This document shows, one piece after another, positions 1 through 64,000 of a stretch of 64,000 nucleotides of DNA. A program made the position numbers and the translations under genes. Source of the stretch: a virus. The notes under the pieces were generated by a model. The model was not told the origin of the DNA and made no database searches. It worked only from the letters and a program-made list of their open reading frames with translations. Positions within the stretch are counted from its first letter, which is position 1, and each line of letters begins with the position of its first letter. The stretch spans positions 62,001 to 126,000 of the IMG/VR virus record IMGVR_UViG_3300042691_036566. One strand, 5' to 3'.

Positions 1-35
1 TCCAAAGCATATCTTTAGTGATTGGGAATTAACAG

Positions 36-251
36 ATGAAGAACAAGGATCTGGTGAAACAGATAAAGTTCGGAAAGATATATAAAAATAGAAGATGGCA
101 AGGTGATGATTATGTCGTTCCAACTGAATACATGAGAGACTCTCATATGATTCATGTTGTCCGCTTAGACGATCCCAAGCATGATGGTTATATAACAGTA
201 AAAGGTTTTATAGACGGATACGGGTTGGTGGAAAATGTTAATACCGGGTAG
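36..251 (+). CDS. Small KxGxIYK-family protein, array copy 1
   Basis: A 71-residue protein of unknown function. Near its N-terminus it has KFGKIYK, the signature shared by all members of the tandem array that fills the first 2.2 kb, followed by a V-P-T-E-Y segment that recurs in the 1469 copy (IVPTEF). The family pattern is a short beta-rich domain: G-x-I-Y-K, a variable strand, then a closing GxxxLV-type strand. The 3' end overlaps the next gene by 17 bases, so translation is probably coupled. Nothing identifies an enzyme; a small SH3/Tudor-like binding domain is my inference only. Confidence 0.7.
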   Translation: MKNKDLVKQIKFGKIYKNRRWQGDDYVVPTEYMRDSHMIHVVRLDDPKHDGYITVKGFIDGYGLVENVNTG

Positions 252-456
252 AATCTATCGAGCAAGCAATTGTGAATATGTACTAGTTGATGAGGTAATA
301 GAGGATAGAAATGCTGCTGGTGGATATTATGTAGCATTTACAGTTGTTGGCGGAAAACCAGTTGAAGGAATAAATGGTAGAATGTTTGAACCATCACACG
401 GATCAGATATAGATTATATAGGTCATTGGAAGTTAGTAACTAAATGGGTAAAATAA
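235..456 (+). CDS. Small KxGxIYK-family protein, array copy 2
   Basis: A 73-residue protein beginning MLIPGRIYRA, a divergent form of the array signature (G-R-I-Y-R). It ends with a strand-like HWKLVTKW segment, comparable to the xWxLxE ends of other copies. It overlaps its upstream neighbour, and its stop codon shares a base with the next start (TAATG at 454-458), typical of a translationally coupled phage operon. Function unknown; it is counted as a paralogue by motif and position, not by overall identity, which looks low. Confidence 0.65.
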   Translation: MLIPGRIYRASNCEYVLVDEVIEDRNAAGGYYVAFTVVGGKPVEGINGRMFEPSHGSDIDYIGHWKLVTKWVK

Positions 457-926
457 TGGAAAACAAAACAACAAAATTTTGTAATGGATGCAAACAAGAA
501 AAAGATCTTTCAGAGTTCACAGATAGAAAATATAAAAAAAGTGGAAACGTAGGGAAATACTTTGTTTGTAAATCATGTAAGCAGATAAATAACCGCAAGT
601 GGGCCTTGTCAACAAAAGGTGGTTGGGTATCTACAATGCTAACAAAAGCAAAGACAAGATCAAAAGAGAAAAATATTGAATTCAATATCACAAAAGAAGA
701 TATAAACATTCCAGAGTATTGCCCTGTATTAGGAATCAAGATCGAAAAGAACCCAGATGCAATAACAAAAAACTCACCCAATCTTCCAACCTTGGATCGC
801 GTAGACAATAACAAAGGATACATTAAAGGAAATATTAAAGTTATAAGCTATAGGGCAAATGCATTAAAGAACAATGCAACCCTAGAGGAATTGGAGATGG
901 TCATAAATTATATGAGAGAGACATGA
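456..926 (+). CDS. HNH/zinc-finger endonuclease-like protein
   Basis: About 156 residues from the ATG at 456, which overlaps the previous stop; an in-frame ATG at 444 is possible but lies inside the upstream gene. Two Cys pairs near the N-terminus (CNGCKQEK and CKSCKQIN) resemble a zinc finger. The C-terminal half has LDRVDNNKGYIKGNI, a pattern seen in phage HNH-type and restriction-like small endonucleases (D-R-x-D-N-xx-G-Y-xx-G-N). It sits inside the paralogue array, so it could be a homing-type nuclease that has moved there. Family call is by motif; activity is unproven. Confidence 0.65.
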   Translation: MENKTTKFCNGCKQEKDLSEFTDRKYKKSGNVGKYFVCKSCKQINNRKWALSTKGGWVSTMLTKAKTRSKEKNIEFNITKEDINIPEYCPVLGIKIEKNPDAITKNSPNLPTLDRVDNNKGYIKGNIKVISYRANALKNNATLEELEMVINYMRET

Positions 927-1024
927 AAATAAAACTAGGAAAGATTTATAAGATAAGGGCAACAGAATCATGGATCTCTATGGAAGTATGGCATAAGGCA
1001 AAAGCTAAATGGGAAATAAAATAG
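923..1024 (+). CDS. Very short KxGxIYK-family fragment
   Basis: A 33-residue frame starting MKIKLGKIYKIRA at an ATGA overlap with the HNH-like gene and overlapping the next start at 1009. It has the full array signature but only about half the usual length, so it looks like a truncated paralogue that has kept its start and its coupling to the neighbours. It may be a decaying copy or simply a translational relay between genes. Confidence 0.5.
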   Translation: MKIKLGKIYKIRATESWISMEVWHKAKAKWEIK

Positions 1025-1353
1025 AGATAGGAAAACTTTATATAAACATCCTTGATCAAAAAAGACCTCCAGACATATATTGTGTAACGGGGTTTAGACA
1101 AGAAGAACAAGGAAAGTTTGTAGAGTTTGTATGGATGAACAATAGAGCAGATGCAGAACAGAAACACGGTGATCCAAAATATGTGGAGGAAACTGCAATT
1201 GAATTGGGAGAGTGGATAAAATTAATTGAGGAAGAACTAGATGGACAAGAAAGAAAAAATCAAGATAGGCAGGATATACAAAAGAAACCCCAATCAACAA
1301 AGTATATATCCAGAATATGTCCTGATAACAGGCGACTACTCAGTAGGCGATAG
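1009..1353 (+). CDS. KxGxIYK-family protein with aberrant C-terminal extension
   Basis: The N-terminal ~77 residues follow the array pattern (KIEIGKLYI at the start, GEWIKLIEEEL at the end), matching the usual length. The frame then continues about 37 more residues, rich in Q, K and R, through the first 113 bases of the next gene in another frame. A TAG directly before the next gene's ATG at 1241 lies in the +1 frame, exactly where a normal copy would stop. The simplest reading is a one-base indel (real or a sequencing error) that removed the original stop; a true long overlap is less likely. Confidence 0.6.
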   Translation: MGNKIEIGKLYINILDQKRPPDIYCVTGFRQEEQGKFVEFVWMNNRADAEQKHGDPKYVEETAIELGEWIKLIEEELDGQERKNQDRQDIQKKPQSTKYISRICPDNRRLLSRR

Positions 1354-1468
1354 AATGGGTAACAAAAGATATTCATATCACAGGATAGACAAGGACAAGG
1401 AATCAATTGCATATATATCCCATGTGGATCTGTATTTCCATTACCAGTTGGTTGAGGATGATGTTTAA
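1241..1468 (+). CDS. KxGxIYK-family protein, array copy
   Basis: A 75-residue protein with KIKIGRIYKRNPNQ at the N-terminus, Y-P-E-Y-V-L-I-T-G in the middle and YFHYQLVEDD at the end. It is most like the 1911 copy (GRIYKRKPSN, Y-P-A-Y-L-I-P-T-G, LFYELVE), so these two look like recent duplicates. The start overlaps the extended 3' end of the upstream copy. Function unknown. Confidence 0.72.
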   Translation: MDKKEKIKIGRIYKRNPNQQSIYPEYVLITGDYSVGDRMGNKRYSYHRIDKDKESIAYISHVDLYFHYQLVEDDV

Positions 1469-1672
1469 ATGCTGGAGACAACAGTGGTAAAACTTGGTAG
1501 GATATACAAGAGCTTAAAAACAAATGAGTACATCGTCCCAACCGAGTTTATCAACATAATAGAGGCGCAGTTTGTTAAGTATAATGTGATTGAAACTGGT
1601 AACTATGCAATAATGAAGCTAGGCGAGTTTATAACAAGATGGAGACTCATGGAGGATAGTTTTTGGGAATGA
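1469..1672 (+). CDS. KxGxIYK-family protein, array copy
   Basis: A 67-residue protein starting directly after the previous stop. It carries VKLGRIYKSL, then EYIVPTEF, which matches the V-P-T-E-Y of the first copy, and ends LGEFITRWRLMEDS, the closing strand of the family. Its last bases overlap the ATG of the next copy (ATGA at 1669-1672). Function unknown. Confidence 0.7.
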   Translation: MLETTVVKLGRIYKSLKTNEYIVPTEFINIIEAQFVKYNVIETGNYAIMKLGEFITRWRLMEDSFWE

Positions 1673-1914
1673 CAAAAGAAAAAGTATATCTAGGGAAGGT
1701 ATATAAGTTAAAGTCATTAGAGAACTATTCAGCAATTGCAACATTTCCAAGATACATGATATTAACACATAAAGTATATCGACAAAAAGAATATTATATG
1801 ACAATGTATAGATACTACGATATAGGTTATGCATCTGTATCGGGGAGACCTATAAGCGAGTATGATATCACATCGTTCTATAAGGTTATAGAAGAAGGTG
1901 AGTGGCAAGAATGA
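1669..1914 (+). CDS. KxGxIYK-family protein, array copy
   Basis: About 81 residues from ATG 1669; a TTG two codons upstream (1663) keeps the frame open but the ATGA overlap favours 1669. Signature is VYLGKVYKLK, with P-R-Y-M-I-L-T-H in the strand region and SFYKVIEEGEW at the end. Tyrosine-rich. Same operon logic as its neighbours; function unknown. Confidence 0.68.
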   Translation: MTKEKVYLGKVYKLKSLENYSAIATFPRYMILTHKVYRQKEYYMTMYRYYDIGYASVSGRPISEYDITSFYKVIEEGEWQE

Positions 1915-2183
1915 TTAAGCTTGGGAGGATATACAAAAGAAAACCAAGTAATAAAGCATCACCATATCCAGCTTACCTGATACCAACAGGTGTTAACCAG
2001 TTAATGACTACAGCGTTGCAAACAAGATACTATTATGTAGATGTAGAGAGGGAGAGAGATTATGGAAGTTATGAGTGTATAACGGAATCATCGCTGCAAT
2101 TGTTTTATGAGTTGGTTGAGGGGGGAATAGATAGGGGAATGGAGATAGGAGAGATACGGCATATCCTGCTGTATATAGGCTAA
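1911..2183 (+). CDS. KxGxIYK-family protein, last array copy
   Basis: About 90 residues from the ATG at 1911, which overlaps the previous stop; a GTG at 1902 is in frame but unnecessary. MIKLGRIYKRKPSN and Y-P-A-Y-L-I-P-T-G place it with the 1241 copy. After the usual LFYELVEGG end it carries about 20 extra residues, perhaps from loss of an earlier stop. It closes the array; about 280 bases without a clear gene follow. Confidence 0.65.
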   Translation: MIKLGRIYKRKPSNKASPYPAYLIPTGVNQLMTTALQTRYYYVDVERERDYGSYECITESSLQLFYELVEGGIDRGMEIGEIRHILLYIG

Positions 2184-2311
2184 TAGAAAAAAATGACATA
2201 AAAAAGGTATTTAGGTTATATATGGGCTGCTCGGATATGTCAATACAACCTGATGAATTTGCTATGTGGGAGTAGTATTCCACCAGTATAGCTCTACGCA
2301 TAGGGTGCCAC

Positions 2312-2367
2312 TATCCTACCGATATAGTAGGGGGTATAGGATAAGGCGCAAGTGTCTACTCTATCGG
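2312..2367. repeat. Interleaved inverted repeats in the 2184-2466 gap
   Basis: The gene-free stretch 2184-2466 holds nested dyads: TATCCTA (2312-2318) with TAGGATA (2337-2343), and CCGATATAGTAG (2319-2330) with CTACTCTATCGG (2356-2367, one mismatch). The two cannot form fully at once, so alternative folds are possible. No T-run follows, so it is not an obvious intrinsic terminator. It lies just upstream of a strong promoter, and a regulatory or terminator role is inference. Confidence 0.4.
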
Positions 2368-2384
2368 TGCAGTATAAAAAGGGG

Positions 2385-2413
2385 TTGACTTCACAATCAG
2401 CCCGTGATATAAT
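2385..2413 (+). promoter_or_regulatory. Strong sigma70-type promoter
   Basis: TTGACT (2385-2390), a 17-base spacer and TATAAT (2408-2413): near-perfect housekeeping consensus. It is placed to transcribe the small genes at 2467 and 2635. Such a promoter would be read by unmodified host RNA polymerase, as expected of an early phage region. Confidence 0.8.
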
Positions 2414-2466
2414 GCAAGATGCATTTGTGGTCCATATGGGTAACTTAACAATATAAAGGATATGCC

Positions 2467-2607
2467 GTGTATACCGTAAAGAACACTAAACCAACGCTAA
2501 CCGTAATTGTCGAAAGTGGGGAGAAAACAAAAAACAAAATCGTAAAGATCTATTATGATAACCTGGCAATTGAGATTGTAACCGATAAGCTAAATGGTGG
2601 ATATTAA
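2467..2607 (+). CDS. 46-residue hypothetical protein, GTG start
   Basis: GTG start with an AAGGA ribosome site six bases upstream, giving a 46-residue frame (VYTVKNTKPTLTVIVESG onward, ending KLNGGY). Beta-strand-rich composition; no recognised motif. It is the first gene after the strong promoter at 2385-2413, which is the main support for it. Confidence 0.5.
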   Translation: MYTVKNTKPTLTVIVESGEKTKNKIVKIYYDNLAIEIVTDKLNGGY

Positions 2608-2634
2608 AGGGCAGCTTTATAAGGGGATTTAAAC

Positions 2635-2823
2635 ATGGTATGCTATGTTCTGAAAACAGCAGATAAAGATAAAAGCAGACGCGAGTATGTACAAGCTATA
2701 TTAGCTTCAAATGATGAAGAAGCATGGACTATATCCCAGAATTATGTAAATCGTACAGGCAAGGAAGTTACTGTATATGTTAGTGAAATGTGCATGGGTA
2801 AACTAGTTCCAGCATATGCATGA
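2635..2823 (+). CDS. 62-residue hypothetical protein
   Basis: Starts at ATG 2635 with AAGGGG upstream. MVCYVLKTADKDKSRREYV, then a SNDEEAWTISQNYVN segment, resembles small phage proteins that convert or display per-residue 'Y-V-L-K' strands with a helix, but I do not recognise a family. Second gene from the 2385 promoter. About 485 bases of non-coding, GC-rich sequence follow. Confidence 0.6.
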   Translation: MVCYVLKTADKDKSRREYVQAILASNDEEAWTISQNYVNRTGKEVTVYVSEMCMGKLVPAYA

Positions 2824-2982
2824 TAAACCCTGTTACCTATATAGCTAGAAACTGATTACTTAGGATATCCCAGTATCAGAGAACACGGTTGGTGAAGTCC
2901 CTTACACAGTGTTCAACAGCAAACAGATATGCTGCGGGTGAATAAGGTAAACACACGCACTGCCAGTCAAACCGATTACACA

Positions 2983-3132
2983 GGCGGCTGGTTCTATCCG
3001 TAGTGTTTGATTCCCTGTCCACTTCACACAGGGTCGCTGGTGTGGGTGGGGAATCTGTGATAAACTACTGAGAGTGGCGAGTGTGGGCAAAGCCAGCCGC
3101 CTATATCCTACGGATAGAGTAAACCAGCCGCC
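2983..3132. repeat. Long inverted repeat in a GC-rich gap (2824-3309)
   Basis: The 2824-3309 gap has no convincing gene. GGCGGCTGGTTCTATCCGTAG (2983-3003) is the inverse of CTACGGATAG...AACCAGCCGCC (3108-3132), with a four-base insertion in the second arm. Inside lie CCCTGT/ACAGGG (3013-3032) and TATCCTACGGATA (3103-3115). The CCAGCCGCC and CTATCC/GGATAG elements recur in four other gaps of this region, so this is a repeat family, not chance. Likely a structured RNA or a protein-binding site; role unknown. Confidence 0.55.
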
Positions 3133-3183
3133 GTTTCACTCCTGGTGTCTCGAGGCTTCGCTGGTAGTGTGGGTGCCGCTTTG

Positions 3184-3288
3184 CTCTAACCATGTTGTTT
3201 CTTTGTGGGTCGATTCCACTCCTGGTCGCTTGTGGTTTTCTGTGGTTCTGGTACAATAGGTCTATAAGTTGATGAGGAATGAACCTCA
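3184..3288 (+). promoter_or_regulatory. Early promoter module 1 with leader hairpin
   Basis: First copy of a repeated module. It has an upstream box (CTCTAAC...TGTTT...GTGGGTCGATTCCACT...GTCGC), a weak -35 TTGTGG (3230-3235), 16 bases, and -10 TACAAT (3252-3257). The leader then has TGAGG-AATGAA-CCTCA (3273-3288), a hairpin just after the conserved 'TAAGTTGA'. A partial extra copy of the upstream box precedes it near 3134-3160. It would drive the gene at 3310. Confidence 0.65.
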
Positions 3289-3309
3289 CAATAAAGAAGG
3301 AATAAAACA

Positions 3310-3489
3310 ATGACAAACAATATCAAGATCGGAATGCGAATCTCGACGCGAATCAATGGAACTGGCATTGTTGTGAGCGGTTTTGGTGATCGCTGGATTG
3401 TCAAGTTTGACAATGATACTTGGGATGGTCCTGTTTATTCATGGAATATCTGGAGTGAAGATGGTAACACTCACAGTGACAGCTTCTAA
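3310..3489 (+). CDS. 59-residue SH3/KOW-like small protein
   Basis: ATG 3310 with GAAGGAA upstream; 59 residues. The sequence KIGMRISTRINGTGIVVSG followed by FGDRWIVKFDNDTW has the form of a small beta-barrel (IGxxV-xxxx-GxGxVV-xx-W-x-V-x-F-D). The same outline appears in the AT-rich genes at 9004, 11075 and 12800 here. Encoded alone behind its own promoter module and hairpin leader. A nucleic-acid or protein-binding barrel is plausible but inferred. Confidence 0.68.
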   Translation: MTNNIKIGMRISTRINGTGIVVSGFGDRWIVKFDNDTWDGPVYSWNIWSEDGNTHSDSF

Positions 3490-3591
3490 AGACCGAGTTT
3501 AATAGTGGGTTGAGTACACTGTCAGTCTCTGGTGTTCTGGCACGTCTTGCGGTATAATCGAACCTGTTCGATGGTTGGGAATGACCCCACC
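3487..3591 (+). promoter_or_regulatory. Early promoter module 2 with leader hairpin
   Basis: Upstream box CTAAAGACCGAGTTTAATAG then TGGGTTGAGTACACTGTCAG, followed by -10 TATAAT (3553-3558) without a good -35. The leader has GGTTGGG-AATGA-CCCCACC (3573-3591), a hairpin with one mismatch. It would drive the gene at 3613. The missing -35 with a perfect -10 suggests that the conserved upstream box is an activator site. Confidence 0.6.
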
Positions 3592-3612
3592 GGGAAACAA
3601 AAGGAAGAAAGA

Positions 3613-3804
3613 ATGACGATTCTCGAAACTTGGTACAATGATATCCTCGGTCACGCAAAGGCCAACTATGCGAATGGTTGGGATTTCTTTGTCGATTCTG
3701 TCGATATGGAACTCTTTGTTGAGGATATGCGGATTTTCTATGTCCGCGAGTATGAGGACGCTTTCAATCTCTACAATACGTGGGCAATGAACCGTCCCCG
3801 GTAG
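3613..3804 (+). CDS. 63-residue hypothetical protein
   Basis: ATG 3613 preceded by AAGGAAGAAAG; the frame is open further upstream but that part overlaps the promoter module. MTILETWYNDILGHAKANYA is helical, with many aromatic residues and acid groups (WDFFVDSVDMELFVEDM). No family recognised. Single gene behind promoter module 2. Confidence 0.6.
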   Translation: MTILETWYNDILGHAKANYANGWDFFVDSVDMELFVEDMRIFYVREYEDAFNLYNTWAMNRPR

Positions 3805-3829
3805 TGAAAGTGGGTTCACTCCCAGCTAC

Positions 3830-3943
3830 TCTAAAGAGCTGGTTTAGTAGTGGGTCGGGTTCACAGCTAGTCTCTGGACCCTCGGCGCGACCCATGATAG
3901 AATGTGTTGGTAAGGTTGACGCGCTGCAAGTGAAGCGGTCAAC
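3830..3943 (+). promoter_or_regulatory. Early promoter module 3, possibly for a short RNA
   Basis: Upstream box CTCTAAAGAGCTGGTTTAG plus GTGGGTCGGGTTCACAG, -10 TAGAAT (3898-3903), then TAAG and a long hairpin GTTGAC-G-CGCT (3915-3925) with AGCG-GTCAAC (3934-3943). No gene follows before module 4. The transcript would run into a T-run at 3971-3977, so a stable RNA of about 70-80 nt is possible. Alternatively it is the first of two tandem promoters for 4081. Confidence 0.55.
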
Positions 3944-3953
3944 ACAAAAGAGA

Positions 3954-4063
3954 AGGTTCTAAAGAGAGTGTTTTTTTGTTCTTGACCGCAGCGCGGTGCT
4001 GTGGTAGAATGTGCAGGTAAGGTTGAGAGGCAATAATGCCTCCAACAATGCGGGTTTCCCGCA
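3954..4063 (+). promoter_or_regulatory. Early promoter module 4 with two leader hairpins
   Basis: The best copy: TTGACC (3982-3987), 17 bases, TAGAAT (4005-4010), then GTGCAGGTAAGGTTGAGAG, identical to module 6. The leader folds as GTTG-A-GAGGCA-ATAA-TGCCTC-CAAC (4022-4046) and TGCGGG-TTT-CCCGCA (4049-4063), followed by AAGGAAAG before ATG 4081. Upstream of the -35 is GTTCTAAAGAGAGTGTTTT, shared with module 7. Leader hairpins may protect the mRNA or bind a regulator. Confidence 0.75.
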
Positions 4064-4080
4064 GAAAGTAAGGAAAGACA

Positions 4081-4467
4081 ATGGCTAAGGCTAATGGTAC
4101 GGTTTCGGCTTCTAAGATGGAGGCGATTGTTGCTTTCGTTCGGAAGTTCAACGCTAACGAGAATCGCGGTTGCCCGATGGGTGCAATCGAGTATGTTGGC
4201 GGATTCTCGAAGGCCGAGATTAAGGCCGCAAAGTCGAGCGGTAAGCTGGAATCCGGCAAGGGTTCGGAAGGTGGTTTCTTTGTTGCTGGTGCAAAGCCGG
4301 TTGCAAAGGGTCCGGTTGTGAAGGCAACCGTTAAGAATCAGATGGCTGCGTTTATGCGTATGCTGTCGGTTGGTCAGACGCTCGATGCGGATACCGTCGA
4401 GCAGGCAAAGGCGATTCTGCGTGATTACGACGCGCAGAACGCGAAGCGCCGCAAGTCGGACGACTAG
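4081..4467 (+). CDS. Winged-helix-like small basic protein A
   Basis: 128 residues; paralogue of the gene at 6472. Shared core: (I/V)xxFVRxFNAxxxRGCPxGAIEYVGGFSKxxIKxAKxxGxxxSxKGxxGGFF. The order helix - helix (FSKAEIKAAKSSG) - small hairpin (SGKGSEGGFF) looks like a winged helix, which would bind DNA. The C-terminal part is helical and ends in a basic tail (NAKRRKSDD). It follows the strongest promoter module and is followed by the same kind of nested hairpin as its paralogue. DNA binding is inferred from shape and charge. Confidence 0.7.
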   Translation: MAKANGTVSASKMEAIVAFVRKFNANENRGCPMGAIEYVGGFSKAEIKAAKSSGKLESGKGSEGGFFVAGAKPVAKGPVVKATVKNQMAAFMRMLSVGQTLDADTVEQAKAILRDYDAQNAKRRKSDD

Positions 4468-4472
4468 CATAT

Positions 4473-4519
4473 AACCCGGTTCCGGGGGCAAACCAGCCCC
4501 CGGCACGGCGCAACGGGTT
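4473..4519 (+). other. Nested intergenic hairpin, copy 1
   Basis: Outer arms AACCCG (4473-4478) and CGGGTT (4514-4519) enclose CCGGGGGC (4482-4489) with GCCCCCGG (4496-4503), loop AAACCA. The 3' single strand reads CACGGCGCAA before the outer arm. No T-run, so it is not a classical terminator. It sits between the stop of 4081 and the ribosome site of 4537. The same architecture follows the paralogue at 6472 and the gene at 6109. An RNA processing, stability or translation switch is inferred. Confidence 0.6.
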
Positions 4520-4536
4520 AATACTTAAAAGGAGAT

Positions 4537-4752
4537 ATGATGCAGACTTTCGGTTGTGCTACTTGTGGTGAAAAGACTTTTGCTCCATCTGCTGTGCTTT
4601 GCGAAACGCACGAGATGCAGGTGCTTGGTATTACTCGCGAGATGCTCGACGCTAATGATGGCGACGATGTTTTGCTCAATACTCGGCAGCTTTGGGATCA
4701 GTGGACAAACGAGAATCCTTGGTCAAACACTTTTAATGTGGAGCGTGGGTAA
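4537..4752 (+). CDS. Small protein with one Cys pair
   Basis: 71 residues (or 70 from the second ATG at 4540), with AAGGAGAT ribosome site. TFGCATCGEKTFAPSAVLCE contains C-x2-C and one more Cys, a possible half zinc ribbon, then an acidic helical C-terminus. The stop TAA overlaps the next ATG (TAATG). No family recognised; probably an early-region accessory protein. Confidence 0.6.
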   Translation: MMQTFGCATCGEKTFAPSAVLCETHEMQVLGITREMLDANDGDDVLLNTRQLWDQWTNENPWSNTFNVERG

Positions 4753-4964
4753 TGGACGTTTACGCGGTTTTGGATGTTGAAGCATATCAGGGCGAGCAGA
4801 CGGTTGCTCTTTTCTCGACGTATGAGAAGGCAAAGGCGTTTGTCGAGCGCAGGTATGACATGAGTGAATACAAGTACGACGGCGATTCTGCTTGGTTGTA
4901 CTTTGGACACGATACGTCCAGGATTGAGATTGCAACCGTCACGGTTGACGAAAGGGATGAATAA
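4752..4964 (+). CDS. 70-residue hypothetical protein
   Basis: Coupled to its neighbours by TAATG at both ends. MDVYAVLDVEAYQGEQTVAL then FSTYEKAKAFVERRY: a strand followed by a helix of the kind seen in small phage proteins that begin 'V-Y-x-V' and have a YEKAKAF helix. Acidic overall. Function unknown. Confidence 0.6.
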   Translation: MDVYAVLDVEAYQGEQTVALFSTYEKAKAFVERRYDMSEYKYDGDSAWLYFGHDTSRIEIATVTVDERDE

Positions 4965-5200
4965 TGACTCGCAAGGTAACAAACACGATTCTGGAGATGA
5001 TTGAGGATGGAATCCTCGACCGTGACACGGTAATCAATGCGTGCCTCAAGTATATGTCCGAGGACGACGTTGCGGATATGGCACACGCAAACGAGTTTAT
5101 TGTCGAGGACGAGGAAACCCTCGATGATGATACCGAGGAAGAGGAAGATGATACTGATCCCAATGCGGATTGGTATGATACAAGCAACGAGTTCCTCTAA
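4964..5200 (+). CDS. Highly acidic 78-residue protein
   Basis: Third gene of the 4537-5200 operon, starting at a TAATG overlap. An N-terminal helical part (ILEMIEDGILDRDTVINACL) is followed by a stretch of Asp and Glu (EEEEDDTDPNADW). Such tails occur in DNA mimics and in inhibitors that compete for nucleic acid sites, but also in inert linkers. Function unknown; about 420 bases of regulatory sequence follow. Confidence 0.6.
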   Translation: MTRKVTNTILEMIEDGILDRDTVINACLKYMSEDDVADMAHANEFIVEDEETLDDDTEEEEDDTDPNADWYDTSNEFL

Positions 5201-5251
5201 CGCTAGAGCCTCGATGATAGTTAGTTCTATCAATAGAGGCGGGGGCTGGCA

Positions 5252-5293
5252 CTCTATCCCAAGTGTTAAATGTTGGATATTCTAGGGATAGAG
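5252..5293. repeat. CTCTATCCC / GGGATAGAG inverted repeat
   Basis: A perfect 9-base dyad (5252-5260 and 5285-5293) in the 5201-5619 gap. It is flanked on the left by GGCGGGGGCTGGC and on the right by GCCCGCCGCCGCCC, a degenerate version of the GGCGG...CCAGCCGCC arms seen elsewhere. It follows the last stop of the acidic-protein operon. Probably a member of the same structured element family as 2983-3132. Confidence 0.5.
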
Positions 5294-5333
5294 GTTGCCC
5301 GCCGCCGCCCATGTGTCCAGAAGTTAACTCTAA

Positions 5334-5400
5334 CGATGTTGTTTTAAAGTGGGTCAATCTCACTCTCAGTCTCTTCCGTTCTCGACCGACTTGGTGTAAT
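5334..5400 (+). promoter_or_regulatory. Early promoter module 5 (degenerate)
   Basis: The upstream box is clear: CTCTAACGATGTTGTTTTAA then AGTGGGTCAATCTCACTCTCAGTCTCTTCC. The core promoter is weak (TGTAAT or TAATAT near 5395-5402). No gene follows before module 6, so like module 3 it may make a short RNA that ends at the hairpin 5452-5466, or it may be an auxiliary binding site. Confidence 0.45.
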
Positions 5401-5451
5401 ATACACACATCATCGACGCGCTGGTGGATGCACGAAAGGCCCCAGCCGCCG

Positions 5452-5466
5452 CTATCCTTGGGATAG
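5452..5466. repeat. CTATCC-TT-GGGATAG hairpin preceded by CCAGCCGCC
   Basis: A compact hairpin (CTATCC 5452-5457, GGATAG 5461-5466) directly after CCAGCCGCCG. This is the shortest copy of the CCAGCCGCC plus CTATCC/GGATAG element found in several gaps between 2.9 and 6.9 kb. It lies between modules 5 and 6 and could end a short transcript from module 5. Confidence 0.45.
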
Positions 5467-5485
5467 TACTAAACTCGGATCTTTG

Positions 5486-5599
5486 CTCTAACTGTCGAGT
5501 TTAATAGTGGGTCGGTTTTACTGACAGTCGCTTCCAAGGCATGGGGTCTTGTGGTAGAATGTGCAGGTAAGGTTGAGAGAGGGAATGGTCCCTCCCAAC
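5486..5599 (+). promoter_or_regulatory. Early promoter module 6 with leader hairpin
   Basis: Upstream box CTCTAACTGTCGAGTTTAAT plus AGTGGGTCGGTTTTACTGACAG, weak -35 TTCCAA, -10 TAGAAT (5555-5560), and a start region identical to module 4 (GTGCAGGTAAGGTTGAGAG). Leader hairpin: GTTG (5572-5575), GAGGGA-ATGG-TCCCTC (5579-5594), CAAC (5596-5599). The stem bases differ from module 4 but pair equally well, so the structure is conserved by compensating changes. Confidence 0.7.
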
Positions 5600-5619
5600 A
5601 ATAAGGAATGAGGAATCAA

Positions 5620-5991
5620 ATGACGGTTGAGACTATGACGCAGAACGAGATTGAAACTCTGGTGAATGAGATTCGTAACACGATCCAGACTATGCGTAAG
5701 GCTCGACTGCTTACGCGAAACGCGATCATGTCGCACATTGGCAAGAACAATGCCGTGCTGCGTCGTGAGGGTGAAAAGCTCAACGCTCTGGGTTTTGAGC
5801 TTGGTGATACCCGCGAGACTCGCAAGTTGCTTATCTGGAATGAGTATCTGGGTATGGAACTTGAGCGTCAGACTGGAATCCCCGCTGAAATGCGGAAGTC
5901 AGCCGCCGTTACTGCTAAGGCAAACGGTATCACTCGGATCAAGGCAAGCAACGTCAATGCAACCACCGCTTTCCTCATGGGTAAGCGGTAA
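5620..5991 (+). CDS. Helical 123-residue hypothetical protein
   Basis: I prefer ATG 5620 (MTVETMTQNEIE) because GAGGA lies at the right distance; an ATG at 5608 is in frame but has its ribosome site too close. Long amphipathic helices (EIETLVNEIRNTIQTMRKARLL) and a basic, Arg-rich middle. No enzyme motif. First gene behind module 6, followed by two tiny genes in the same operon. Confidence 0.62.
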   Translation: MTVETMTQNEIETLVNEIRNTIQTMRKARLLTRNAIMSHIGKNNAVLRREGEKLNALGFELGDTRETRKLLIWNEYLGMELERQTGIPAEMRKSAAVTAKANGITRIKASNVNATTAFLMGKR

Positions 5992-6004
5992 GAAAGGAAA
6001 GAGC

Positions 6005-6106
6005 ATGGAAGATATGATTATCGTGCAAATGGTCTGCATTGGGATTGCCAGCCTCTCGCTGGGATTTGTTTTCGGACTTTCAATCAACCTCAAGATCAAG
6101 GAGTAG
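6005..6106 (+). CDS. 33-residue single-span membrane peptide
   Basis: ATG 6005 with AAGGAAAGAGC upstream. The peptide is nearly all one hydrophobic helix (IIVQMVCIGIASLSLGFVFGL) with a short basic end (KIKE). Next gene starts three bases after the stop. It joins five other tiny membrane peptides in this region; a role in host membrane modification is inferred only. Confidence 0.6.
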   Translation: MEDMIIVQMVCIGIASLSLGFVFGLSINLKIKE

Positions 6107-6108
6107 GA

Positions 6109-6285
6109 ATGAAGGATTTCAAGCGTGGTGTCGAGGGAATGAAGAACGAGCGTTGGACCATTCACGTCAAGATTGATGGTCACACGATTGCTCGCGGAAA
6201 GCGCGGGGTTCGCAAGTGGGTCCGCGACCTCAAGCGTATGTATCACCGCGAGATGCGTCGAGTGAAGTTCGACGCTGAGACATAG
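6109..6285 (+). CDS. 58-residue basic protein
   Basis: ATG 6109, GAGTAGGA just upstream. Strongly basic (GKRGVRKWVRDLKRMYHREM), suggesting nucleic-acid binding. It starts with a strand-like WTIHVKIDGHTIARG part and ends in a helix. No family recognised. A nested hairpin begins just after the stop. Confidence 0.6.
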   Translation: MKDFKRGVEGMKNERWTIHVKIDGHTIARGKRGVRKWVRDLKRMYHREMRRVKFDAET

Positions 6286-6289
6286 AAGG

Positions 6290-6329
6290 TTCGCTGGCGG
6301 TGAAATCCAGCCGCCCAAGGCGCAGCGAA
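6290..6329 (+). other. Nested intergenic hairpin, copy 2
   Basis: Outer arms TTCGCTG (6290-6296) and CAGCGAA (6323-6329) enclose GCGG (6297-6300) and CCGC (6311-6314), with CCAGCCGCC on the 3' side and CAAGGCG in the 3' strand. This is the same architecture as 4473-4519 and 6848-6891 with different outer bases. It directly precedes the GTTCTAAGG of promoter module 7. Confidence 0.55.
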
Positions 6330-6330
6330 A

Positions 6331-6452
6331 GTTCTAAGGTGAGTGTTTCTTTGTACTGGACTTCACAACCCGGTCGTGGTACACTCTGTCCTGTAAGTTG
6401 GTGAGAGGGAATGGTTCCCTTGAACCTATCACTCAAAGACGGTTTGACCGTC
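6331..6452 (+). promoter_or_regulatory. Early promoter module 7 with two leader hairpins
   Basis: GTTCTAAGGTGAGTGTTTCTTT matches module 4. -35 TGGACT (6357-6362), 17 bases, -10 TACACT (6380-6385). Leader: AGGGAA-TGG-TTCCCT (6406-6420) and GACGG-TTTGA-CCGTC (6438-6452), then AAGGAA before the start at 6472. Modules 4 and 7 both drive the winged-helix-like paralogues, so gene and promoter were probably duplicated together. Confidence 0.65.
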
Positions 6453-6471
6453 AGAAGGAATGGGAAATAAA

Positions 6472-6837
6472 ATGGCTACCTCTATCGTTGAGTTCGTTCG
6501 TGCTTTCAATGCCAAGGAGGGTCGTGGTTGCCCTGTTGGTGCGATTGAGTACGTCGGTGGATTCTCGAAGAAGGACATTAAGACCGCTAAGGATAAGGGT
6601 CAGATTGTTTCGACTAAGGGAACCGATGGTGGTTTCTTCCCTGCTGGTGAGGTTGTTAAGACTTCTAAGGCTAAGGTGAAGGATTCTCTCAAGGCCGATA
6701 TGGTCGCTTTCATCACGGCAGTTGCTAATGGCAACGGTGATGCAAAGATGGTTGAGACTGCTCATGCTCTGGTTGCTCGGTATAACGCCGAGTGCGAGAA
6801 GAAGAAGGTTGCTGCTTCTAATCGCAAGACCAAGTAG
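6472..6837 (+). CDS. Winged-helix-like small basic protein B
   Basis: 121 residues from ATG 6472; an in-frame ATG at 6460 abuts the ribosome site. Paralogue of 4081: FVRAFNAKEGRGCPVGAIEY, VGGFSKKDIKTAKDKG and STKGTDGGFF line up directly. The C-terminal helix region is less conserved and ends in a basic tail (KKKVAASNRKTK). It has the same promoter type and the same following hairpin as copy A. DNA binding inferred, perhaps as an early regulator. Confidence 0.7.
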   Translation: MATSIVEFVRAFNAKEGRGCPVGAIEYVGGFSKKDIKTAKDKGQIVSTKGTDGGFFPAGEVVKTSKAKVKDSLKADMVAFITAVANGNGDAKMVETAHALVARYNAECEKKKVAASNRKTK

Positions 6838-6847
6838 CAAACAAACT

Positions 6848-6891
6848 AACCCGTTCGGGCGGTTTCCAGCCGCCCGCATGGCGCAACGGGT
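6848..6891 (+). other. Nested intergenic hairpin, copy 3
   Basis: Outer ACCCGTT (6849-6855) with AACGGGT (6885-6891); inner CGGGCGG (6856-6862) with CCGCCCG (6870-6876); loop TTTCCAG. The 3' strand CATGGCGCAACGGGT is almost identical to copy 1. It follows the stop of the winged-helix-like gene B and precedes the ribosome site of 6914, exactly as copy 1 follows gene A. Confidence 0.6.
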
Positions 6892-6913
6892 AACTGGAAA
6901 AAAGGAGAAAGTA

Positions 6914-7081
6914 ATGCGAATCGTAGCACTGAGTGACGGCACTTGGGATATCTGTGCGGACATTGTTACACTCTCGGACGATCAATATGAGCGTTTGACA
7001 AGTGGTGAAGTGACAATCGCAGATCTGTATGAGGAAGGCATCGAGGCGGAAGTTATTCAAACCTTTAATCGGGAGCAGTAA
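6914..7081 (+). CDS. 55-residue acidic hypothetical protein
   Basis: ATG 6914 with AAAGGAGAAAG upstream. MRIVALSDGTWDICADIVTL then SDDQYERLTSGEVTIADLYE; resembles small phage proteins with an 'S-D-D-Q-Y-E-R-L' helix. Next gene begins two bases after the stop. Function unknown. Confidence 0.62.
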   Translation: MRIVALSDGTWDICADIVTLSDDQYERLTSGEVTIADLYEEGIEAEVIQTFNREQ

Positions 7082-7082
7082 A

Positions 7083-7286
7083 ATGACGAAGCATGAGAAG
7101 CTAGAAAAGGCGAAGGTTGACCACAAGTACGCGATTGCTCGCATCGAGGAGCTGGAGCGTGAACTTACAAAGCAGCGCACGATTGCAAGTGATCGACTGC
7201 ATTCGCTGCGTAAGCTGGACCCCAAGACATATGGGGAAATCAAGAAGGGTTATGTTGATTGGTATACCCTTTCGCGTTCGGAGTAA
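7083..7286 (+). CDS. 67-residue coiled-coil protein
   Basis: ATG 7083, immediately after the previous stop. The first ~40 residues (KLEKAKVDHKYAIARIEELE) have heptad spacing typical of a coiled coil; the end is YVDWYTLSRSE. Function unknown. Confidence 0.6.
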   Translation: MTKHEKLEKAKVDHKYAIARIEELERELTKQRTIASDRLHSLRKLDPKTYGEIKKGYVDWYTLSRSE

Positions 7287-7294
7287 CTAAGGAA

Positions 7295-7429
7295 ATGAAG
7301 CGTGTGCTAGCCGCCGTTTTGGCGGTTGTAACCCTAACAAACTGTGTAGCAGAAAAGGAGTGCAAGGTGAGCGAAAAGGATTGCGTTGCTCTCTGGTATA
7401 TGATGCTTGATAAGAATGCGAGGCGATGA
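7295..7429 (+). CDS. 44-residue lipoprotein
   Basis: ATG 7295, AAGGAA upstream. MKRVLAAVLAVVTLTNC is a clear lipoprotein signal peptide with the lipobox L-T-N-C; the mature part is only about 28 residues and carries two further Cys. It is the first of a chain of tiny overlapping membrane genes (7295-7689). Its size is in the range of Rz1-type outer-membrane spanins, but proline richness is absent and no endolysin is adjacent, so I do not assign a lysis role. Confidence 0.62.
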   Translation: MKRVLAAVLAVVTLTNCVAEKECKVSEKDCVALWYMMLDKNARR

Positions 7430-7521
7430 TGGCAGGTGTACTGATTGCGTCAATGATGCTTGGAGTTAGCTGGGCGTTTGGCAAGATGGTTTATAAGGCA
7501 ATCGAGGTGCCGCGTGATTAA
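7426..7521 (+). CDS. 31-residue single-span membrane peptide
   Basis: ATGATG at 7426 overlaps the lipoprotein stop. One hydrophobic helix (GVLIASMMLGVSWAFG) and a short polar end (KAIEVPRD). The GTG of the next peptide lies inside its last codons. Support comes from the unbroken overlap chain and the hydrophobic pattern. Confidence 0.5.
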   Translation: MMAGVLIASMMLGVSWAFGKMVYKAIEVPRD

Positions 7522-7615
7522 TAAGGAAGTTGTTATCGAGGCTTTGACTGCGGTTGGTTTGGCAGCTGTAGTGGTTGCTGCGTTCTGGGTTGTTTACATT
7601 TTTGAACTGGGGTAG
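7514..7615 (+). CDS. 33-residue single-span membrane peptide, GTG start
   Basis: GTG 7514 inside the end of the previous peptide. VINKEVVIEALTAV followed by a hydrophobic helix (LAAVVVAAFWVVYIF). The next start follows two bases after the stop. A weak ribosome site suggests translation by coupling. Confidence 0.45.
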   Translation: MINKEVVIEALTAVGLAAVVVAAFWVVYIFELG

Positions 7616-7617
7616 AT

Positions 7618-7689
7618 ATGATCGCGTTGACAGTCTGGTTTGCGGTAGTTGCTTTGATCGTAGGAGTTACCACGGAGGTAGTAGGGTAA
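7618..7689 (+). CDS. 23-residue hydrophobic peptide
   Basis: ATG 7618 to TAA 7689: MIALTVWFAVVALIVGVTTE and three more residues, essentially one membrane helix. Its stop shares a base with the next ATG (TAATG). On its own this would be too short to call; the four-gene overlap chain is the reason to keep it. Confidence 0.4.
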   Translation: MIALTVWFAVVALIVGVTTEVVG

Positions 7690-7832
7690 TGGGGGATGAT
7701 CAGATAAGCTATAGCAAGGAGCGGGGTCAATGTGATACCTGTGCTAGATTCACCTGGGTACTCACTCAGTACCTGGGTGGGTGTATTGTTGCACGGTACT
7801 GTAAGCGGTGCGAACCAAAGGAGATGGACTAA
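7689..7832 (+). CDS. 47-residue zinc-ribbon-like protein
   Basis: ATG 7689 at a TAATG overlap. Two Cys pairs, C-D-T-C and C-K-R-C, separated by a strand-rich stretch containing one further Cys, form a likely four-Cys zinc ribbon. The stop overlaps the next start (TAATG at 7830-7834). Function unknown. Confidence 0.55.
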   Translation: MGDDQISYSKERGQCDTCARFTWVLTQYLGGCIVARYCKRCEPKEMD

Positions 7833-8215
7833 TGAGTGCAAAGGCGCAACACTTGTTTGACACGGCAAAGATTCAGCTGGTTAGACTCAACGAGGATTGG
7901 AGTTTGAGTGGTGATACTTTTTGTCACCAGACTGCCTCGATCATTCGATCAGCTGTGTGGAGTGATCGCGATGAGTATCAAAATGTTTACAGCTTGCAGC
8001 GTGCTGTTGCACATCTAGCTAGACGCTTTGCAGACTATACTGATCCCGACAGCGGTCCATGCAATACTGTTGAGCAGAGCAACGAGATTGCTCGGTGGTC
8101 TAATACGTTTGCAGCTGCATCGGATACGGTTAGTTTGCTTGAGGATACTTTGCCTGATAAGCAGCGTGAACTCTTAGCAAATGAAACAATGAGCTTCTAT
8201 CGACAGCTGTTTTAA
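7832..8215 (+). CDS. 127-residue helical hypothetical protein
   Basis: ATG 7832 with AAAGGAGATGG upstream. Mostly alpha-helical (AQHLFDTAKIQLVRLNEDWS, then QRAVAHLARRFADYT), mildly acidic, no motif I recognise. It is the last gene of the GC-richer early block; base composition drops sharply after it. Confidence 0.62.
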   Translation: MSAKAQHLFDTAKIQLVRLNEDWSLSGDTFCHQTASIIRSAVWSDRDEYQNVYSLQRAVAHLARRFADYTDPDSGPCNTVEQSNEIARWSNTFAAASDTVSLLEDTLPDKQRELLANETMSFYRQLF

Positions 8216-8245
8216 TGTTATTGCTATCGCTAAAAAACTTCTAGG

Positions 8246-8275
8246 GGTAGAAGGGGGACTTCCCCTCCCCCTACC
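8246..8275. terminator. GC-rich hairpin closing the early block (gap 8216-8438)
   Basis: AGGGGGA (8252-8258) pairs with TCCCCCT (8266-8272) and GGT (8246-8248) with ACC (8273-8275). No T-run follows, so termination is uncertain. The rest of the gap holds a TATAAT-like box at 8327-8332 and a small AT hairpin near 8369-8389 (TTGAAACT / AGTTTTCAA), the likely promoter and leader area for the AT-rich genes beginning at 8439. Confidence 0.45.
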
Positions 8276-8438
8276 CTCATGGTGGTATATATACGGAAAG
8301 TATGTCTACCGTGATTACTATTTTCATATAATAACGCGCCTAGGTCAAAAATATATCGCGGGTCATTTTTTGAAACTTTTTAGTTTTCAATTAACTACTT
8401 ACTGGTAAACTGTACCACAGAAAAATGGGGAAAAAAAC

Positions 8439-8918
8439 ATGAAAATTACAAGAGAGTTTTTAAGAAGAGTAATCGCGGAAGAATTACAGAGAGAGGTAGA
8501 TAGTTCAGGCGAGATGAACTCTATCGTAAAAGAGTTAGAATTCATAGCCGAGAAATTATCAGAAATCAATAAAAACGAATACGATTTTAAAGGTTTGCAA
8601 GGAAAGAACCCAATTCCAGATCTAGGAAATATGTTTAAACAACATGCTGATTTTATGAAGGTAACACCACCAGGTAGTCCAAATTCTAAAACGCTAGTTA
8701 GCGGATTAACAAAAATATTTGGATACCTAGAAAACATGATCGGTGATCAATCAGTGCAACAAGCTAACGCATATTACAAAGATCCTACCAACGCTGCAAG
8801 AGGACTAGGCATGTTTTACGCTAGAAACCTAGCAGTAGGCAACGACGCTCTTGAGCCTTTCCCACCAGAAAGTCGTAAAAAACTTCTAGATCGCATCAAA
8901 GCACTATATGCGGTATAA
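8439..8918 (+). CDS. Hypothetical protein with capsid-targeting-like N-terminus
   Basis: 159 residues. The first 20 (MKITREFLRRVIAEELQREV) form a basic amphipathic helix with I-A-E followed by E. T4 internal head proteins carry N-terminal peptides of this kind (for example MKTYQEFIAEA), cut by the prohead protease after (L/I)xE. The rest is helical with GLGMFYARNLAVGND and DRIKALYAV at the end. I infer a packaged or head-associated protein; its function is unknown. A strong terminator follows. Confidence 0.65.
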   Translation: MKITREFLRRVIAEELQREVDSSGEMNSIVKELEFIAEKLSEINKNEYDFKGLQGKNPIPDLGNMFKQHADFMKVTPPGSPNSKTLVSGLTKIFGYLENMIGDQSVQQANAYYKDPTNAARGLGMFYARNLAVGNDALEPFPPESRKKLLDRIKALYAV

Positions 8919-8935
8919 TATAAATTTTATAAATA

Positions 8936-8982
8936 AAAAACCCAAGTCGCTGGTTAAAATCCGGTAACTTGGGTTTTTTATT
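8936..8982. terminator. Bidirectional intrinsic terminator
   Basis: AAAACCCAAGT and ACTTGGGTTTT flank a loop of about 21 bases; A-run on the left and T-run on the right. A good intrinsic terminator for the 8439 gene, usable on both strands, although no minus-strand gene is present. Confidence 0.85.
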
Positions 8983-9003
8983 GCCTAAAAAACTAATTAT
9001 TTT

Positions 9004-9201
9004 GTGTATAATAAATACAAAATAGGCACCCTCGTATACTCACTATACGATTGTTTAGGGATGATTATAGCAATCTCTAAAGATCATTACAGCAGCAAAT
9101 ATCTTGTTGAGTGGTACTGTCACCGATTCTATGGATCATACACAGAAGAAGAGGTAGAAAATCTAAGAAAGAATTTGCTTGATAAGATGGATAAGGACTA
9201 A
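9004..9201 (+). CDS. Small SH3/KOW-like protein
   Basis: GTG 9004 gives 65 residues with YKIGTLVYSLYDCLGMIIAI then YLVEWYCHRF, the outline IGxxV-xxxx-GxIxx-xx-YxVxW seen also at 3310, 11075 and 12800, followed by a helix EEEVENLRKNLLDKM. There is no clear ribosome site and a TATAAT sits inside the first codons (9007-9012), so the true start is uncertain; ATG 9061 would cut the domain. Confidence 0.55.
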   Translation: MYNKYKIGTLVYSLYDCLGMIIAISKDHYSSKYLVEWYCHRFYGSYTEEEVENLRKNLLDKMDKD

Positions 9202-9208
9202 TTAAAAT

Positions 9209-10147
9209 ATGATAAAAATAAAAATTTCTAAAAAAAGAATGTTGGAGAACGATAAAAAAAGTAGACCCAACGATTTAAACGACGTTCAAAAAAAGAATTT
9301 AAATTTCTTATTGCTAAGTAAATTTGAAATTGGAGTTGGACCACAAGAGGACGACATTTCTGATGAAATTATAAGTTCTATAATTGATTCTGAAATGGAT
9401 AGAACCGGTAATTTTGATCTATATGATAACCCTCCAGCAGCCCTAACTGCTCCAAAGGTTATGGAAGATCTAGTTAAAAAAATTAAACCACTTACCCATG
9501 CAAAATTAATAAAGGCTATAACCGGCAGATCCTACGGCAAAATATTTAAACTCGACAATGAGCACATATTAAAAATATTTTTTGGTGGCATAGATGTTAA
9601 AGAGGATATGGAATGGTATAAAAAATGCCACGACCTAATGCACAAAAAGGGTGCTAAACTAACCACCCTACCTGTGTATGATTATGGAGAAGTCAAACTA
9701 AAAGCCATGCCAGACGCTTTTGTTGCCTATGTTGAAATGGCGGAAGTAGAGCCACTAGACATTTATCTAAAGGGAACTAAAAGAGCCTTAAGTGATGATA
9801 GTCCAGGATCTGATATTGTTTCTAAGTTACAAGCTTACTTTATTGAGGCATATTATAGAGAGAATATAAAAAATATTGATGGAATCAAAGAATATGTTAA
9901 AAAAAGAGTAAATACATTCGACTCTCCATATTTATATGGCAAAAAAGACGACGATGGGGAAGAAGGCCCAGATTATGGTGGTGGAATCTATCGCCCATTA
10001 ACAGACGAAGAAGCTTCTAGCATCCTAGAAGCATTTTATGATATGGTTAAACTTGGATATCAATTAAGCGATATTGCACCTCGAAATATGGGAGTTTTAA
10101 AACAAAGCAGCGTAAGCAATCCAAAAATAGTTATTTTCGATAGGTAA
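9209..10147 (+). CDS. Kinase-fold protein 1, ending at the DFG-like Asp
   Basis: 312 residues, paralogue of the next gene. Residues ~105-125 read TGRSYGKIFK...HILKIF, a glycine loop plus the nucleotide-binding Lys (K122). Hinge-like YVEMAEVEPLD at ~174-184. The C-terminus has DIAPRN (D288, N293), like the catalytic HxDxxxxN loop, and ends VIFDR, so D311 would be the metal-binding Asp of DFG. The chain stops there, without an activation segment or the rest of a C-lobe. N-terminal MIKIKISKKRMLEN resembles a capsid-targeting peptide with L-E. I infer an atypical kinase or pseudokinase, possibly packaged and injected. Confidence 0.6.
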   Translation: MIKIKISKKRMLENDKKSRPNDLNDVQKKNLNFLLLSKFEIGVGPQEDDISDEIISSIIDSEMDRTGNFDLYDNPPAALTAPKVMEDLVKKIKPLTHAKLIKAITGRSYGKIFKLDNEHILKIFFGGIDVKEDMEWYKKCHDLMHKKGAKLTTLPVYDYGEVKLKAMPDAFVAYVEMAEVEPLDIYLKGTKRALSDDSPGSDIVSKLQAYFIEAYYRENIKNIDGIKEYVKKRVNTFDSPYLYGKKDDDGEEGPDYGGGIYRPLTDEEASSILEAFYDMVKLGYQLSDIAPRNMGVLKQSSVSNPKIVIFDR

Positions 10148-10153
10148 AACAAG

Positions 10154-11005
10154 ATGAAAATAAAAAATAAAATATTAAAAATAATAAAAGAGCAGATATC
10201 GCTAATAGAAAATAGTTCTTCTCCCGCTGAACACAATTTTGATATCATCTTTAAACAAGCTTGGAGTGACCAATCTGGTATGATCTATGATAGCATATTT
10301 GGATCGGCTGGGGATGTTTTTGGAGCTTTTACTGGTGAATATAGCGATGAGGAGAAAGAAGAAAAAGCTAACAATATTCGCGGTCTTATAAACAATATCT
10401 CCTGCCTAAAATCTTTTAAAATTGAAAAAGCTGTAACAGGTCGCTCATTTGGTAAAGTATTTAAAATGAGTAATGGTCATATGCTTAAAATATTTTCTGA
10501 TTCATTAAATGTTCAAGATGATCTTGAATGGTACAAAGAAGCGTATGATAAAGCATTTGAAGGAAGCGCAAATTTAAATACACTACCTATATATGATTTT
10601 GGATCGTTTGATCCTGGTGATGGGGCAGATATTCATTTTGTTGAAATGGCTGAAGTTATGCCGCTTGATAAATGGATTATCTATACAAAACGCGGAAATG
10701 AATCTGATGCGCGTGATGGTTTAAGTCCTCTTATTTCATTCTATGACGAGATGCGCCGTGAAGCAAGAAAAAATAAAGTGTTAGATATGACAAAAGAAGA
10801 TGCAGTACAAATGACACTTTTTATGCTTGCTCATGCCCGAAGTAATTATGAACCGTTCACAAGACAGGAAGCAGAAGCCATTTTAGGTGCTTTCTGGGAG
10901 GCTGAACAATCAGGATGGTCTCTGCAAGATACAGCTGTTCGTAATATGGGTGTAACAAAACAAAGTGACCCAAATAATCCCGTTGTTATAATTTTTGACA
11001 GATAA
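10154..11005 (+). CDS. Kinase-fold protein 2, ending at the DFG-like Asp
   Basis: 283 residues. TGRSFGKVFK...HMLKIF (K112), HFVEMAEVMPLD at ~161-172, LQDTAVRNMG (D259, N264), and terminal VVIIFDR (D282): the same motifs in the same order as the preceding gene, about a third identical by eye. The N-terminal 20 residues (MKIKNKILKIIKEQISLIEN) are a basic helix with I-K-E, again resembling a cleavable head-targeting peptide. Tandem duplication with the same abrupt end argues the short form is functional, not broken. Substrate unknown. Confidence 0.6.
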   Translation: MKIKNKILKIIKEQISLIENSSSPAEHNFDIIFKQAWSDQSGMIYDSIFGSAGDVFGAFTGEYSDEEKEEKANNIRGLINNISCLKSFKIEKAVTGRSFGKVFKMSNGHMLKIFSDSLNVQDDLEWYKEAYDKAFEGSANLNTLPIYDFGSFDPGDGADIHFVEMAEVMPLDKWIIYTKRGNESDARDGLSPLISFYDEMRREARKNKVLDMTKEDAVQMTLFMLAHARSNYEPFTRQEAEAILGAFWEAEQSGWSLQDTAVRNMGVTKQSDPNNPVVIIFDR

Positions 11006-11039
11006 TATGTTATAATCCTATAATATATATTTTTTTTTC

Positions 11040-11068
11040 TTGACCGGCCCATTAATATGTGGTATTAT
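11040..11068 (+). promoter_or_regulatory. Sigma70-type promoter, predicted leaderless start
   Basis: TTGACC (11040-11045), 17 bases, TATTAT (11063-11068). Transcription would begin about 11074-11076, at the ATG of the next gene (11075), so the first message of this operon may be leaderless. A run of nine T precedes the -35 box. Confidence 0.75.
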
Positions 11069-11074
11069 AGTACC

Positions 11075-11299
11075 ATGATTAAGCAAACCTCAACTCAAAA
11101 ACATAATATTGGCGAAATGGTGTGTATGTGTAAAATTGACCAATCTATTGGTACAATTGTTAAATTTGATGGATTATTTTATAAAGTTCATTGGAACATG
11201 AATCCGTTTGTATCAAACAATAAAATTGAAACGCATCATCTTGATGCAAATATCTCAATTATGAAGAAAAATTTACAAGAACTCCTAGAGGAGTCATAA
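11075..11299 (+). CDS. Small SH3/KOW-like protein
   Basis: 74 residues from ATG 11075; an upstream in-frame ATG at 11057 lies within the promoter and is rejected. HNIGEMVCMCKIDQSIGTIV then LFYKVHWNMNPF matches the 9004 gene (IGxxV-xxxxD-xxG-xIV-xx-Y-V-W) and both end in a helix with K-N-L. Operon leader for the zinc-ribbon, HNH and exonuclease genes that follow. Function unknown. Confidence 0.65.
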   Translation: MIKQTSTQKHNIGEMVCMCKIDQSIGTIVKFDGLFYKVHWNMNPFVSNNKIETHHLDANISIMKKNLQELLEES

Positions 11300-11313
11300 G
11301 AAAAGAGAAAAAC

Positions 11314-11535
11314 ATGAACGGTCCTAGATTAACAGAAAAAGATTTATTTAACGCAAAAACATTAGTTTGTGAATCGTGTGGAAATAATACATTTGTGAAT
11401 GTCTACATGATTAAACAAATTTCTGCCCTACTTTCCCCGAGTGGTCAAGAGATTAATGCACCAATCCCGACATTTGCTTGTAGCAAGTGTTCACACATCA
11501 ACAAAAGTTTTCTCCCGCCTGAGCGGCAAGAATAA
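11314..11535 (+). CDS. Zinc-ribbon protein
   Basis: 73 residues. CESCGNNTF and CSKCSHIN are two Cys knuckles about 38 residues apart with VYMIKQISALLSPSGQE between; a compact zinc ribbon of the kind common in T4-like marine phages. RBS AAAAGAGAAAAAC is weak. It directly precedes an HNH nuclease gene. Nucleic-acid binding is likely by fold only. Confidence 0.65.
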   Translation: MNGPRLTEKDLFNAKTLVCESCGNNTFVNVYMIKQISALLSPSGQEINAPIPTFACSKCSHINKSFLPPERQE

Positions 11536-11546
11536 GGTAAACAAAT

Positions 11547-12059
11547 ATGAGAGTCTTAGCCCTAAGCTGTAATTATGAACCACTAGGAACTGTTTCTTGG
11601 GAAAAAGCAATTGGTTTAATATTTAACGATAAAGTTTTAACAGTCGGTGAGTATGATCAAGAAATTCGTTCGCCATCTTATACAATGAAGCTACCATCAG
11701 TTATTGTATATAAGAGCAGCAAATGGCGTAAGATTAATTCTGTACGTTTTTCACGTCGTAATGTTTGGCTTCGAGATGAAGGTAGATGTCAATATTGCTC
11801 AAGACGAATTTCACTAAAAAACTTCACACTAGATCACGTTGTGCCTAAAAGCACAGGTGGTAAAACCGTCTGGACAAACGTCGTGGCGTGTTGCTATGAA
11901 TGTAACCAGAAGAAAGGAAACCAAACTTTGAAGGAGTCTGGTATGGGGCTTTTAAAAACTCCAATCAAACCCATGTCTCTTCCATTTGTTCAAGAATCAG
12001 AAACTTCTTTTACTGATAGTTCTCTGCACCCAACTTGGAAGTTCTGGTTGAATAGATAA
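11547..12059 (+). CDS. HNH endonuclease
   Basis: 170 residues. The HNH core is complete: CQYCSRRI, then LDHVVPKSTGGKTVWTN and CYECNQKKGN, so the catalytic His, the Asn and both zinc Cys pairs are present. The N-terminal part (RVLALSCNYEPLGTVSWEKA) is typical of bacterial and phage HNH proteins of the '5-methylcytosine restriction-like' McrA group. It abuts the exonuclease gene with no gap. Could act in DNA processing or as a free-standing nuclease. Confidence 0.88.
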   Translation: MRVLALSCNYEPLGTVSWEKAIGLIFNDKVLTVGEYDQEIRSPSYTMKLPSVIVYKSSKWRKINSVRFSRRNVWLRDEGRCQYCSRRISLKNFTLDHVVPKSTGGKTVWTNVVACCYECNQKKGNQTLKESGMGLLKTPIKPMSLPFVQESETSFTDSSLHPTWKFWLNR

Positions 12060-12635
12060 ATGCTTGTAACAGTTCTTGATACAGAAACAACAGGATTAGA
12101 TCCTAAAGTTCACGAAATTATACAGTTTGCTGCTGTTCGTTTTTCATTGAAAGATGACAGCAGTATCTGTATACTTGATAAATTAGATATAAAAATTAAA
12201 CCTAAAAATCTCGCGGCGGCTTCGCCGCAAGCATTGAAGGTTAATGGGTTCACGCCCGAAGCGTGGGAAGATTCTTTAGAAATTGAACACCATTTGCCTG
12301 CAATTGAGTCGTTTATTACAAATTCTTCTTTCTTATTAGGCCAAAATCTTATCTTTGATCTAAGATTTATTAGTTTAGCTTTCAAAGAAAAAAAAATAAC
12401 TTTTCCGCACTACGCCGATACAAAACACATGGCTAGTAAACTAGTATCTAAAGGTTTATTAAAAAGTGCTGCAATGGATAAATTGTGCGAACACTACCAA
12501 ATTAAGTTTCAAGGGCGCGCACATACAGCTTTAGTTGACTGTCAGAGAACATTAAATGTTTGGTTAAGACTGATAAAAGAAACTGACGTAGATTTTTTCT
12601 CATATGAGGCTCCTTTTGATCCATACAACAAATAA
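12060..12635 (+). CDS. DnaQ-like DEDDh 3'-5' exonuclease
   Basis: 191 residues. ExoI VLDTETTGLD (D7, E9), ExoII LLGQNLIFDLRF, and ExoIII HTALVDC with the His and Asp of the DEDDh type. Length and layout match DNA polymerase III epsilon-like exonuclease domains used by phages for proofreading or DNA/RNA trimming. It begins at the base after the HNH stop, so the pair is co-translated. Confidence 0.9.
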   Translation: MLVTVLDTETTGLDPKVHEIIQFAAVRFSLKDDSSICILDKLDIKIKPKNLAAASPQALKVNGFTPEAWEDSLEIEHHLPAIESFITNSSFLLGQNLIFDLRFISLAFKEKKITFPHYADTKHMASKLVSKGLLKSAAMDKLCEHYQIKFQGRAHTALVDCQRTLNVWLRLIKETDVDFFSYEAPFDPYNK

Positions 12636-12636
12636 C

Positions 12637-12825
12637 ATGAATGAACAACAAAAAAGACCATTAACAGACACCGAATTGGAAAAATTATCGTCTATATTTT
12701 ATAGGCTTTCAACTGCAGCACGTTACTCATTTTTAGCATCAATGATAGTTAAATATCCGGAAAATTATCCTCAGATAATTGAAAGATTGGGTGAGATGTA
12801 TGAAAAAACAATTGTACGAGCCTAG
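12637..12825 (+). CDS. 62-residue hypothetical protein
   Basis: ATG 12637, one base after the exonuclease stop. Helical (LSSIFYRLSTAARYSFLASM, then IIERLGEMYEK). No motif. Its 3' end overlaps the next gene by 26 bases. Confidence 0.6.
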   Translation: MNEQQKRPLTDTELEKLSSIFYRLSTAARYSFLASMIVKYPENYPQIIERLGEMYEKTIVRA

Positions 12826-13066
12826 GATTGGAGATTTTGTTGCAAAGAAAATACCAGATACAGATTGGGTTATAACAGGTGTAATAGTTGATTATTATTC
12901 TCTCTATACTCAATCTCCTACTTATAAAGTTTTATGGTCGCCAGAACCAAGATTTCCAATATCTAGTGGTGAATTATACGAATCATATGAAAACTTTGAA
13001 TATAGTAATATTAAAATAATTCGTAGTGAAAAAGATATCCCAGATGATTTTTTGCCCGCTATTTAA
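12800..13066 (+). CDS. SH3/KOW-like small protein
   Basis: 88 residues from ATG 12800 (GGTGAGAT upstream); the frame is open to 12779. PRIGDFVAKKIPDTDWVITG, then VIVDYYSLY and YKVLWSPEPRF repeat the IGxxV-xx-GxIV-xx-YxVxW outline of 9004 and 11075. Ends in an acidic helical tail. Likely a member of the dispersed small-barrel family; function unknown. Confidence 0.62.
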   Translation: MKKQLYEPRIGDFVAKKIPDTDWVITGVIVDYYSLYTQSPTYKVLWSPEPRFPISSGELYESYENFEYSNIKIIRSEKDIPDDFLPAI

Positions 13067-13083
13067 TTTAGGAGGCAAAATCC

Positions 13084-13236
13084 ATGAAAAAGCAGGAACA
13101 TGAAGAAAGGCCAATGTTACAGATTGATCTATTTGAAGTTCAGCAGGAATGGGAGTGGTATCAGAAAAAAAAGCAAGAGGAAGAAAAAAAAGAGTCTAAA
13201 AAAGAAAATACTGTTATAATTATAGATGTTTATTAA
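13084..13236 (+). CDS. 50-residue charged coiled-coil peptide
   Basis: ATG 13084 with a strong AGGAGG site. EVQQEWEWYQKKKQEEEKKE is a highly charged helix; the C-terminus is a hydrophobic strand (TVIIIDVY). The good ribosome site is the main evidence. A terminator follows. Confidence 0.6.
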   Translation: MKKQEHEERPMLQIDLFEVQQEWEWYQKKKQEEEKKESKKENTVIIIDVY

Positions 13237-13260
13237 AACAAATACATTTATTCATTTTAG

Positions 13261-13298
13261 AAACTACTTATGATTAAGTTCATAGGTAGTTTTTTTTT
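13261..13298 (+). terminator. Intrinsic terminator
   Basis: AAACTACTTATGA and TCATAGGTAGTTT form a long stem (one bulge) followed by T8. It ends the 11075-13236 operon. The following protease gene must therefore start after it, which supports ATG 13309 over the in-frame ATG at 13270 inside the stem. Confidence 0.85.
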
Positions 13299-13308
13299 GG
13301 CAAAAAAT

Positions 13309-14142
13309 ATGGCATATTTATTATTAGAAAAAATTTCTAGAGAAGAAATGAAAGATTATATGAAAGAATTATACCTTTATTTAAAGGAAAAAATGCCAAA
13401 AATCGATAGAGATCCTAAAGTTTTTTTAGAGTCTGACAAGGAAAATGCAGAAGATCTATTAGGTAAAACAGGATTTTATGATCCTAAATCTGAAGAAATA
13501 CATTTATTTATAACTGATAGACATGCAAAAGATGTGTTAAGATCTTTTGCACACGAAGTTGTGCATCACGAACAAAATTGTAGTGGATTTACTGCAACTA
13601 TTAATTTATCCAACACTCATAAAATAGATTATGCATCAACAGATCCAAAATTACGTAAAGCTGAGAAAGATGCTTTTACGAGAGGAAATATGTTTTTTCG
13701 TGATTGGACAGATTCTTTAAAAGTAAAAAGAGAAAAGGAGAAAGATATTATGGCTGAAAATGTAAAGATCGACAAAGAGAAAGCAGATTTAAATAAAGAT
13801 AATAAATTATCAGGATATGAAAAAAAGCGTGGCGAGGCTATTCAAAAAGCCATGTCTAAAAATAAAAAACCTGTAAAAAAAGTTAAAGAACAAAAATCTT
13901 GTTCCTCAAAAAAAGAGGTTGAGGAAGCTAAGAAGAAAGCAAAAGAAGATGCAAAAAAACACATTAAACACCAAAGAGGAAAAGATATAGAAGAATTAAA
14001 AGAAGAGGAATCTTTAGAAGAATCTAAGATTCCATATTCTAATTTGTTTGAAACAAAAGAAAGACTACTAAAAGAAGTTTTTGAAAGAAAAGAAAATCTT
14101 GTGTTTAATACTTTGATGGAAAGATTTATTAAAAATGCCTAA
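13309..14142 (+). CDS. HExxH zinc metalloprotease-like protein
   Basis: 277 residues. FAHEVVHHEQN at ~80-90 is a zinc HExxH motif, following a beta strand IHLFI as in small gluzincin-type domains of phages. A stretch of D-L-N-K-D-N-K-L-S-G-Y-E near residue 160 looks like an EF-hand or dockerin-like calcium loop. The C-terminal half is Lys/Glu-rich coiled coil and ends with helices (LLKEVFERKENLVFNTLMER). Possibly a virion or head-maturation protease; substrate unknown. The start is set after the terminator. Confidence 0.7.
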   Translation: MAYLLLEKISREEMKDYMKELYLYLKEKMPKIDRDPKVFLESDKENAEDLLGKTGFYDPKSEEIHLFITDRHAKDVLRSFAHEVVHHEQNCSGFTATINLSNTHKIDYASTDPKLRKAEKDAFTRGNMFFRDWTDSLKVKREKEKDIMAENVKIDKEKADLNKDNKLSGYEKKRGEAIQKAMSKNKKPVKKVKEQKSCSSKKEVEEAKKKAKEDAKKHIKHQRGKDIEELKEEESLEESKIPYSNLFETKERLLKEVFERKENLVFNTLMERFIKNA

Positions 14143-14323
14143 TCCAGTTAAATCTTATAGTAATTATGTAATTGATGATATTACAGGTTCGTTTCAGGAA
14201 CAACAACAATATATAGCACCGGAAAGTTCTGGCTCTGCTCCTATTTTGTTTACCATAGACGGTCCTCTATCACTAAAAGGAACTAATTTACCTTACACAG
14301 TAACTGCTTCTAAAAGAAAATAA
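14135..14323 (+). CDS. 62-residue hypothetical protein
   Basis: ATG 14135 overlaps the protease end by eight bases. Short beta-type protein (SYSNYVIDDITGSFQEQQQY ... APILFTIDGPLSLKG). Composition resembles small virion decoration proteins, but no family is recognised. It sits between two putative virion-associated genes. Confidence 0.6.
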   Translation: MPNPVKSYSNYVIDDITGSFQEQQQYIAPESSGSAPILFTIDGPLSLKGTNLPYTVTASKRK

Positions 14324-14334
14324 GGAATTATAAA

Positions 14335-16491
14335 ATGAATTTAGATTTATTAGTTGAGGGTGGTGCTGCTGGTCATATGAATCATCTTTATGATAACGGC
14401 GATCTAACCTTTACAAAGATGAAAGAAATTTTTACAGCTGCTGCTGCCGGTAAACTAGAAGGTACAGAAAAAACTGATGGTCAAAATCTTATGATCTCAT
14501 ATTCTGTAAAAGATGGTAGAGCAAAAGGCGTTAGAAACAAAACAGAAATTAAAAGTGGAGGTTTAACACCAGAACAACTTGCAGCTAAATTTGCTGATCG
14601 TGCAAATCCAGCCTTAAAAGAAACATTTAAAGATGCCTTAAAAGCTTTTGAAAGAGCTATTCAAGGAATTTCTTATGAAGAACAAATAGAATTATTTGGA
14701 GAAGATACTAGTATATACTACAATGCTGAGGTTATGGACCCAAGAACTCCAAATGTTATAAACTATGATACAAAAACATTAGTTATTCATAGGGCTGGTC
14801 ATGCTGAATTTAATAGAACTACCGGTGAACGCTTACAGGTTGACCTATCTGCAAAGGCTACCAAATTAGAATCTATTATTTCTACAGCACAAGAAAGATT
14901 AAAAAATGAAGATTATGGTGTTCAAGTAAATGCTGTTAGAAGGTTATCTGCATTGTCAAATAATGCACCTCTTAATACAGCTATAAGCAGATTAAATTCT
15001 GTTATATCTTCTGTAAATTATTTGATCGGAAACAAAGAATTATTTTTAAGTGATGAGTCTACTATATCAGAATTTATGATGGCTAGAATTTATATATTAA
15101 TAAGTTCTATTTTAGATCGTGCTTCTGCTGAGATTGGTCAAGTAGATCCTTATGCCAAGATGAACATCGCTAAAAGAATATTAGGAGTTAGCGGAATAAA
15201 AATTACTGATATAGTTAAAAAGCTAACACCAGAACAAAAAAATTATGCTAAAGAAAATTTACTAAATGCAACTAGCATGTCTAATATGTTAAAAGCAGCT
15301 ATAACACCAATTGAAATGATTGTTTCAGATTTTGCTACCGAGATGTTACGCGGCCTTGAAAGTGCATTTATTTTAGATAATTCTAGAGAAGTTAAAAGAT
15401 TGAGAGGTGAAGTACATTCTGCAATTACAGCCATTCAAGGCTCAGGCAATGAAGAGGCTATGGGCATACTATCACACCAATTAAAAAAGTTAAAGTCAGC
15501 AGATAATGTTACTGCAACGGCGGAAGGTTTTGTTTTTGATTACGACGGTGTTACCTATAAATTTACAGGTAACTTTGCGCCCGTAAATCAAATTTTAGGT
15601 CTCTTCAAATACGGTCGCGGCAAAGTTCCACCAATTAAAAAAGATTCGTTACAAGAAAAGAAAGATAAAAATATAAATGAAATAGCACTTAAATTGGCAG
15701 ATGTTGCAGTCATACCTGGGGCTTTTAAACCTCCACATAAAGGTCATATTGATATGATTGCTTCATATGCAAATATGGCAAAACGTGTTGTCGTACTAGT
15801 ATCTCCACTTCCACGTATGTTGCCAGATAATCGTCCTGTATCATTTGAAACATCTAAAAAAATATTTGACATTTTTCTAAGTGAGGCTGGAATAGCAGAT
15901 ATGGTTGAGGTATTAGAGTCTCCTATTAATTCACCAGTTGGTGCAAGTTTTGCATTTGTTGGTAATGAAGAAGACAAACCAGAATATGCACAAAAAGGAG
16001 AAACGGTTATTTTAGGAACTAGTACAAAAGGCGGAGACGATTCACGTTTTAAAGCAAATGCTCAAAAATACGCTAGAGAAGGTGTAAAAGTTGAAGTTGT
16101 TCCTGTAAAACCTTTTGAAAATTTATCTGCTACTGATATGCGTAAAGCAATATCGGAAAAAGATATAAAGAGTTTAATGAATTTTATACCAGATGATTTT
16201 GGAAAAGAAAAAAAGAAAATTGCAGAAAAAATACTTTCTATGTTTTCTTCTGATGGAATTACAGAATCATTGATTTATGATATAATTTCCGAAACAATAA
16301 AAAAAATAGGCGATAAGTATTGCTTAATTTCCAAGAAAAATAAAAAAAATTTAGGATGTTATGATTCTAAAGTTGGAGCATCAAAAAGAGAAAAGCAAGT
16401 AAATTATTTTAAACACCTCAACAAAGAACAGATGTCTGCTGGTGCTGTTGCTGGCTTTCCTGCTAAAATAAACAACGATAAAGAGGAATAA
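14335..16491 (+). CDS. Ligase-like nucleotidyltransferase fused to NMNAT/cytidylyltransferase domain
   Basis: 718 residues. The N-terminal domain starts LLVEGGAAGHMNH and has EKTDG (K46), the K-x-D-G of ATP-dependent DNA/RNA ligases, then GVRNKTEI and YYNAEVMDP motifs. The C-terminal domain has GAFKPPHKGH (~462-471) and SATDMRKA, the HxGH and (S/T)xTxxR motifs of NMN adenylyl- and cytidylyltransferases. The last ~60 residues (YCLISKKNKKNLGCYDSKVG) are a small domain common in marine phage structural proteins. LLVE|GG at the N-terminus could be a prohead protease site. A role in nucleic acid repair or NAD metabolism is inference. Confidence 0.72.
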   Translation: MNLDLLVEGGAAGHMNHLYDNGDLTFTKMKEIFTAAAAGKLEGTEKTDGQNLMISYSVKDGRAKGVRNKTEIKSGGLTPEQLAAKFADRANPALKETFKDALKAFERAIQGISYEEQIELFGEDTSIYYNAEVMDPRTPNVINYDTKTLVIHRAGHAEFNRTTGERLQVDLSAKATKLESIISTAQERLKNEDYGVQVNAVRRLSALSNNAPLNTAISRLNSVISSVNYLIGNKELFLSDESTISEFMMARIYILISSILDRASAEIGQVDPYAKMNIAKRILGVSGIKITDIVKKLTPEQKNYAKENLLNATSMSNMLKAAITPIEMIVSDFATEMLRGLESAFILDNSREVKRLRGEVHSAITAIQGSGNEEAMGILSHQLKKLKSADNVTATAEGFVFDYDGVTYKFTGNFAPVNQILGLFKYGRGKVPPIKKDSLQEKKDKNINEIALKLADVAVIPGAFKPPHKGHIDMIASYANMAKRVVVLVSPLPRMLPDNRPVSFETSKKIFDIFLSEAGIADMVEVLESPINSPVGASFAFVGNEEDKPEYAQKGETVILGTSTKGGDDSRFKANAQKYAREGVKVEVVPVKPFENLSATDMRKAISEKDIKSLMNFIPDDFGKEKKKIAEKILSMFSSDGITESLIYDIISETIKKIGDKYCLISKKNKKNLGCYDSKVGASKREKQVNYFKHLNKEQMSAGAVAGFPAKINNDKEE

Positions 16492-16494
16492 AAT

Positions 16495-17301
16495 ATGAAT
16501 TCTGTAGATAAAATTAGAGAAGCCGTAAGAGAGATCGCGCGAAAAATTAAAGGCGAACAAAAAACAAAATTAAAAGAAGAAATGAGGTTAAGAAGATATA
16601 TTAGAAAAATTCTACGTGAAGTAGAAGAAGTTTCACCTCATGAATCAACAGGTGTCAACGTATTAGAAGATTTGTTAAAAACAATTGTTCCTATCTTAGA
16701 AGCAAGTTATAAACGTTTAACTACAGATGTTAACCAAAGAAAATCTTTTAGATCACATATCCTTAGAGCTGTACAAAATTTACTTTCTACAGAATCTATA
16801 TATTTTAAACACGATAAAGCTAGAGGTGCCACTCCACAACAACAAGTAGCGATCACAGAAGCGGAAGAGAAAGCACCAGTTGAAGATGATCCAGCCTTTA
16901 TTGATATTGAAAAAGAGAAAAAAGCTAAAGAAAAACAAGCATCAGAACCAAAACCAGAAGATGCTTTTATGCCTATAGCAGGAGAGGATCCAACCGGTAG
17001 AGGTTTTGCTTTACGTGCATTTCAAAAGATTCAAAAACAAATTTTAGATTCTTATTCCTTACTTGGAAAAGATGAGGATAGGGAAGTTTTTTATGATTAT
17101 CTAATAACAAACTTAAAATTATATTTTGATAAGTTTGAAGACGAATTACAAAAAAATCTAGAAGAGCCAACAACTCCTGAGTATGAAGAAGAGAAACAGA
17201 AAAAAGCTTCAATGTTAGGAGGCGGTCCTGCCGAAGCTCCAGCAGAAATGCCAGAAGAAGAACCAGGGGCTGAACTAGGTGGGGAAGAAGAGGCGACATA
17301 G
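16495..17301 (+). CDS. Acidic helical protein, possible head core or scaffold component
   Basis: 268 residues, starting three bases after the previous stop. The N-terminus is basic and helical with LRRYIRKILREVEEV, similar to the putative targeting helices of neighbours. The middle is charged (IEKEKKAKEKQASEPKPEDA) and the C-terminus is low-complexity Glu/Pro/Gly/Ala. Such composition suits a scaffold, core or internal protein. No family recognised. Confidence 0.58.
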   Translation: MNSVDKIREAVREIARKIKGEQKTKLKEEMRLRRYIRKILREVEEVSPHESTGVNVLEDLLKTIVPILEASYKRLTTDVNQRKSFRSHILRAVQNLLSTESIYFKHDKARGATPQQQVAITEAEEKAPVEDDPAFIDIEKEKKAKEKQASEPKPEDAFMPIAGEDPTGRGFALRAFQKIQKQILDSYSLLGKDEDREVFYDYLITNLKLYFDKFEDELQKNLEEPTTPEYEEEKQKKASMLGGGPAEAPAEMPEEEPGAELGGEEEAT

Positions 17302-17347
17302 ATACATTTGTACTCTACTAAAATTTTGAAGTTAAGGAGAAATAATT

Positions 17348-17539
17348 ATGGGAAATCCACATAAAAGAAAAAAAGCTAGAAAAGTGCAGGCATATAGATC
17401 TGCAATGGAAAAAGAAACTGTTAAAGAGTCAGAGATTATTTTAGAAGAAGATAAAAATGAAGAAGTTGTTGTAATACCAGATGTTGAAAATAATGTAGAG
17501 GTTAAACCTAAAAAGAAAAAACAAACAGTAGCGGAATAA
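17348..17539 (+). CDS. 63-residue Lys/Glu-rich protein
   Basis: ATG 17348 with AAGGAG upstream. Basic start (NPHKRKKARKVQAYRSA), acidic middle, basic KPKKKKQ end. Probably disordered; DNA binding or head interior are plausible. Four bases separate it from the next gene. Confidence 0.58.
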   Translation: MGNPHKRKKARKVQAYRSAMEKETVKESEIILEEDKNEEVVVIPDVENNVEVKPKKKKQTVAE

Positions 17540-17543
17540 AATA

Positions 17544-18152
17544 ATGCTTAAAATTTCTAGTTCAAAATTAAAAAAAATCATACTAGAAGAAATGTCTAAA
17601 TTAGGTATAAAAAATGAACCTAAAGACATTAAATCTTCTTTTTCTTCTATAAAAGATTTAGAGGATAGTTTGGTAGATATGTTACAGAACAGCTACCAAT
17701 TTATGGGCGGCTGGAAAGGTTTAGAAACACCCGAAGCACTAAAGAAAAGATTTACAAATTTCTATCTAATAGATGTAGATGAAGATCCTGAACCAGATGC
17801 AGGAATTTATTATACAGATTGGGGTGGTTCAAAAAAAGCTTCTGCAATTGTTTCCGATGAATCACAAGATGGTAAAGCAGCTGTTAGAAAGCTGATGAAA
17901 GATTTCTTCGGAAATCCAGGAAGTTGGATAGAAGTTTCTGGTGCTCCAGCTAATATAGCAATAAAAAAATTAGGGTTAGAGTATGTCTCTTCTGAAAAAG
18001 AAATAAGAGCTTTATTAAAAAATCTACCCCAAGACGATATTGAATTTAGAGGAAAACACCCAGATCCTTCTGTAGATTATGGAGATGGATGGTATACTAG
18101 AACTATTGGAGATAAAAGAGTAACTAAAATTATAGTAGGAAGCCCTCCATAA
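17544..18152 (+). CDS. Capsid-targeting-like protein, unknown domain
   Basis: 202 residues. MLKISSSKLKKIILEEMSKL is a basic helix containing I-L-E followed by E, the clearest example here of a T4-like cleavable head-targeting peptide. The body has WGGSKKASAIVSDESQDGKA and SWIEVSGAPANIAIKKLGLE, patterns seen in GNAT-like or ADP-ribosyl-type phage proteins but not enough to assign. It ends DKRVTKIIVGSPP. I infer a protein packaged in the head; activity unknown. Confidence 0.62.
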   Translation: MLKISSSKLKKIILEEMSKLGIKNEPKDIKSSFSSIKDLEDSLVDMLQNSYQFMGGWKGLETPEALKKRFTNFYLIDVDEDPEPDAGIYYTDWGGSKKASAIVSDESQDGKAAVRKLMKDFFGNPGSWIEVSGAPANIAIKKLGLEYVSSEKEIRALLKNLPQDDIEFRGKHPDPSVDYGDGWYTRTIGDKRVTKIIVGSPP

Positions 18153-18161
18153 TTTTCTTTC

Positions 18162-18190
18162 TTTACTGTACTTTTTTTCTATAGTATACT
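18162..18190 (+). promoter_or_regulatory. Promoter with predicted leaderless start
   Basis: TTTACT (18162-18167), 17 bases, TATACT (18185-18190). Transcription would start around 18197, the A of the next ATG, as for the 11040 promoter. No ribosome site precedes that ATG, which supports a leaderless message. Confidence 0.6.
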
Positions 18191-18196
18191 GTTTTT

Positions 18197-18481
18197 ATGA
18201 ACAAAACATATATACAAATAGCGGAAGAAGTAGGAAAATTAGTACAAGAAAAAAATGCTGCATATGGTAGCTCGTTTGCAGAGAGTTATAAAATTTTGAG
18301 CGTCCTGTACCCTAATGGTATTAAACCTGAACAGTACACGGACGCTCTTGCTATTATTCGAGTAATTGATAAATTATTTCGTATAGCTACAAATAAAGAT
18401 GCGTTTGGTGAATCACCTTGGCGTGATATTGCTGGATATGCGCTTTTAGGAATTGCAAATGGCGAAAAAAGCCGCTCCTAG
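18197..18481 (+). CDS. DUF1599/Nmad1-like protein
   Basis: 94 residues. IAEEVGKLVQEKNAAYGSSF, then IIRVIDKLFRIATNKDAFGE and SPWRDIAGYALLG match the pattern of the DUF1599 (nucleotide modification-associated domain 1) family, a MazG-like all-alpha fold found in many phages. Members are thought to act on nucleotides. No ribosome site; see the leaderless promoter. Overlaps the next gene. Confidence 0.7.
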   Translation: MNKTYIQIAEEVGKLVQEKNAAYGSSFAESYKILSVLYPNGIKPEQYTDALAIIRVIDKLFRIATNKDAFGESPWRDIAGYALLGIANGEKSRS

Positions 18482-18857
18482 AGATAAGTTTTCTATAGTT
18501 AAAAAACTTAGAGAAGAAAATAAAAGTAATGATATATTTGAAATAATGTTATCAAACTTAACATTTGAAGAAATAATTGCTCTTAAATTAGAGTTAGTAA
18601 GTAAATCTGTAGGAAGTAATTTATACGGCTTACCATTATGGAGATCATTAAGTTTTATTGTAAAAGACGCAATGCTAAGATATGCATTAGCATCAACTCA
18701 ATCTAAAACAAAAGCAATTCAATTTTTAGGACTAGATAGTAAAACATTTTATCGTTATCTAACTAATTATGGTTTAAGGGACTATTTTAATGATCCCAAA
18801 GGAAACGATAATAATGAGTCTAATAACAGAGGATCAACTAAAAAAGATTTATCCTAA
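18459..18857 (+). CDS. Fis-type helix-turn-helix protein
   Basis: 132 residues from ATG 18459. The N-terminus is basic (AKKAAPRDKFSIVKKLREEN). The C-terminal region SKTKAIQFLGLDSKTFYRYL is a Fis/NtrC-type helix-turn-helix. T4-like phages of marine bacteria carry similar proteins of unknown role. It overlaps the 18197 gene by 23 bases and the endolysin by 44 bases. Probably DNA-binding. Confidence 0.68.
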   Translation: MAKKAAPRDKFSIVKKLREENKSNDIFEIMLSNLTFEEIIALKLELVSKSVGSNLYGLPLWRSLSFIVKDAMLRYALASTQSKTKAIQFLGLDSKTFYRYLTNYGLRDYFNDPKGNDNNESNNRGSTKKDLS

Positions 18858-19392
18858 TTGCAAACCTGATAAAATAAAATATTATACTGAAGCCTTTAAT
18901 AAAGTATGGCCTACATTTAATATCAATACACCAAAACGTATTGCAGCTTTTTTAGGACAAGTAGCAGTAGAGTCTGGAGAGTTAAAATATGATAAAGAAC
19001 TTCCTTCTAAATGGAATAAAAAAGATCCAAAAAACCCAAATGAACCTACTGGAACTTTGTACGAGGGTCGCAAAAACTTGGGAAATACAACACCTGGAGA
19101 TGGCCCAAAGTTTATTGGGCGCGGCGTTCTTCAATTAACAGGTAGAGCAAATTACGATTCGTATGGTAAAAAACTAGGAATTGATTTAATCGGAAATCCA
19201 GAACTAGCAGCAACACCAGAAGTTTCTGTAAAAATAGCTTGTCAATATTTTAAAGATCGTTCGCTACTAAAATTTGCTGATGATTGGAATCTTGACGAAG
19301 TTACTAAAAGAGTAAATGGAACAGCTAAATTGCATCACGATCAAAGAGTAATTTATTCAGAAAGGGCATTAAAAGTTCTATCAGCTGGTTAG
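18814..19392 (+). CDS. GH19 chitinase-like endolysin
   Basis: 192 residues from ATG 18814 with AAAGGAAAC upstream. Typical GH19 endolysin motifs: IAAFLGQVAVESGEL with the catalytic Glu, YEGRKNLGNTTPGDGPKFIG and FIGRGVLQLTGRANY. It cleaves peptidoglycan at lysis. No signal peptide, so it would need a holin; the 72-residue membrane protein that follows is a candidate. Length and motifs agree with complete enzymes. Confidence 0.9.
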   Translation: MSLITEDQLKKIYPNCKPDKIKYYTEAFNKVWPTFNINTPKRIAAFLGQVAVESGELKYDKELPSKWNKKDPKNPNEPTGTLYEGRKNLGNTTPGDGPKFIGRGVLQLTGRANYDSYGKKLGIDLIGNPELAATPEVSVKIACQYFKDRSLLKFADDWNLDEVTKRVNGTAKLHHDQRVIYSERALKVLSAG

Positions 19393-19405
19393 TTGGAGAA
19401 CGATC

Positions 19406-19624
19406 ATGGATGATGGTATAAGTAATAAAAAAATTAGTATAAATTTAGTTATATTTTTATCTTATTTTTTGCTAATGATGTTAATAATTGGTGTTATTAA
19501 ATGTGATTCTAATAAAATTGAAAAACATTTAGATGAATGTAGAGAAATTTGTAAACCTAAAGATATTATAGAGACATTCTCTAAAAAGAAATGTCTCTGC
19601 AAAGAACCTATAGAAATAGAATAA
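19406..19624 (+). CDS. Small membrane protein, possible lysis partner
   Basis: 72 residues. A basic start (SNKKISINLVIFLSYFLLMM) leads into one membrane helix, then a Cys-rich polar part (CDSNKIEKHLDECREICKPK, ending KCLCKEPIEIE) likely on the periplasmic side. Position directly after the endolysin suggests a holin, inner-membrane spanin or anti-holin, but no family is recognised. Confidence 0.55.
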   Translation: MDDGISNKKISINLVIFLSYFLLMMLIIGVIKCDSNKIEKHLDECREICKPKDIIETFSKKKCLCKEPIEIE

Positions 19625-19632
19625 AAAAGTTC

Positions 19633-19661
19633 TTGACGCTGCTATTTTAGCGCGCTATAAT
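19633..19661 (+). promoter_or_regulatory. tmRNA promoter
   Basis: TTGACG (19633-19638), 17 bases, TATAAT (19656-19661); initiation about 19668, seven bases before the tmRNA 5' end at 19675. A consensus host-type promoter, so the RNA should be made by host polymerase. Confidence 0.85.
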
Positions 19662-19674
19662 AGGTGCGTAATTT

Positions 19675-19963
19675 GGGGATGACTTGGTTTCGACAAAGGT
19701 AACTAAAAACAAAATGCAGGAAGTCTGCGAACAGCTACAGACTTTAATAAACGGTTCAACAACACAAAAGCCAACGATGACGTTGACTCTGAATTCTACG
19801 CCCTAGCTGCGTAATTCTTGGGCTGGCAACTTGCCTCGAAACAGAAAAGTTGCAATTTTGTTTTAAACTGTAATAAATTGTAATATCTTGTAAGATAATC
19901 CTGTGTATCATTTTGTAGAATACGTATTTTTGGACCGGGGTTCGACTCCCCGCATCTCCACCA
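19675..19963 (+). ncRNA. ssrA: tmRNA (phage-encoded)
   Basis: 5' GGGGATG (19675-19681) pairs with CATCTCC near the 3' end, forming the acceptor stem; the 3' end is encoded as CCA (19961-19963). GGGGATGACTTGGTTTCGAC is the usual tmRNA start and CGGGGTTCGACTCCCCG the T-arm. The tag frame 19770-19814 reads ANDDVDSEFYALAA then TAA. About 289 nt; shorter than most bacterial tmRNAs (~350). tmRNA frees stalled ribosomes with SmpB and tags the product for ClpXP-type proteases through its ALAA end. No smpB is seen here, so the host protein would be used. Confidence 0.93.
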
Positions 19964-19976
19964 AATTTTATACTAT

Positions 19977-20028
19977 CCCGTCAGAGTTTATATTTTACAG
20001 GATTTTTTCCTGTTGACGGGAGTTTTTT
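19977..20028 (+). terminator. tmRNA terminator overlapping the next promoter
   Basis: CCCGTCA (19977-19983) with TGACGGG (20014-20020), inner ACAGG/CCTGT (19997-20001, 20009-20013), then T6 at 20023-20028. The 3' arm contains TTGACG, the -35 box of the next promoter, so one stretch of DNA serves both ends. Confidence 0.8.
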
Positions 20029-20041
20029 GCCGTGGTATTAT
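20013..20041 (+). promoter_or_regulatory. Promoter for the 20077/ClpP-like genes
   Basis: TTGACG (20013-20018), 17 bases, TATTAT (20036-20041). The -35 lies within the terminator stem of the tmRNA. It would transcribe 20077-21343, including the ClpP-like protease. Confidence 0.8.
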
Positions 20042-20076
20042 ACTCAAACAATGGCCGCTGTGCCGAGGAGACAATC

Positions 20077-20340
20077 GTGACTGTTACTAAGGATGAAGTG
20101 AAGAATGGTGATTCATGGACGAATGTACGTTATTTTTCAAGCTTTGAGGAAGCTGATGCAATGCGTAAGTCACTACGGTCACAAGACCGTGCTGGTATGA
20201 TGCAATTTAAAGTAAAACGTTGCGGTGAGGGTGGAACCCTGTTTGTTGTTAAGTCTCGTATTGATCAAAATGCTAAAGCTGAGTTAGAAGCTCTAGAAGA
20301 AAAAATGTTTAGCAAGAAAAACAAGAAGAACAACAAATAA
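20077..20340 (+). CDS. Basic-tailed small protein between tmRNA and ClpP-like gene
   Basis: 87 residues from GTG 20077 with GAGGAG six bases upstream; the frame is open to GTG 20032, but that lies in the -10 box. SWTNVRYFSSFEEADAMRKS then FKVKRCGEGGTLFVVKSR form an alpha/beta unit, with an acidic helix and a Lys/Asn tail (SKKNKKNNK). No family recognised. Between a tmRNA and a ClpP-like gene, an adaptor or RNA-binding role can be imagined but nothing shows it. Confidence 0.65.
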   Translation: MTVTKDEVKNGDSWTNVRYFSSFEEADAMRKSLRSQDRAGMMQFKVKRCGEGGTLFVVKSRIDQNAKAELEALEEKMFSKKNKKNNK

Positions 20341-20352
20341 TAGGGATAAAAA

Positions 20353-20946
20353 ATGAAATATATTCTTAATGCAAATCCAAAATTAGATGAAGACTCAGTT
20401 GATGAGTCTAGCGATGTAGAAGATAACGATAATAATATTTATTTCTATGCTGGAGTTTCGAAGAAGTCAATTTTTGAACTAAATAAAAAAATCGCTTCAA
20501 CGTCAAAAGCTCTAGTCCTTACTGGAATTGAGCTAGATATTCCAACACCAGAAATCAAACTACACATTAATAGCGGTGGTGGAAGTTTGCTAGACTGTTT
20601 TTCTGCAATTGACTACATTAGAAACAGTAAAGCCCCAGTGCATTCTATTATTGAGGGTCATGCAGCTTCTGCTGCAACGCTTATGAGTGTTGTTGCAAAA
20701 AAGCGTTCAATTACAAAACATTCTGTTATGCTTATTCATCAACTATCTGCCGGTATGTGGGGTAAATTTGAGAGTATGAAAGACGAAATTGAAAATGCAA
20801 CAATGTTCATGAATACAATCAATGAAATTTATACAAAATATACAAAAATACCAAAAAGTGTCTTAAAAGAAATTTTAAAACGTGATATATATATGGATGC
20901 AAAAACTTGTCTCAAGTATGGTCTTGTAGATAAGATTATGGAATAA
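20353..20946 (+). CDS. ClpP-like serine protease
   Basis: 197 residues. The ClpP triad can be placed: EGHAASAATL (S106), MLIHQLSAGMWG (H129) and KRDIYMDAKTCLKYGLVD (D178). HINSGGGSLLDCFSAIDYI matches the substrate-binding strand before the active site. Length is close to the 190-210 of bacterial ClpP. The N-terminal 30 residues are acidic and unlike cellular ClpP. Phages use such proteases either for prohead processing or host protein turnover; position beside tmRNA favours turnover, but head maturation cannot be excluded. Confidence 0.9.
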   Translation: MKYILNANPKLDEDSVDESSDVEDNDNNIYFYAGVSKKSIFELNKKIASTSKALVLTGIELDIPTPEIKLHINSGGGSLLDCFSAIDYIRNSKAPVHSIIEGHAASAATLMSVVAKKRSITKHSVMLIHQLSAGMWGKFESMKDEIENATMFMNTINEIYTKYTKIPKSVLKEILKRDIYMDAKTCLKYGLVDKIME

Positions 20947-20948
20947 AC

Positions 20949-21161
20949 ATGAAAAAAATTGTCTTTTTATCTTCACTATTACTAGTTAGTTGCCTAAAAG
21001 AAGAGCAAAATACCTTAAGTGTGAAGGAGTGTGATCCATATTCCGTTCAATGTCTGGAAAGAATAAGCAAAAATGTCTGCCCAGACCCAGAAACAAGAGA
21101 GTTTGACTTCCTCGCAGAGGAAGTAATGGAAACAATTAACTATAACAAAGGATGCAAATAA
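20949..21161 (+). CDS. Cys-rich lipoprotein
   Basis: 70 residues, starting two bases after the protease stop. MKKIVFLSSLLLVSC is a lipoprotein signal with lipobox L-V-S-C; the mature part has several Cys (ECDPYSVQCLERISKNVCPD). Likely anchored to a host membrane. Function unknown; superinfection exclusion or lysis are possible roles for such phage lipoproteins. Confidence 0.68.
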   Translation: MKKIVFLSSLLLVSCLKEEQNTLSVKECDPYSVQCLERISKNVCPDPETREFDFLAEEVMETINYNKGCK

Positions 21162-21163
21162 AT

Positions 21164-21343
21164 ATGAAAAAAGTAATTGTAGTAGGAATTTTAGCAATGA
21201 TTGCTGGTTGTGTAGTAGCTTGTGTAAACGATCCAACAACTTCTACTGATGTTGGTGTGGATACGTCTTCAGAAACTGTTGTAGATACCGATGTAGTTAC
21301 GGATACTACAACTAACACAGAAACAGCTACTGCTGTAGAATAA
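21164..21343 (+). CDS. Thr/Asp-rich lipoprotein
   Basis: 59 residues from ATG 21164. MKKVIVVGILAMIAGC carries lipobox I-A-G-C; the mature chain is a low-complexity stretch of T, D, V, S and E (DTSSETVVDTDVVTDTTTNT). Likely an extended surface tail on a membrane anchor. Directly followed by tRNA-Gly. Confidence 0.66.
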   Translation: MKKVIVVGILAMIAGCVVACVNDPTTSTDVGVDTSSETVVDTDVVTDTTTNTETATAVE

Positions 21344-21344
21344 T

Positions 21345-21419
21345 GCGGGTGTAGTTCAGTGGTAGAACTCTAGTCTTCCAAACTAGATGTCGTCGGTTCA
21401 AATCCGTCCACCCGCTCCA
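21345..21419 (+). tRNA. tRNA-Gly (TCC)
   Basis: Acceptor GCGGGTG pairs with CACCCGC; discriminator T, CCA encoded at 21417-21419. Anticodon stem CTAGT/ACTAG with loop CTTCCAA gives anticodon TCC, reading GGA/GGG. T-arm GTCGGTTCAAATCCGTC-type. GGA is a common glycine codon in the AT-rich phage genes here, which would explain keeping this tRNA. Confidence 0.93.
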
Positions 21420-21588
21420 ATTAGGTTTAATCTACCTTCTATGTTTTCTTTCTGGGCGATCAATCCATAGAAAAAAGATTCGGTGATTCGGCCACCGTAA
21501 ACTTGTCTTGATCGACACAAGTTTCCAGCTTCTTGATAAAAAGCTGGTTCTTGTTTTGGTGACTATTTATTGCAAGGAGATAGTGGTC
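21420..21588 (+). other. Gap with two perfect hairpins
   Basis: After the tRNA come AAACTTGT (21499-21506) with ACAAGTTT (21517-21524), and CCAGCTT (21525-21531) with AAGCTGG (21541-21547), the second followed by TTCTTGTTTT. They could end the tRNA transcript or form the leader of the next gene. I see no gene or third tRNA in this gap. Confidence 0.5.
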
Positions 21589-21831
21589 ATGACAAAAAAG
21601 AAAAAAGAACCAACATCTAAATTAGATACACAAATAGTTCTAGCTAAGAGAAAAATAAAATTTTATTTAGGTGTTGCATTAGTTACGTTAGGTGTAATAA
21701 TTGGTGTTGTAGTATATGGTAAAAAACAACCAGATTATGTAAAGAAAAATGTAGTAAATCAATATGTTTGTAAAATAGTTGGATCAGTTCCAGATGAAGA
21801 TATACTTGCGTTGGAGTGTTTAACGAAGTAA
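21589..21831 (+). CDS. Small membrane protein
   Basis: 80 residues from ATG 21589 with AAGGAGATA; the frame is open further upstream but over the hairpins. A basic start, one membrane helix (LGVALVTLGVIIGVVV), then YGKKQPDYVKKNV and a short outer domain with two Cys. The YGxKxP motif just after the helix also occurs in the CxxCH protein at 22099 (YGAKKPS), so the two may share membrane placement. Confidence 0.65.
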   Translation: MTKKKKEPTSKLDTQIVLAKRKIKFYLGVALVTLGVIIGVVVYGKKQPDYVKKNVVNQYVCKIVGSVPDEDILALECLTK

Positions 21832-21974
21832 TGTTAGCGACAAAGTGTTTTATATATTTATGTATTACATACTGCCAAGATTTAGTAGCTAATATGGATG
21901 GTGGCTATAAATACACAGAGCCTTATATACAATATATTGATAAGCAATGTTTGGAGAATCAAAATAAAAAATAA
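21831..21974 (+). CDS. 47-residue putative secreted peptide
   Basis: ATG 21831 overlaps the previous stop (TAATG). MLATKCFIYLCITYCQDLVA is a short hydrophobic leader, followed by a polar, Tyr-rich part with one more Cys. Ends four bases before tRNA-Ala. Supported mainly by coupling to the upstream gene. Confidence 0.5.
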   Translation: MLATKCFIYLCITYCQDLVANMDGGYKYTEPYIQYIDKQCLENQNKK

Positions 21975-21977
21975 ATT

Positions 21978-22051
21978 GGGCTGGTAAGCTAATGGTAAAC
22001 TGCCGCCTTTGCACGGCGGTCTTGTGGGTTCGATTCCCACTCGGTCCACCA
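21978..22051 (+). tRNA. tRNA-Ala (TGC)
   Basis: Acceptor GGGCTGG pairs with TCGGTCC (three G-U pairs), discriminator A, encoded CCA 22049-22051. Anticodon stem CCGCC/GGCGG, loop TTTGCAC, anticodon TGC reading GCA/GCG/GCT. T-arm GTGGGTTCGATTCCCAC. GCA and GCT are the favoured alanine codons in these AT-rich genes. Confidence 0.9.
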
Positions 22052-22056
22052 ATTTT

Positions 22057-22086
22057 AACCCATCTCTTATGAGGTGGGTTTTTTTA
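22057..22086 (+). terminator. Intrinsic terminator after tRNA-Ala
   Basis: AACCCA-T-CTC and GAG-G-TGGGTT around a TTAT loop, followed by T7. Ends the tRNA transcript; the CxxCH protein gene begins 12 bases later with its own AGGAGA site. Confidence 0.85.
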
Positions 22087-22098
22087 TAGGAGAAAAAA

Positions 22099-23457
22099 AT
22101 GAAAAGATCAACAATTATATTTCTAGGATTTCTAGTTCTGTTAGTAACTTCTGTAAGTATTTTTATTTATGGTGCTAAAAAGCCATCTACAATTAGTCCT
22201 GTAGACTTTGCAGAAGTACAATCACAATCATTTAATTTCCCAGAGAGTGAAGAAACGATTTATGAGTGGGTCACTAAAAATGATAGTGCATCAGTAACAA
22301 AACATGCATGGGGTATTTGGGCGGGTTTGACAGAAAAAACAGGTCAAACCTATAAAGGAAGAAATTTACGAGTCTATGAAACGTGGCACGGTGTTGGACA
22401 ATTAGCAGACGCTGCAGCCTTTGGTAACAGAGACTACGGTTGTAATTTAAATTCACACACAGCAACAAAATTAAAAGTCCCTAAGCAACTAGCTCATGCA
22501 GGAGTGTTAAATTCAACAATTACAAATGATTATGCAATTTTAGAAACTGTTGCTTATAGTCCTGATGCTGCCTGCTTTGCTACAGCTAATTTATTATTTA
22601 ATAAATCAGTATTGGATAGACTGTTAGTAGAAGGTGATATTGGAAAAATTCCTGATTTTCCTGTTAGATCAATTACAACAAAACCTACCTATTACGTAGC
22701 AAAAGCTACAAATGGCTTAGTAAGAGTCCCAGCGTGGACAACAACACCAGTTCCTCCAAAGGTATTTGGTCACCATGATTGGAAAAATTATATTTATGTA
22801 GATGTTGACAACAAACAAGATCCTAACAAAAAATTAGTACCAGTTACATCAGAAAATCCAAGCCAAGAAGAAATTGCAGCTGCCACTTGCAATATGACTG
22901 ATTTTATCAGCTTTAGAATCGATAAAGAAACTGCTGAATATTTAAACACACTTCAAGACAGAGGTAACGATCCGGCACATCAATTCCAAGAAGGGAGCGT
23001 AGCATTACTTGTTGCAATGCATGTAACGAGTAAAGAAATTAAAAATTGGACTTGGCAAACATATTTTTGGGTTTCGGATCCAAAAAATCCTGGGCATCCA
23101 AGTGCAACCAATTATGCTGATTTAATGCCTGATTCGGTAAAAGAAGAAGCCAGACACTATGCTGTATCCCCTTGCTATGCAATGACAACTTCAAAAGACG
23201 AGCCTATGATTTGTTATAATCCATATCTTGAAGCTGGTTTTGGACCACAAGTGTTTAAGATGGCAAATAAAACAAACCCAGACTTCCAGTACGGAGTACA
23301 GACAAATTGTATGTCGTGCCATGCACTAGCTACTTCTTCTGGTAAACTAGGATATACAACAGATCAAAACATTAATATGTTTGATCCGATGTTTGCAAAT
23401 GATGTGCAATTAGATTTTGCTTGGTCTATTCAAGGAAATCTAAATACAGATAAATAG
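22099..23457 (+). CDS. Membrane-anchored c-type cytochrome-like protein
   Basis: 452 residues. An N-terminal anchor (KRSTIIFLGFLVLLVTSVSI) is followed by a long extracytoplasmic domain rich in Trp, Tyr and Pro. At ~404-408 the sequence TNCMSCHA has CxxCH, the covalent haem c attachment motif, and GLVRVPAW, NWTWQTYFWVSDP, HYAVSPCYAM motifs flank it. Proteins of this outline occur in bacterial genomes as haem-binding periplasmic proteins. A single CxxCH with a distal Met could make a functional cytochrome, using host maturation. Rare in phages; role unknown. Confidence 0.7.
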   Translation: MKRSTIIFLGFLVLLVTSVSIFIYGAKKPSTISPVDFAEVQSQSFNFPESEETIYEWVTKNDSASVTKHAWGIWAGLTEKTGQTYKGRNLRVYETWHGVGQLADAAAFGNRDYGCNLNSHTATKLKVPKQLAHAGVLNSTITNDYAILETVAYSPDAACFATANLLFNKSVLDRLLVEGDIGKIPDFPVRSITTKPTYYVAKATNGLVRVPAWTTTPVPPKVFGHHDWKNYIYVDVDNKQDPNKKLVPVTSENPSQEEIAAATCNMTDFISFRIDKETAEYLNTLQDRGNDPAHQFQEGSVALLVAMHVTSKEIKNWTWQTYFWVSDPKNPGHPSATNYADLMPDSVKEEARHYAVSPCYAMTTSKDEPMICYNPYLEAGFGPQVFKMANKTNPDFQYGVQTNCMSCHALATSSGKLGYTTDQNINMFDPMFANDVQLDFAWSIQGNLNTDK

Positions 23458-23465
23458 GAAAAAAA

Positions 23466-23690
23466 ATGAGTGATAAAGTTGAAAAAGTTCTTGGACATAT
23501 AAAGTGTCTTGAGGTTAAAGAGTTGGATGATGGTTCTGCATATGTCACTTTCGATGCAGATCCAGAGTTTATAAATAACTATCTAGAAACTTTTAATCTT
23601 GAAGAATGGGACCAAAAACATTTTGAAAAAACAATTCAAGATGCGATTAGTGCTAGCGTTTTAAAGGTAAAATCTGAAAAAGGAGAATAA
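23466..23690 (+). CDS. 74-residue hypothetical protein
   Basis: Starts nine bases after the cytochrome-like gene. VLGHIKCLEVKELDDGSAYV is a strand pair of a small alpha/beta domain, then FNLEEWDQKHFEKTIQDAIS helix. This looks like a short phage protein of the kind often annotated as hypothetical near PhoH. It has an AGGAGAAT after it for the next gene. Confidence 0.6.
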   Translation: MSDKVEKVLGHIKCLEVKELDDGSAYVTFDADPEFINNYLETFNLEEWDQKHFEKTIQDAISASVLKVKSEKGE

Positions 23691-23691
23691 A

Positions 23692-24249
23692 GTGGAAGTA
23701 CCTGGGATTGAAAATTGGAATGTAATTGACAAATATAAAAATGATCGTCTTACAAAATGGAATAAAGAATTGATCAAGAAAGATTTGAAACAAAAAGCAT
23801 TTCCATATGCAATCCTTATGGAAAATTTTCTTGGAGATTTTAATATTGGTACAGTAATTCGTTCTGCAAATGCGTTTAATGTACGCGCTGTATACTATTT
23901 AGGACGTAAGCATTATGATCGTCGTGGAACTGTTGGAACTCATAATTATACTGATGTAATCCATCTAAATACCCGCGACCAATTGCTCAAGTTAAAAGAG
24001 GAATACGAACTTGTGGCTCTTGAAAATACTGTGCCGTCTGCTACTTCTTTGGTCGATGCCACATATAGCCGTCCTCCTCTATTTATATTGGGCGAAGAAG
24101 GTGTCGGGATCACTCCAGAAACCCTTGAGCTTTGTGAAAAGTTTGTTTATATTCCTCAGTACGGAAGTGTGCGTTCTCTCAATGCTGCTGTGGCTGGTAG
24201 CATTATTATGAATGATTTTGTCACCAAATATAATAATAAAACTATTTAA
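23692..24249 (+). CDS. SpoU/TrmH-family RNA 2'-O-methyltransferase
   Basis: 185 residues from GTG 23692 (AGGAGAATAAA upstream). SPOUT motifs: FNIGTVIRSANAFNVRAVYY (motif 1), FILGEEGVGI (motif 2) and VYIPQYGSVRSLNAAVAGSI (motif 3, binding S-adenosylmethionine in the knot). Such enzymes methylate ribose 2'-OH in tRNA or rRNA. It lies between two tRNAs upstream and PhoH downstream, so a tRNA target is a reasonable guess. Length is typical for TrmL/TrmH. Confidence 0.9.
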   Translation: MEVPGIENWNVIDKYKNDRLTKWNKELIKKDLKQKAFPYAILMENFLGDFNIGTVIRSANAFNVRAVYYLGRKHYDRRGTVGTHNYTDVIHLNTRDQLLKLKEEYELVALENTVPSATSLVDATYSRPPLFILGEEGVGITPETLELCEKFVYIPQYGSVRSLNAAVAGSIIMNDFVTKYNNKTI

Positions 24250-24302
24250 GTATTATTATATGAGCACTTTATTTAAAAAAATACATTTTATGTAGTACCA
24301 TT

Positions 24303-24336
24303 GGGGAAGTCGATTTTTTCGACTTCCCCTTTTTTA
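24303..24336 (+). terminator. Strong intrinsic terminator
   Basis: GGGGAAGTCGA and TCGACTTCCCC around a T-rich loop, then T7. Ends the 22099-24249 transcript. The PhoH gene begins about 20 bases later with AAGGACC. Confidence 0.9.
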
Positions 24337-24355
24337 TTCTAAGGACCAAAATCAA

Positions 24356-25690
24356 ATGGCAAAAAAATCAAAAAAAGTTTATGTAATTGATACAAATGTT
24401 TTTTTAAGCGACTTTAATGCAGTATATGCATTTCAAGATAATGATATAGTGGTGCCACTAAAAGTCCTAGAAGAAATCGATAAACACAAAAAACGTCAAG
24501 ACGGAGTTGGCGCAAATGCTCGTCAAGTAATTCGTATTTTTGATGGTCTAAGAGAAAAAGGACAGCTAGACAAAGGTGTTAAAATTGGTAGTCGTAAAGG
24601 CACACTTACTGTAGTAAACTATGGTAAGAGTTTACTCCCTGCAGAAATGTCTATGCAAGATCCAGATAATCAAATTCTTGCTACTGTATTATCCGTTATG
24701 TCGGAAGAAGAGAATATTCCAGCTACCAGCCGCCCTGTGTATCTAGTTTCACAAGATATTAACATGCGAGTTAAAGCAGATGCCCTTGGTATTCTTGCAC
24801 AAGATTATACAACAAATAAAATTGTTGAGATGAAAGAAGAGATTTATACTGGATTTACCTCTCATCTTGTTGACGATCATCTTGTTGATCGTTTTTATAA
24901 CGGAGAAAAAATCTTCCTAGAAGAAAAAGACATCAAGTTACACCCAAATCAGTATGTAATGCTTGTATCAAATGCCAACGAAAAGAAAACCGCCCTATGC
25001 AAGTTCCGTAATTATAACTTTGCATTAACAAAAGTTCGGGAATTTAAGGAAGGCGTATGGGATGTGCGTGCAAAAAACAAAGAGCAACAATTTGCTTTTG
25101 ATCTTCTAATGGATGATAATGTTAAAATAGTGTCTCTTGTAGGTCTTGCTGGGTGTGGTAAGACACTTATTGCTCTTGCATCAGCACTAGAGCAAACTCT
25201 AGCGTCTACAACATATAAGAAAATAATTGTATCCCGTCCAGTGCAACCGATGGGTCGTGATATTGGTTTCTTGCCAGGAACATTAGAAGAAAAAATGGCT
25301 CCTTGGGTTGCTCCAATCCAAGATAACCTTGAGTTCCTTATGGGTGATGATAAAGAGCATCTACAAATGCTTCAAGAAAAGGGTACAATTGAAGTAGAAG
25401 CTCTTACATTTATTCGTGGACGCTCTATTGCAAACGCATTTATTATCATTGATGAAGCGCAGAACTTAACAATGCACGAATTAAAGACTATAATTACAAG
25501 AGTTGGTGAAAATACTAAAATTGTTTTAACAGGTGATATTGAACAGATTGATAGTGCTTTTCTTGATGCGACTAACAATGGTTTAACTTATGCTGTTGAA
25601 AAATTTAAACCATTCGAGCTAACAGGTCATATAACATTGCAAAAAGGTGAACGTTCTGCAGTTGCTACACTAGCTGCATCAGTATTATAG
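24356..25690 (+). CDS. phoH: PIN-PhoH ATPase/RNA helicase-nuclease
   Basis: 444 residues. N-terminal PIN domain: YVIDTNVFLSD with the first metal Asp (D12), then PLKVLEEIDKHK and further acidic residues. C-terminal PhoH domain: Walker A GLAGCGKT at ~263-270, PVQPMGRDIGFLPG, and IIIDEAQNL (Walker B). This PhoH2 layout couples a nuclease to an ATPase and occurs in bacteria and phages. Phage phoH is common in marine phages; RNA turnover during infection is the likely role. Confidence 0.92.
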   Translation: MAKKSKKVYVIDTNVFLSDFNAVYAFQDNDIVVPLKVLEEIDKHKKRQDGVGANARQVIRIFDGLREKGQLDKGVKIGSRKGTLTVVNYGKSLLPAEMSMQDPDNQILATVLSVMSEEENIPATSRPVYLVSQDINMRVKADALGILAQDYTTNKIVEMKEEIYTGFTSHLVDDHLVDRFYNGEKIFLEEKDIKLHPNQYVMLVSNANEKKTALCKFRNYNFALTKVREFKEGVWDVRAKNKEQQFAFDLLMDDNVKIVSLVGLAGCGKTLIALASALEQTLASTTYKKIIVSRPVQPMGRDIGFLPGTLEEKMAPWVAPIQDNLEFLMGDDKEHLQMLQEKGTIEVEALTFIRGRSIANAFIIIDEAQNLTMHELKTIITRVGENTKIVLTGDIEQIDSAFLDATNNGLTYAVEKFKPFELTGHITLQKGERSAVATLAASVL

Positions 25691-25698
25691 GAGAAAAA

Positions 25699-25986
25699 AT
25701 GGAGACAGCTTTAAAGGAAAAAGACTTTGAAAACCCGGATCTAAAATCTACAGTAAAAGTTGATAACGCCCTAAAAGAATTATTCGTAACTTATGTAGGC
25801 AATAAACTACAACCAAAAGATGATAATGTTACAGTCGAGATGATTGTAGATGTTTTAGCAGAAGAATTCCCAGAGTTTGTTTTAGCGTTGGCAGAAGAAA
25901 ATTTTATAAGAGGCTATAAGCAAGCAATTGCTGATGTTGAGTCAGCTGAAGTCAAGAAAAGTAAAAAAGCTAAAAGACGTAAGTAA
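25699..25986 (+). CDS. 95-residue acidic protein with basic tail
   Basis: ATG 25699 with AGGAGA. A helical, mostly acidic body (VEMIVDVLAEEFPEFVLALA) and the tail KKSKKAKRRK. Similar small proteins follow PhoH in some T4-like marine phages. Shares a base with the next start (TAATG). Function unknown. Confidence 0.62.
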   Translation: METALKEKDFENPDLKSTVKVDNALKELFVTYVGNKLQPKDDNVTVEMIVDVLAEEFPEFVLALAEENFIRGYKQAIADVESAEVKKSKKAKRRK

Positions 25987-26669
25987 TGACCACACAAAGT
26001 TTTATAAAAAAATCTCACGAAAGAAACCTTCTAGAGAGGAGGGAATATCAATTATTTAATAAGCACTGGATATTAATTGATAGTCCTCTCCCTAGGGAAA
26101 TAAATATGACTAATGTGGTAAGGCAAATTGAAAAATATTTGCCTTACCAATTAGCAAATAATTTAAATAATATCTTCGTAGGAAACTATGATATTCTTTC
26201 TGATCGAGAAGTAGAGTCAATATATTATAATCACGATATATGGATCTCAAATCGACAAGATTCAGAAGAGTTGATGGTATCAACCATCATTCATGAAATT
26301 GCACACTCTCTTGAAGATGCGTATGGTGAAGATATTTATGGTGATTCTGAAATTATAGACGAATTTATCTCTAAGAGAAAAAAACTTCTTTTGTTATTAA
26401 AACAACAAGGTATTGATAGCGATGTAAGAAAAATGATAAATACCTCTTATGATCCAGAACTTGATGAATTTTTCTATAAAAAAGTTGGATACGATTTATT
26501 AAATCGTTTATGTTCTGGATTGTTTGCATCTGCTTATGCTTGTACATCTTTAAGAGAGTATTTTAGTAATGGTTTTGAATGTTATTTTATGAAAGACCAA
26601 GACTATATCAATAGAATAAGCCCTAAATTATGCTCTAAAATAAAGTACTTGACAAAAAATCTGTCGTAG
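25986..26669 (+). CDS. HExxH metallopeptidase-like protein
   Basis: 227 residues. IIHEIAHSLED at ~101-111 is a zinc-binding HExxH; the later SLREYFSNGFECYF (about residue 190) supplies Glu as a likely third ligand (E-Y-F-S-N-x-F-E), an arrangement seen in anthrax lethal factor-like (ATLF) and related gluzincin toxins. No signal peptide. Starts at a TAATG overlap. A protease acting on host proteins or in head maturation; substrate unknown. Confidence 0.72.
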   Translation: MTTQSFIKKSHERNLLERREYQLFNKHWILIDSPLPREINMTNVVRQIEKYLPYQLANNLNNIFVGNYDILSDREVESIYYNHDIWISNRQDSEELMVSTIIHEIAHSLEDAYGEDIYGDSEIIDEFISKRKKLLLLLKQQGIDSDVRKMINTSYDPELDEFFYKKVGYDLLNRLCSGLFASAYACTSLREYFSNGFECYFMKDQDYINRISPKLCSKIKYLTKNLS

Positions 26670-26677
26670 GTTATAAT
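26649..26677 (+). promoter_or_regulatory. Perfect-consensus promoter
   Basis: TTGACA (26649-26654), 17 bases, TATAAT (26672-26677): exact sigma70 consensus, lying inside the 3' end of the metallopeptidase gene. It is the last clear promoter before the 15-kb nuclease/glycan operon, so it may drive all of it. Confidence 0.85.
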
Positions 26678-26699
26678 AGTCTCAACATTGGAGATTATT

Positions 26700-27473
26700 A
26701 TGTCGCATATTTCATTTTCTGCACTAAAGGTTTGGAACGATTGTCCTTACAAGTTTAAACTCATCTATCAGGATGAAGTTAAGAAATTTTCTGGCTCTGA
26801 ATATACAGCATTTGGAACAGCACTACATGAAGCAGCTGAATTAAAAGTTCAGGACACTTCAGTAAACGAAGTAGAAATTTTCTTAAATAAGTTTGATAGT
26901 GAAATTAAAATTCTGAAAGAAAATTCATCAAAGATAGACGAAAAATTGCTTACGCAAATGCGTAAGCAGGGTGAAGATTTGTCTAAACAAATTCTTCCTG
27001 CATTACAAAATCACTTTGGTGAATTTAAAGTGCTTGCAGCAGAAGAAGATATTTATGAGGTAGTCGAATCAATACCAGAGCTAAATTATTCTTTTAAAGG
27101 TTTTATTGATCTTATTATCCAAACTTCTGATAATAAGATTCATATTATCGATTGGAAAAGTTGTGCTTGGGGTTGGGATGCAAAAAAGAAAAGTGATGCG
27201 ATGACAACGTATCAGCTAACGTTTTATAAGCATTTTTACGCTAAAAAACACAATGTGGATCCAAAAAATATTGAAACTCATTTTGCTCTCTTAAAGAGAA
27301 CTGCGAAAAAAGATAATATTGAAATCTTTAGGGTAACAAGTGGAACAGTAAAAACGCAAAATGCGTTTAAACTTTTGGATAAAGCCTTATATAATATCAA
27401 AGTTGGGATGTATCCAAAAAATAAATTAAACTGTAAAAACTGTGAATTCAAAAATACAGTCGAATGCCCATAA
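26700..27473 (+). CDS. PD-(D/E)XK (RecB/Cas4-like) nuclease
   Basis: 257 residues from ATG 26700 (TTGGAG upstream). ISFSALKVWNDCPYKFKLIY and AFGTALHEAAE are the N-terminal motifs of RecB-type nucleases; FKGFIDLIIQ (Asp) and IHIIDWKSC (D-x-K) form the active site; C-terminal CKNCEFKNTVEC with the early Cys could bind a Fe-S cluster as in Cas4/AddB. DNA processing in replication or recombination is likely. First gene after the consensus promoter. Confidence 0.85.
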   Translation: MSHISFSALKVWNDCPYKFKLIYQDEVKKFSGSEYTAFGTALHEAAELKVQDTSVNEVEIFLNKFDSEIKILKENSSKIDEKLLTQMRKQGEDLSKQILPALQNHFGEFKVLAAEEDIYEVVESIPELNYSFKGFIDLIIQTSDNKIHIIDWKSCAWGWDAKKKSDAMTTYQLTFYKHFYAKKHNVDPKNIETHFALLKRTAKKDNIEIFRVTSGTVKTQNAFKLLDKALYNIKVGMYPKNKLNCKNCEFKNTVECP

Positions 27474-27481
27474 GGATTAAA

Positions 27482-28462
27482 ATGAAGACAGCTATAGTTA
27501 CAGGAATAACAGGACAAGACGGTTCTTTTTTGGCTGAATTGCTGCTTAAAAACAATTATAAAGTAATTGGTCTAGTAAGAAGATCAGCCATGGAAGATAA
27601 GAAATATTATAATATTAATCATCTTTTAGATGATAAAAATCTAAAAATAGAAAATGGAGATGTAACAGATTCTTCTTCTATTTGGAGACTCGTATCTTGC
27701 TATAAGCCTGATGAATTCTATAATTTAGCTGCACAGTCCCATGTGGCCGCTTCGTTTACTTCTCCAGAAAGCACTTTAGAAATAAATACAACAGGGGTTT
27801 TAAATTGTCTAGAGGCAATTAGAAATCTATCTCCTTCTACAAAATTTTACCAAGCTAGTACAAGTGAAATGTATGGCGATAATAGTGCTGCTCCACAAAA
27901 TGAGCAGACACCATTTTCTCCTGTTTCTCCCTATGCCTGTGCTAAAGTTGCAGCCCATAACCTTGTGGTTAATTACCGCAAGGCTTATGGGCTTTTTTGT
28001 TGTTCTGGTATCCTTTTTAATCACGAAAGTGAAAGACGAGGAGAGCAATTCGTAACAAGAAAAATTACAAAAGCAGCTGCAAGGATTAAACTAGGACTTC
28101 AAAAAGAGTTAAGATTAGGAAATTTAGAAGCAAGAAGAGATTGGGGATACGCTCCTGAATATGTTAAAGGTATGTGGTTGATGTTACAAAATACAGCAGC
28201 TGATGACTTTGTTTTGGGAACTGGAAAAACTTATACAATTAAAGATTTTATTTCTTGCGTTTCTGAAATTGCTGGTTATAATCTAATGGAGTATGTAGTG
28301 ATAGATGATTCATTTAAGAGACCAAGTGAAGTACCACTACTACAAGCCAATCCGGCAAAAGCTAGAAATATTTTAAAATGGAATCCAGCTACAACATTGT
28401 CTCAATTAGCGGAAATAATGTATTTAAATGACTTAGAAAAGGAAACAATAAATGTTAGATAG
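27482..28462 (+). CDS. gmd: GDP-mannose 4,6-dehydratase
   Basis: 326 residues from ATG 27482 (AAGGATTAAA upstream). TAIVTGITGQDGSFLAELLL is the GMD-type NAD(P) site; TSEMYGD (Ser/Glu), SPYACAKVAAHNL (YxxxK), and HESERRGEQFVTRKI are family signatures. It converts GDP-D-mannose to GDP-4-keto-6-deoxymannose, the substrate of the GDP-fucose synthase encoded at 40995. GMD usually has ~345-370 residues; this one is slightly short. Opens the glycan operon. Confidence 0.93.
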   Translation: MKTAIVTGITGQDGSFLAELLLKNNYKVIGLVRRSAMEDKKYYNINHLLDDKNLKIENGDVTDSSSIWRLVSCYKPDEFYNLAAQSHVAASFTSPESTLEINTTGVLNCLEAIRNLSPSTKFYQASTSEMYGDNSAAPQNEQTPFSPVSPYACAKVAAHNLVVNYRKAYGLFCCSGILFNHESERRGEQFVTRKITKAAARIKLGLQKELRLGNLEARRDWGYAPEYVKGMWLMLQNTAADDFVLGTGKTYTIKDFISCVSEIAGYNLMEYVVIDDSFKRPSEVPLLQANPAKARNILKWNPATTLSQLAEIMYLNDLEKETINVR

Positions 28463-29693
28463 AAAATTAAAAGTATTTGTAATCTCTGATCATCTTTTAG
28501 CTCCTAGCGGAGTTGGAACTCAAACTAATTACATGGTAAATGGTTTGCTAAAGACTGGTAAATATCAATTTTTATGTTTTGGTGGCGCAGTTAAACATAG
28601 TGATTATAGACCAGTAAGATTTCAAGAACACGGAGAAGATTTAACCGTAATTCCAGTTGATGGCTATGGAACACCAGAACAAGTTAGAGCTGCTATTAGA
28701 GATTTTAAGCCTGATGTTATGTGGTTTATGACAGATCCAAGATTTTATGGCTGGTTATGGAATTTTGCTCAAGAAATTAGAGGAAACGTTCCAATGGTTT
28801 ATTACCATGTATGGGACAACTATCCATATCCAAAATTTAATCGTAAATTTTATCTATCAAATGATAAAATTGTAACGATCAGCAAATTAACAAGTGATAT
28901 CGTAAAAACTGTTTCACCAGAAGTTGAAGAAGAATATTTACCCCATGCCGTTAATACTGATTTTTATAAAATTTTAGATGAGTCTTCATATTCTGAATAT
29001 AGAGAAAAAAATAAAACATTATTCTTTTGGACTAATAGAAATGCTAGAAGAAAGATGAGCGGCTCTGTAGTTTGGTGGTTTAAAGAATTTTTAGATATAG
29101 TTGGACACGATAAGGCATTGTTATTAATGCATACGGATCCAAAAGATCCAAATGGACAAGACTTAGAAGCTATTGCAAAAGAAGTTGGATTAAGCAGAGA
29201 AAATTTTGCAATCTCTACTGCAAAAGTTCCTTTGGAGCATATGGCAAAATTTTATAATGCTGCTGATTGCACTATTAACGTAAGTGATGCGGAAGGTTTT
29301 GGTCTTTCCGTTCTAGAGTCTTTGTCTTGCGGAACACCAGTAATTGCTAATAGAACTGGTGGTATGCAGGATCAACTAACAGATGGAAATGAAACCTTTG
29401 GAGTATTAATAGACCCAGTTTCAAGGGCGGTTATTGGTAGTCAAGAAGTTCCGTATATTTATGAAGATAGAATTTCAAAAGAAGACTTTATATCGGCATT
29501 ATTAAAAATTCATAATATGACGAGAGAAGAAAGAAAAGAATTGGGAAGAAGGGGAAGTGAATTTGTGTCAAAGAATTTCAATTTTAAAGATTTTGTTCAA
29601 AGATGGGATAATGTTTTTGAAAAGGTATATGAAAAATATGGATCTTGGGAAACAAGAAAAAACTACAAAGCTTGGAGCATAAAGGAATATTAA
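28452..29693 (+). CDS. GT4-type glycosyltransferase
   Basis: 413 residues, overlapping gmd by 11 bases. VFVISDHLLAPSGVGTQTNY is a GT-B N-terminal glycine-rich start, and DAEGFGLSVLESLSCGTPVI the sugar-nucleotide site (E-x7-E) of retaining family 4 transferases. It would move a sugar, perhaps from GDP-mannose or GDP-fucose, to a growing glycan. Cytoplasmic, no membrane helix. Confidence 0.88.
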   Translation: MLDRKLKVFVISDHLLAPSGVGTQTNYMVNGLLKTGKYQFLCFGGAVKHSDYRPVRFQEHGEDLTVIPVDGYGTPEQVRAAIRDFKPDVMWFMTDPRFYGWLWNFAQEIRGNVPMVYYHVWDNYPYPKFNRKFYLSNDKIVTISKLTSDIVKTVSPEVEEEYLPHAVNTDFYKILDESSYSEYREKNKTLFFWTNRNARRKMSGSVVWWFKEFLDIVGHDKALLLMHTDPKDPNGQDLEAIAKEVGLSRENFAISTAKVPLEHMAKFYNAADCTINVSDAEGFGLSVLESLSCGTPVIANRTGGMQDQLTDGNETFGVLIDPVSRAVIGSQEVPYIYEDRISKEDFISALLKIHNMTREERKELGRRGSEFVSKNFNFKDFVQRWDNVFEKVYEKYGSWETRKNYKAWSIKEY

Positions 29694-29694
29694 T

Positions 29695-31656
29695 ATGAAG
29701 AAAAAAATAGTTATCACAGGACCAGTATTTAGTAGAAGTGGCTATGGAGAGATGGCAAGGTTTGCATTTAGATCTTTAAAAAATACATTAGACTATAATG
29801 ACCTATACATTATCCCTACAAATTGGGGAGGAAACGGAAATATTGCGGATAAAGATGAAGAGACAAGAGAGTTACATAAAATTTGTTTAGAGACCCATAA
29901 TTACATTGCGTCAACAAATAATAATCCAAATTTTGACATATCAGTTCAAATTTCAATTCCAAATGAATGGAAGCCAATAGCAGCTAAAAATATAGGCTAT
30001 ACAGCTGGTATAGAGACAAATAATATCTCCCCAGCATGGCTAAATCCCTCTAATCAAATGGATCAAATTATTGTTATTAGTGAGCACGCAAAGTCTTCAT
30101 TTATTAACACTATATTCTCAGATGACAAGGGCCAGAATTATAAAGTGGAAAAAAGAGTGGATGTTTGCCATTTTCCGGTAAGAGATTTTACTGTATCTCC
30201 AATAGAACTAGACCTTAAACACGATTTTAATTTTTTGTCTGTATGTCAGTGGGGTCCAAGAAAAAATTTAGAGCAAACAATTGTAGGATTTTTAGAAGAA
30301 TTTAAAAACGAAGAAGTTGGACTTGTATTAAAAATTAATATGACAAATGATTCTATCTTAGATAGAGAAACAGTTGATCAAAGATTACAAAATCTATTAT
30401 CTAGCCATAAAGATCGTAAATGTTCTGTTTATTTACTTCATGGGTACTTAACAGAATCTGAAATGGCTAGTTTGTATAGTAATCCAAAAATAAAAGCAAT
30501 AGTATCAACAACGCATGGAGAAGGATTTGGTTTTCCACTATTTGAAGCCACCACAAACGAACTACCTGTTGTAGCAACTGATTGGAGCGGGCATTTAGAT
30601 TTTCTTACAGTGGAAGATGAAGATGGCGCACAGAAAAAATTATTTGCAAAAGTAGACTATGAGTTAAAACCAATTGCTAAAGAGCATGTTTGGCAAGGAG
30701 TTTTAGAAGAGGGAACCAGTTGGGCTTACCCAGTACATAGAAGCTATAAGGCTAAATTAAGAGAAGTTTATAAAGACTATAATAGATTTAAGAGTTGGTC
30801 AAAGAAATTAAATAAAGCAGTCAGAGAGCAATTCACTGAAGAAAAAATGTATACAAGATTTTGTGAATTAGTTACTGGAGAGAAAAATCAAAAAGTTGAA
30901 ATTTCTGATCTTCCAAAAATATCTGTAATTACATCAGTGTACAACGGGGAAGAACATATTAAAGGATTTTTAGAGGACATAACTTCCCAAAGTATTTTTA
31001 AAGAAAAATGTGAACTAATTCTAGTCAACTGTAACTCACCAGAAAATGAAGAAGAAACAATAAATAAATATTTAGAACAGTATCCTGAAAATATTAAATA
31101 CATTAAGCTGGAGAAAGACCCAGGTATTTATGCCGCTTGGAATATTGCAATTAAAGAAGCTTCTGGTGAGTATATTACTAATGCTAATTTAGATGATCGT
31201 AAATTTCCAAATGCTCTTGAAGAATTAGCAAAAAAATTATATACAAGTCCGGAGATTGATGGGGTATATGCAAACAACTTAGTAACTAACAACGCTAATG
31301 AAACATGGGATAAAAATACTGCTAAATCAAATTATCCATCAGAACCATTTAGTGAAGAATCTATGTTAAGAGGAAATCCTTTGCATTGTATGCCAATGTG
31401 GCGTAAATCAATACATGATAAATATGGATATTTTGAAGAAAAATATCGTAGTGCAAGTGATTGGGAAATGTGGCTAAGATGCACTTTTGAAGGTTCTAAG
31501 TTTTTAAAGCTTAACAAAACTTTAGGATTGTATTATTTTAATCCTAAAGGAATGTCAACCAATCAAGATAATAATTCTTGGAAACGAAAAGAAGAAAAAG
31601 AAATCTTCCAAAAATATCTTGCTATTTTCCAAAAAAGGTTGACGCAAGCTGCGTAA
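29695..31656 (+). CDS. Two-domain glycosyltransferase (GT-B plus GT2)
   Basis: 653 residues. Residues 1-~390 form a GT-B transferase: GPVFSRSGYGEMARFA at the start and THGEGFGFPLFEATTNELPV at the nucleotide site. Residues ~405-653 form a GT2 (GT-A) domain: KISVITSVYNGEEHIKGFLE, NCNSPENEEE, EKDPGIYAAWNIAIKEASGE and NANLDDRKFPNA with the DxD-like metal site. One chain could add two successive sugars. Stop shares bases with the next ATG. Confidence 0.87.
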   Translation: MKKKIVITGPVFSRSGYGEMARFAFRSLKNTLDYNDLYIIPTNWGGNGNIADKDEETRELHKICLETHNYIASTNNNPNFDISVQISIPNEWKPIAAKNIGYTAGIETNNISPAWLNPSNQMDQIIVISEHAKSSFINTIFSDDKGQNYKVEKRVDVCHFPVRDFTVSPIELDLKHDFNFLSVCQWGPRKNLEQTIVGFLEEFKNEEVGLVLKINMTNDSILDRETVDQRLQNLLSSHKDRKCSVYLLHGYLTESEMASLYSNPKIKAIVSTTHGEGFGFPLFEATTNELPVVATDWSGHLDFLTVEDEDGAQKKLFAKVDYELKPIAKEHVWQGVLEEGTSWAYPVHRSYKAKLREVYKDYNRFKSWSKKLNKAVREQFTEEKMYTRFCELVTGEKNQKVEISDLPKISVITSVYNGEEHIKGFLEDITSQSIFKEKCELILVNCNSPENEEETINKYLEQYPENIKYIKLEKDPGIYAAWNIAIKEASGEYITNANLDDRKFPNALEELAKKLYTSPEIDGVYANNLVTNNANETWDKNTAKSNYPSEPFSEESMLRGNPLHCMPMWRKSIHDKYGYFEEKYRSASDWEMWLRCTFEGSKFLKLNKTLGLYYFNPKGMSTNQDNNSWKRKEEKEIFQKYLAIFQKRLTQAA

Positions 31657-32318
31657 TGAAAAAAATAATTTCTTATTCTTTATGGGGAAATAATCCAAAG
31701 TATACAATTGGTGCTATAAAAAATGCAAACCTAGCCGAGAAATTTTATCCCGGCTGGGTTTGTCGTTTTTATTGTTCTAATAATGTTCCAAAAAATATAT
31801 TAGAGGAACTAGAAAAAAACTCAGAAGTAATAGTATGTAACGATAATCCTGATTGGACTTTTACAACAAAAAGATTTCTTCCTATGTCGGAAGATGGTAT
31901 AGAAAGAATAATTTTTCGAGATACAGATTCTAGATTTTCTAAAAGAGAAGTAGATGCCGTTAATGAATGGATAGGCTCAGAAAAATATTTACATATAATG
32001 AAAGATCATCCATATCATGGTAATTTTCCAATATTAGCTGGCATGTTTGGCATAGTTGGTGGGTTAATACCTGACGTAGAAAATTTACTTAATTTAGCTA
32101 AGAACGTCCCAGAGCAATATCACTATGATCAAATTTTTTTACAAAAATATATATGGAATATTTTTAAGAATAATTGCGTAATACACGATGAATTTTTTGT
32201 AAAAAATCCATTTCCAAGCAAAAGAGAAGAATATAATTTTGTTGGAGAACCTTTTAATCATGACGATACTGTATGTGATCCATCCCATAGAGAAATTTTA
32301 AAGGCGGCTATTAAATGA
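31656..32318 (+). CDS. GT-A-like glycosyltransferase with DxD
   Basis: 220 residues from ATG 31656 at a TAATG overlap. ISYSLWGNNPKYTIGAIKNA at the start and IIFRDTDSRFSKREVDAVNE, a DxD metal site, resemble capsular polysaccharide or mannosyl transferases of GT-A type. HPYHGNFPILAGMFGI and YHYDQIFLQKYIW are typical of the same group. Overlaps the next gene by four bases. Confidence 0.75.
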   Translation: MKKIISYSLWGNNPKYTIGAIKNANLAEKFYPGWVCRFYCSNNVPKNILEELEKNSEVIVCNDNPDWTFTTKRFLPMSEDGIERIIFRDTDSRFSKREVDAVNEWIGSEKYLHIMKDHPYHGNFPILAGMFGIVGGLIPDVENLLNLAKNVPEQYHYDQIFLQKYIWNIFKNNCVIHDEFFVKNPFPSKREEYNFVGEPFNHDDTVCDPSHREILKAAIK

Positions 32319-32998
32319 AAAATGGTTATTTATTTCATCACCTTGGATTAGGTGATCACATAATTTGTAATGGTATGACAAGAGAATTATTAAAAACATA
32401 TGATACTATCGTGTATCCCGTTAAAAAACATAATTTGTTAAACGTCAAGGCAATGTTCAAAGATCTAGAGGATATAACTATCCTCCCAGTAGACGATGAT
32501 AATGATATGATAAAAAAATATCAGAGAGTATTCCTACCAATAAAAATTGGATGTTTTGAACAGCCTAATTTTATATTACGAAATGAGGATTTTTGTAAAG
32601 CATTTTATAGACAAAGTAATATTGATTATGAAAAAAGATGGGAAAGTTTTTATATTAATAGAGATAAAGAAAAAGAAAACTTACTTAGATCTGAAATAGG
32701 GCATAAATATATATTTGTTCACGATGATATCAGCAGAGGTCTTGTTATAAAAAATAATTTTAAACATAAAATATACCGGCCAAATCATATACTCGGAAAA
32801 GATTCACAAAATAGTATTTTTGATTATATTAAATTGATAGAGGATAGCGAAGAAATACATTGTATGGATAGTTCTTTTGCGGCCATGATTGATCATATCC
32901 CAGAATTAAAAGATAAGCCAAAGTTTATACATAGATATATAAGAAAAAATAATGCAAATCCATATTATAAAAATAATTGGGTAATATTAAATGAGTAA
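32315..32998 (+). CDS. GT9-like (heptosyltransferase-fold) protein
   Basis: 227 residues, ATGA overlap. FHHLGLGDHIICNGMTRELL is like the GxGDxI...P start of heptosyltransferase-type GT-B enzymes, and EEIHCMDSSFAAMIDHIP resembles their nucleotide-binding end (D-T-G-xx-H), here C-M-D-S-S. Shorter than full heptosyltransferases (~330). With heptose-activation genes downstream, transfer of a heptose is tempting but unproven. Confidence 0.6.
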   Translation: MKNGYLFHHLGLGDHIICNGMTRELLKTYDTIVYPVKKHNLLNVKAMFKDLEDITILPVDDDNDMIKKYQRVFLPIKIGCFEQPNFILRNEDFCKAFYRQSNIDYEKRWESFYINRDKEKENLLRSEIGHKYIFVHDDISRGLVIKNNFKHKIYRPNHILGKDSQNSIFDYIKLIEDSEEIHCMDSSFAAMIDHIPELKDKPKFIHRYIRKNNANPYYKNNWVILNE

Positions 32999-33386
32999 AA
33001 TTATCTTTACAAATGGATGTTTTGATATAATACATACTGGGCATATAAGATTATTAGAATACGCTAAAAGCTTAGGAGATTATCTAATAGTCGGCCTAAA
33101 TAGCGATGATAGTATTAAAAGATTAAAGGGTGAGACTAGACCCATAAATAAAGAAAAAGATAGAAAATATATTTTAGAATGTATTAGATTTGTAGACCAG
33201 GTTATAATTTTTGAAGAAGATACACCGTATAAACTTTTACAAAAAATAAAACCACATATTATAGTGAAAGGTGGAGATTACACTAAAGAAGAGGTTGTAG
33301 GAAATGACCTAGCTGAAGTTGTAATTTTTAAATATATAAATGGATATTCAACAACTAACATTATTAAAAATATTGGTAATAGGTGA
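32991..33386 (+). CDS. HldE adenylyltransferase domain (RfaE2-like)
   Basis: 131 residues. FTNGCFDIIHTGHIRLLEYA is the HxGH nucleotidyltransferase motif, then GLNSDDSIKRLKGETRP, HIIVKGGDYTKEEVVG and NGYSTTNIIKNI: the standard order of the C-terminal domain of HldE, which makes ADP-D-glycero-beta-D-manno-heptose. In E. coli it is fused after the kinase; here it is a separate protein placed before it. The last 47 bases are also coding in another frame for the kinase. Confidence 0.88.
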   Translation: MSKIIFTNGCFDIIHTGHIRLLEYAKSLGDYLIVGLNSDDSIKRLKGETRPINKEKDRKYILECIRFVDQVIIFEEDTPYKLLQKIKPHIIVKGGDYTKEEVVGNDLAEVVIFKYINGYSTTNIIKNIGNR

Positions 33387-34113
33387 TTATTGTCAAGATG
33401 TATTTAAGTATGGAAAATGTGAAAGACTAAGCCCGGAAGCACCTGTCCCAGTGTTTTGTTTTGAGAGAGAGATAAAAACAGAAGGTATGTCTGGAAACGT
33501 TTATAAAAACTTGTTAGCGTTAAATGTACAGGCGCATTTAATTGTTTCTAACATGGATACGATTAAAGAAAGATATATTGATAGCAAGTCAAAGCAGCAC
33601 CTATTAAGAGTAGACTATGAAAAACAATCTGAAGAAATTAAAATTCCTAAAGAAAAATTAGATAAATATCATGCAATTATAGTATCTGACTATAATAAAG
33701 GATCTATAAATGAAAACAATATAAGATCCTTATTCAACTTTAGTGGTCCCATTTTCGTTGATTCAAAAAAGCCGGATTTACAAATTTTTGATCGTGAAAA
33801 TGTATTTGTAAAAATAAATCAAGATGAATACAATAGATCTAAATCCCTTCCTCAAAAAAATAGATTAATAGTTACCATGGGAGAAAAAGGCGCTTTATAT
33901 AATGGGAATATATATCCTAGTAAAAAGGTAGACGTATTTGATGTTAGTGGAGCTGGGGATACTTTTATAGCAGCTCTTTGTGTGCAATATTTATTAACTA
34001 ATTCTATATCAGAGGCTATAATATTTGCCAATCTATGCGCCTCCAGTGTTGTTAGTAAATCTGGGACTGCAATTATAAACTTTGAGGATGTTAAAAATGA
34101 CTTACGTTTTTGA
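33340..34113 (+). CDS. HldE kinase domain (RfaE1-like), shortened
   Basis: 257 residues of the pfkB/ribokinase family. KILVIGDYCQDVF and CERLSPEAPVPVF are hallmarks of the heptose-7-phosphate kinase domain of HldE; LRVDYEKQSE and FDVSGAGDTFIAAL (catalytic Asp) follow. About 50-60 residues shorter than E. coli HldE kinase (~315), the gap falling after VQAHLIVSN, where the lid/VGxDxxG region should be. The active-site Asp is kept. The start overlaps the adenylyltransferase gene by 47 bases, both frames carrying conserved motifs. Confidence 0.83.
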   Translation: MDIQQLTLLKILVIGDYCQDVFKYGKCERLSPEAPVPVFCFEREIKTEGMSGNVYKNLLALNVQAHLIVSNMDTIKERYIDSKSKQHLLRVDYEKQSEEIKIPKEKLDKYHAIIVSDYNKGSINENNIRSLFNFSGPIFVDSKKPDLQIFDRENVFVKINQDEYNRSKSLPQKNRLIVTMGEKGALYNGNIYPSKKVDVFDVSGAGDTFIAALCVQYLLTNSISEAIIFANLCASSVVSKSGTAIINFEDVKNDLRF

Positions 34114-34411
34114 TATAGATGGAACAATATGTACTTTAACAAATGGAAAGTACGAAGACGCAAAACCCTTTGTAGATAGGATTGAAAAAATTAACAAACT
34201 TTACGATGAGGGTCATAGGATAGTGATGTATACAGCTAGAGGAATGGATAGATATAATGGAGATGTTGATAGGGCTAATGAAAGATTTTTTTATTTTACT
34301 CTTGAACAATTGAAAAGTTGGGGTTTGAAATTTAGCTACCTAAAGCTAGGTAAGCCAGCCGCCGATTTCTACGTAGATGATAAGGGGTTTAAAGATGTTG
34401 ACTTCTTCTGA
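34097..34411 (+). CDS. HAD-superfamily phosphatase (small)
   Basis: 104 residues from ATG 34097, overlapping the kinase end. YVFDIDGTICTLTNGKYEDA is the HAD nucleophile motif (DxDGT); RIVMYTARGMDRY motif II; KPAADFYVDDKG motifs III/IV. This minimal type is common in capsule and LPS clusters and removes phosphate from sugar phosphates. It could do the GmhB step (heptose bisphosphate) for this cluster, though true GmhB is ~185 residues. Confidence 0.8.
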   Translation: MTYVFDIDGTICTLTNGKYEDAKPFVDRIEKINKLYDEGHRIVMYTARGMDRYNGDVDRANERFFYFTLEQLKSWGLKFSYLKLGKPAADFYVDDKGFKDVDFF

Positions 34412-34754
34412 GCAAATTTTTGTTCCCAAAGGATGGGGATTTGAAAAATGGATTACAAATAATAACAAATATTGCGGTAAGTTACTTTATTTTATAAAAG
34501 GAAAAAAATGCTCTTGGCATTATCATAAAGTAAAAGATGAAGTTTTTTATATTCAAAGTGGAAAATTAAAAGTTTTTTATGGGGATGATGACAATATTTT
34601 AAATGCAAATACTATTATTTTAGAAAAAGGCGATAGTTTTCATGTAAAAACGGGCCTAAGACATCAAATGGTTGCTTTACAAGATACAGAACTATTTGAA
34701 TTTTCTACTCAACATTTTGATGAGGATAGCATAAGGATAGAAAAAGGTGATTAA
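34395..34754 (+). CDS. Cupin protein, sugar-isomerase type
   Basis: 119 residues from ATG 34395. GWGFEKWITNNNKYCGKLLY and KCSWHYHKVKDEVFYIQSG give the cupin metal motif (HxHxxxxE), with LRHQMVAL supplying the last His. Closest to the C-terminal mannose-6-phosphate isomerase/GDP-mannose pyrophosphorylase cupins and polysaccharide-cluster cupins. May isomerise or bind a sugar phosphate. Confidence 0.78.
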   Translation: MLTSSEQIFVPKGWGFEKWITNNNKYCGKLLYFIKGKKCSWHYHKVKDEVFYIQSGKLKVFYGDDDNILNANTIILEKGDSFHVKTGLRHQMVALQDTELFEFSTQHFDEDSIRIEKGD

Positions 34755-35355
34755 ATTAGTTATCTTTGATATGGACGGCGTTTTAGTAGACGCATGTGAT
34801 TGGCATAGAATAGCTTTTAATTTAGCACTTAAGAATGTTTGTAATTATGAGCTATCCCTGGAAGAACACTATAAAGAATATAATGGTTTACCGACAAAAA
34901 TAAAATTAAAAAAATTAAAAGATAAAGGGATGGTCACAGAAAATTTATTTGATACCATAGAATCACTAAAACAAGAAAATACTATAAAATTAATAAATGA
35001 TCTTTGCGCGTATGATTCTTCTAAAGTAGAACTATTAAAATACTTAAAAGATAAAAATATTAAAATTGCTTGCTATACTAATAGCATAAGAAAAACTGCC
35101 GAATTGATCCTGAAAAAAGCAGGTGTTTTATCCTCGTTAGATAAACTGATCACAAATCAAGACGTTAATTCTCCAAAACCAAACCCAGAAGGTTATATAA
35201 ATTGTATTAATTTTTTTAATGTCTCTCCAAACGAAACTATAATAGTGGAAGATTCTCCAAAAGGAATTGAAGCAGCTTCTGGTGCCGGCGCTTTTATAAT
35301 AAAAGTCGATAATGCTAAACAGGTTAATATAGACCTTATGAAGGAATACATATGA
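34747..35355 (+). CDS. HAD hydrolase, beta-phosphoglucomutase-like
   Basis: 202 residues from GTG 34747, overlapping the cupin end. VIFDMDGVLVDACDWHRIAF (motif I with helical cap start), YTNSIRKTAE (motif II), KPNPEGYINC (motif III Lys) and VEDSPKGIEAASGAG (motif IV). This subfamily includes phosphatases and mutases of sugar phosphates. Second HAD enzyme in the operon, so one may act on the heptose intermediate. Confidence 0.83.
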   Translation: MIKLVIFDMDGVLVDACDWHRIAFNLALKNVCNYELSLEEHYKEYNGLPTKIKLKKLKDKGMVTENLFDTIESLKQENTIKLINDLCAYDSSKVELLKYLKDKNIKIACYTNSIRKTAELILKKAGVLSSLDKLITNQDVNSPKPNPEGYINCINFFNVSPNETIIVEDSPKGIEAASGAGAFIIKVDNAKQVNIDLMKEYI

Positions 35356-36080
35356 ATATAGTTATACCGATGGTTGGTCTTGGGAAGAGATTTTTTGATG
35401 CGGGATATTTAGATCCAAAACCATTAATTAAAATAGAGGAAAAAACAATAGTTCAACACGCTATAGATAGTCTAGGAATAGAAGGACAATATATATTTGT
35501 AATTAGAAAAAGTAACTTTTCTGATAAGCTAAAAGATGTATTATATAATACTAAGCCCGACTCTATAATTATTGAAATTGATTATTTAACTGATGGTACA
35601 GTAAGCTCTATATTATTAGCAAAAGAATTTATAGATAATGATACAGAACTTATCACTACAAATTGTGATCAAAGAACTATCTGGGATAGTAACTTATTTT
35701 TAAATTCATGTCGAAGAAAAAATCTCGATGGCTGTGTTGCTACTTATCCTTATGATAATATAATAGTGGGAGAAAAGAGTCCTTATAGTTTTATAAAAAC
35801 AGATGAAAATAATTTAGGTCTACTGTTAGATGAAAAAACTGCTATTTCTAATTTGGCTTTATGCGGTATTCATTATTGGAGAAAAGGAAGCTATTTTGTA
35901 AACTCTGCGGTGGAATTGTTAAAAAACAATGATAGAGTTAATAATGAATTTTATGTATCTAAAACATATAATTATTTAATAAAAAAAGGTATGAACATAG
36001 GTTATCACTCTCTCAATAAGGGTGAATTTTATTCTTTAGGAACGCCGGAGGACATAAAAATTTATGAAAACAGAAAATAA
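35352..36080 (+). CDS. Sugar-phosphate nucleotidyltransferase
   Basis: 242 residues, ATGA overlap. NIVIPMVGLGKRFFDAGYLD then PKPLIKIEEKTIVQHAIDSL are the start of NTP-transferase family enzymes; TNCDQRTIWD gives the metal Asp; EFYSLGTPEDIKIYE is the typical end. Similar to HddC-like and capsule nucleotidyltransferases that make NDP-sugars. Substrate may be a heptose-1-phosphate or another sugar of this pathway. Ends overlap the next gene by 17 bases. Confidence 0.83.
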   Translation: MNIVIPMVGLGKRFFDAGYLDPKPLIKIEEKTIVQHAIDSLGIEGQYIFVIRKSNFSDKLKDVLYNTKPDSIIIEIDYLTDGTVSSILLAKEFIDNDTELITTNCDQRTIWDSNLFLNSCRRKNLDGCVATYPYDNIIVGEKSPYSFIKTDENNLGLLLDEKTAISNLALCGIHYWRKGSYFVNSAVELLKNNDRVNNEFYVSKTYNYLIKKGMNIGYHSLNKGEFYSLGTPEDIKIYENRK

Positions 36081-36804
36081 AAAAATAGCATTAGTACTAA
36101 GCGGTCATTTAAGAACATATATGGATACATTTCTTAATTTAAAGAAAAATTTATTAGATTTATATGATTGTGATATATACATCTCCACCTGGAATAATAC
36201 GGATCATCTTACTGATTTTTATCACTCTGAAGAGTCTATGAAAAAATTATTATCTGTTTATTCTCCTTGGACTAAGGTGATAGTAATAAATGAATCTAGG
36301 GGTTTTTTTGAATACAATAAAAAAAATATAGAAATACATCCTACCAAATATGGAACTTGGAATACGGAAAATAGTCAATACAAAACATATCAAGGTGGAA
36401 ATGTACCAGAAGAGGCAGTAAATAGATTAACTTCGCAATGGTATGCTGTGTCTGAGGGTTTTAAATCTATAAAAAACTATGAAAAATATGATTTTCTTAT
36501 CAGAAGTCGATTTGATATTGATTTATTAAAGCCATTTAATTTTGTGGATGAAAAAATTGTCGTTGGAGATTCTTATGGAGTAGAAAATTATTACAATATA
36601 AGAGACTATATCGTATATATAAAACCTGAAGCTTTTGATATTATGAAAAATATCTATGCTTTGAGTATTGAAAATTTTAAAAAATATAATAATTTTTCTG
36701 CAGAAACCATGCTTGAATATACTTTAAAAAATAATGATCTAAAAATACCTTTAACAATAGATAATAATTTAAGATATGATTTAGAATATAGGCTTAAGAG
36801 ATGA
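36064..36804 (+). CDS. WavE-like LPS/capsule glycosyltransferase A
   Basis: 246 residues. IALVLSGHLRTYMDTFLNLK, CDIYISTWNNTD and YDFLIRSRFDID are features of the group of capsule/LPS enzymes related to WavE and rhamnan-type transferases (RxRxD as metal/nucleotide site). The protein at 39806 shares ISTWxx and IFKIRNDC at the same positions, so the operon has two related copies. Ends with ATGA overlap to the next gene. Confidence 0.68.
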   Translation: MKTENKKIALVLSGHLRTYMDTFLNLKKNLLDLYDCDIYISTWNNTDHLTDFYHSEESMKKLLSVYSPWTKVIVINESRGFFEYNKKNIEIHPTKYGTWNTENSQYKTYQGGNVPEEAVNRLTSQWYAVSEGFKSIKNYEKYDFLIRSRFDIDLLKPFNFVDEKIVVGDSYGVENYYNIRDYIVYIKPEAFDIMKNIYALSIENFKKYNNFSAETMLEYTLKNNDLKIPLTIDNNLRYDLEYRLKR

Positions 36805-37121
36805 AAATAGATAATATAAATAATATGTGGAGAGGTTGGATGGTAGGAAATTTCAATCCGAGCGTTTATAAAACTGACCTCTTTGAAGTTGGAATACTTA
36901 TTCATAAAAAAGGTGAAAAGTGGCCTAAACATTATCATAAAATTGCTACAGAAATTAACTGCTTAATTTCTGGTAAGATGGTAATATGCGGAAAAGAAAT
37001 CAACCCAGGTGATATTTTTATTCTTGAACCGCTAGAAATAGCAGATCCTGAATTTTTAGAAGATTGCAAAATAGTTGTTGTAAAAACAGCTTCTGTTCCA
37101 AATGATAAATATGAGGTATAA
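36801..37121 (+). CDS. Cupin-like protein
   Basis: 106 residues. FEVGILIHKKGEKWPKHYHK then EINCLISGKMVICGKEINPG is a cupin fold with HYH as the metal ligands and G-D-I-F-I-L-E-P as the closing strand. The last His position is not obvious, so it may not be catalytic. Likely a sugar-binding or epimerase/isomerase-type protein of the glycan pathway. Confidence 0.7.
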   Translation: MKIDNINNMWRGWMVGNFNPSVYKTDLFEVGILIHKKGEKWPKHYHKIATEINCLISGKMVICGKEINPGDIFILEPLEIADPEFLEDCKIVVVKTASVPNDKYEV

Positions 37122-38012
37122 ATGACTAAAGATTTTTTATTTTTTTCTTATTCTTGGGTTGATAATGCAAATTTTTATTTCAAAAAATTTGAAGAATTAG
37201 GCTATAAGTGTGATTATGTATATGAAACAAACCTAGCAGATTTTAAGCCAGTACATGATTATCAAAATATTGTTTTATATCTTCATGAGTGGAATACTAT
37301 ACCAATAACTAATAAAATAATAGATACATATTATAGATTCTCTAATCTTATTCAACACGATGATACCGACTTTGAAGATATACAAATTTGGAGCAATAGA
37401 AAACCAGACTTAATAATGCATAGAGAGTTGACAGATAATTCAAAAAATCCATGGAAAAGCCCTGTATATGGATTTCATTTTCCTGTTGCTACAAAATATG
37501 ATCAAAGATTTCAATTAAAAGAGATCGATTTATCTTTTATAGGAAGAATGACTTCTGGAAGAAGGAAACCGTTTGTTGAGCACATTAAGCAACTATCAGT
37601 GAATGAGTTAAAAAATATGAACTGGCATATTGATGTTGATGATCATGTAGGTGTAGCTGATAAAATTACTAAAAAATATACAGAAGTTATAAATTCTTCA
37701 AAAATAGGACTAAATTATTTTGGTAATTCTTATGACTCTAAAAGAACTTGGGAATTGGCAAGTACAAAATGCGCTATAATAATGCCAAAATTAAAACTAA
37801 AATCTACATCAAAAGATGGTATACTATTCGATAGTTATATAGAAATAAGAGATGATTTTCAGGATTTAAAAGAAAAAATACTTTACACAATGGAAAATAA
37901 GAGATATATTGACTATGGAGAAGCTGCGTATGAATCTTACACAAAGTTTCACACTCCCGAAAAATGCTTCGAAAAATATTATGAAATTGTAAAAAATATT
38001 TTACAATTATGA
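37122..38012 (+). CDS. GT-B glycosyltransferase (CgeB-like)
   Basis: 296 residues, starting at the base after the cupin stop. FLFFSYSWVDNANFYFKKFE at the start, DLSFIGRMTSGRRKPFVEHI in the middle and IGLNYFGNSYDSKRTWELAS near the C-terminus match 'glycosyl transferases group 1/CgeB-type' proteins with the nucleotide-sugar site E-L-A-S-T-K-C. Not seen with a partner domain. Likely adds a sugar to a surface glycan. Confidence 0.68.
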   Translation: MTKDFLFFSYSWVDNANFYFKKFEELGYKCDYVYETNLADFKPVHDYQNIVLYLHEWNTIPITNKIIDTYYRFSNLIQHDDTDFEDIQIWSNRKPDLIMHRELTDNSKNPWKSPVYGFHFPVATKYDQRFQLKEIDLSFIGRMTSGRRKPFVEHIKQLSVNELKNMNWHIDVDDHVGVADKITKKYTEVINSSKIGLNYFGNSYDSKRTWELASTKCAIIMPKLKLKSTSKDGILFDSYIEIRDDFQDLKEKILYTMENKRYIDYGEAAYESYTKFHTPEKCFEKYYEIVKNILQL

Positions 38013-38019
38013 GGAAAAT

Positions 38020-39213
38020 ATGAAATTTAATATTTTTACTAGTGAGTTGGATTACGAGAAATATTATATAGCAAAATATAAAATTAAGTCAAAAACTAAT
38101 TTAAAGGATGCTGCTTGGAATTTAGCAATCGGACAAAGCGTTGGCAATCCAAATGTTAGAAACGAATGGGAAACTGAAGAATTGTTTCAAAATCATTCTT
38201 GCCTTATTTTACATTCAGAATCAGAATTGAGCGAAAAAACTGAAGGTGAAGTAAATATTGCATTTCCTGTTGCAAACAATGACTGGCAATCTGATGGAAT
38301 TTCTCACATGATATGCCAATTAATGGGTGGTCATGTTGATATAGATATAGTTGAAAGATGTAGATTAATTGATTTAAAATTACCTAAATCTGTTACAGAC
38401 AATTTTTTAGGTCCAAAATTTGGAATCAGTGGATTTAGGAATTTTACAGGACAATATAATAAACCCCTGTTCGGAAGTATTGTTAAGCCAAAAATTGGAG
38501 TAACTCCATATATTTTACTAGAAATGGTAAAACAAATGGTTGATGGTGGTGCCGACTTTATCAAAGAAGATGAAATCATGAGCAACCCAGTGGTGGCTCC
38601 TCTTGAAAAAAGAGTAGAGATTGTTTCAAATTATCTAGCAAGCCAAAACCGTAAAGTTGTTTTCTGTCACACCATAAATTGTGATCCACATATTCTTGTA
38701 GATAGAGTAAAAAGAGTATATGAATTAGGAGGAAATGGTGTACATATTAACGTGTTTAGCGGCTTAGGTTCTTATAATAGCATAAGAAAATTAAATCTAC
38801 CTTTATTTTTACACTATCAGAGTAGCGGCGCAAAAGTTTTTACAGAGAAAGATCATAAATACAGTATTTCTTGGAAGGTTATGTGTTATTTAGCTACTTT
38901 AATGGGCGTTGATACCATCCAAACTGGTATGATTGGTGGATATAGTAATGACGATCCAGAAGAAATTTTAGAATGTATCTCAACTTTAAGAAATGGAAAC
39001 ACACTCCCAGCATTAAGTTGTGGTATGCACCCAGGGTTAGTGGAGTATGTAACTTCAAAAGTTGGTATTGACTATCTAGCAAATGCGGGTGGTGCTGTCC
39101 ATGGTCATCCTAATGGTACAATTTCTGGTGCTATGGCAATGAGACAGTCAATTGATAAAAATTATAAATCTGAATATAATATAGCTATAGAAAAATGGGG
39201 ATTGGTAAAATAA
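38020..39213 (+). CDS. RuBisCO-like protein (form IV type)
   Basis: 397 residues with RuBisCO large-subunit architecture. SIVKPKIG holds K156 and K158 (spinach K175, K177); GGADFIKEDE holds the carbamylated Lys K182 and metal ligands D184, E185; LHYQSSG has H265 (H294) but Tyr for R295; H327 aligns with Ser284; loop 6 reads GMIGGYSND without K334; SCGMHPG and NAGGAVHGHPNG keep S379 and the phosphate-binding glycines. So the enolisation centre is present but carboxylase residues are missing: an RLP, which in bacteria act as enolases, isomerases or decarboxylases on sugar-like phosphates. Between glycosyltransferase and methyltransferase genes. Confidence 0.87.
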   Translation: MKFNIFTSELDYEKYYIAKYKIKSKTNLKDAAWNLAIGQSVGNPNVRNEWETEELFQNHSCLILHSESELSEKTEGEVNIAFPVANNDWQSDGISHMICQLMGGHVDIDIVERCRLIDLKLPKSVTDNFLGPKFGISGFRNFTGQYNKPLFGSIVKPKIGVTPYILLEMVKQMVDGGADFIKEDEIMSNPVVAPLEKRVEIVSNYLASQNRKVVFCHTINCDPHILVDRVKRVYELGGNGVHINVFSGLGSYNSIRKLNLPLFLHYQSSGAKVFTEKDHKYSISWKVMCYLATLMGVDTIQTGMIGGYSNDDPEEILECISTLRNGNTLPALSCGMHPGLVEYVTSKVGIDYLANAGGAVHGHPNGTISGAMAMRQSIDKNYKSEYNIAIEKWGLVK

Positions 39214-39821
39214 TGAAAAAATGGCAATCTGATTTATTAAGAGACATAAGATTTAATGATTCAAGAGATGATTCAGATCTTCCTCTAAGTGAAACAACTG
39301 ATGTATATTATGATGGACAAAATGGTGAATTTACTCCATGCAATCATGAAAGCTTAAAAAAATATTTTTTAACAGTTAAAGATAGATGTAGAGCTATTTT
39401 AGAGATAGGAATTGCTAGAAGTGAATTTGGTAGTTCATATACACTTGTAAAAAACAAAAACAAAGACTGTGTATATATTGGAGTAGATATCAGAGATTGT
39501 TCATTTTTGAATGACGAAGAGAATAATGTTTATACTCTTCAAACAAAATCTGAAAATTATTCTGAAATATTAGAATTCATAAAATCTAAAGGAGTTGAGG
39601 AAATAGATTTTATTTTTATAGATGGTTGGCATAGTATAAATCAAGTATATGCAGAGTGGGAATTTACAAACTTATTATCCGAATATGGAATTGTTGGATT
39701 TCACGATACGAACAACCATCCAGGACCAAAACTGTTTGTCCAAAATTTAAATTTTGATTGGGTAGTTCAGAAAGAATGTTTAACAGATCATGGAATTTCT
39801 TTTGTATGGAAAAAACAGTAA
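39213..39821 (+). CDS. Class I SAM-dependent methyltransferase-like
   Basis: 202 residues from ATG 39213, at the stop of the RLP gene (TAATG). AILEIGIARSEFGSSYTLVK (motif I), VYIGVDIRDC (acidic end of strand 2), IDFIFIDGWHSINQVYAEWE and GIVGFHDTNNHPG match the Methyltransf_24 type used in sugar O-methylation and related tailoring. Likely methylates a sugar of the glycan. Confidence 0.75.
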   Translation: MKKWQSDLLRDIRFNDSRDDSDLPLSETTDVYYDGQNGEFTPCNHESLKKYFLTVKDRCRAILEIGIARSEFGSSYTLVKNKNKDCVYIGVDIRDCSFLNDEENNVYTLQTKSENYSEILEFIKSKGVEEIDFIFIDGWHSINQVYAEWEFTNLLSEYGIVGFHDTNNHPGPKLFVQNLNFDWVVQKECLTDHGISFVWKKQ

Positions 39822-40591
39822 TAATTCAAGGCGAAATACAAAATAATATGGTGCAGAGATCCATAAACCAAATAAGGGAATGGTTTGATGGAGAATTAAT
39901 AATATCAACTTGGGAAGGACAAAATAATAATTTAAGCGGATATGATAAAATATTATTTTGTAAAGATCCCGGACCTGGGCCTTTTAATGGTTTATTGCCT
40001 GTACAACAACATTGCAATCTAAAAAGACAGTTATATGGGCTTAAAAAAGCACTAGAAGAAAGTTCAAATGATCTTATATTCAAGATAAGAAATGATTGTT
40101 TGGTAACTAAAAATATTTTTAGTTATTTTAATTTTGAAAAAGCATTTGGAGAATATAAAATCTTTGATAGTAAAGTAGTGGTCAGTAATATGATGACCAT
40201 AAACCCAGACTCCACATCAGAACCAAAACCTTGGTTTAGAATTTCTGATTGGTTTTATTTAGGCATGAAAGAAGATATTAAAAAAATTTGTGATGTATAT
40301 GATGACTTAGAGAAAACAGACTTTTCTAATTCTTTTTTTGGAACTGAACATATATTATCTTTTAATCTGATAAAAAAATATATCTACAAGGATTTAACCC
40401 TAGAAGACTACATAACTCTGACAAGAGATTCGTGGAAATATATATTAAACAACTATAAGGTTATAGATACAAAAAGCACTGCAGGTATTATAAATATTGG
40501 AAAATGGATTAATCAACCAGAATATTTATCATGTTATTTAACAGAAGAACAATACAAAGAAAGAATTTCTGATGAAAATTATATCACATAG
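39806..40591 (+). CDS. WavE-like LPS/capsule glycosyltransferase B
   Basis: 261 residues from ATG 39806, overlapping the methyltransferase by 16 bases. VIIQGEIQNNMVQRSINQIR and LIISTWEGQNNNLSGYDKIL, then LIFKIRNDCLVTKNIF, resemble WavE LPS-synthesis proteins. Paralogous in outline to 36064. EHILSFNLIKKYI and TAGIINIGKW follow. Overlaps the next gene by 20 bases. Confidence 0.68.
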   Translation: MEKTVIIQGEIQNNMVQRSINQIREWFDGELIISTWEGQNNNLSGYDKILFCKDPGPGPFNGLLPVQQHCNLKRQLYGLKKALEESSNDLIFKIRNDCLVTKNIFSYFNFEKAFGEYKIFDSKVVVSNMMTINPDSTSEPKPWFRISDWFYLGMKEDIKKICDVYDDLEKTDFSNSFFGTEHILSFNLIKKYIYKDLTLEDYITLTRDSWKYILNNYKVIDTKSTAGIINIGKWINQPEYLSCYLTEEQYKERISDENYIT

Positions 40592-40985
40592 AGGAAATTT
40601 AAATGGCATAGAAAGAAATCTGGAAAACAATCCAGATAGGATCTTAGAAGTAATAAAAAAATTTGAAGTTGAAGTAGATGTTTGGTATGTAAATAATAAA
40701 TGGTTTTTAGGACACGATTTACCAACATACGAAGTAACAAATTTTTTCTTTAGCAATAAAATGTGGCTACATGCTAAAAATTTTGATGCTTGTATCAGAC
40801 TGAAAAATACTGAGTTAAATTGGTTTTGGCATGAAAATGATAAAATTACTTTAACTAGTAAAAATTATTTATGGTGTTTTCCTGGTGTTTATATACAAGA
40901 TGGGATTACGGTAGAATTTGGACACAACAAAAACCTACCTAAAAATATATTAGGGGTATGTACCGATTTTCCTGAATTATATTAG
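40572..40985 (+). CDS. GDPD-like TIM-barrel fragment or minimal phosphodiesterase
   Basis: 137 residues. KIISHRGNLNGIERNLENNP, EVDVWYVNNKWFLGHD and TYEVTN match the start of glycerophosphodiester phosphodiesterases (HRG, E-x-D, H-D), but the protein is about half the usual length and lacks the C-terminal barrel. Similar short forms occur in phage and capsule clusters. Role could be removal or transfer of glycerophosphate on the glycan. Confidence 0.68.
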   Translation: MKIISHRGNLNGIERNLENNPDRILEVIKKFEVEVDVWYVNNKWFLGHDLPTYEVTNFFFSNKMWLHAKNFDACIRLKNTELNWFWHENDKITLTSKNYLWCFPGVYIQDGITVEFGHNKNLPKNILGVCTDFPELY

Positions 40986-40994
40986 AGGAATTAT

Positions 40995-41939
40995 ATGATT
41001 ATTATAACTGGCGGCTCTGGATTACTTGGAAGTGCATTTAAAAAAATATTACCGGATGCTCTCTATCCAACACATAAAGAATTAAACTTAGAAAACTATG
41101 ATGATACTCATCGATATTTTGATAATTTTAATGAATTCTCCGAATCAAAAATAAAAGCAGTAATACATTTAGCAGGAAAGGTTGGAGGAGTAAAAGCAAA
41201 TACTCGCTATATTTCTGATTTTTATAACACAAACTCTGAGATAAATAACAACATTATTCAATCTTGTATATTTACAGATGTCCCAAAGTTAATTTGTTGT
41301 CTATCAACGTGTATATACCCAGACGAAAAATATGTAAATTATCCACTAACTGAAGATCAGCTTCATAATGGCCCTCCACATGATTCAAATTTTGGATATG
41401 CTTATGCAAAACGTATGGTTGATGTTCAATTAAAAGCAGCAAATCAACAATACAGTACAGAATATATATCAGTTATTCCAAACAACATGTATGGAGAACA
41501 TGATAATTTTGATCTTGAGAATGGTCATGTTATCCCATCTTTAATCCGTAAAATCTGGGAGGCAAAAATTAATAATAAACCATCGTTTGAAGTTTGGGGT
41601 GATGGTGAAGTTTATCGTGAGTTTACTTATGCTGAAGATATTGCTAAAGCGATAAAATTCTTATTAGATAATAATTATACCGGAGATCCAGTAAATATTG
41701 GATCTACTAAAGAATACAAATTAAAAGATGTTATTACTTTAATTTCTAAAGAATTAGAATATAATGGTGATATAACGTATGATAATAAAAAACCAAAAGG
41801 ACAAATTCGTAAACCAACTTCTAATAAAAAATTTCTAGATTTAGGATGGAAAGAAGAAACGTATACAAGTTTAGAAGTAGGGATAAAGAAGACTTGTGAC
41901 TGGTTTAAAAAAAATTATCCAAATATAAGAGGAGTATAA
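40995..41939 (+). CDS. fcl: GDP-L-fucose synthase
   Basis: 314 residues. IIITGGSGLLGSAFKKILPD (NADP site), LSTCIYPDE with the catalytic Ser/Cys, FGYAYAKRMVDVQLKA (YxxxK) and WGDGEVYREFTYAEDIAKAI match Fcl/WcaG. It epimerises and reduces the product of Gmd to GDP-L-fucose. Gmd and Fcl lie at the two ends of the glycan operon, so the donor sugar is probably made for the transferases between them. Confidence 0.92.
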   Translation: MIIITGGSGLLGSAFKKILPDALYPTHKELNLENYDDTHRYFDNFNEFSESKIKAVIHLAGKVGGVKANTRYISDFYNTNSEINNNIIQSCIFTDVPKLICCLSTCIYPDEKYVNYPLTEDQLHNGPPHDSNFGYAYAKRMVDVQLKAANQQYSTEYISVIPNNMYGEHDNFDLENGHVIPSLIRKIWEAKINNKPSFEVWGDGEVYREFTYAEDIAKAIKFLLDNNYTGDPVNIGSTKEYKLKDVITLISKELEYNGDITYDNKKPKGQIRKPTSNKKFLDLGWKEETYTSLEVGIKKTCDWFKKNYPNIRGV

Positions 41940-41940
41940 A

Positions 41941-42120
41941 ATGAAATTATCTGACCAAGCTTTAACATGTGTTATGGTAGCTTTACAAAAAAGTCTAATG
42001 GAACAAACTGATATTGTTCCACTTATGAAAAGTTTTGATCTAGAATTAGAAGATGGAGAGTTAGTTGTTGTAAATCCACCTGTTGCTATGAAACTATCGG
42101 AAGACCAAGCGGGAGAATGA
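41941..42120 (+). CDS. 59-residue phage protein
   Basis: ATG 41941, two bases after the fcl stop; AGAGGAG upstream. KLSDQALTCVMVALQKSLME then DLELEDGELVVVNPPV. I recall similar short proteins next to structural genes of marine T4-like phages. It may begin the structural gene block. Overlaps the next gene by four bases. Confidence 0.62.
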   Translation: MKLSDQALTCVMVALQKSLMEQTDIVPLMKSFDLELEDGELVVVNPPVAMKLSEDQAGE

Positions 42121-42377
42121 TCATGCCATTATATACATACGAATGTAAACAGTGTGAATATAAATTTGATTCTTTTCACAGCATGAATGAAAGTTTAAAA
42201 CTATGTGAAAAGTGCGGAAAAGAAACTTTGGAAAGAATCCCACAACTATTAACTTCCTATTCTAAACAAAAATCCGAAAGAGACATGGCTGGTGAAAGAG
42301 TCGAAAAATTTATAGAGGATTCCAGAAAGTTATTATTGGATTCTAAACAAGAACTTAAAGGAAGAGAATATAAATGA
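42117..42377 (+). CDS. FmdB-type zinc-ribbon protein
   Basis: 86 residues (84 from the second ATG at 42123). MPLYTYECKQCEYKFDSFHS with CEKCGKETLERIP is the FmdB zinc ribbon (C-x2-C...C-x2-C). In phages such proteins are small and lie near tail or regulatory genes. The C-terminal half is a charged helix. Zinc-binding is clear; role unknown. Confidence 0.78.
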   Translation: MIMPLYTYECKQCEYKFDSFHSMNESLKLCEKCGKETLERIPQLLTSYSKQKSERDMAGERVEKFIEDSRKLLLDSKQELKGREYK

Positions 42378-42676
42378 TACTTTTAACAATCCTTTTTTTA
42401 TCGGCACTTATAAATATTGTATTAATTTGGTATTGTAGAAAGTTAGTAAAAAATCTATGGTATGGTATATCTAATGTAGATGAACTTCAGAAACTATTAA
42501 ATGAATATTCAAATTCTTTACAGTCTGTTTATGAATTAGAAGAATTCTATGGTGATGAAACAATTAAAATTGCTATAGAGAATACAAAATTAATCGTTGA
42601 AGCATGTCGTGTATATAAAGAAACTATAATTCAAAAACAGGAAGAAAAAAAAGTTGAAGAAAAGAACAGAGAATGA
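42374..42676 (+). CDS. Membrane-anchored coiled-coil protein
   Basis: 100 residues, ATGA overlap. An N-terminal membrane helix (LLTILFLSALINIVLIWY) then VDELQKLLNEYSNSLQSVYE, FYGDETIKIAIENTKLIVEA and a Lys/Glu coiled coil. Similar proteins precede the late sigma gene in T4-like marine phages. Overlaps it by 23 bases. Confidence 0.62.
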   Translation: MILLTILFLSALINIVLIWYCRKLVKNLWYGISNVDELQKLLNEYSNSLQSVYELEEFYGDETIKIAIENTKLIVEACRVYKETIIQKQEEKKVEEKNRE

Positions 42677-43373
42677 TAACAAAGAAAATAAGATCTATTT
42701 TTCTAAGACGCATGAAGATGCGATTTTAGAATACGCAACTATAATAGATCATAAAAGAAGAACAGAATTATATATAACTCTAATACAACCAGCGTTTAAT
42801 GAAATGGTTGATAAAATTGTATATACGTATAAATTTAATACGCTTCCTAATATTCAAGACTTAAAAGATGAATGTAAAATTTGGCTTACGACCATATTGG
42901 ATAAATACGATGTATCCAAAGGGTCTAAAGCCTTTTCTTATTTTTCGGTTATTACAAAAAATTGGTTCATCCATAAGGTAAAAAAAATACAAAACAGTAA
43001 AGAAGTGTGTATAGATGATATAGGAAATTTAGCCGAGGATGAAAATTTTATATCTTATAATACATACGATCAAAAAAGAGAAGAAACAGAATTTTGGACA
43101 GCTCTATGGAAAGAAATAGATTCATGGCAACCTGAAAAAATGAAGCAAAATGAATTAAAAGTCTTTAAGGCTATAAAAGTTTTACTAGAAAGTCCCGAAA
43201 GTATACAAATTTTTAATAAAAAAGCTATTTATCTTTACATAAGAGAGATGACTGGTTTAAGTACAAAACAAGTTGTAAACAACTTAAAAAAATTTAGAGG
43301 TAGATATACACACTTTAAAAATGATTGGGATGAAGGAAAGATAACACATCTATGGAGCGAAGAAGATGAGTAA
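42654..43373 (+). CDS. gp55-like late sigma factor
   Basis: 239 residues; the start is probably TTG 42654, because no ATG lies before the conserved part. KDECKIWLTTILDKYDVSKG, then SKAFSYFSVITKNWFIHKVK is the region-2-like core of T4 gp55-type sigma factors, which with gp33 and the sliding clamp direct late transcription from TATAAATA-type promoters. Longer than T4 gp55 (185) with an acidic C-terminus (THLWSEEDE). It heads the baseplate block it presumably controls. Confidence 0.82.
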   Translation: MKKRTENDNKENKIYFSKTHEDAILEYATIIDHKRRTELYITLIQPAFNEMVDKIVYTYKFNTLPNIQDLKDECKIWLTTILDKYDVSKGSKAFSYFSVITKNWFIHKVKKIQNSKEVCIDDIGNLAEDENFISYNTYDQKREETEFWTALWKEIDSWQPEKMKQNELKVFKAIKVLLESPESIQIFNKKAIYLYIREMTGLSTKQVVNNLKKFRGRYTHFKNDWDEGKITHLWSEEDE

Positions 43374-43650
43374 ATCATTACAAGATTTTATAGAAAAATC
43401 TGTACAAAATATAGAGCAAGATAGAGCAGTTGCTTCCTATCTTTTAACTCGTTTAGTAGATAAAATGAAAGATGATGCATCTTCACACCAAAACTTAGGT
43501 CATATTGCAGCACAATATTTAGAAACTCTTCAAAGATCAAATGAACAGATGGTTAAATTAACTGCAATCGTTCAAAAGAAAGAAGGAAATAAAGAAAAGC
43601 TTTCCGAAAGAGAAATTGATGGTCTCTTTGACATGATAAAGGAGAACTAA
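43366..43650 (+). CDS. 94-residue helical protein after the late sigma gene
   Basis: Overlaps the sigma gene by eight bases. SLQDFIEKSVQNIEQDRAVA, then HIAAQYLETLQRSNEQMVKL and SEREIDGLFDMIKEN: an all-helical protein whose homologues accompany late-gene regions of T4-like marine phages. T4 gp33, the late coactivator, has a comparable size and acidic end, but I cannot claim homology. A small terminase subunit is another thought. Confidence 0.58.
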   Translation: MSKSLQDFIEKSVQNIEQDRAVASYLLTRLVDKMKDDASSHQNLGHIAAQYLETLQRSNEQMVKLTAIVQKKEGNKEKLSEREIDGLFDMIKEN

Positions 43651-43654
43651 AAAA

Positions 43655-45349
43655 ATGAGTCAAGTTAGAGGTTTAAATTTCGTTTCTGCTGATTTATTTA
43701 GGAGCGAATTAAATGCTCAAACTTCTACCGTGCAAAGCGCACTAAAAGAAGTCCTAAGAGAAAAATATACGCCGGATGCTCTAGGTGGAACTGTATTTTA
43801 CGCAGGAACAGTTCTAAAACAAATAGAATCAGCAGACCCAGGTGAAGAAACTTTCTCCTTGGCATTTATGAATATTCCACCTAGACCTTCAACCGGCACA
43901 CCGCCAGAAGGCGAATCTGTTACTTCCGAACAAGCACCAGTTGCAGATACTTCATTGGTTATACGAAAATTTATTGTATATATCCCAGAAGTTCATGCTG
44001 GATTGCCAGCACCGGAAACGCTACCAGAATTACAAAATGGCCTAGAAGCCTCTAAAGAAGATAAAGAAAAATTTGCCAGAACAGAACAAAAAATGGCAAG
44101 TTATACGCAAGTAGCAGAATTTAATCCAGGTAAAAATGAGAACATCCAGCCGGGTGATGGCGTTTGGATTATGTTCCAAAATGCTAGAACTAGAGAGAAT
44201 GGCTTTTTAATATCTAAAATAGTATCTGAACCAAACATGTCTGGTCCAAATGGAGCATATGGTTCAGCTGCTGGAGGCCCAGCTGGCTCTGGAATCGTTG
44301 GTGCTGCATTTACTGGCGGCTCTGTTGCTCCCGATGGTAATAAAGGTGATCCATCTATGCCACCTGGATATAATGGAAGATGGATAGTTGATTATAGTGA
44401 AATTATTGATACCATGATAAATTCAAAAGGATGTCTATATAGATATGGATGGTATCCAAATTTTTATGAACCAGGAAAATTTTCTGGTGCATTAAATGGC
44501 AAAGGCAATAGAAGCCCACCAGACGAATGTTTAACACATGAAGGATGGAAAAATTATAGTGCCAAGTATCCTAATGCAAATTGGTATCCAAGTGGACCAT
44601 GGGAAGCTATGTATGTAGGACTTGACTGTATTGGATATTGCAGATATTGCCTAATAAAAATAGGAGCTTTAGATCCAAAAGCACCAGGGCCACCTGGTTA
44701 CAGTACTGTTGCATATGGAATTGGTCAAAATAACGCAAAAGGGTTTTTTCAACTATTTTGTAACAGAGTACCAATTGGACAACAAGTTCCTGGAGATGTA
44801 GTTATATACGCTGGTGGTGCTCACATTATGATGGTTGTATCATATCCTGATCCTTCACATGGTAATCATTCTATAGTTTGGGGAGCAAATGGACCTGGAG
44901 CGCCTTGTGATGCAGATATGGCAGATTCTGGAATAGGAGTAGATACCCCAGGAGCTAAATCTTGGTGTGCAAAAAGTAAAGAATACAATCATGATGTATG
45001 GTTTAAACCACAATATGGAGATTGGTGGAAAGCTTTTGCTGGATATTATCGAGTAAAACCTCAATTTGCTAGAAAAGAACTTTTATCAACATCTGGGGCT
45101 TTAGAGAAAAGTGGTAATTTTCCTAAAAATTATGCGAATCAATATAAATATCCTGCATCCGTTTCTGTCCATCCACCAGCTGTAATAAAAGCTCCAGATA
45201 TAGCAAAAGAAAGAAGAGTTTGGTTATTAGCAAACAATCTTCATCAAAGAAGTGGAAGAAGAAAAGGCTCGGCAAATCCGATGTCTGGAACACCAGCTAT
45301 CGCTGGTGGTGGTAAAGCAATAACAGCATCTAAATCACGTACTGTATAG
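43655..45349 (+). CDS. Tail/baseplate protein with NlpC/P60-like hydrolase domain
   Basis: 564 residues. The N-terminal ~200 residues look like a baseplate hub domain (LFRSELNAQTSTVQSALKEV; WIMFQNARTRENGFLIS, OB-like). A Gly/Ala/Pro linker leads to a cysteine-peptidase-like domain: GLDCIGYCRYC (C325), GQQVPGDVVIYAGGAHIMMV (H390) and SIVWGANG, as in NlpC/P60 peptidoglycan hydrolases. It could open the cell wall during DNA entry. Starts four bases after the previous stop. Confidence 0.78.
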   Translation: MSQVRGLNFVSADLFRSELNAQTSTVQSALKEVLREKYTPDALGGTVFYAGTVLKQIESADPGEETFSLAFMNIPPRPSTGTPPEGESVTSEQAPVADTSLVIRKFIVYIPEVHAGLPAPETLPELQNGLEASKEDKEKFARTEQKMASYTQVAEFNPGKNENIQPGDGVWIMFQNARTRENGFLISKIVSEPNMSGPNGAYGSAAGGPAGSGIVGAAFTGGSVAPDGNKGDPSMPPGYNGRWIVDYSEIIDTMINSKGCLYRYGWYPNFYEPGKFSGALNGKGNRSPPDECLTHEGWKNYSAKYPNANWYPSGPWEAMYVGLDCIGYCRYCLIKIGALDPKAPGPPGYSTVAYGIGQNNAKGFFQLFCNRVPIGQQVPGDVVIYAGGAHIMMVVSYPDPSHGNHSIVWGANGPGAPCDADMADSGIGVDTPGAKSWCAKSKEYNHDVWFKPQYGDWWKAFAGYYRVKPQFARKELLSTSGALEKSGNFPKNYANQYKYPASVSVHPPAVIKAPDIAKERRVWLLANNLHQRSGRRKGSANPMSGTPAIAGGGKAITASKSRTV

Positions 45350-45358
45350 AGAAAAAAT

Positions 45359-46363
45359 ATGTTTGAATCCTTTAAAAAAGTAATAATAGAAAGTGAAGAC
45401 GCCAGAGAAATAACATCACCTAATTCTATGAAAATAGGTGATGTACCAGCTAGCGTAATTTTGTCACAAAGAAATTCAGAAAATATAACTTCAAAACTTG
45501 GAATAGGAAATACTGAATTAATTGAAGCTATACCTATTTTTAATAAAGCAGACTGTGAAAATGTTTTATCCTATCACAATTTAAATTGTTCAATAGTTTT
45601 TGGTAGAGACAGACCATCAGATAGATTATCTGGATATGGAGGTGCTGCGGTAAAAAGATCTGCAGCGATAGATATAGTCGTAGGAAGAATGGGTCCAAAT
45701 CCAAAATCTACCGATTCTACAAATAATCCAATATTTACTGAAAATAACTATACTATGGATGCAGCAAGAATAGTTATAAGCCAAAGAACAAATTTAGATC
45801 ATAATTTTAGAATAAGAAGTAGTTTAGCCGCACCGTCTGAAAATTGTTCCGGTATAGGAATAAAAGCTGATTCAGTTAGAATCATTGGCAGAAAAGATAT
45901 AAAAATAGTCTCTGGAACTGATTTTTATGACTCACATGGTAATGCAGTTGGCGTAGATTATCCTATTGGACACAGAATATGTTTAATAGGAGATAATAGA
46001 GATGATCTTCTACAGCCTTTGGTAAAAGGAGAAAATTTACAAGGATTTTTAGTAGAAATTACAGATGCAATGCATCATATTATATCCACTCTAGAGTCTT
46101 TTGTTATTAGCCAAAATGCTTTAAATATGTTAGTATTAAATCATACACATAGAGATTCTTTCTATGGAAATGTAGGATTGCCTTCTCAGTCATTGATATT
46201 TAATGGATATAATCAAGCAATAAGACTTTTAACAGATGTTAAAGCATCGACTATGGAATTAACTGGATTTATTGAAGCCTCTAAAGCTAGATACATCTTA
46301 GTGCCAGACGATGGAATGGAAAATTCAGCAAATATACTAAGCAGTTATGTATTTTGTAATTAA
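45359..46363 (+). CDS. Baseplate structural protein
   Basis: 334 residues, starting nine bases after the hydrolase. N-terminal FKKVIIESEDAREITSPNSM; central AIDIVVGRMGPNP; GIGIKADSVRIIGRKDIKIV has the repeat pattern of T4 gp5 C-terminal beta-helix strands. NHTHRDSFYGNVGLPSQSL and a helical C-terminus follow. Likely part of the hub or spike next to the hydrolase. Assigned by position and pattern. Confidence 0.65.
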   Translation: MFESFKKVIIESEDAREITSPNSMKIGDVPASVILSQRNSENITSKLGIGNTELIEAIPIFNKADCENVLSYHNLNCSIVFGRDRPSDRLSGYGGAAVKRSAAIDIVVGRMGPNPKSTDSTNNPIFTENNYTMDAARIVISQRTNLDHNFRIRSSLAAPSENCSGIGIKADSVRIIGRKDIKIVSGTDFYDSHGNAVGVDYPIGHRICLIGDNRDDLLQPLVKGENLQGFLVEITDAMHHIISTLESFVISQNALNMLVLNHTHRDSFYGNVGLPSQSLIFNGYNQAIRLLTDVKASTMELTGFIEASKARYILVPDDGMENSANILSSYVFCN

Positions 46364-46374
46364 AGGGAATAAAT

Positions 46375-49300
46375 ATGTCTAACAGCCCAGATAGATACGC
46401 TAGATTAAATAAAAATAATAGATTACCATATAGAGAAGAAAAGCCAACTCATATTTTATCAGTTGGATCGATTGTATACTATGATTTTGATAGTATAGTT
46501 AACCAAGATTTAACACAGCCAGTTGTTGAAAGATTTTCTAATTCAGACACTAAATTTTCAGTGTTGCCAGATTTTAATACTGAAACACCAGTATCAAATA
46601 TGGAAGAAGAAGAGATAATTTTTGACGAACTTACAGACGAAGAATTAAAAGGTCTTACATTCCCAGACGCTCAACCACAAGAGCCTTATGCTGCTGATTT
46701 GGGGATTGATAATAATTTATCATCTACAGAAACACAAGAATTTTCATTTCCAAAAACTGTTGCAAATACAGTAATTGATAGAAGAGAATCTGAAGGTTTA
46801 TATGGTGCAATACCCACAACAACAGATTTAATATCTCAAACTTTCTTTAATGAAACTTTGGGACCACCTAGAGAAGCAGAGCAAACCGAGGTTGAATATT
46901 CAGTTACCATAGTAGAAGATTTTATCGGCATTCTTGGATTGTTTAGTAAAGTGTCTTTAATGTTAGATTCTGGCCCTATTGAATTTTTTGTAAGAAGAAA
47001 CCAGCTTACTCCAATTGAAGGATTAGAATATAGCTTTTTAAAGCCAGTAGAAATACCTAGGATTGGTTATTTACAGGAAACAGATATAATTGGATGGTCT
47101 GATAAAAAACCATTTATTGTTTATTATGATGAAAGGAGTGAATTGTATTACTGTTCAGTAGAAGCGGAATATGATGGCCTTGAACTTACTGATGAAAAAA
47201 TACAAAAATATGTTGAAGATGCTTATTTCACCGGCTTAAGATTAATTTTTAAATCTAACGCTAAGAAAAACTCTGAAGATTATATAAAACAAATGTCTGA
47301 TAGATTTTATCTATTCGGATATGCTAGAGATTGGGCTATAAAACTTAGACCTTGTTCAAATTTTTATACACTTGTAGTGTTTCCTAAAAAATATCTATCT
47401 TCTACTGATTTAATTGATTATAGAGCAGATCCACTACAAGCTGCTAAAGATGGAGTTACTGGTGGCCTATTAGATCCCTCAGTAAATCCAGAAGATATTA
47501 AATACATAGTAACTTATAGTTTTTTAAACTATAATAGCTTTGCTGAAACTATAAAAGATATATCTAAAATTTTAGCTAGTAGAGGAGAGGAGCAATTTAA
47601 TTTTGCCTTAAAAGCAGCTGATCAGTACATGGGTGCTTTAACGGCTGACAATTATTTAGAGTTGATAGAATTAGATTTAAGAAAAGAAGCTAAAAAATTC
47701 TATGATAAAGATAATGTAGGAAACTTTTTAATAACTATTAAAAAATTATTAGAAATAAATACCATAGAACATGATGTTTTATATACAGATGCTACAAAAA
47801 ATAATATAGCTTTTGGATTGACAGATCAATTTAATATAGCATATATAGATATCGTTAGAGATGGTATAGCACAAACTTTTGTAATTGATGGGTATATATT
47901 TGAAAATGAATTTGGAAGTTATGGGGTTATATCAAATAGAAGCGGCTTCTTTTTATATAACTACTGTACATATAAAATTATTACCGATTTAGCAACATAT
48001 GAAGGAGAATGGAATAAAGAGCTTAGAAATAATTTAGATATCGATAAGTATATAGAAAAATTTGTTATTCCACAGCCAAAAGAAATAGATATCCCTAAAA
48101 GAGATTTTGATTGTGCAAAAAATAACATGAAAAAACTTTGGGAAGATGGAATTATAAAAGGTTATAATTCAATAAAAGCCGTAGCACCTGTTGCAGAAGC
48201 TAACTTTAAAAAACAACTAGCTTATGCTAGAGGCGGCAAAAGAAGATGGATAGATTTTGATGCAGAAGCAGACAAACAGGCAGCATCAACTCCAGCAGCT
48301 ACTTTACCAACAACAGATCCTGAACCTCCTACCTTTGGTGATGATACCCTTAGTGCAATTAAAAATGCTGGTTATGGAGATTGGAGTAAACCTGGTCCTG
48401 CTGCTTTGCATCTTCTCAAAAAAACTCTAAGAGAGACAAACTTTCAGAGAGCTTTATTACAACAAATTATTTGTTGGATAAGGGATGCAAATAATCAACA
48501 AGCATTGGCTAATTTAGATTCACAATTTAATAGTGATTTAAAAAAAAGGATACAAGAAGCTTTAACTAAATTTTTCTGCACTCCTTTCATGGATATGTTA
48601 ATTAAAGCTTTAGCTGCTTACAAAGTTCCAAAATTTAATCCTTCTGATATGTCAAAAGCCTTAAGAGATGCGTATGTTACTGCATTATCACAAGCTATAA
48701 TTGAAACTTTCAATATTGCTATAAAAGAGCTTATAAAACTTATGGCTAATTGTTCAAAACAAGGACAAGGCAAAAATTCTCCTTTTACTTCAGATCAAGA
48801 ACTAGGTCTTTCTGCAGCACTAGATGCAATTTTAGATAATCAAGATAATCCTTTTTCTAATAGTTCTATTGCGGACATATATGGAGCAATGGGGCTTCCT
48901 ACAGGAAATTCTGATGAAGACATACAAGAAAGAGAGAGAGCAAAAGAAGACTTAAAAAATTTAATTGCAGATATTGCATGTCTTATGAATCCTACAGAGA
49001 TTTGTAGATTGATTGCAGAAGGTACAGCAACAGATGATATTTTATCTTTGGTCAGAGCTATAATAGAAGCTAAGTATCCAAATATATCATCAGTACTAAA
49101 AACCAGATCTGAAGTGGAATACTTATTTCAAAAATTAGGACAGATTTTAAATATTTCAGACGTGTGCAAAAAATTAGGAGATCAAATAGCTCAAGAAAAT
49201 ACCAATATTTGTTCTACGGAATCTGCTACAAAAGCATTAAAAGATGCTCTAGCACAAAACGGCCTAACACCAGAACAAATTGAGGGTTTAATTGCTGATG

Positions 49301-52300
49301 CAGAGGATGAAAAAAATAAAAGACTTTCCGATTTATTGGACGGTGTGACAAGAACCCCGGAACAATTACCTATGTTGTGTAGAAATGGAAAGCCAGGAAT
49401 TATAAATCCTGCAAAAGTTGATACTAACTATCTTGATATGTTCCAAGGTACACTACAAGGATCTTTACAGCCATATTATGAAATGTTTAATAGCGACTTA
49501 AAAGAGTGGTCAGCTAATATGATTGAAAATCCTAAAATAAGTCTGACTCCAGAAGAGATAAAAACTCTTTCAGCTGCTTCAACATCTCCTTTGGGCGGCT
49601 CTAACGCTTCAAATACTAAAGCTGCAGAAGAAAATAGAGAAAAACTTTTAGCAATGTTAATTGCAAAAGGCATATTAGTAGCAGATTATGTATTAGACGA
49701 AAATGGTGGTATTAAGTATGAAGATTATGAAAAGAAAACTGGGGCGAAACAAAAAGAAATAAACGGAGTAAAACAATGGAAATTGTCAGATGATGCATTT
49801 CCAAAACCAAAATCCAATGATCAATCTCAACAATCTGAAAGTAATGAAAATAAAAATAATGTAGATACCTCAAATATGGTAATTTCTCCAATATTAACAC
49901 AAACGCTAGAAAGAGTGGATTTTCTAGAGATTACTAAAAATTTATCTGAAATAATTATAAACACAAGAGTTAATTCAGACATAGAGAGAGAAAAATTTAA
50001 AATATTAGCAGAAGCACAGTTAAATACAGGCATACAAGATGAAATTAAAAGAATAGCCGCCGAAAAGATGGGTACAATTTATTATCAAATAACAACCGAA
50101 CTTGTAAACGGAGGTATAACACTACTAGAACAATGGGCCGCTGGCACTATTGAAGAAGATGCAGGATTTTGGATTGGTTTACAGGATCTAGAAAAACGTT
50201 ATAAGGGCGGCTGGGATGGATGGTGGAGTACGCTTCTAGCTGGATTATGGGCAATATATGAATTATTAGATGTGTTTATTGCTGATATTACCGGTGCTGT
50301 GAGAACACAAGGAGCGCAAAGAGTAGGCATAGGAGATGTATCACAGATATCTACCGTAAATAGAAGTATTAGAACAGAAGCCGCAAGAGCGGCTCCAGCT
50401 GGAACTCGTGTTGCTGTAGCAAAAAGAGCTGATTCTGTGTATACTGTTACTTCTGGTGATACAATTGTTGCTACATATGATTCCTCTTACGCATCTACAA
50501 TTCAATCAAAAGGAAAAACCTCAGCAGAAGTTGTGGTTCTTGAAAATGAAAAAAAAGCGGCAATAGACAAAAGAGCGGCATATGAAAATTATTTAAATAA
50601 CCCTAGTGATCCAAATGCGAAAAGTGCTGCCGAGAGATTTGGAATTACAGAAACTACTCAACAGGGATTAGATGCAGCCAAACAGGCAGAAAAAACAGCT
50701 ACAGCAAATTTAGATAATGCTCAAAGACAAGATGAATTTTTGATTCCTGAAAATAAACTGGGAACAACCGAATTATTTGCTGGGATAGATAGTTTGGCGG
50801 AGGGTATAAGTAGGGATATTAAATTATTTGAAGAATCATTTGCATTTAAAGCTATTTCTGGTATTTGGACAACAATTTTAGATGCAATAAGTGGTTTGCA
50901 ATCAGAGGTTAGTACTTTAGATGCACAATTAGAAGACGCTAGAAAGCAATTAGCATCAGCAGATATTGCTTTTCCAAATTATGATATAAAATATACTTTT
51001 GGATCTGTGATCTCACCCGAGAGAGCAAGAACTAGTGAATTTTTATCCCAAGTAAGCAACATTAACATTACAAAAAATTTAAATCCATTTATTTCTTCAT
51101 CTTATTTGGAAGAAATAAGCCCAGACATTGCGATGTATATAAAAAATAATAATCTTCTAGCTGGTTATAATGGAAGCTCTAGTATACAACAATATGCTTT
51201 TGAAAAATATATGACGCAAATTAGAAAAATAGATCCAAAAGAAATAAATTATTCTGACATAGAGAGTGAATTTATGTCTGATATATATAATGATTTAAAA
51301 CAAAGTTTCTTTTATAAGAAGCCTGATAATATTGGAAATACACCTTATAAAAATATGTCAAATCTTAAAAAGTTTCAAGCAACTTTAAGAGAGCCACCAG
51401 GAACAAATAGTGATCAATTTTGTGGAATTAATAATAATTCCCTGGATTTAGACGAAATAATCGAAGATGTGATTAACGATTTTAGAGAGGAAGCATGTAA
51501 CAATGAGCCTCCTAATCCAACTGGAGGTAAAAGAGAAAATATGCATCCTACAGAAAGAGCTATGTCTGATGCATTTTTACTAGCAACCTTAAGAGTCTAT
51601 ATATATGATTATTTCTTAAAAGGAATTTTCTTATTTGATAAATATCCTATTGGTATTGTAGCTACTGATCCAATGTTGGAATTTTTATCTAGATGTTTTG
51701 AGATAGAAATGAAATCTTTTGAACCTATTTACTATCAAAGATTTTTAGATCAATGTGTTTCTTACTTCTATAAGAAAAATCCCACTGAATCTAAAAAAAT
51801 AGAAATTAAAACAGGAGAGAGATACGATACACTATCAGCGAGAACCAAAAAAGAAATTTTTAAAAAAGTTATAAAATCGCAAATACTTTATATTTCTACT
51901 AGAGTAACAAAAAAAATCAACAATGTAATAAATGAAAAGAATGCAGCTCCTTGGCAAAGACTTTTTGTATATGGAGATGAAACAAAAAAATATGAGTCAC
52001 AATATGAATTACAACAATTTGAAAACTATGACAATATCCAAGGTCATATATTGAAGTTTTTTGAAAATAGAGATCCATCTGAAAAAATATTTACAGTTGT
52101 AAAAAACAGCTCTCAAACCAAAGTACCTGTTGCAGGCGGGAGAGTGATTGATACAAAAGGAGAAACTTTAGAGTTATATTTTAAATCAAAGAAGATATTG
52201 GTAACTAAGAGCAAATTTAAAAAATCTATAACATTTAAATTCTTGTTTGAGTTCTGTTTTCCAATTAGAAAATATATAAGCGTAGTTACAATGCAAGCCA

Positions 52301-53055
52301 TAATGGCTAACAATGCAAGATTACAAAGCATGAAAACATTTTTTAGTACAAAAGCAGCTCTAAAGGCTAGACACAACTCTTTAATGGCTGGAAATGGCTA
52401 TAAAAATAATAATGATCTTGGTGGCGCTCCAGCAAATGGAGGAAATTCTACAGCTAATTCTGGAGATCAAGAAGCCGGATGGCAATCTCTTCTACCTCTT
52501 ATTTTAAGGCTTGCTGTACAAACACCATGGCAGATGTTAAAAGGTTTGTGTGAAGTAGGTGATCCTAACGTATTTTTAGCATCACTACCGTATAATATAG
52601 CAAGACCTATCACTCTTGCTATAATGAATCAGATCCCCATGTTACCAGAAAAAACATATGGTCCTGATGATTTAAAGCCTCCTCCTCCAAGAATTTATGA
52701 AGAAGGTGCATTAAAAGGATTACCTTATGCGGAAGATGTCATGAGAAGAATAGGTTTTAACATGTCTCACGGTTTATTTTACGCAACACCAGCTGCGGGT
52801 CTTGCATTAACATTCTGTTTTATTCCTCCAACTCCTTTTGGTTTAGCGTATTATTTATTAGGATGTTGGTATGACGATTTTATTGATGATACATCAAATA
52901 ATGAAACAGTAAATACAACTAATGCAATTAACTTTTTAAATGTAAAATCTAACTACAAAGCAGATTCTTGTAATATTGCTAGAATGGCAAAAAAAGCACT
53001 AAAACCAAAGATCGAATTGACAGAAGAACAAATGATAGATCTACAATATTCTTAA
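46375..53055 (+). CDS. Giant baseplate/tail structural protein (2226 aa)
   Basis: 2226 residues between the hub-like protein and the gp25 homologue. Regions: an N-terminal virion-like part to ~200; a mixed alpha/beta part; long helical bundles (~690-1000, with conserved Cys such as CWIRDAN and CLMNPTEICRL); coiled coil near 1390-1460; and a helical C-terminus with a hydrophobic GLALTFCFIPPTPFGLAYYL near 2150. No enzyme motif seen. Proteins over 2000 residues at this position occur in marine T4-like phages; role in baseplate or tail assembly is inferred. Confidence 0.72.
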   Translation: MSNSPDRYARLNKNNRLPYREEKPTHILSVGSIVYYDFDSIVNQDLTQPVVERFSNSDTKFSVLPDFNTETPVSNMEEEEIIFDELTDEELKGLTFPDAQPQEPYAADLGIDNNLSSTETQEFSFPKTVANTVIDRRESEGLYGAIPTTTDLISQTFFNETLGPPREAEQTEVEYSVTIVEDFIGILGLFSKVSLMLDSGPIEFFVRRNQLTPIEGLEYSFLKPVEIPRIGYLQETDIIGWSDKKPFIVYYDERSELYYCSVEAEYDGLELTDEKIQKYVEDAYFTGLRLIFKSNAKKNSEDYIKQMSDRFYLFGYARDWAIKLRPCSNFYTLVVFPKKYLSSTDLIDYRADPLQAAKDGVTGGLLDPSVNPEDIKYIVTYSFLNYNSFAETIKDISKILASRGEEQFNFALKAADQYMGALTADNYLELIELDLRKEAKKFYDKDNVGNFLITIKKLLEINTIEHDVLYTDATKNNIAFGLTDQFNIAYIDIVRDGIAQTFVIDGYIFENEFGSYGVISNRSGFFLYNYCTYKIITDLATYEGEWNKELRNNLDIDKYIEKFVIPQPKEIDIPKRDFDCAKNNMKKLWEDGIIKGYNSIKAVAPVAEANFKKQLAYARGGKRRWIDFDAEADKQAASTPAATLPTTDPEPPTFGDDTLSAIKNAGYGDWSKPGPAALHLLKKTLRETNFQRALLQQIICWIRDANNQQALANLDSQFNSDLKKRIQEALTKFFCTPFMDMLIKALAAYKVPKFNPSDMSKALRDAYVTALSQAIIETFNIAIKELIKLMANCSKQGQGKNSPFTSDQELGLSAALDAILDNQDNPFSNSSIADIYGAMGLPTGNSDEDIQERERAKEDLKNLIADIACLMNPTEICRLIAEGTATDDILSLVRAIIEAKYPNISSVLKTRSEVEYLFQKLGQILNISDVCKKLGDQIAQENTNICSTESATKALKDALAQNGLTPEQIEGLIADAEDEKNKRLSDLLDGVTRTPEQLPMLCRNGKPGIINPAKVDTNYLDMFQGTLQGSLQPYYEMFNSDLKEWSANMIENPKISLTPEEIKTLSAASTSPLGGSNASNTKAAEENREKLLAMLIAKGILVADYVLDENGGIKYEDYEKKTGAKQKEINGVKQWKLSDDAFPKPKSNDQSQQSESNENKNNVDTSNMVISPILTQTLERVDFLEITKNLSEIIINTRVNSDIEREKFKILAEAQLNTGIQDEIKRIAAEKMGTIYYQITTELVNGGITLLEQWAAGTIEEDAGFWIGLQDLEKRYKGGWDGWWSTLLAGLWAIYELLDVFIADITGAVRTQGAQRVGIGDVSQISTVNRSIRTEAARAAPAGTRVAVAKRADSVYTVTSGDTIVATYDSSYASTIQSKGKTSAEVVVLENEKKAAIDKRAAYENYLNNPSDPNAKSAAERFGITETTQQGLDAAKQAEKTATANLDNAQRQDEFLIPENKLGTTELFAGIDSLAEGISRDIKLFEESFAFKAISGIWTTILDAISGLQSEVSTLDAQLEDARKQLASADIAFPNYDIKYTFGSVISPERARTSEFLSQVSNINITKNLNPFISSSYLEEISPDIAMYIKNNNLLAGYNGSSSIQQYAFEKYMTQIRKIDPKEINYSDIESEFMSDIYNDLKQSFFYKKPDNIGNTPYKNMSNLKKFQATLREPPGTNSDQFCGINNNSLDLDEIIEDVINDFREEACNNEPPNPTGGKRENMHPTERAMSDAFLLATLRVYIYDYFLKGIFLFDKYPIGIVATDPMLEFLSRCFEIEMKSFEPIYYQRFLDQCVSYFYKKNPTESKKIEIKTGERYDTLSARTKKEIFKKVIKSQILYISTRVTKKINNVINEKNAAPWQRLFVYGDETKKYESQYELQQFENYDNIQGHILKFFENRDPSEKIFTVVKNSSQTKVPVAGGRVIDTKGETLELYFKSKKILVTKSKFKKSITFKFLFEFCFPIRKYISVVTMQAIMANNARLQSMKTFFSTKAALKARHNSLMAGNGYKNNNDLGGAPANGGNSTANSGDQEAGWQSLLPLILRLAVQTPWQMLKGLCEVGDPNVFLASLPYNIARPITLAIMNQIPMLPEKTYGPDDLKPPPPRIYEEGALKGLPYAEDVMRRIGFNMSHGLFYATPAAGLALTFCFIPPTPFGLAYYLLGCWYDDFIDDTSNNETVNTTNAINFLNVKSNYKADSCNIARMAKKALKPKIELTEEQMIDLQYS

Positions 53056-53071
53056 AATATGAGGAAAATAG

Positions 53072-53458
53072 ATGAAAGGGTATTCCGTTCAAGTTCCATT
53101 AAAATATGATGCTGGTGATGGTTTTTATAAGATGAATAAAGATCTACGAGAGGTTATAAAGCAAAATTTAAAAATGCTTATCTTAACTAATCCCGGTGAG
53201 AGAATTATGAATACTGATTATGGAGTCGGTGCTAAAAGATTGCTATTTTTTAACAGAAAAGAATCAGTATCTGAAATAGATATGGAAAGAATAATAAGGA
53301 ATCAAATACAAAAATATATGCCATATATTATAATTCAAGATATAGATATAACGGATATTTTGCCACAAGAACAAAATGCTGTTTTTATTTCAATTTCTTA
53401 TTCTGTTCCTTCTCTAAAAGAAAGAGATAGTATCGAATTAATTCTTAACCCAGACTAA
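53072..53458 (+). CDS. gp25-like baseplate wedge protein
   Basis: 128 residues. NLKMLILTNPGERIMNTDYG is the central signature of the GPW/gp25 family (L-L-x-T-x-x-G-E-R-x-x-x-x-x-Y-G), the baseplate wedge protein that starts sheath polymerisation in T4 (132 residues). Length and position before a gp6-like gene agree with contractile-tail order. Confidence 0.92.
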   Translation: MKGYSVQVPLKYDAGDGFYKMNKDLREVIKQNLKMLILTNPGERIMNTDYGVGAKRLLFFNRKESVSEIDMERIIRNQIQKYMPYIIIQDIDITDILPQEQNAVFISISYSVPSLKERDSIELILNPD

Positions 53459-53481
53459 TTATATTTCTGAGAGGGAAAAAA

Positions 53482-55287
53482 ATGTCTAAAAGAACGCCAA
53501 TTATTAGGTATACATCAAGGGATTTTGATAGTATAAAAACTGATTTAGTTAATTACGCCAAGAAATATTATCCAGATGTTCATCAAGATTTTAATGAGGG
53601 ATCTTTTGGATCTCTTGTTACTGATATGGTTGCTTATGTTGGAGATGTTTTATCGTACTACCTAGATTACCAGGCAAATGAATCATTTTTGGCAACAGCG
53701 ATAGAGTATGGAAATATTTTAAAACTAGGAAAAGCATTAGGATACAGGCCAAAATTAGCAACTGCAGCATCTGGAATTGTAACAATTTATGTTCCAATTC
53801 CAGCCAACTCTTTCGGTACTTCTTATGATAGCAACTATCTCCCAGTTATAAAAAAAGGTACTTCTTTTTCTTCCAATAACGGAAATAATTATACATTAAT
53901 AGATGATGTTGTGATGACAACATCTAATACAGAAATTAGAAAATCAAAAATTAATGAAAATAGCCCTTTTCAATTTGTTGCTAAAACATATGGAAAAGTA
54001 ATTTCTGGTCTAGAGGAAGAAACTACTATTTCAATAGGAGATTTTGAAAAATTTAAAAAAGTAAAAGTAGGCTTTAATAATATAAGTGAGATATTATCAG
54101 TAGTAGATACAAACGGAAATGAGTATTATGAAGTCGATTATCTAACGCAAAATGTAATTTATAGATCTACTTTAAATCCAGACGCTTCGCAAAGATCTCA
54201 GACTCCTTCTCTTTTAAAACCTTATGGAGTTGCAAGAAGGTTTATTGTTGTACGAGAAGATGATGGTGTTTATATACAATTTGGAGGTGCTAGTGATTCC
54301 TCTACAATATTTAATAATAATAAAAAATTAGATCCATCCAATGTTGTAATTAATTCTTATGGAAAAGACTACATAACGGATGAAAGTTTTGATCCTTCTA
54401 TTTTAGTATCAAATGATAAACTAGGAATAGCACCATCGAATACAATAATTACCATTAAATATCGAGCAGACGAAACAATTATGATGGCAACCCCATCAAA
54501 TTCTATAACAAGAGTTGCAAATCCAGTACTGGAATTTCAAGACCAGCAAAATCTAGATATAGGAATGTTAGCTATAGTAAGAAATGGAATAAGAGTTACA
54601 AATGAGTTCCCTATAGTTGGATTTCAAGATGAATTTACATCCGAAGAAATAAAAAATAAAATCTATGGTACTTTTTCAGCACAAAACAGAGCAGTAACAA
54701 CAAGTGATTATGAAGCTTTATGTTATAATATGCCTGGAAAATATGGTGCAATAAGAAGAGTAAGAGCAATGCAGGGTTATCACGCTGGACAAAAGAAAAT
54801 TAACCTCTATGTTCTTTCAGAGGATGATGATGGAAATTTAGTGTCTGCTAATAATTCTACAAAAAATAATTTAAAGAATTGGCTAAATAAGAGTAAAATG
54901 ATAAATGATAATATAGAAATTTTAGATCCATATGTAGTTAACTTTGGAATATATTTTACTGCTATGATAGACAGAAATTATAATAAATACGATGTTTTAG
55001 CTAATGGAATTCAAGCTGTTATAAATGAATTTTCTATAAAAATGGACATAGGAGAACATTTACATATTGCTAGAGTGTACAATGCATTAAGAAAGGTTGA
55101 TGGATTAATAGACGTAAGATCTGTAATGATCACAAATAAATTAGATTCATCAACCGTATCTTATTCAAACTATTCATTTAATTTTGATGAAAATATGACT
55201 AAAGACGGTACATTTATTAGAGTTCCAAAAAATGTTGTAATGGAATTAAAATACCCAACATCTGACGTTGAAGGAAGAATAATTTAA
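53482..55287 (+). CDS. gp6-like baseplate wedge protein
   Basis: 601 residues, AGAGGGAAAAA upstream. RYTSRDFDSIKTDLVNYAKK, NEGSFGSLVTDMVAYVGDVL and YLDYQANESFLATAIEYGNI are the N-terminal signature of T4 gp6/phage J-type wedge proteins. TTSDYEALCYNMPGKYGAIR and the following C-terminal domain fit as well. T4 gp6 has 660 residues. It joins neighbouring wedges into the baseplate ring. Overlaps the next start by one base. Confidence 0.9.
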   Translation: MSKRTPIIRYTSRDFDSIKTDLVNYAKKYYPDVHQDFNEGSFGSLVTDMVAYVGDVLSYYLDYQANESFLATAIEYGNILKLGKALGYRPKLATAASGIVTIYVPIPANSFGTSYDSNYLPVIKKGTSFSSNNGNNYTLIDDVVMTTSNTEIRKSKINENSPFQFVAKTYGKVISGLEEETTISIGDFEKFKKVKVGFNNISEILSVVDTNGNEYYEVDYLTQNVIYRSTLNPDASQRSQTPSLLKPYGVARRFIVVREDDGVYIQFGGASDSSTIFNNNKKLDPSNVVINSYGKDYITDESFDPSILVSNDKLGIAPSNTIITIKYRADETIMMATPSNSITRVANPVLEFQDQQNLDIGMLAIVRNGIRVTNEFPIVGFQDEFTSEEIKNKIYGTFSAQNRAVTTSDYEALCYNMPGKYGAIRRVRAMQGYHAGQKKINLYVLSEDDDGNLVSANNSTKNNLKNWLNKSKMINDNIEILDPYVVNFGIYFTAMIDRNYNKYDVLANGIQAVINEFSIKMDIGEHLHIARVYNALRKVDGLIDVRSVMITNKLDSSTVSYSNYSFNFDENMTKDGTFIRVPKNVVMELKYPTSDVEGRII

Positions 55288-56711
55288 TGTCTATCAAAAG
55301 ATATAATGCGGAAGCAGATACTACCATAACAAATGCTTATAAAGAAAATCTTGTCTATAGGGCAACTGGCTCAAATATGGGGGCTTCTGATTCTATGGAG
55401 GTATTTTCTTTATATGCTCAAGTTACAACCTCTTCTTTAGAATTATCAAGAGCACTAGTAAGATTCCCAGTATCAGATATTATATCCGATAGAGCTTCTG
55501 GAAAAATTCCAGCCTCTGGTAGCGTAAGTTTCTTTTTTAAATTATATAACGCACAACATCCATTCAGCCTTCCAAAAGATTATTATCTTTCTGTTTATCC
55601 GCTATCTCAATCGTGGGATGAAGGATATGGATTAGATATGGAAAATTATTCAGATCCAGGGTTTGGAGTTTATAATGGGTACGGGACTAACTGGATATAT
55701 GCAAAATCTGGATCTGCATGGGAAGGAACTGGTAGTTCTTTTATAACCCAAAGTTATGATATAAAACAACACTTTTTAAAAGGAAATGAAGATTTAGAAG
55801 TAGATGTAACAAACTTAGTAGAAAATTGGATAAGTGGTACATTAAATAATAATGGATTTTTAGTAAAATTATCTGGTTCTTACGAAGATGGAAGTAAGCG
55901 AAATAGTTATTATACAAAAAAATTCTTCTCAAGAGGAACTCAATATTTCTTTAAAAAACCAATAATAGAATGTAGATGGGAAGATGTAGTTAAAGACGAT
56001 AGGGGATCCTTTTATTCTACAAGCAGTCTTTTAAGTGATTCTGATAATACATATAATTTATATTTTTACAATAGATTTAATGGAAAATTAAAAAATATAA
56101 ATTCCAATCCTAATCTACAAATTAAATTATATTCAGACAGTAATTATACAAATCAAGTATCTGTTGTTTCTTCTTCTGTAAGTAATCCTTCTATTGGGGT
56201 TTATAAAGCAAGTATTAGAGTGTCTACTACTGCAAGTGCTTTATATGATAAATGGCATTTATCTGGTAACCAATCAGTAATATACTTTTCTAGTTCTTTT
56301 GATGTTAATCAATATAATGCACAAGATTTTTATTCAAATGAACAATATGTTTTTTCAATTACCAATATGAAAACTAAATACTCAAGTGGAGAAAATGTTA
56401 TATTTAGAATATTTAGTAGACTGAAAGATTGGGATCCAAACGTCTATAGTGTCTCAACAAGAAATATAGAAAATTCTGTTGTTAAAAATCTATTCTATAG
56501 AATATATAGAATAGATGATGGACTTGAAATAGTACCATACTCAACTGGCTCATTAGAATATACAAAAACCTCATATGACACAAATGGAAATTATTTTAAT
56601 TTTGACATGAATATTTTAGAGCCTGATTATTCTTATGGTTTACAATTAGCTAGGTGGGATGGAAACGTTTTAGAAGAATATAAGCAAGTATATAAATTTA
56701 GGGTTGAATAA
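55287..56711 (+). CDS. DNRLRE-like baseplate/tail protein
   Basis: 474 residues, ATG overlapping the gp6-like stop. The N-terminal ~220 residues have the beta-sandwich outline of DNRLRE/disaggregatase-type modules: SRALVRFPVSDI, LSVYPLSQSWDEGYG, DVTNLVENWISGTLNNNGFL. The rest is beta-strand-rich with Tyr and Ser repeats. DNRLRE modules bind carbohydrate or act as structural sandwiches. Probably an outer wedge (gp7-like position) or fibre-linked protein. Confidence 0.68.
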   Translation: MSIKRYNAEADTTITNAYKENLVYRATGSNMGASDSMEVFSLYAQVTTSSLELSRALVRFPVSDIISDRASGKIPASGSVSFFFKLYNAQHPFSLPKDYYLSVYPLSQSWDEGYGLDMENYSDPGFGVYNGYGTNWIYAKSGSAWEGTGSSFITQSYDIKQHFLKGNEDLEVDVTNLVENWISGTLNNNGFLVKLSGSYEDGSKRNSYYTKKFFSRGTQYFFKKPIIECRWEDVVKDDRGSFYSTSSLLSDSDNTYNLYFYNRFNGKLKNINSNPNLQIKLYSDSNYTNQVSVVSSSVSNPSIGVYKASIRVSTTASALYDKWHLSGNQSVIYFSSSFDVNQYNAQDFYSNEQYVFSITNMKTKYSSGENVIFRIFSRLKDWDPNVYSVSTRNIENSVVKNLFYRIYRIDDGLEIVPYSTGSLEYTKTSYDTNGNYFNFDMNILEPDYSYGLQLARWDGNVLEEYKQVYKFRVE

Positions 56712-56713
56712 AA

Positions 56714-59700
56714 ATGAATCTAAAAGACTTATTAGAATTAAATAACAGCACTCAAAAAGAATCATTAGATAGTATAAATGAAAAACTCGGCTCTAAGGAA
56801 TACATGGAGCAAGCAGTTACTGAGAGGGAAAGAACCTACTATCCAGTAGACTACTCAACTGCTAGTTATTTTGCAAGGTATGGATCTGCAGAAAAATATT
56901 ATACAGATTCTATTAATAATATTTATTTAACTTATCCATATGATGGATCTAAAAAAGAAAGACAAGAGTGGAGAAATAATGCAACTGATCTAGATTTGCA
57001 TATTTTAGACAATTCTTATCCAAAAACAACTGGCTTTATTAATTTAGGTTCTTCATCTTGGAATTCTTACTATGTTTCTTCCACCACAACATCAAGACCT
57101 CAATATATAATATTTTATGGAAACTATAACTCTAGTTCTATTTTTACAAAAGCCGATAAAACGGAATCAGACATTAATTATAATCTTAATTTAGATGGTA
57201 GAAGAGGCAATACTATTGAATTTTGGTTTAAAAGAAATGGATCCCCAAGCAATATTCAAAGAGTATTTGATTTTTGGAATAATGTAACCGCTTCTAGTAG
57301 TGATTATGGAAGATTTGCTGGCTACTTTCAGGACAGTAATTTAGTTCTTACTTATAGATCTGGTTCATATGGATATGTTAATAGTGTTAAAACAATTTCT
57401 TCCGTAACTACACAGATAGATAGTTGGCATCATTACGCTATTTCAGTTATAAATAGCGGATCCAACTTAGTTACAAAAGTTTACTTAGATGGAGTATTAG
57501 TATCAACAAGTGCTTCAGCAGGACAAACTACAAATGGATTTTTATCATCTTCTTATAATATTACAGGTGTTCTGGGAAGTGGTATGTTATCTACACTTGG
57601 ACTAACACAGGGTCCAACTTTATATTCTGTATATGGCTCATTTGATGAATTTAGATTCTGGAATGAGGAAAGAGATGAATCTGACATTAGATTAAACATG
57701 TATTCTCATGTCGGAGGCGGTGTTAACAATGATGAAAATAATCAAAACTTAGGAGTTTACTATAAATTTAATGAAGGCACTACAGGAACTTCTAGTATAG
57801 ATTCAATATGTTTGGATTACTCAGGACATATCTGCAATGGAACAATAGTAAATTATTTTAATTCTTCTGATAGATCAACTGGTTCAGCTATGGAATTAGC
57901 TAATCCAAGCATTACTGAACCAAAAGATCCAATTATTTATGCAAATCACTCTGATGTTGTAAACTTATACTCTCTATATGAAACCACTGGTAGTGAGTAT
58001 GATGAAAATAATCCAAATATGCTTATAAATACAATTCCTTCTTGGATTGTTGAAGAAGAGCAAAGAGAAGGACGAGATGAAATTAAAAATTTGATGCAAA
58101 TTATTGGAAGTTATTTTGATAATTTGCATGTACAAATAGATAAATTAAAAACTCTTGGATATTCAGAATATCCTTCATTTGGAAGTGAAAAAGCACTACC
58201 TTTCTACGATAAAATTTTAACTTCATATGATTTCGATGTGTCGGATATTCTTTCAGACACCTCTTTATATGAATTATTGGATTCAAAAAATAAAAACTTA
58301 AATTTTGATGAAAAAGTACATGAAGTAAAAAATCAAATACTAAGAAATATATACAATAATTTAATTTATTTATATAAATCTAAGGGAACATCAAAATCAA
58401 TAAGAAATCTTCTAAGAACTTTTGGAATCGATGAAAAAATAGTAAAACCTAATATATATGCAAATAATTCAGAGTATTTGATAGAAGATAATTTGGAGCA
58501 AGAAACATATACAAGAAGATATGTTAATTTTAATAATACTTCAAGTTTCTCAGCTACTGTATTTCAATCAGCTTCTGTGTTTGGACAATCAGATGAAAGA
58601 GGATATCTAAGAATTTCTTCTTCTTTAAATAATTTTGAATTAGTGCCAAATACAATAGAAGCAGAAATATTTCTTCCTAAAAAATTTGAAGATGACTCAC
58701 CTCAATATTTTGAGTTTGGATACCTAACATCTTCTATATATGGTGTGTATCAAGCAGCTTCAGATGAAAGAGATCTTTCATTTCAATCCCCAGACAATTT
58801 TAATTTTCAAGTCTATGCTGTAAAAACTTCATATGAGAGTCCTCATATAAGATTTGTTTTAAGTTCTTCTGCTTTTGGAGGAAAATACTTAGAATCGCCA
58901 ATCATATATAATGCCTATAATGATGAAAGATGGAATTTAGCTGTTAGAATATTGCATCCAAAATATGAATTAGCTGACATTTCTTTTGCTTCAGCCAGTG
59001 AAGATTATAGATTAGAATTTTATGGCGTAAATACGGTTGCCGGCGATATAGTAAATTCTTTCTCTAGCTCCACAACAATAACTAACGCGACAGCAGTTTC
59101 TGCATTAAAAAACTTTAGAAGGTTATATGTTGGAGCAAATAGACAAAACTTTACAGGATCAGTTATAAATTATTCTGATGTTGGAGTGTTTTCTGTTAAG
59201 TATTGGCTAAATTACTTAGATAACACACAGATAAATAACCATGCATTAAACCCTGATCTTTATGGAATAAAAGATCCTGATGCCATAGCTTATAAAGGAA
59301 TCAATTCCCTAAGAACATTGAATATTACTAATTTGGATACATTAGTTCTTCATTGGAATTTTGATAATATTACAGGATCTAATTCTGGTGGTAATTTCTA
59401 CTCATACGATTTATCTTCTGGTAGTTTAAACGATAGAAGATATGGTGATTATAGTCAAAACTTATTTAAAAAACATAGTGCGAGGGGATACGGATTCCCA
59501 TCTAGTAATTCAGAAGTCGGTAAATCATATTATCTTTCATCAAATAAAAGTAAGCTACCAGAAATAATTTCTGGTGATGATATGATTCAAATAGTAAGCA
59601 ATGAAACTATTAGAACAAATAAAGATGTTAAGACAACTGATTATCAGATGATTTTTGAAAAAAGCATGTATCAAACAATTTCAGAAGATGCTATAAAATT

Positions 59701-62700
59701 ATTCTCTTCTGTAAATGATTTAAATACAATAATTGGTCACAAAATAAATAACTATTCAGATAACTATAAACAATTAGAATATTTTAGAACTCTATATTTT
59801 AACAAACTAGGTTCTACACCAGATCTAGAAAAATATATAGAATTCTATAAATGGATAGATTCTTCTATAATAGAAATGCTATCAAGACTAGTTCCAGCTT
59901 CAGCACAATCTAATAACTTTATATCAAATACAATAGAAAGCCATGTGATGGAAAGAAATAAAATCCGTCAATCTAGAGCTTTTTCTATGATAAGCAATCC
60001 TCCACAAAAAAGCATATTTATTTCTAGTCCAACATCTATCACAACAACAAATATTAATTATAGCGATATTAAACCACCTTCTTCTCCTTCTGGAAAAACA
60101 TGGGCAAAACAAAGAGCGAATAGAGTGACCGATGTTTCCTCTTCGAGTGGAGTTTTAGAAGTTGATGCAGATAGAGAACAGATCAGAAAGGCTTCATATC
60201 ATAAGAATATAAATACAATTTATAACGCATTTGATAAAAATTTAAATATAGCTTATAACAATTATGAAGATAAAGTTAGATTATTTTCAAATGCATTATC
60301 AGTGGTTTCAAGTGTTCATGACTTAAAACCAATGAATAAGTATAAATTTATAAAGAGTCTATATGCACAGGGAAATAATTTTAATATAATCTTCTCAGCC
60401 AGTGTCAATGAATCAACTGAAGATTTATCGCTATTGAAGCAAAAATTGTATACTTCAATAAGTGGGAATCTGGATGATCTATTTTCTTTAAACTCTGAAG
60501 GCATTTTACCTTTCAGTGTATTTAAAAATACATCAAATAATACAAATTATATTACTAATAACTTTTCTGATGCCTATACAGAAACAAGAGAAATTGGTTT
60601 ACAAGGACCATTTACCGATGCACATGTAGGCGGGAACTCTCATAGACATAATTCTATTAATCAAACTTTAGATAGAAAAGAATTATATCTGACAGATGGA
60701 TCTTCTTCTGTAGCACCAGCTGCATCGATTAATGGATTGTTATACAGAAATACAAGAATTAAAAGTCCGGTGAATATAAGAAATATTCAACATAATATTT
60801 CTAAAGAAGAACTTGGTAATTATAGTAAAGGATATGAAGTATTATCTTTAAATAGCAGATATGATACAAACACTGAATTGATTAACAGTGGAGCCATGAA
60901 CTATTCTTCTACTGCAAGTTCTAATAGTATATTTAGAGAAAAACAATTAAGAGAAAGAAAAGCAAATTCAACAGTTATAGTTAATAGATTCTCAACCCCT
61001 GGTGCAGAAACAAATGCAAGAGGAGCATTAGACGAAGATAGTGAAGAGTATAGTGTATATAACTCAATAAATAATAGAAACCAAAAAGTAAGAAAATATT
61101 TAAATGCTTGGCATTCAAATACTTCTAGTATTGATTCAAATTTTCCTTCTTTACACAAGGTAAATAAAAATGCTCTTTATCAAGCAGTTTTATCAGGTAC
61201 TTCAACAACCATAACCACTCAAGGAGTAGAATACGATAATCAATTTGTCCAGCACCAAATTCCTAGATCTGATAGAAATTATAGCTGGATTACAGCTTCT
61301 GTAACTGGTAATTTAGGGATTGGTGGTTATATAAACAGCCAAGCATCATCTAGTTTAGCCAACTATATAACTTTCTTAACAGGTGTCAATGAAACAATAG
61401 AGTCTATTTATGTAAAAAATAGAGATTCAATAGTTCAATATGGCCTAGAGATATATTTTAAACCAGATGGAAAAAGACTTTATGCTACTGCTGGCGGTGT
61501 GGCTGCAAATTCTACATTATGGCAATATGATCTTCAATATGCTTGGGATATAACAAGTATTATATCTACTGGGTCTATTAACATTGGAACTCTTTTAGGT
61601 GGAAGTGCTGCTGGTATATATCCTCAAGGAATTTGGATTAATCCCAATGGAAGAGAAATTTTTATACTAGATGAATACAACTCAAGAATAACAAAATCTT
61701 CTACTTTAGCAGCTGCAGATGCTTGGAACTTTTTAAAATTATCTACAGTTGCAGCACAAACGCTAGTTACTGGTTCTAACATGGGTAAGGGATTAGAGTT
61801 TAAACCAGATGGTACAAAGATGTACATAGCTAACAATGTAGATAAAAAAATATATCAATTTTCTTTAGCTACTCCGTTTACAATTAATGCTGGTGTTACT
61901 CGCGATAGCGCAGAAATTCATACATCTAGTAGTTTTGCAACAAGTCTTACTGGATGTGCTGTTTTAATGGGAAATCCTGACTCAATTAGATTTTCTTCTG
62001 ATGGAACAAAATTATATGTCAGTTCTGACGTTCAAGACGACGATCCATTGTTGTTACCAGACGGATTATATGAATTTACTCTTTCAACTGCTTGGGATAT
62101 ATCATCCGCAAGACTTACAAATAGAATAATTCAATATTCCAGCTTCACTAATTATGATATGACAGCAGCTGGTTTATATGTTAGAGATACAAGCGGTACA
62201 TTAGAAAATATCAGTTTCTATGTATATGATTTCCTTAATTCTCCGCCGAACATTTATAATGTAATCAAAAAAGTAGAACCAGTATCAGTAAGCAATATCT
62301 TTATGGGAAATACTAAAACATATGATAGATCATCTAATCTTGTATATTTAAATAATGAAGCATTAACTGATTTAAGCGGACCTAATAGAAATCCATATAG
62401 AGAATTTTTGTTAAATAATAACTCAGTTTATAGATATCCTTCTTGGAAACAGATAAGAAATAACGATAACAATTTAGTTAGATTAAACAAAAAAGAAAAT
62501 ATTATAACAGTTCAAGATAATGAAATATCTACACAGGATAGACAATCAAGTGGGTTTTTGAATACATTTAGCTCGTACAAAGAACCGCCTGTGCAGTATA
62601 ACTATCCTATTAAGCAAGTGATCCTAGATAAAACAAAAAACTCTATTTTAACAAATCAATATAAATTAGAAGAAAATAAAATATTTTATGAGCCATACAT

Positions 62701-64000
62701 GCTAAATGAATATGATAATATTTCTTCTTCATTCGCAAATGAAGGTCTTCAATTAAAACTAGACATTAAAGATGTGGAAATAAATAAACTAGACTATTCT
62801 AAATATAGATTTTTATATGAGAACAATTCTTCGTTTGAGCTAAAAAGAGCGGAACATAAGAAAAAAATATTCCCTTCTAAATTATATTCAACTCTTAGTA
62901 GAATAAGAAGTAAACCAAACTATGAATCAGATGGAACTACGGGATCAAATGGAAGAAATGGAAATATTGCTAATGTGAGAACTTTTTGGAAAGATAATAT
63001 ATTAAATAGAATAAGATCAACACATATTTCAACCAGTTCTTTTGGTGCTCTTGAATCAAGTTCTTATTCATCTTATTTTTCAGGATCTAACACTCTAAGA
63101 GGAAAAACTGTAAGATCAGATATAATTACAGCTTGTCATTATAATGATAATTGGTTAGCACATCCTAACCATTTATACTTAGTACACCCTCTAACTTCTT
63201 CTTTTGATACTTTCCACACTTCTAGTATTTTTGAATTAGATAAATCATTTAGTCCATTAATTACAAGAAGTGTTACGATAGGATCAAGATTAAGTCATAT
63301 TATGACTGGAAGTAATTATATATATGGAGAGTTGGTTCCATATACGGAATATGAGACATTATTTTCTGTATTATCAATGTCAAATAGTGAATTTATCCCA
63401 AGACCACAATTGTTCTTTATGAATCCAGGCCCAAAGTTTGTTACTGGAGGGGTTGAGTTTGTTTCATTTAATACAGGAACAACATATACAATGACTTCTA
63501 GTGGTAAAAAACCATTTTTTGATTCTTATCAAGATTTTTATGAAGATATTAAATATTCAGCATATGAATATTCTTACGTACCAGAATATAAATTTCATGA
63601 TGTTTCTGACTTTTATATAAAAGATAACAATGGTGATTTTAATGCTATATATACTTCTTCTTATTTATCTTTAGATGGAGCAGACGAAGAATTTATAAAT
63701 GTTACAGGCAATCTAAATTTAACCAACAACTTCCATTCTGATATTTTTGAAGAAATAGGTAATAAGAAATTAGAAATAACTATTGATGGTATCAAAAAGC
63801 TGTTGCCATATAAAGGATTTTATCCTTCAGAGAGATCTGTACAATTATTTTACCATTTTTGTAATTCATGGGTTGGGGATTCAACAGAAAGGGGAAGACA
63901 TACTGTATCATATGGAGCAACTGATTATCTCGGTCCAACATATAATCAACAGATGCTTTCCTTAACTCAACCTTTATTTTCACCTGGTATATTATTTAAT
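56714..64000 (+). CDS. Giant tail structural protein with LamG and beta-propeller domains (partial)
   Basis: Opens at ATG 56714 and I read no stop to the window end, so over 2400 residues, C-terminus missing. N-terminus: LKDLLELNNSTQKESLDSIN. Residues ~165-325 form a concanavalin/LamG-like domain (NTIEFWFKRNG, DSWHHYAISV, SFDEFRFWNEERDESDI). A helical part follows (LIYLYKSKGTSKSIRNLLRT), and a second sandwich near 650-840. Residues ~1580-1800 hold repeats of (K/S)PDGTKxYxxxxxxxxIYQFSL, a beta-propeller insertion. Ser/Thr/Asn-rich throughout. Likely an exposed baseplate/tail protein binding host glycans. Confidence 0.75.
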   Translation, partial: MNLKDLLELNNSTQKESLDSINEKLGSKEYMEQAVTERERTYYPVDYSTASYFARYGSAEKYYTDSINNIYLTYPYDGSKKERQEWRNNATDLDLHILDNSYPKTTGFINLGSSSWNSYYVSSTTTSRPQYIIFYGNYNSSSIFTKADKTESDINYNLNLDGRRGNTIEFWFKRNGSPSNIQRVFDFWNNVTASSSDYGRFAGYFQDSNLVLTYRSGSYGYVNSVKTISSVTTQIDSWHHYAISVINSGSNLVTKVYLDGVLVSTSASAGQTTNGFLSSSYNITGVLGSGMLSTLGLTQGPTLYSVYGSFDEFRFWNEERDESDIRLNMYSHVGGGVNNDENNQNLGVYYKFNEGTTGTSSIDSICLDYSGHICNGTIVNYFNSSDRSTGSAMELANPSITEPKDPIIYANHSDVVNLYSLYETTGSEYDENNPNMLINTIPSWIVEEEQREGRDEIKNLMQIIGSYFDNLHVQIDKLKTLGYSEYPSFGSEKALPFYDKILTSYDFDVSDILSDTSLYELLDSKNKNLNFDEKVHEVKNQILRNIYNNLIYLYKSKGTSKSIRNLLRTFGIDEKIVKPNIYANNSEYLIEDNLEQETYTRRYVNFNNTSSFSATVFQSASVFGQSDERGYLRISSSLNNFELVPNTIEAEIFLPKKFEDDSPQYFEFGYLTSSIYGVYQAASDERDLSFQSPDNFNFQVYAVKTSYESPHIRFVLSSSAFGGKYLESPIIYNAYNDERWNLAVRILHPKYELADISFASASEDYRLEFYGVNTVAGDIVNSFSSSTTITNATAVSALKNFRRLYVGANRQNFTGSVINYSDVGVFSVKYWLNYLDNTQINNHALNPDLYGIKDPDAIAYKGINSLRTLNITNLDTLVLHWNFDNITGSNSGGNFYSYDLSSGSLNDRRYGDYSQNLFKKHSARGYGFPSSNSEVGKSYYLSSNKSKLPEIISGDDMIQIVSNETIRTNKDVKTTDYQMIFEKSMYQTISEDAIKLFSSVNDLNTIIGHKINNYSDNYKQLEYFRTLYFNKLGSTPDLEKYIEFYKWIDSSIIEMLSRLVPASAQSNNFISNTIESHVMERNKIRQSRAFSMISNPPQKSIFISSPTSITTTNINYSDIKPPSSPSGKTWAKQRANRVTDVSSSSGVLEVDADREQIRKASYHKNINTIYNAFDKNLNIAYNNYEDKVRLFSNALSVVSSVHDLKPMNKYKFIKSLYAQGNNFNIIFSASVNESTEDLSLLKQKLYTSISGNLDDLFSLNSEGILPFSVFKNTSNNTNYITNNFSDAYTETREIGLQGPFTDAHVGGNSHRHNSINQTLDRKELYLTDGSSSVAPAASINGLLYRNTRIKSPVNIRNIQHNISKEELGNYSKGYEVLSLNSRYDTNTELINSGAMNYSSTASSNSIFREKQLRERKANSTVIVNRFSTPGAETNARGALDEDSEEYSVYNSINNRNQKVRKYLNAWHSNTSSIDSNFPSLHKVNKNALYQAVLSGTSTTITTQGVEYDNQFVQHQIPRSDRNYSWITASVTGNLGIGGYINSQASSSLANYITFLTGVNETIESIYVKNRDSIVQYGLEIYFKPDGKRLYATAGGVAANSTLWQYDLQYAWDITSIISTGSINIGTLLGGSAAGIYPQGIWINPNGREIFILDEYNSRITKSSTLAAADAWNFLKLSTVAAQTLVTGSNMGKGLEFKPDGTKMYIANNVDKKIYQFSLATPFTINAGVTRDSAEIHTSSSFATSLTGCAVLMGNPDSIRFSSDGTKLYVSSDVQDDDPLLLPDGLYEFTLSTAWDISSARLTNRIIQYSSFTNYDMTAAGLYVRDTSGTLENISFYVYDFLNSPPNIYNVIKKVEPVSVSNIFMGNTKTYDRSSNLVYLNNEALTDLSGPNRNPYREFLLNNNSVYRYPSWKQIRNNDNNLVRLNKKENIITVQDNEISTQDRQSSGFLNTFSSYKEPPVQYNYPIKQVILDKTKNSILTNQYKLEENKIFYEPYMLNEYDNISSSFANEGLQLKLDIKDVEINKLDYSKYRFLYENNSSFELKRAEHKKKIFPSKLYSTLSRIRSKPNYESDGTTGSNGRNGNIANVRTFWKDNILNRIRSTHISTSSFGALESSSYSSYFSGSNTLRGKTVRSDIITACHYNDNWLAHPNHLYLVHPLTSSFDTFHTSSIFELDKSFSPLITRSVTIGSRLSHIMTGSNYIYGELVPYTEYETLFSVLSMSNSEFIPRPQLFFMNPGPKFVTGGVEFVSFNTGTTYTMTSSGKKPFFDSYQDFYEDIKYSAYEYSYVPEYKFHDVSDFYIKDNNGDFNAIYTSSYLSLDGADEEFINVTGNLNLTNNFHSDIFEEIGNKKLEITIDGIKKLLPYKGFYPSERSVQLFYHFCNSWVGDSTERGRHTVSYGATDYLGPTYNQQMLSLTQPLFSPGILFN

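Follow-up and report, generated by a model that had tools for sequence, protein, structure and literature searches.

Can a protein keep a kinase fold, and perhaps kinase chemistry, when its chain ends at the DFG-like aspartate? The question is raised by two adjacent genes in the window (the whole 64,000-nucleotide stretch analysed here), which is part of a virus record of 126,749 bases. The carrier is a T4-like freshwater phage, and a longer contig, IMGVR_UViG_3300008267_000004 (187,450 bases), holds these genes too, their proteins being 100% identical. The initial annotation described two tandem reading frames with a shared end, and both were found on the forward strand, as are the parts of P1 and P2 listed below: P1 at 9209-10147 (312 aa, C-terminus IVIFDR) and P2 at 10154-11005 (283 aa, C-terminus VIIFDR), with 6 bases between them. 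They are paralogues, about 40% identical. P1 is taken as a kinase-fold protein from its reading frame, its paralogy with P2 and the motif alignment, and P2 from its reading frame, AlphaFold2 modelling and structure comparison.

The motifs first described for the pair are present: the loop TGRS(Y/F)GK, a following Lys, a hinge VEMAEV, a D-x4-N loop and the terminal IVIFDR or VIIFDR. By motif alignment the glycine-rich loop of P1, TGRSYGK, covers residues 105-111 (9521-9541), followed by the beta3 Lys122 (9572-9574). The five-domain alignment described below places the P1 hinge VEMA at residues 175-178 (9731-9742), and the catalytic loop runs from D288 to N293 (D-x4-N, 10070-10087). The reading-frame end and a count of spacing identify a metal-type Asp311, followed by Arg312 and the stop (10139-10147). 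The corresponding elements of P2, from the same alignment, are Lys112 (10487-10489) and D259-x4-N264 (10928-10945), and its chain closes with the metal-type Asp282, Arg283 and the stop (10997-11005).

Plain homology scans recovered members in the P1/P2 phage only. One is a third paralogue, P3, which lies outside the window at L003:67-2088 (record positions 30,349-32,370); this 673-aa protein carries a P-loop domain at its N-terminus (GPPAVGKS), which weakly matches ATPase and polynucleotide-kinase families in PHROG, and a kinase-like domain at its C-terminus ending in VIFDN and the stop. DNA pattern scans based on the catalytic loop added two true members from other phages: P4 (IMGVR_UViG_3300034062_007329, 260 aa, ending VIFDN), whose downstream neighbours are the same (HNH nuclease, exonuclease, protease-like and cytidylyltransferase-like), and P5 (IMGVR_UViG_3300030419_007586, 360 aa, ending IIFDF). 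A second pattern scan held the Asp-to-Asp spacing fixed and left the stop codon free, so that differently spaced members would escape it; every true member it matched ended at the same point, and none continued. Pattern matches in L036, L038, L040 and L043-L046 were dismissed as chance. A further match, in L042, was also set aside, as its motif spacing is incidental within a tape-measure-like reading frame of more than 3,000 aa from a 197-kb phage (L042:2333-11446); that frame contains a kinase-like stretch (FLGSGGENAAFDIGDEVLKI ... LDAHGSNMGY) along with P-loop-, nucleotidyltransferase- and HAD-like stretches, judged by eye. A search of the collection of genomes found no relative, and a profile search found no family member in the nearest named phages by major capsid protein, Flavobacterium phage immuto, Microcystis phage Mel-JY01 and Rhodothermus phage RM378.

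The five members have diverged to pairwise identities of 24-41%, and their ends coincide. From the catalytic Asp to the last Asp there are 23 residues in 5/5 members, and beyond that Asp a single residue (R, R, N, N, F). The common end is neither chance nor sequencing error, since P3 and the homologues in two other phages end alike. The proposal that the short form is selected, first made from P1 and P2, thus extends to the whole P1-P5 family, because all five members, though diverged, stop at the same point. Other kinases are longer past DFG, as would be expected if these genes were longer kinases that had decayed or been misassembled; an identical end in three paralogues and two further phages, on separate contigs, makes this extremely improbable. 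Readthrough of the stop codon into the next gene was also considered and dropped: the frames agree after P1, P2 and P3 and disagree after P4 and P5.

Invariant positions in the five-domain alignment include the beta3 Lys, the hinge V-E-M, the catalytic Asp and Asn, a Gln in the loop after that Asn, and the terminal I-F-D. The Lys and Asp residues on whose conservation the initial annotation staked its kinase assignment are therefore kept in all homologues, together with the Asn. There are 51-55 residues from the beta3 Lys to the hinge Glu and 93-112 from the hinge to the catalytic Asp. In the glycine loop one Gly is invariant in 5/5 members; P1, P2 and P4 have TGRS(Y/F)GK in place of GxGxxG, and the canonical GEGVYG occurs in P5 alone. 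With its GEGVYGTAF, VLKFF, YYDVHLGNVGV and FIIFDF-stop, P5 makes the link to kinases legible by eye. The acidic residue of alphaC is less clear: the column of P1 D133 reads D, D, D, D, E across the five but lies a short distance from the Lys, the next candidate column has a Tyr in P3, and a Glu is not strictly kept.

Such a loosely kept alphaC acid, along with the absence of alphaF and the activation segment from 5/5 members, would be consistent with a pseudokinase, in which the kinase-like fold binds ATP or a partner and transfers no phosphate, its active site being unsupported without alphaF. Pseudokinases have usually lost one catalytic residue, however, and here the Lys, Asp, Asn and Asp all remain invariant across the divergence noted above; we consider this reading possible but doubtful.

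Sequence searches place the family nowhere in particular. A Pfam profile search with P1 to P5 gave no match, Pkinase and APH included, so that the HMM comparison with aminoglycoside-type kinases suggested at the outset found no match, and the Pkinase profile found nothing in contigs G000 and G001. Searches of PHROG, PDB sequences and GenBank phages with P1, P2, P3 and P5 returned no informative match for the kinase domain. The best match of the family profile in the PDB was to the glycine loop of SteC and was weak (E = 0.1); weak tblastn matches to a Presley gp53-like protein, a Synechococcus virion protein and Gordonia gene 71 were taken as chance. The contig of P5 also encodes a real kinase, a 340-aa protein (G004; Pfam Pkinase, E = 1.4e-6), and in a profile-profile comparison its catalytic loop aligned with that of the family, at a level that did not reach significance.

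For structure prediction three sequences were given to AlphaFold2, P4 and P5 not among them, and the models are poor, with a mean pLDDT of 52 for P2 and 58 for the P1 domain; the P2 model is best at residues 170-250, where block means are 75-87. Its N-terminal part is ordered as three beta strands, alphaC, a further strand and the hinge, after which come helices at 183-206, 214-227 and 237-252, then the catalytic loop, beta7, beta8 and the end. The insertion of helices that had been anticipated between the hinge and the catalytic loop is thus seen in the P2 model as three predicted helices (residues 183-252, 10700-10909, pLDDT 67-87 by block), which seem to stand in for the missing alphaF-alphaI region. 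Against the PDB, Foldseek matches to the P2 model are led by APH(2'')-Ia (E = 1.8e-3, the best value) and casein kinase 1, and in VIA-align all 50 of the 50 matches listed are kinases, with Z at most 5. VIA-align superimposes residues 282/283 of the model on AKT1 292, PINK1 358, PknB 157 and MEK1 209, which we take to be the DFG Asp or its neighbour, and in rows aligned over the C-lobe the end of the model also falls on the DFG Asp or an adjacent residue in SRPK1 and MPS1. A search of a viral fold library placed three phage proteins without a known function first, and the named matches after them were mostly protein kinases, annotated phage kinases included. The P1-domain model gave mixed and weak VIA-align rows topped by a Fanzor chain, and for this reason the structural argument rests on P2. 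Each of these matches is weak, and their weight as model-based evidence lies in their consistency. The kinase fold claimed for the pair is in this way supported, within low-confidence models, by kinase matches and a kinase-like order of elements.

An unrelated ATP-binding or non-enzymatic protein, resembling a kinase by chance, would account for the lack of Pfam, PHROG and PDB sequence matches and for the low model confidence. The motifs are nevertheless correctly ordered in 5/5 members and canonical in P5, and the structure matches are mostly kinases, so we regard this as very improbable. Judged by residues and by the predicted order of elements, P1-P5 appear to sit within the kinase-like fold.

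Within that fold they are filed under neither the eukaryotic-type nor the APH/choline kinases, because tested features of both fail. Of the eukaryotic-type features beyond DFG, the activation segment, alphaF and the GHI subdomain are all absent, with one residue past the Asp. In eukaryotic protein kinases alphaF is described as the anchor for the catalytic loop and both hydrophobic spines, and the C-lobe of eukaryotic-like kinases is said to be common to them through alphaF (PMC3415842). The APH/choline type, of which APH(2'')-Ia is an example, has the same order of motifs as P1-P5. APHs also have a long stretch from hinge to catalytic Asp, similar to the 93-112 residues present here, but they have further helices past DFG, and in the five members no residues are left for an alphaF.

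Minimal effector kinases such as SteC, OspG and NleH offer another comparison, being likewise depleted in the C-lobe; they keep residues after DFG, whereas in P1-P5 the putative C-lobe helices precede the catalytic loop. In SteC, K256 and the catalytic D344 are 88 residues apart (PMC13395416), against 145-166 (summed distances) in the five members, and the mass missing after the Asp may therefore sit upstream instead. SteC constructs cut 11-13 residues past the DGD motif are inactive (PMC13395416), which is the main reason for doubt over activity here and speaks for the pseudokinase reading. OspG activity requires a bound partner (PMC13395416), and P1 adjoins P2; both facts suit an incomplete kinase that is completed in trans, with a partner (P1 and P2 for each other, a neighbouring gene product or a host protein) adding helices and switching it on. 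We think this improbable, given that P4 and P5 are each single copies on their (partial) contigs and that the genes downstream vary among members.

A further comparison is with the phage-encoded kinases of the T7 gp0.7 and JSS1_004 type, which share the kinase fold; sequence similarity to them was not found. The known kinases of this type possess a shutoff domain at the C-terminus; JSS1_004 is an early gene product that is made after entry and phosphorylates defence proteins (PMC12345140).

How unusual is the early stop among phages? The G004 kinase on the P5 contig ends 21 residues past the Asp and Presley_35 stops 18 residues past the metal Asp. A 217-aa kinase-like reading frame of an uncultured phage (LR756508, L060:1384-2037), with a GAGVFGAAF loop and FDG, ends 20 past the Asp; a Gly replaces its catalytic Asp, and the region of its glycine loop gives a weak match to the family profile (E = 0.01). 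All three stop early like P1 and P2 but have longer tails, and they form no detectable sequence family with them. Eukaryotic protein kinases do extend 100 or more residues beyond DFG. The initial annotation had taken at least that length as the norm, which holds for the eukaryotic enzymes and not for these other phage kinase-like proteins. Shortness past the Asp is a trend among phage kinase-like proteins, with the one-residue tail as its extreme, because the others stop at 18-21 residues, a range drawn from three proteins. Among open-licence literature we found no paper on phage kinases with such an end.

It had further been suggested that both proteins begin with peptides resembling T4 head-targeting leaders, and here P1 and P2 part ways. 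The longer contig of the phage encodes a T4-type gp23 (E = 3.2e-58) and a gp21-type prohead protease (G001; PF03420, E = 1.8e-31). In T4, gp21 cleaves after L/I-x-E, and short N-terminal leaders direct internal proteins to the core (PMC9026906). A leader family of the form M-K-I/L-T-K-S-x-L-K-x-I-I-x-E-E stands on many proteins and is common to the P1/P2 phage and the P5 phage; the P2 leader MKIKNKILKIIKEQISLIEN (10154-10213) resembles those of other proteins of its phage, including the gene directly adjoining gp21. Against a pooled leader profile that adjoining gene scores 17.9 bits and P2 15.6 bits, a value reached by 3 of 1000 shuffles, so the claim appears to stand for P2; P1 scores 1.0 bit, reached by 429 of 1000 shuffles, P4 0.7 bits and P3 below zero. 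The P2 result leans on pooling, as a profile from the single P5 contig did not recognise P2. The P5 leader is clear against a profile made without P5, though one from its own contig. The parallel with the T4 internal proteins IPI-III and Alt lies in the T4-type gp23 and gp21 of the same phage and in the L/I-x-E sites of the P2 and P5 leaders; the difference is that the T4 capsid targeting leader is unlike theirs in sequence and that none was detected on P1, P3 or P4. On these sequences P2 and P5 are plausible candidates for head targeting; for P1 the idea has no support. In a cluster on the P5 contig (L037), a MKLTKSKLKQIIKEEL-type leader stands on seven proteins and a MKLLFENWRKYL-type leader on four, which suggests that there are two leaders for packaging or targeting; the window's phage has a leader of the MKLLFENWRKYL type as well (MKIIMENWRKF, L017:541-1560).

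Other features of the locus may be recorded here. Small G-x-V/I ... V-x-W proteins lie on either side of the P1/P2 pair (9004-9201 and 11057-11299), and similar ones follow P4 (L034:2172-2595). Positions 2000-8000 form a 6-kb island of 43-50% GC, against about 31% in the phage, with small reading frames only and no Rfam match; the P4 contig (L035:5463-5816 and 8299-8622) encodes relatives of some of these frames, including 4081-4467 and 6460-6837 (motif GRGCPxGxIxxVGGF). The region 19675-22051 holds a phage-encoded tmRNA with the tag ANDDVDSEFYALAA, close to tRNA-Gly and tRNA-Ala.

Based on these observations, we propose, with a probability of roughly 60%, that P1 and P2 are an extreme short form of a kinase-fold phosphotransferase, from an undescribed family of T4-like environmental phages. 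The fold would run from an N-lobe (glycine loop, beta3 Lys, alphaC) through the hinge and three helices to the catalytic loop with its Asp and Asn and on to beta8, a strand predicted to close with the Mg-binding Asp as penultimate residue; in P2 this is Asp282, aligned on the DFG Asp of solved kinases. The part of known kinases that follows DFG (beta9, activation segment, alphaF and the helices beyond it) is absent, and its place in the C-lobe would be taken by a longer helical block ahead of the catalytic loop. Such a protein would bind ATP-Mg and, in a putative catalysis, transfer phosphate, most likely to a target that is not a peptide held by an activation segment. In eukaryotic protein kinases protein substrates dock on the activation segment and the GHI subdomain (PMC3415842), and since P1-P5 lack both, the substrate is more likely to be a small molecule, the end of a nucleic acid or a protein docked in some unusual way than a classic peptide. 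The P-loop fusion in P3 fits, without proving, a nucleic-acid or nucleotide role. That P2 and its leader-bearing relative P5 might travel in the head and act at an early stage is speculative, and the full combination, an active kinase fold lacking alphaF, the activation segment and all but one residue past the metal Asp, with its C-lobe rebuilt upstream and with P2 and P5 injected with the DNA, we hold to be unlikely.

The family itself is real and previously unannotated. It points to short kinase-like phage proteins that standard profile libraries miss, some of which bear leaders suggestive of delivery with the DNA. As a natural family without alphaF in which every catalytic residue is kept, it offers a direct test of the minimal fold for phosphotransfer.

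Follow-up and report, generated by a model that had tools for sequence, protein, structure and literature searches.

Although tmRNA genes occur in a few percent of phages, their benefit to the phage has not been established. At the locus analyzed here, a tmRNA gene lies one small gene away from a gene for a ClpP-like protease, which raises the question whether the two form a true tag-and-degrade pair. In such a pair, the tmRNA would tag the products of stalled ribosomes, and the phage ClpP, working on host ClpX/ClpA or on a phage AAA+ protein, would destroy them and so increase recycling while host mRNA is being broken down. The stretch of DNA that was analyzed, here called the window, comprises 64,000 nucleotides and is part of a 187,450-base contig from a large freshwater phage. 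Its relevant features, all on the plus strand, are the following:

18814-19392, +, GH19 chitinase-type endolysin, upstream gene (Pfam Glyco_hydro_19, PHROG endolysin, neighbour census)
19406-19624, +, 72-aa protein, N-terminal stretch hydrophobic, perhaps belonging to a lysis cassette (ORF list; without family match)
19633-19661, +, sigma-70-like tmRNA promoter, TTGACG-17-TATAAT, 11/12 consensus bases (promoter scan)
19675-19963, +, one-piece tmRNA with encoded CCA (ARAGORN, Rfam, clade structure alignment)
19770-19814, +, tag reading frame plus stop (ARAGORN; ALAA end kept, synonymous codon changes)
20007-20022, +, terminator-like hairpin followed by a T run (scan)
20013-20041, +, sigma-70-like promoter, small gene-ClpP operon; TTGACG-17-TATTAT, second hexamer preceded by TG, overlaps the hairpin (scan)
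20077-20340, +, 87-aa basic-tailed protein, conserved directly 5' of the ClpP-like gene (ORF list, relatives' loci, AF2)
20353-20946, +, free-standing ClpP-like (S14) protease, triad Ser106/His129/Asp178 (Pfam, PHROG, alignment, AF2/Foldseek, tree)
20949-21161, +, 70-aa lipoprotein-like small protein (ORF list; marginal PHROG matches only)
21345-21419, +, tRNA-Gly (tcc) (ARAGORN, Rfam)
21978-22051, +, tRNA-Ala (tgc) (ARAGORN, Rfam)
24356-25690, +, PIN-PhoH protein, recurrent downstream neighbour in the clade (Pfam, PHROG, relatives' loci)

The tmRNA gene and its tag

ARAGORN identified the tmRNA gene with the tag ANDDVDSEFYALAA. The Rfam model RF00023 matched the same interval with 97.2 bits (gathering score 47, E 1.1e-36) and was spanned completely (1-374 of 374). 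A tmRNA with encoded CCA and tag, as proposed earlier from the sequence alone, was thus borne out by both programs, including the covariance-model search. Six tmRNAs of the window's clade, 68-90% identical to one another, shared a common fold of 65 pairs, and compensatory changes occurred in 20 of these. The G3·U70 wobble that confers alanine identity was present in 6/6 (alignment columns 3-295), and all six ended in ACCA. Judged by these features, the phage tmRNA is a working-looking ribosome-rescue RNA for trans-translation. We suppose that it would be charged by the host alanyl-tRNA synthetase and delivered by host SmpB and EF-Tu, and that it would free ribosomes stalled on broken mRNA.

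The last four tag residues were Ala-Leu-Ala-Ala in 10/10 distinct tag sequences of the window's clade, while their codons varied synonymously (GCC/GCT/GCA, CTA/TTA/CTC, GCT/GCA/GCG, GCG/GCT). Because the residues are fixed while the codons change, the comparison indicates that the ALAA end is under selection at the level of the encoded peptide, and hence on tagging itself. Among the permuted tmRNAs of other phages described below, alanine occupied three of the four end positions in 57/57, 56/57 and 57/57 tags; these 57 had been preselected for ending in A-[LIMV]-[AV]-A, so that only their synonymous codon variation, which was equally free, is informative. In E. coli, ALAA ends are recognized by ClpX/ClpA. 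Degradation tagging, beyond ribosome release, has apparently been kept by selection during infection in this clade. The added tag would lead to destruction by host ClpXP/ClpAP; peptide-level selection on ALAA also speaks for a tag-and-degrade pair that includes the phage protease.

The two transcription units had been thought to touch, with the 3' arm of the tmRNA terminator serving as the -35 box of the protease promoter. The overlap exists, but of the six -35 bases only the last two fall in the 3' arm of the hairpin (6 bp in the scan), the first four forming its loop; an alternative longer stem (CCCGTCA...TGACGGG) can be drawn. The tmRNA/small-gene junction was read directly in four relatives, which had either other DNA or no tmRNA. 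The overlap is therefore a local feature, and it was dropped as a signal of coupling.

A ClpP-like protease with a small partner gene

The 197-aa product of the protease gene matched Pfam CLP_protease with 97 bits (E 1.6e-27). Its catalytic triad was invariant across 18 aligned relatives, and Foldseek matched its AF2 model (pLDDT 85) to solved ClpPs with a probability of 1.00 and a TM of about 0.75. Family, fold and triad all agree with the initial description of a ClpP-like protease with an intact Ser-His-Asp triad, one small gene away from the tmRNA; the gap between tmRNA and protease gene is 389 nt. Judging by the triad, the product is probably an active S14 peptidase. It shares fold, triad and the Arg170-Asp171 equivalents with bacterial ClpP (E. 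coli, T. thermophilus), but is only about 25% identical to canonical ClpP, has an unrelated acidic N-terminus and differs at the docking-cleft positions.

The cleft was compared at the E. coli ClpP positions which we take, from ADEP and ClpXP structures, to form the ClpX/ADEP site; the equivalent residues come from a sequence alignment rather than from a complex. The Tyr62 equivalent was His across the window's clade (Tyr in one relative), that of Met92 was Glu or Asp, that of Phe112 was variable, and that of Leu114 was Ser, Thr, His or Asn, so that, by alignment, the hydrophobic character of the ClpX docking cleft is not kept in this clade. Since the cleft positions are altered in the whole clade, canonical docking of the phage ClpP onto host ClpX is unlikely, which argues against a tag-and-degrade pair. 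In another group (A6/s230, see below), nearly every ClpP is hydrophobic at the residues equivalent to 62, 90 and 92 of the E. coli protein, a point in favour of such a pair.

An altered cleft in a protein of canonical fold, with the Arg170/Asp171 equivalents kept in most of the clade, might also mean interference with the host Clp system, which the ClpP-like protein would block or retune by forming mixed rings with host ClpP that do not dock ClpX, sparing phage proteins from proteolysis by the host. We think this improbable: the invariant catalytic triad would be needless in a pure poison subunit, and mixed rings are uncertain at an identity of about 25% to canonical ClpP.

The 87-aa gene was found directly 5' of the ClpP gene in 9/9 close relatives of freshwater type (window included), at a distance of 7-14 bp, but a tmRNA stood upstream of the pair in only 6/9. 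These close relatives came exclusively from uncultivated viral contigs; the isolate phages searched contained neither a close DNA relative of the region nor a relative of the 87-aa protein. The linkage of tmRNA, small gene and protease suggested by the sequence-only reading is therefore real and complete for the two protein genes, and partial for the tmRNA, which is missing in 3/9. The unit is the pair of small gene and ClpP, and the tmRNA is optional. ClpP was kept without a tmRNA at loci L010, L047 and L050, and L056 and L060 had no tmRNA nearby. The loss at L010 (9200-9280) was clean: only the acceptor end CTCCACCA was left beside the endolysin, with both protein genes intact.

The 87-aa protein had been regarded as the natural adaptor. 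Because it remains with ClpP when the tmRNA is lost, a role as tmRNA/SmpB adaptor is not supported and was rejected. Its predicted structure is a small alpha/beta protein (pLDDT 75) with neither sequence nor fold similarity to a known adaptor of the ClpS/SspB type. PHROG gave no match, Pfam only a sub-threshold SPOR match (19.5 bits versus 21), and a PDB fold search with the model no match with E below 0.36. A phage ClpP family that is free-standing, shows a changed ClpX cleft and comes with a conserved small-protein partner is a new, testable part.

Prohead processing had been put forward as the main alternative role of the protease. The best PHROG match, and the closest PHROG family by score, is phrog_94, labelled head maturation protease; these S14 proteases share the ClpP fold and the catalytic residues, and many phage S14 matches sit between portal and capsid genes. 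The gene of the window, however, is free-standing and far from head genes. One end of the contig carries a terminase, a T4-type portal (106 bits) and, adjoining the portal, a gp21-type peptidase S77 prohead protease, and the opposite end carries a gp23-type capsid gene, consistent with one head module split by the contig ends. About 74 kb of the contig separate the S77 gene from the ClpP-like gene, which sits amid the endolysin, small membrane-type or lipoprotein-like ORFs and two tRNA genes; it is neither located in the head module nor the only protease available to it. Because of the S77 protease in the head module and this distant, different neighbourhood, the ClpP-like protein is not the canonical prohead protease. 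A phylogenetic tree also gave it no firm placement among head ClpPs, and a role in head maturation is very improbable.

The same surroundings suggest that the protease might belong to a late lysis-associated set (endolysin, cell-wall hydrolase, lipoproteins) and serve in lysis or in the turnover of envelope proteins. Around the gene are the GH19 endolysin and membrane-type and lipoprotein-like small ORFs, and cell-wall hydrolases (PF07486) are encoded about 0.5 kb upstream of ClpP in 31/45 tmRNA-positive representative loci. Yet neither a signal peptide nor a membrane segment is evident in the ClpP-like sequence, the gene has its own promoter of the sigma-70 type, which is no sign of late expression, and a neighbourhood by itself is weak evidence. 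We therefore regard this role as unlikely.

No SmpB was detected in the phage or in the contigs of two relatives, which may be fragments, and no ClpX-type AAA_2 ATPase scored above the cut-off in contigs G001, G003 and G004. The notion that tmRNA and protease form a self-contained module was rejected on these grounds, and the same two results weigh against a tag-and-degrade pair in general. The phage does encode a stand-alone AAA_5 protein that could serve such a pair as a motor.

The phage also encodes a GroEL-type chaperonin (PF00118; L030:12974-14548).

Recurrence of the neighbourhood and a control sample

In more distant relatives, with ClpPs 48-52% identical to that of the window, the tmRNA stood on the same strand 1.1 kb upstream, on the opposite strand at 3.3 kb, or at a distance of about 40 kb. 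Further phages were found by a scan for tmRNA 3' ends that was independent of ClpP. It identified phages with permuted two-piece tmRNAs about 0.3-2.5 kb from a free-standing ClpP-like gene, and the Rfam beta_tmRNA and permuted models confirmed six such RNAs. In one clade, A6, 46/47 loci with enough upstream sequence had a tmRNA 1.4-3 kb upstream of the protease. No tRNA gene was found at these loci, so a tRNA-cluster slot does not explain the A6 clade. A second set of proteases had a tmRNA upstream in 15/21, and a third, distinct ClpP-like family had one in 15/33, sometimes just 4-130 nt upstream. When the proteases were clustered at 85%, 45 of the 82 clusters had a tmRNA within 4 kb and 17 had none with both flanks read; the other 20 cannot be judged.

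The tree separated the window's clade, the A6/s230 group and the s232 group as three strongly supported clusters, whereas the order of the three and the placement of the window's clade relative to head ClpPs lacked firm support. The protease does not group firmly with prohead proteases, and its linkage to a tmRNA is present in relatives, so that the refuting outcomes named in the sequence-only reading did not occur. Three divergent clades of ClpP-like proteins showed proximity of tmRNA and ClpP, and the tmRNAs concerned were of the one-piece as well as the permuted type; these recurrent neighbourhoods are a new pattern.

The loci with a permuted tmRNA 4-130 nt 5' of the protease are L360, L367, L370, L372, L375, L383, L388, L391 and L395. 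A large tRNA cluster adjoins most loci of this kind.

As a control, the same region was sampled by way of a PD-(D/E)XK nuclease gene beside the tmRNA slot, in other T4-like phages with permuted tmRNAs; this control covers permuted-tmRNA phages, not the window's own clade. Among 34 dereplicated loci with enough sequence, 3 had both tmRNA and ClpP, 13 the tmRNA only, 2 ClpP only and 16 neither (one-sided Fisher p = 0.44 for association, with just 5 ClpP-positive loci). The tmRNA stood without ClpP in 13/16 tmRNA-positive loci, and about half of the control phages had a tmRNA regardless of ClpP. The same fraction was seen when the ClpP-bearing clusters of the permuted clades were combined (22/44 with at least 3.9 kb upstream). 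Since tmRNA and ClpP showed no association in this unconditional sample with its few ClpP-positive loci, a shared accessory slot probably explains much of their proximity in permuted-tmRNA phages. The control also weakened a strong claim of coupling based on recurrent linkage such as the 46/47 loci of one clade. The GH19 endolysin is among the very few non-ClpP families found near the tmRNA both in the window's clade and in permuted-tmRNA phages.

The explanation that we favour, with a probability of about 0.55, is that two functional, separately regulated proteostasis tools occupy a common accessory slot next to the endolysin gene and a pair of tRNA genes. Next to the rescue RNA, the 87-aa gene and the ClpP-like gene would form their own two-gene operon; its protease would be an S14 peptidase rather than a gp21-type head protease, and would probably not dock host ClpX in the canonical way. 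The biochemical steps, the use of host factors and the targets of the protease are what we infer. Against separate tools speak the recurrence of the proximity across three clades of ClpP-like proteins, with tmRNAs of two structural types, and the 46/47 loci of the A6 clade, where no tRNA gene was found.

The recurrence also speaks for a tag-and-degrade pair, as do the tmRNAs 4-130 nt 5' of ClpP at several loci of one clade. The earlier idea that the two parts act together nevertheless lost ground with the altered ClpX docking cleft and with the missing tmRNA-ClpP dependence in the control from another phage group. Each partner is also kept without the other, ClpP at L010, L047 and L050 and the tmRNA in most tmRNA-positive control loci. 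Weighing both sides, we consider a true pair rather doubtful. We are equally hesitant about a related possibility, that unrelated phage lineages independently paired a tmRNA with a ClpP-like peptidase as a salvage pair whose motor is non-canonical or lacking altogether. If this were true, ribosomes would be freed from phage-cut host mRNA and the tagged products digested. The PhoH-PIN gene on which the argument about mRNA breakdown drew is real (Pfam). Should the neighbours cooperate, phages would have their own way of salvaging wrecked translation.

Known phage systems and further observations

Phage tmRNAs and phage ClpP-like proteins are each already known. Complete tmRNAs like that of the window have been described in Bxz1-type mycobacteriophages, Wildcat, Bacillus phage G, Stenotrophomonas phage Marzo and the methylophage Melnitz (PMC4131195, PMC8928761, PMC9004378). 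In one survey, 402 tmRNA-bearing phages were counted among 18,146 genomes, given as 2.3%, and tagging of host proteins for recycling by phage tmRNA has already been proposed (PMC9004378). What sets the window's phage apart from these is the ClpP-like gene 389 nt from the tmRNA. A word search found no mention of Clp or ClpP in PMC7162821, PMC8928761 and PMC9004378. No report of a local tmRNA-ClpP neighbourhood was found in the accessible parts of the open-licence literature, and the titles and abstracts retrieved for tmRNA, bacteriophage and ClpP were not about this linkage. Huge phages also carry ribosome-rescue genes, and some bring SmpB (PMC7162821), unlike the window's phage, in which none was detected; neither "Clp" nor "protease" occurs in the text of that paper.

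Bacillus phage G, whose tmRNA is on record (PMC4131195), resembles the window's phage in having both a tmRNA and a ClpP-like protease (gp257). The latter lies beside its own ClpX-like protein:

Phage G 184871-191362 (locus L484), ClpP-like/ClpX-like pair gp257/gp258

No ClpX-type ATPase was detected in the window's phage. The tmRNA of phage G, at 412 kb, is about 222 kb from this pair, whereas that of the window is adjacent to its protease. Unlike the window's clade, gp257 keeps Tyr62, Met/Ile at 90/92 and Leu114. The pair gp257/gp258 is a useful reference.

Several minor observations concern the surroundings of the tmRNA. At L008 (8566-9445), an HNH endonuclease gene follows a tmRNA with a different T arm, and downstream of the HNH gene the window-type tmRNA 3' end is duplicated over 20 nt (GACTCCCCGCATCTCCACCA), which marks a mobile or homing element that uses the tmRNA 3' end. 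In permuted-tmRNA phages, a GroES-type gene (PF00166) can directly adjoin the tmRNA (L229:2553-2816). At about 900-8400 of the window, few long sense-strand ORFs are listed, and several of the long ORFs there run antisense or seem spurious.

The space between tmRNA and small gene contains, in relatives, about 350 conserved noncoding bases that include a promoter-like sequence of their own:

L009:9268-9631, conserved noncoding stretch
L010:9269-9631, conserved noncoding stretch
L011:7179-7514, conserved noncoding stretch
L048:5278-5614, conserved noncoding stretch

Rfam gave no match for the L009 copy, and the single-sequence fold was not better than that of shuffled sequences (z -1.07). The stretch is possibly an undescribed phage RNA. 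A diverged copy lies among the tRNA genes of the window's phage, at about C1:50359-50709 (L022:10359-10709).
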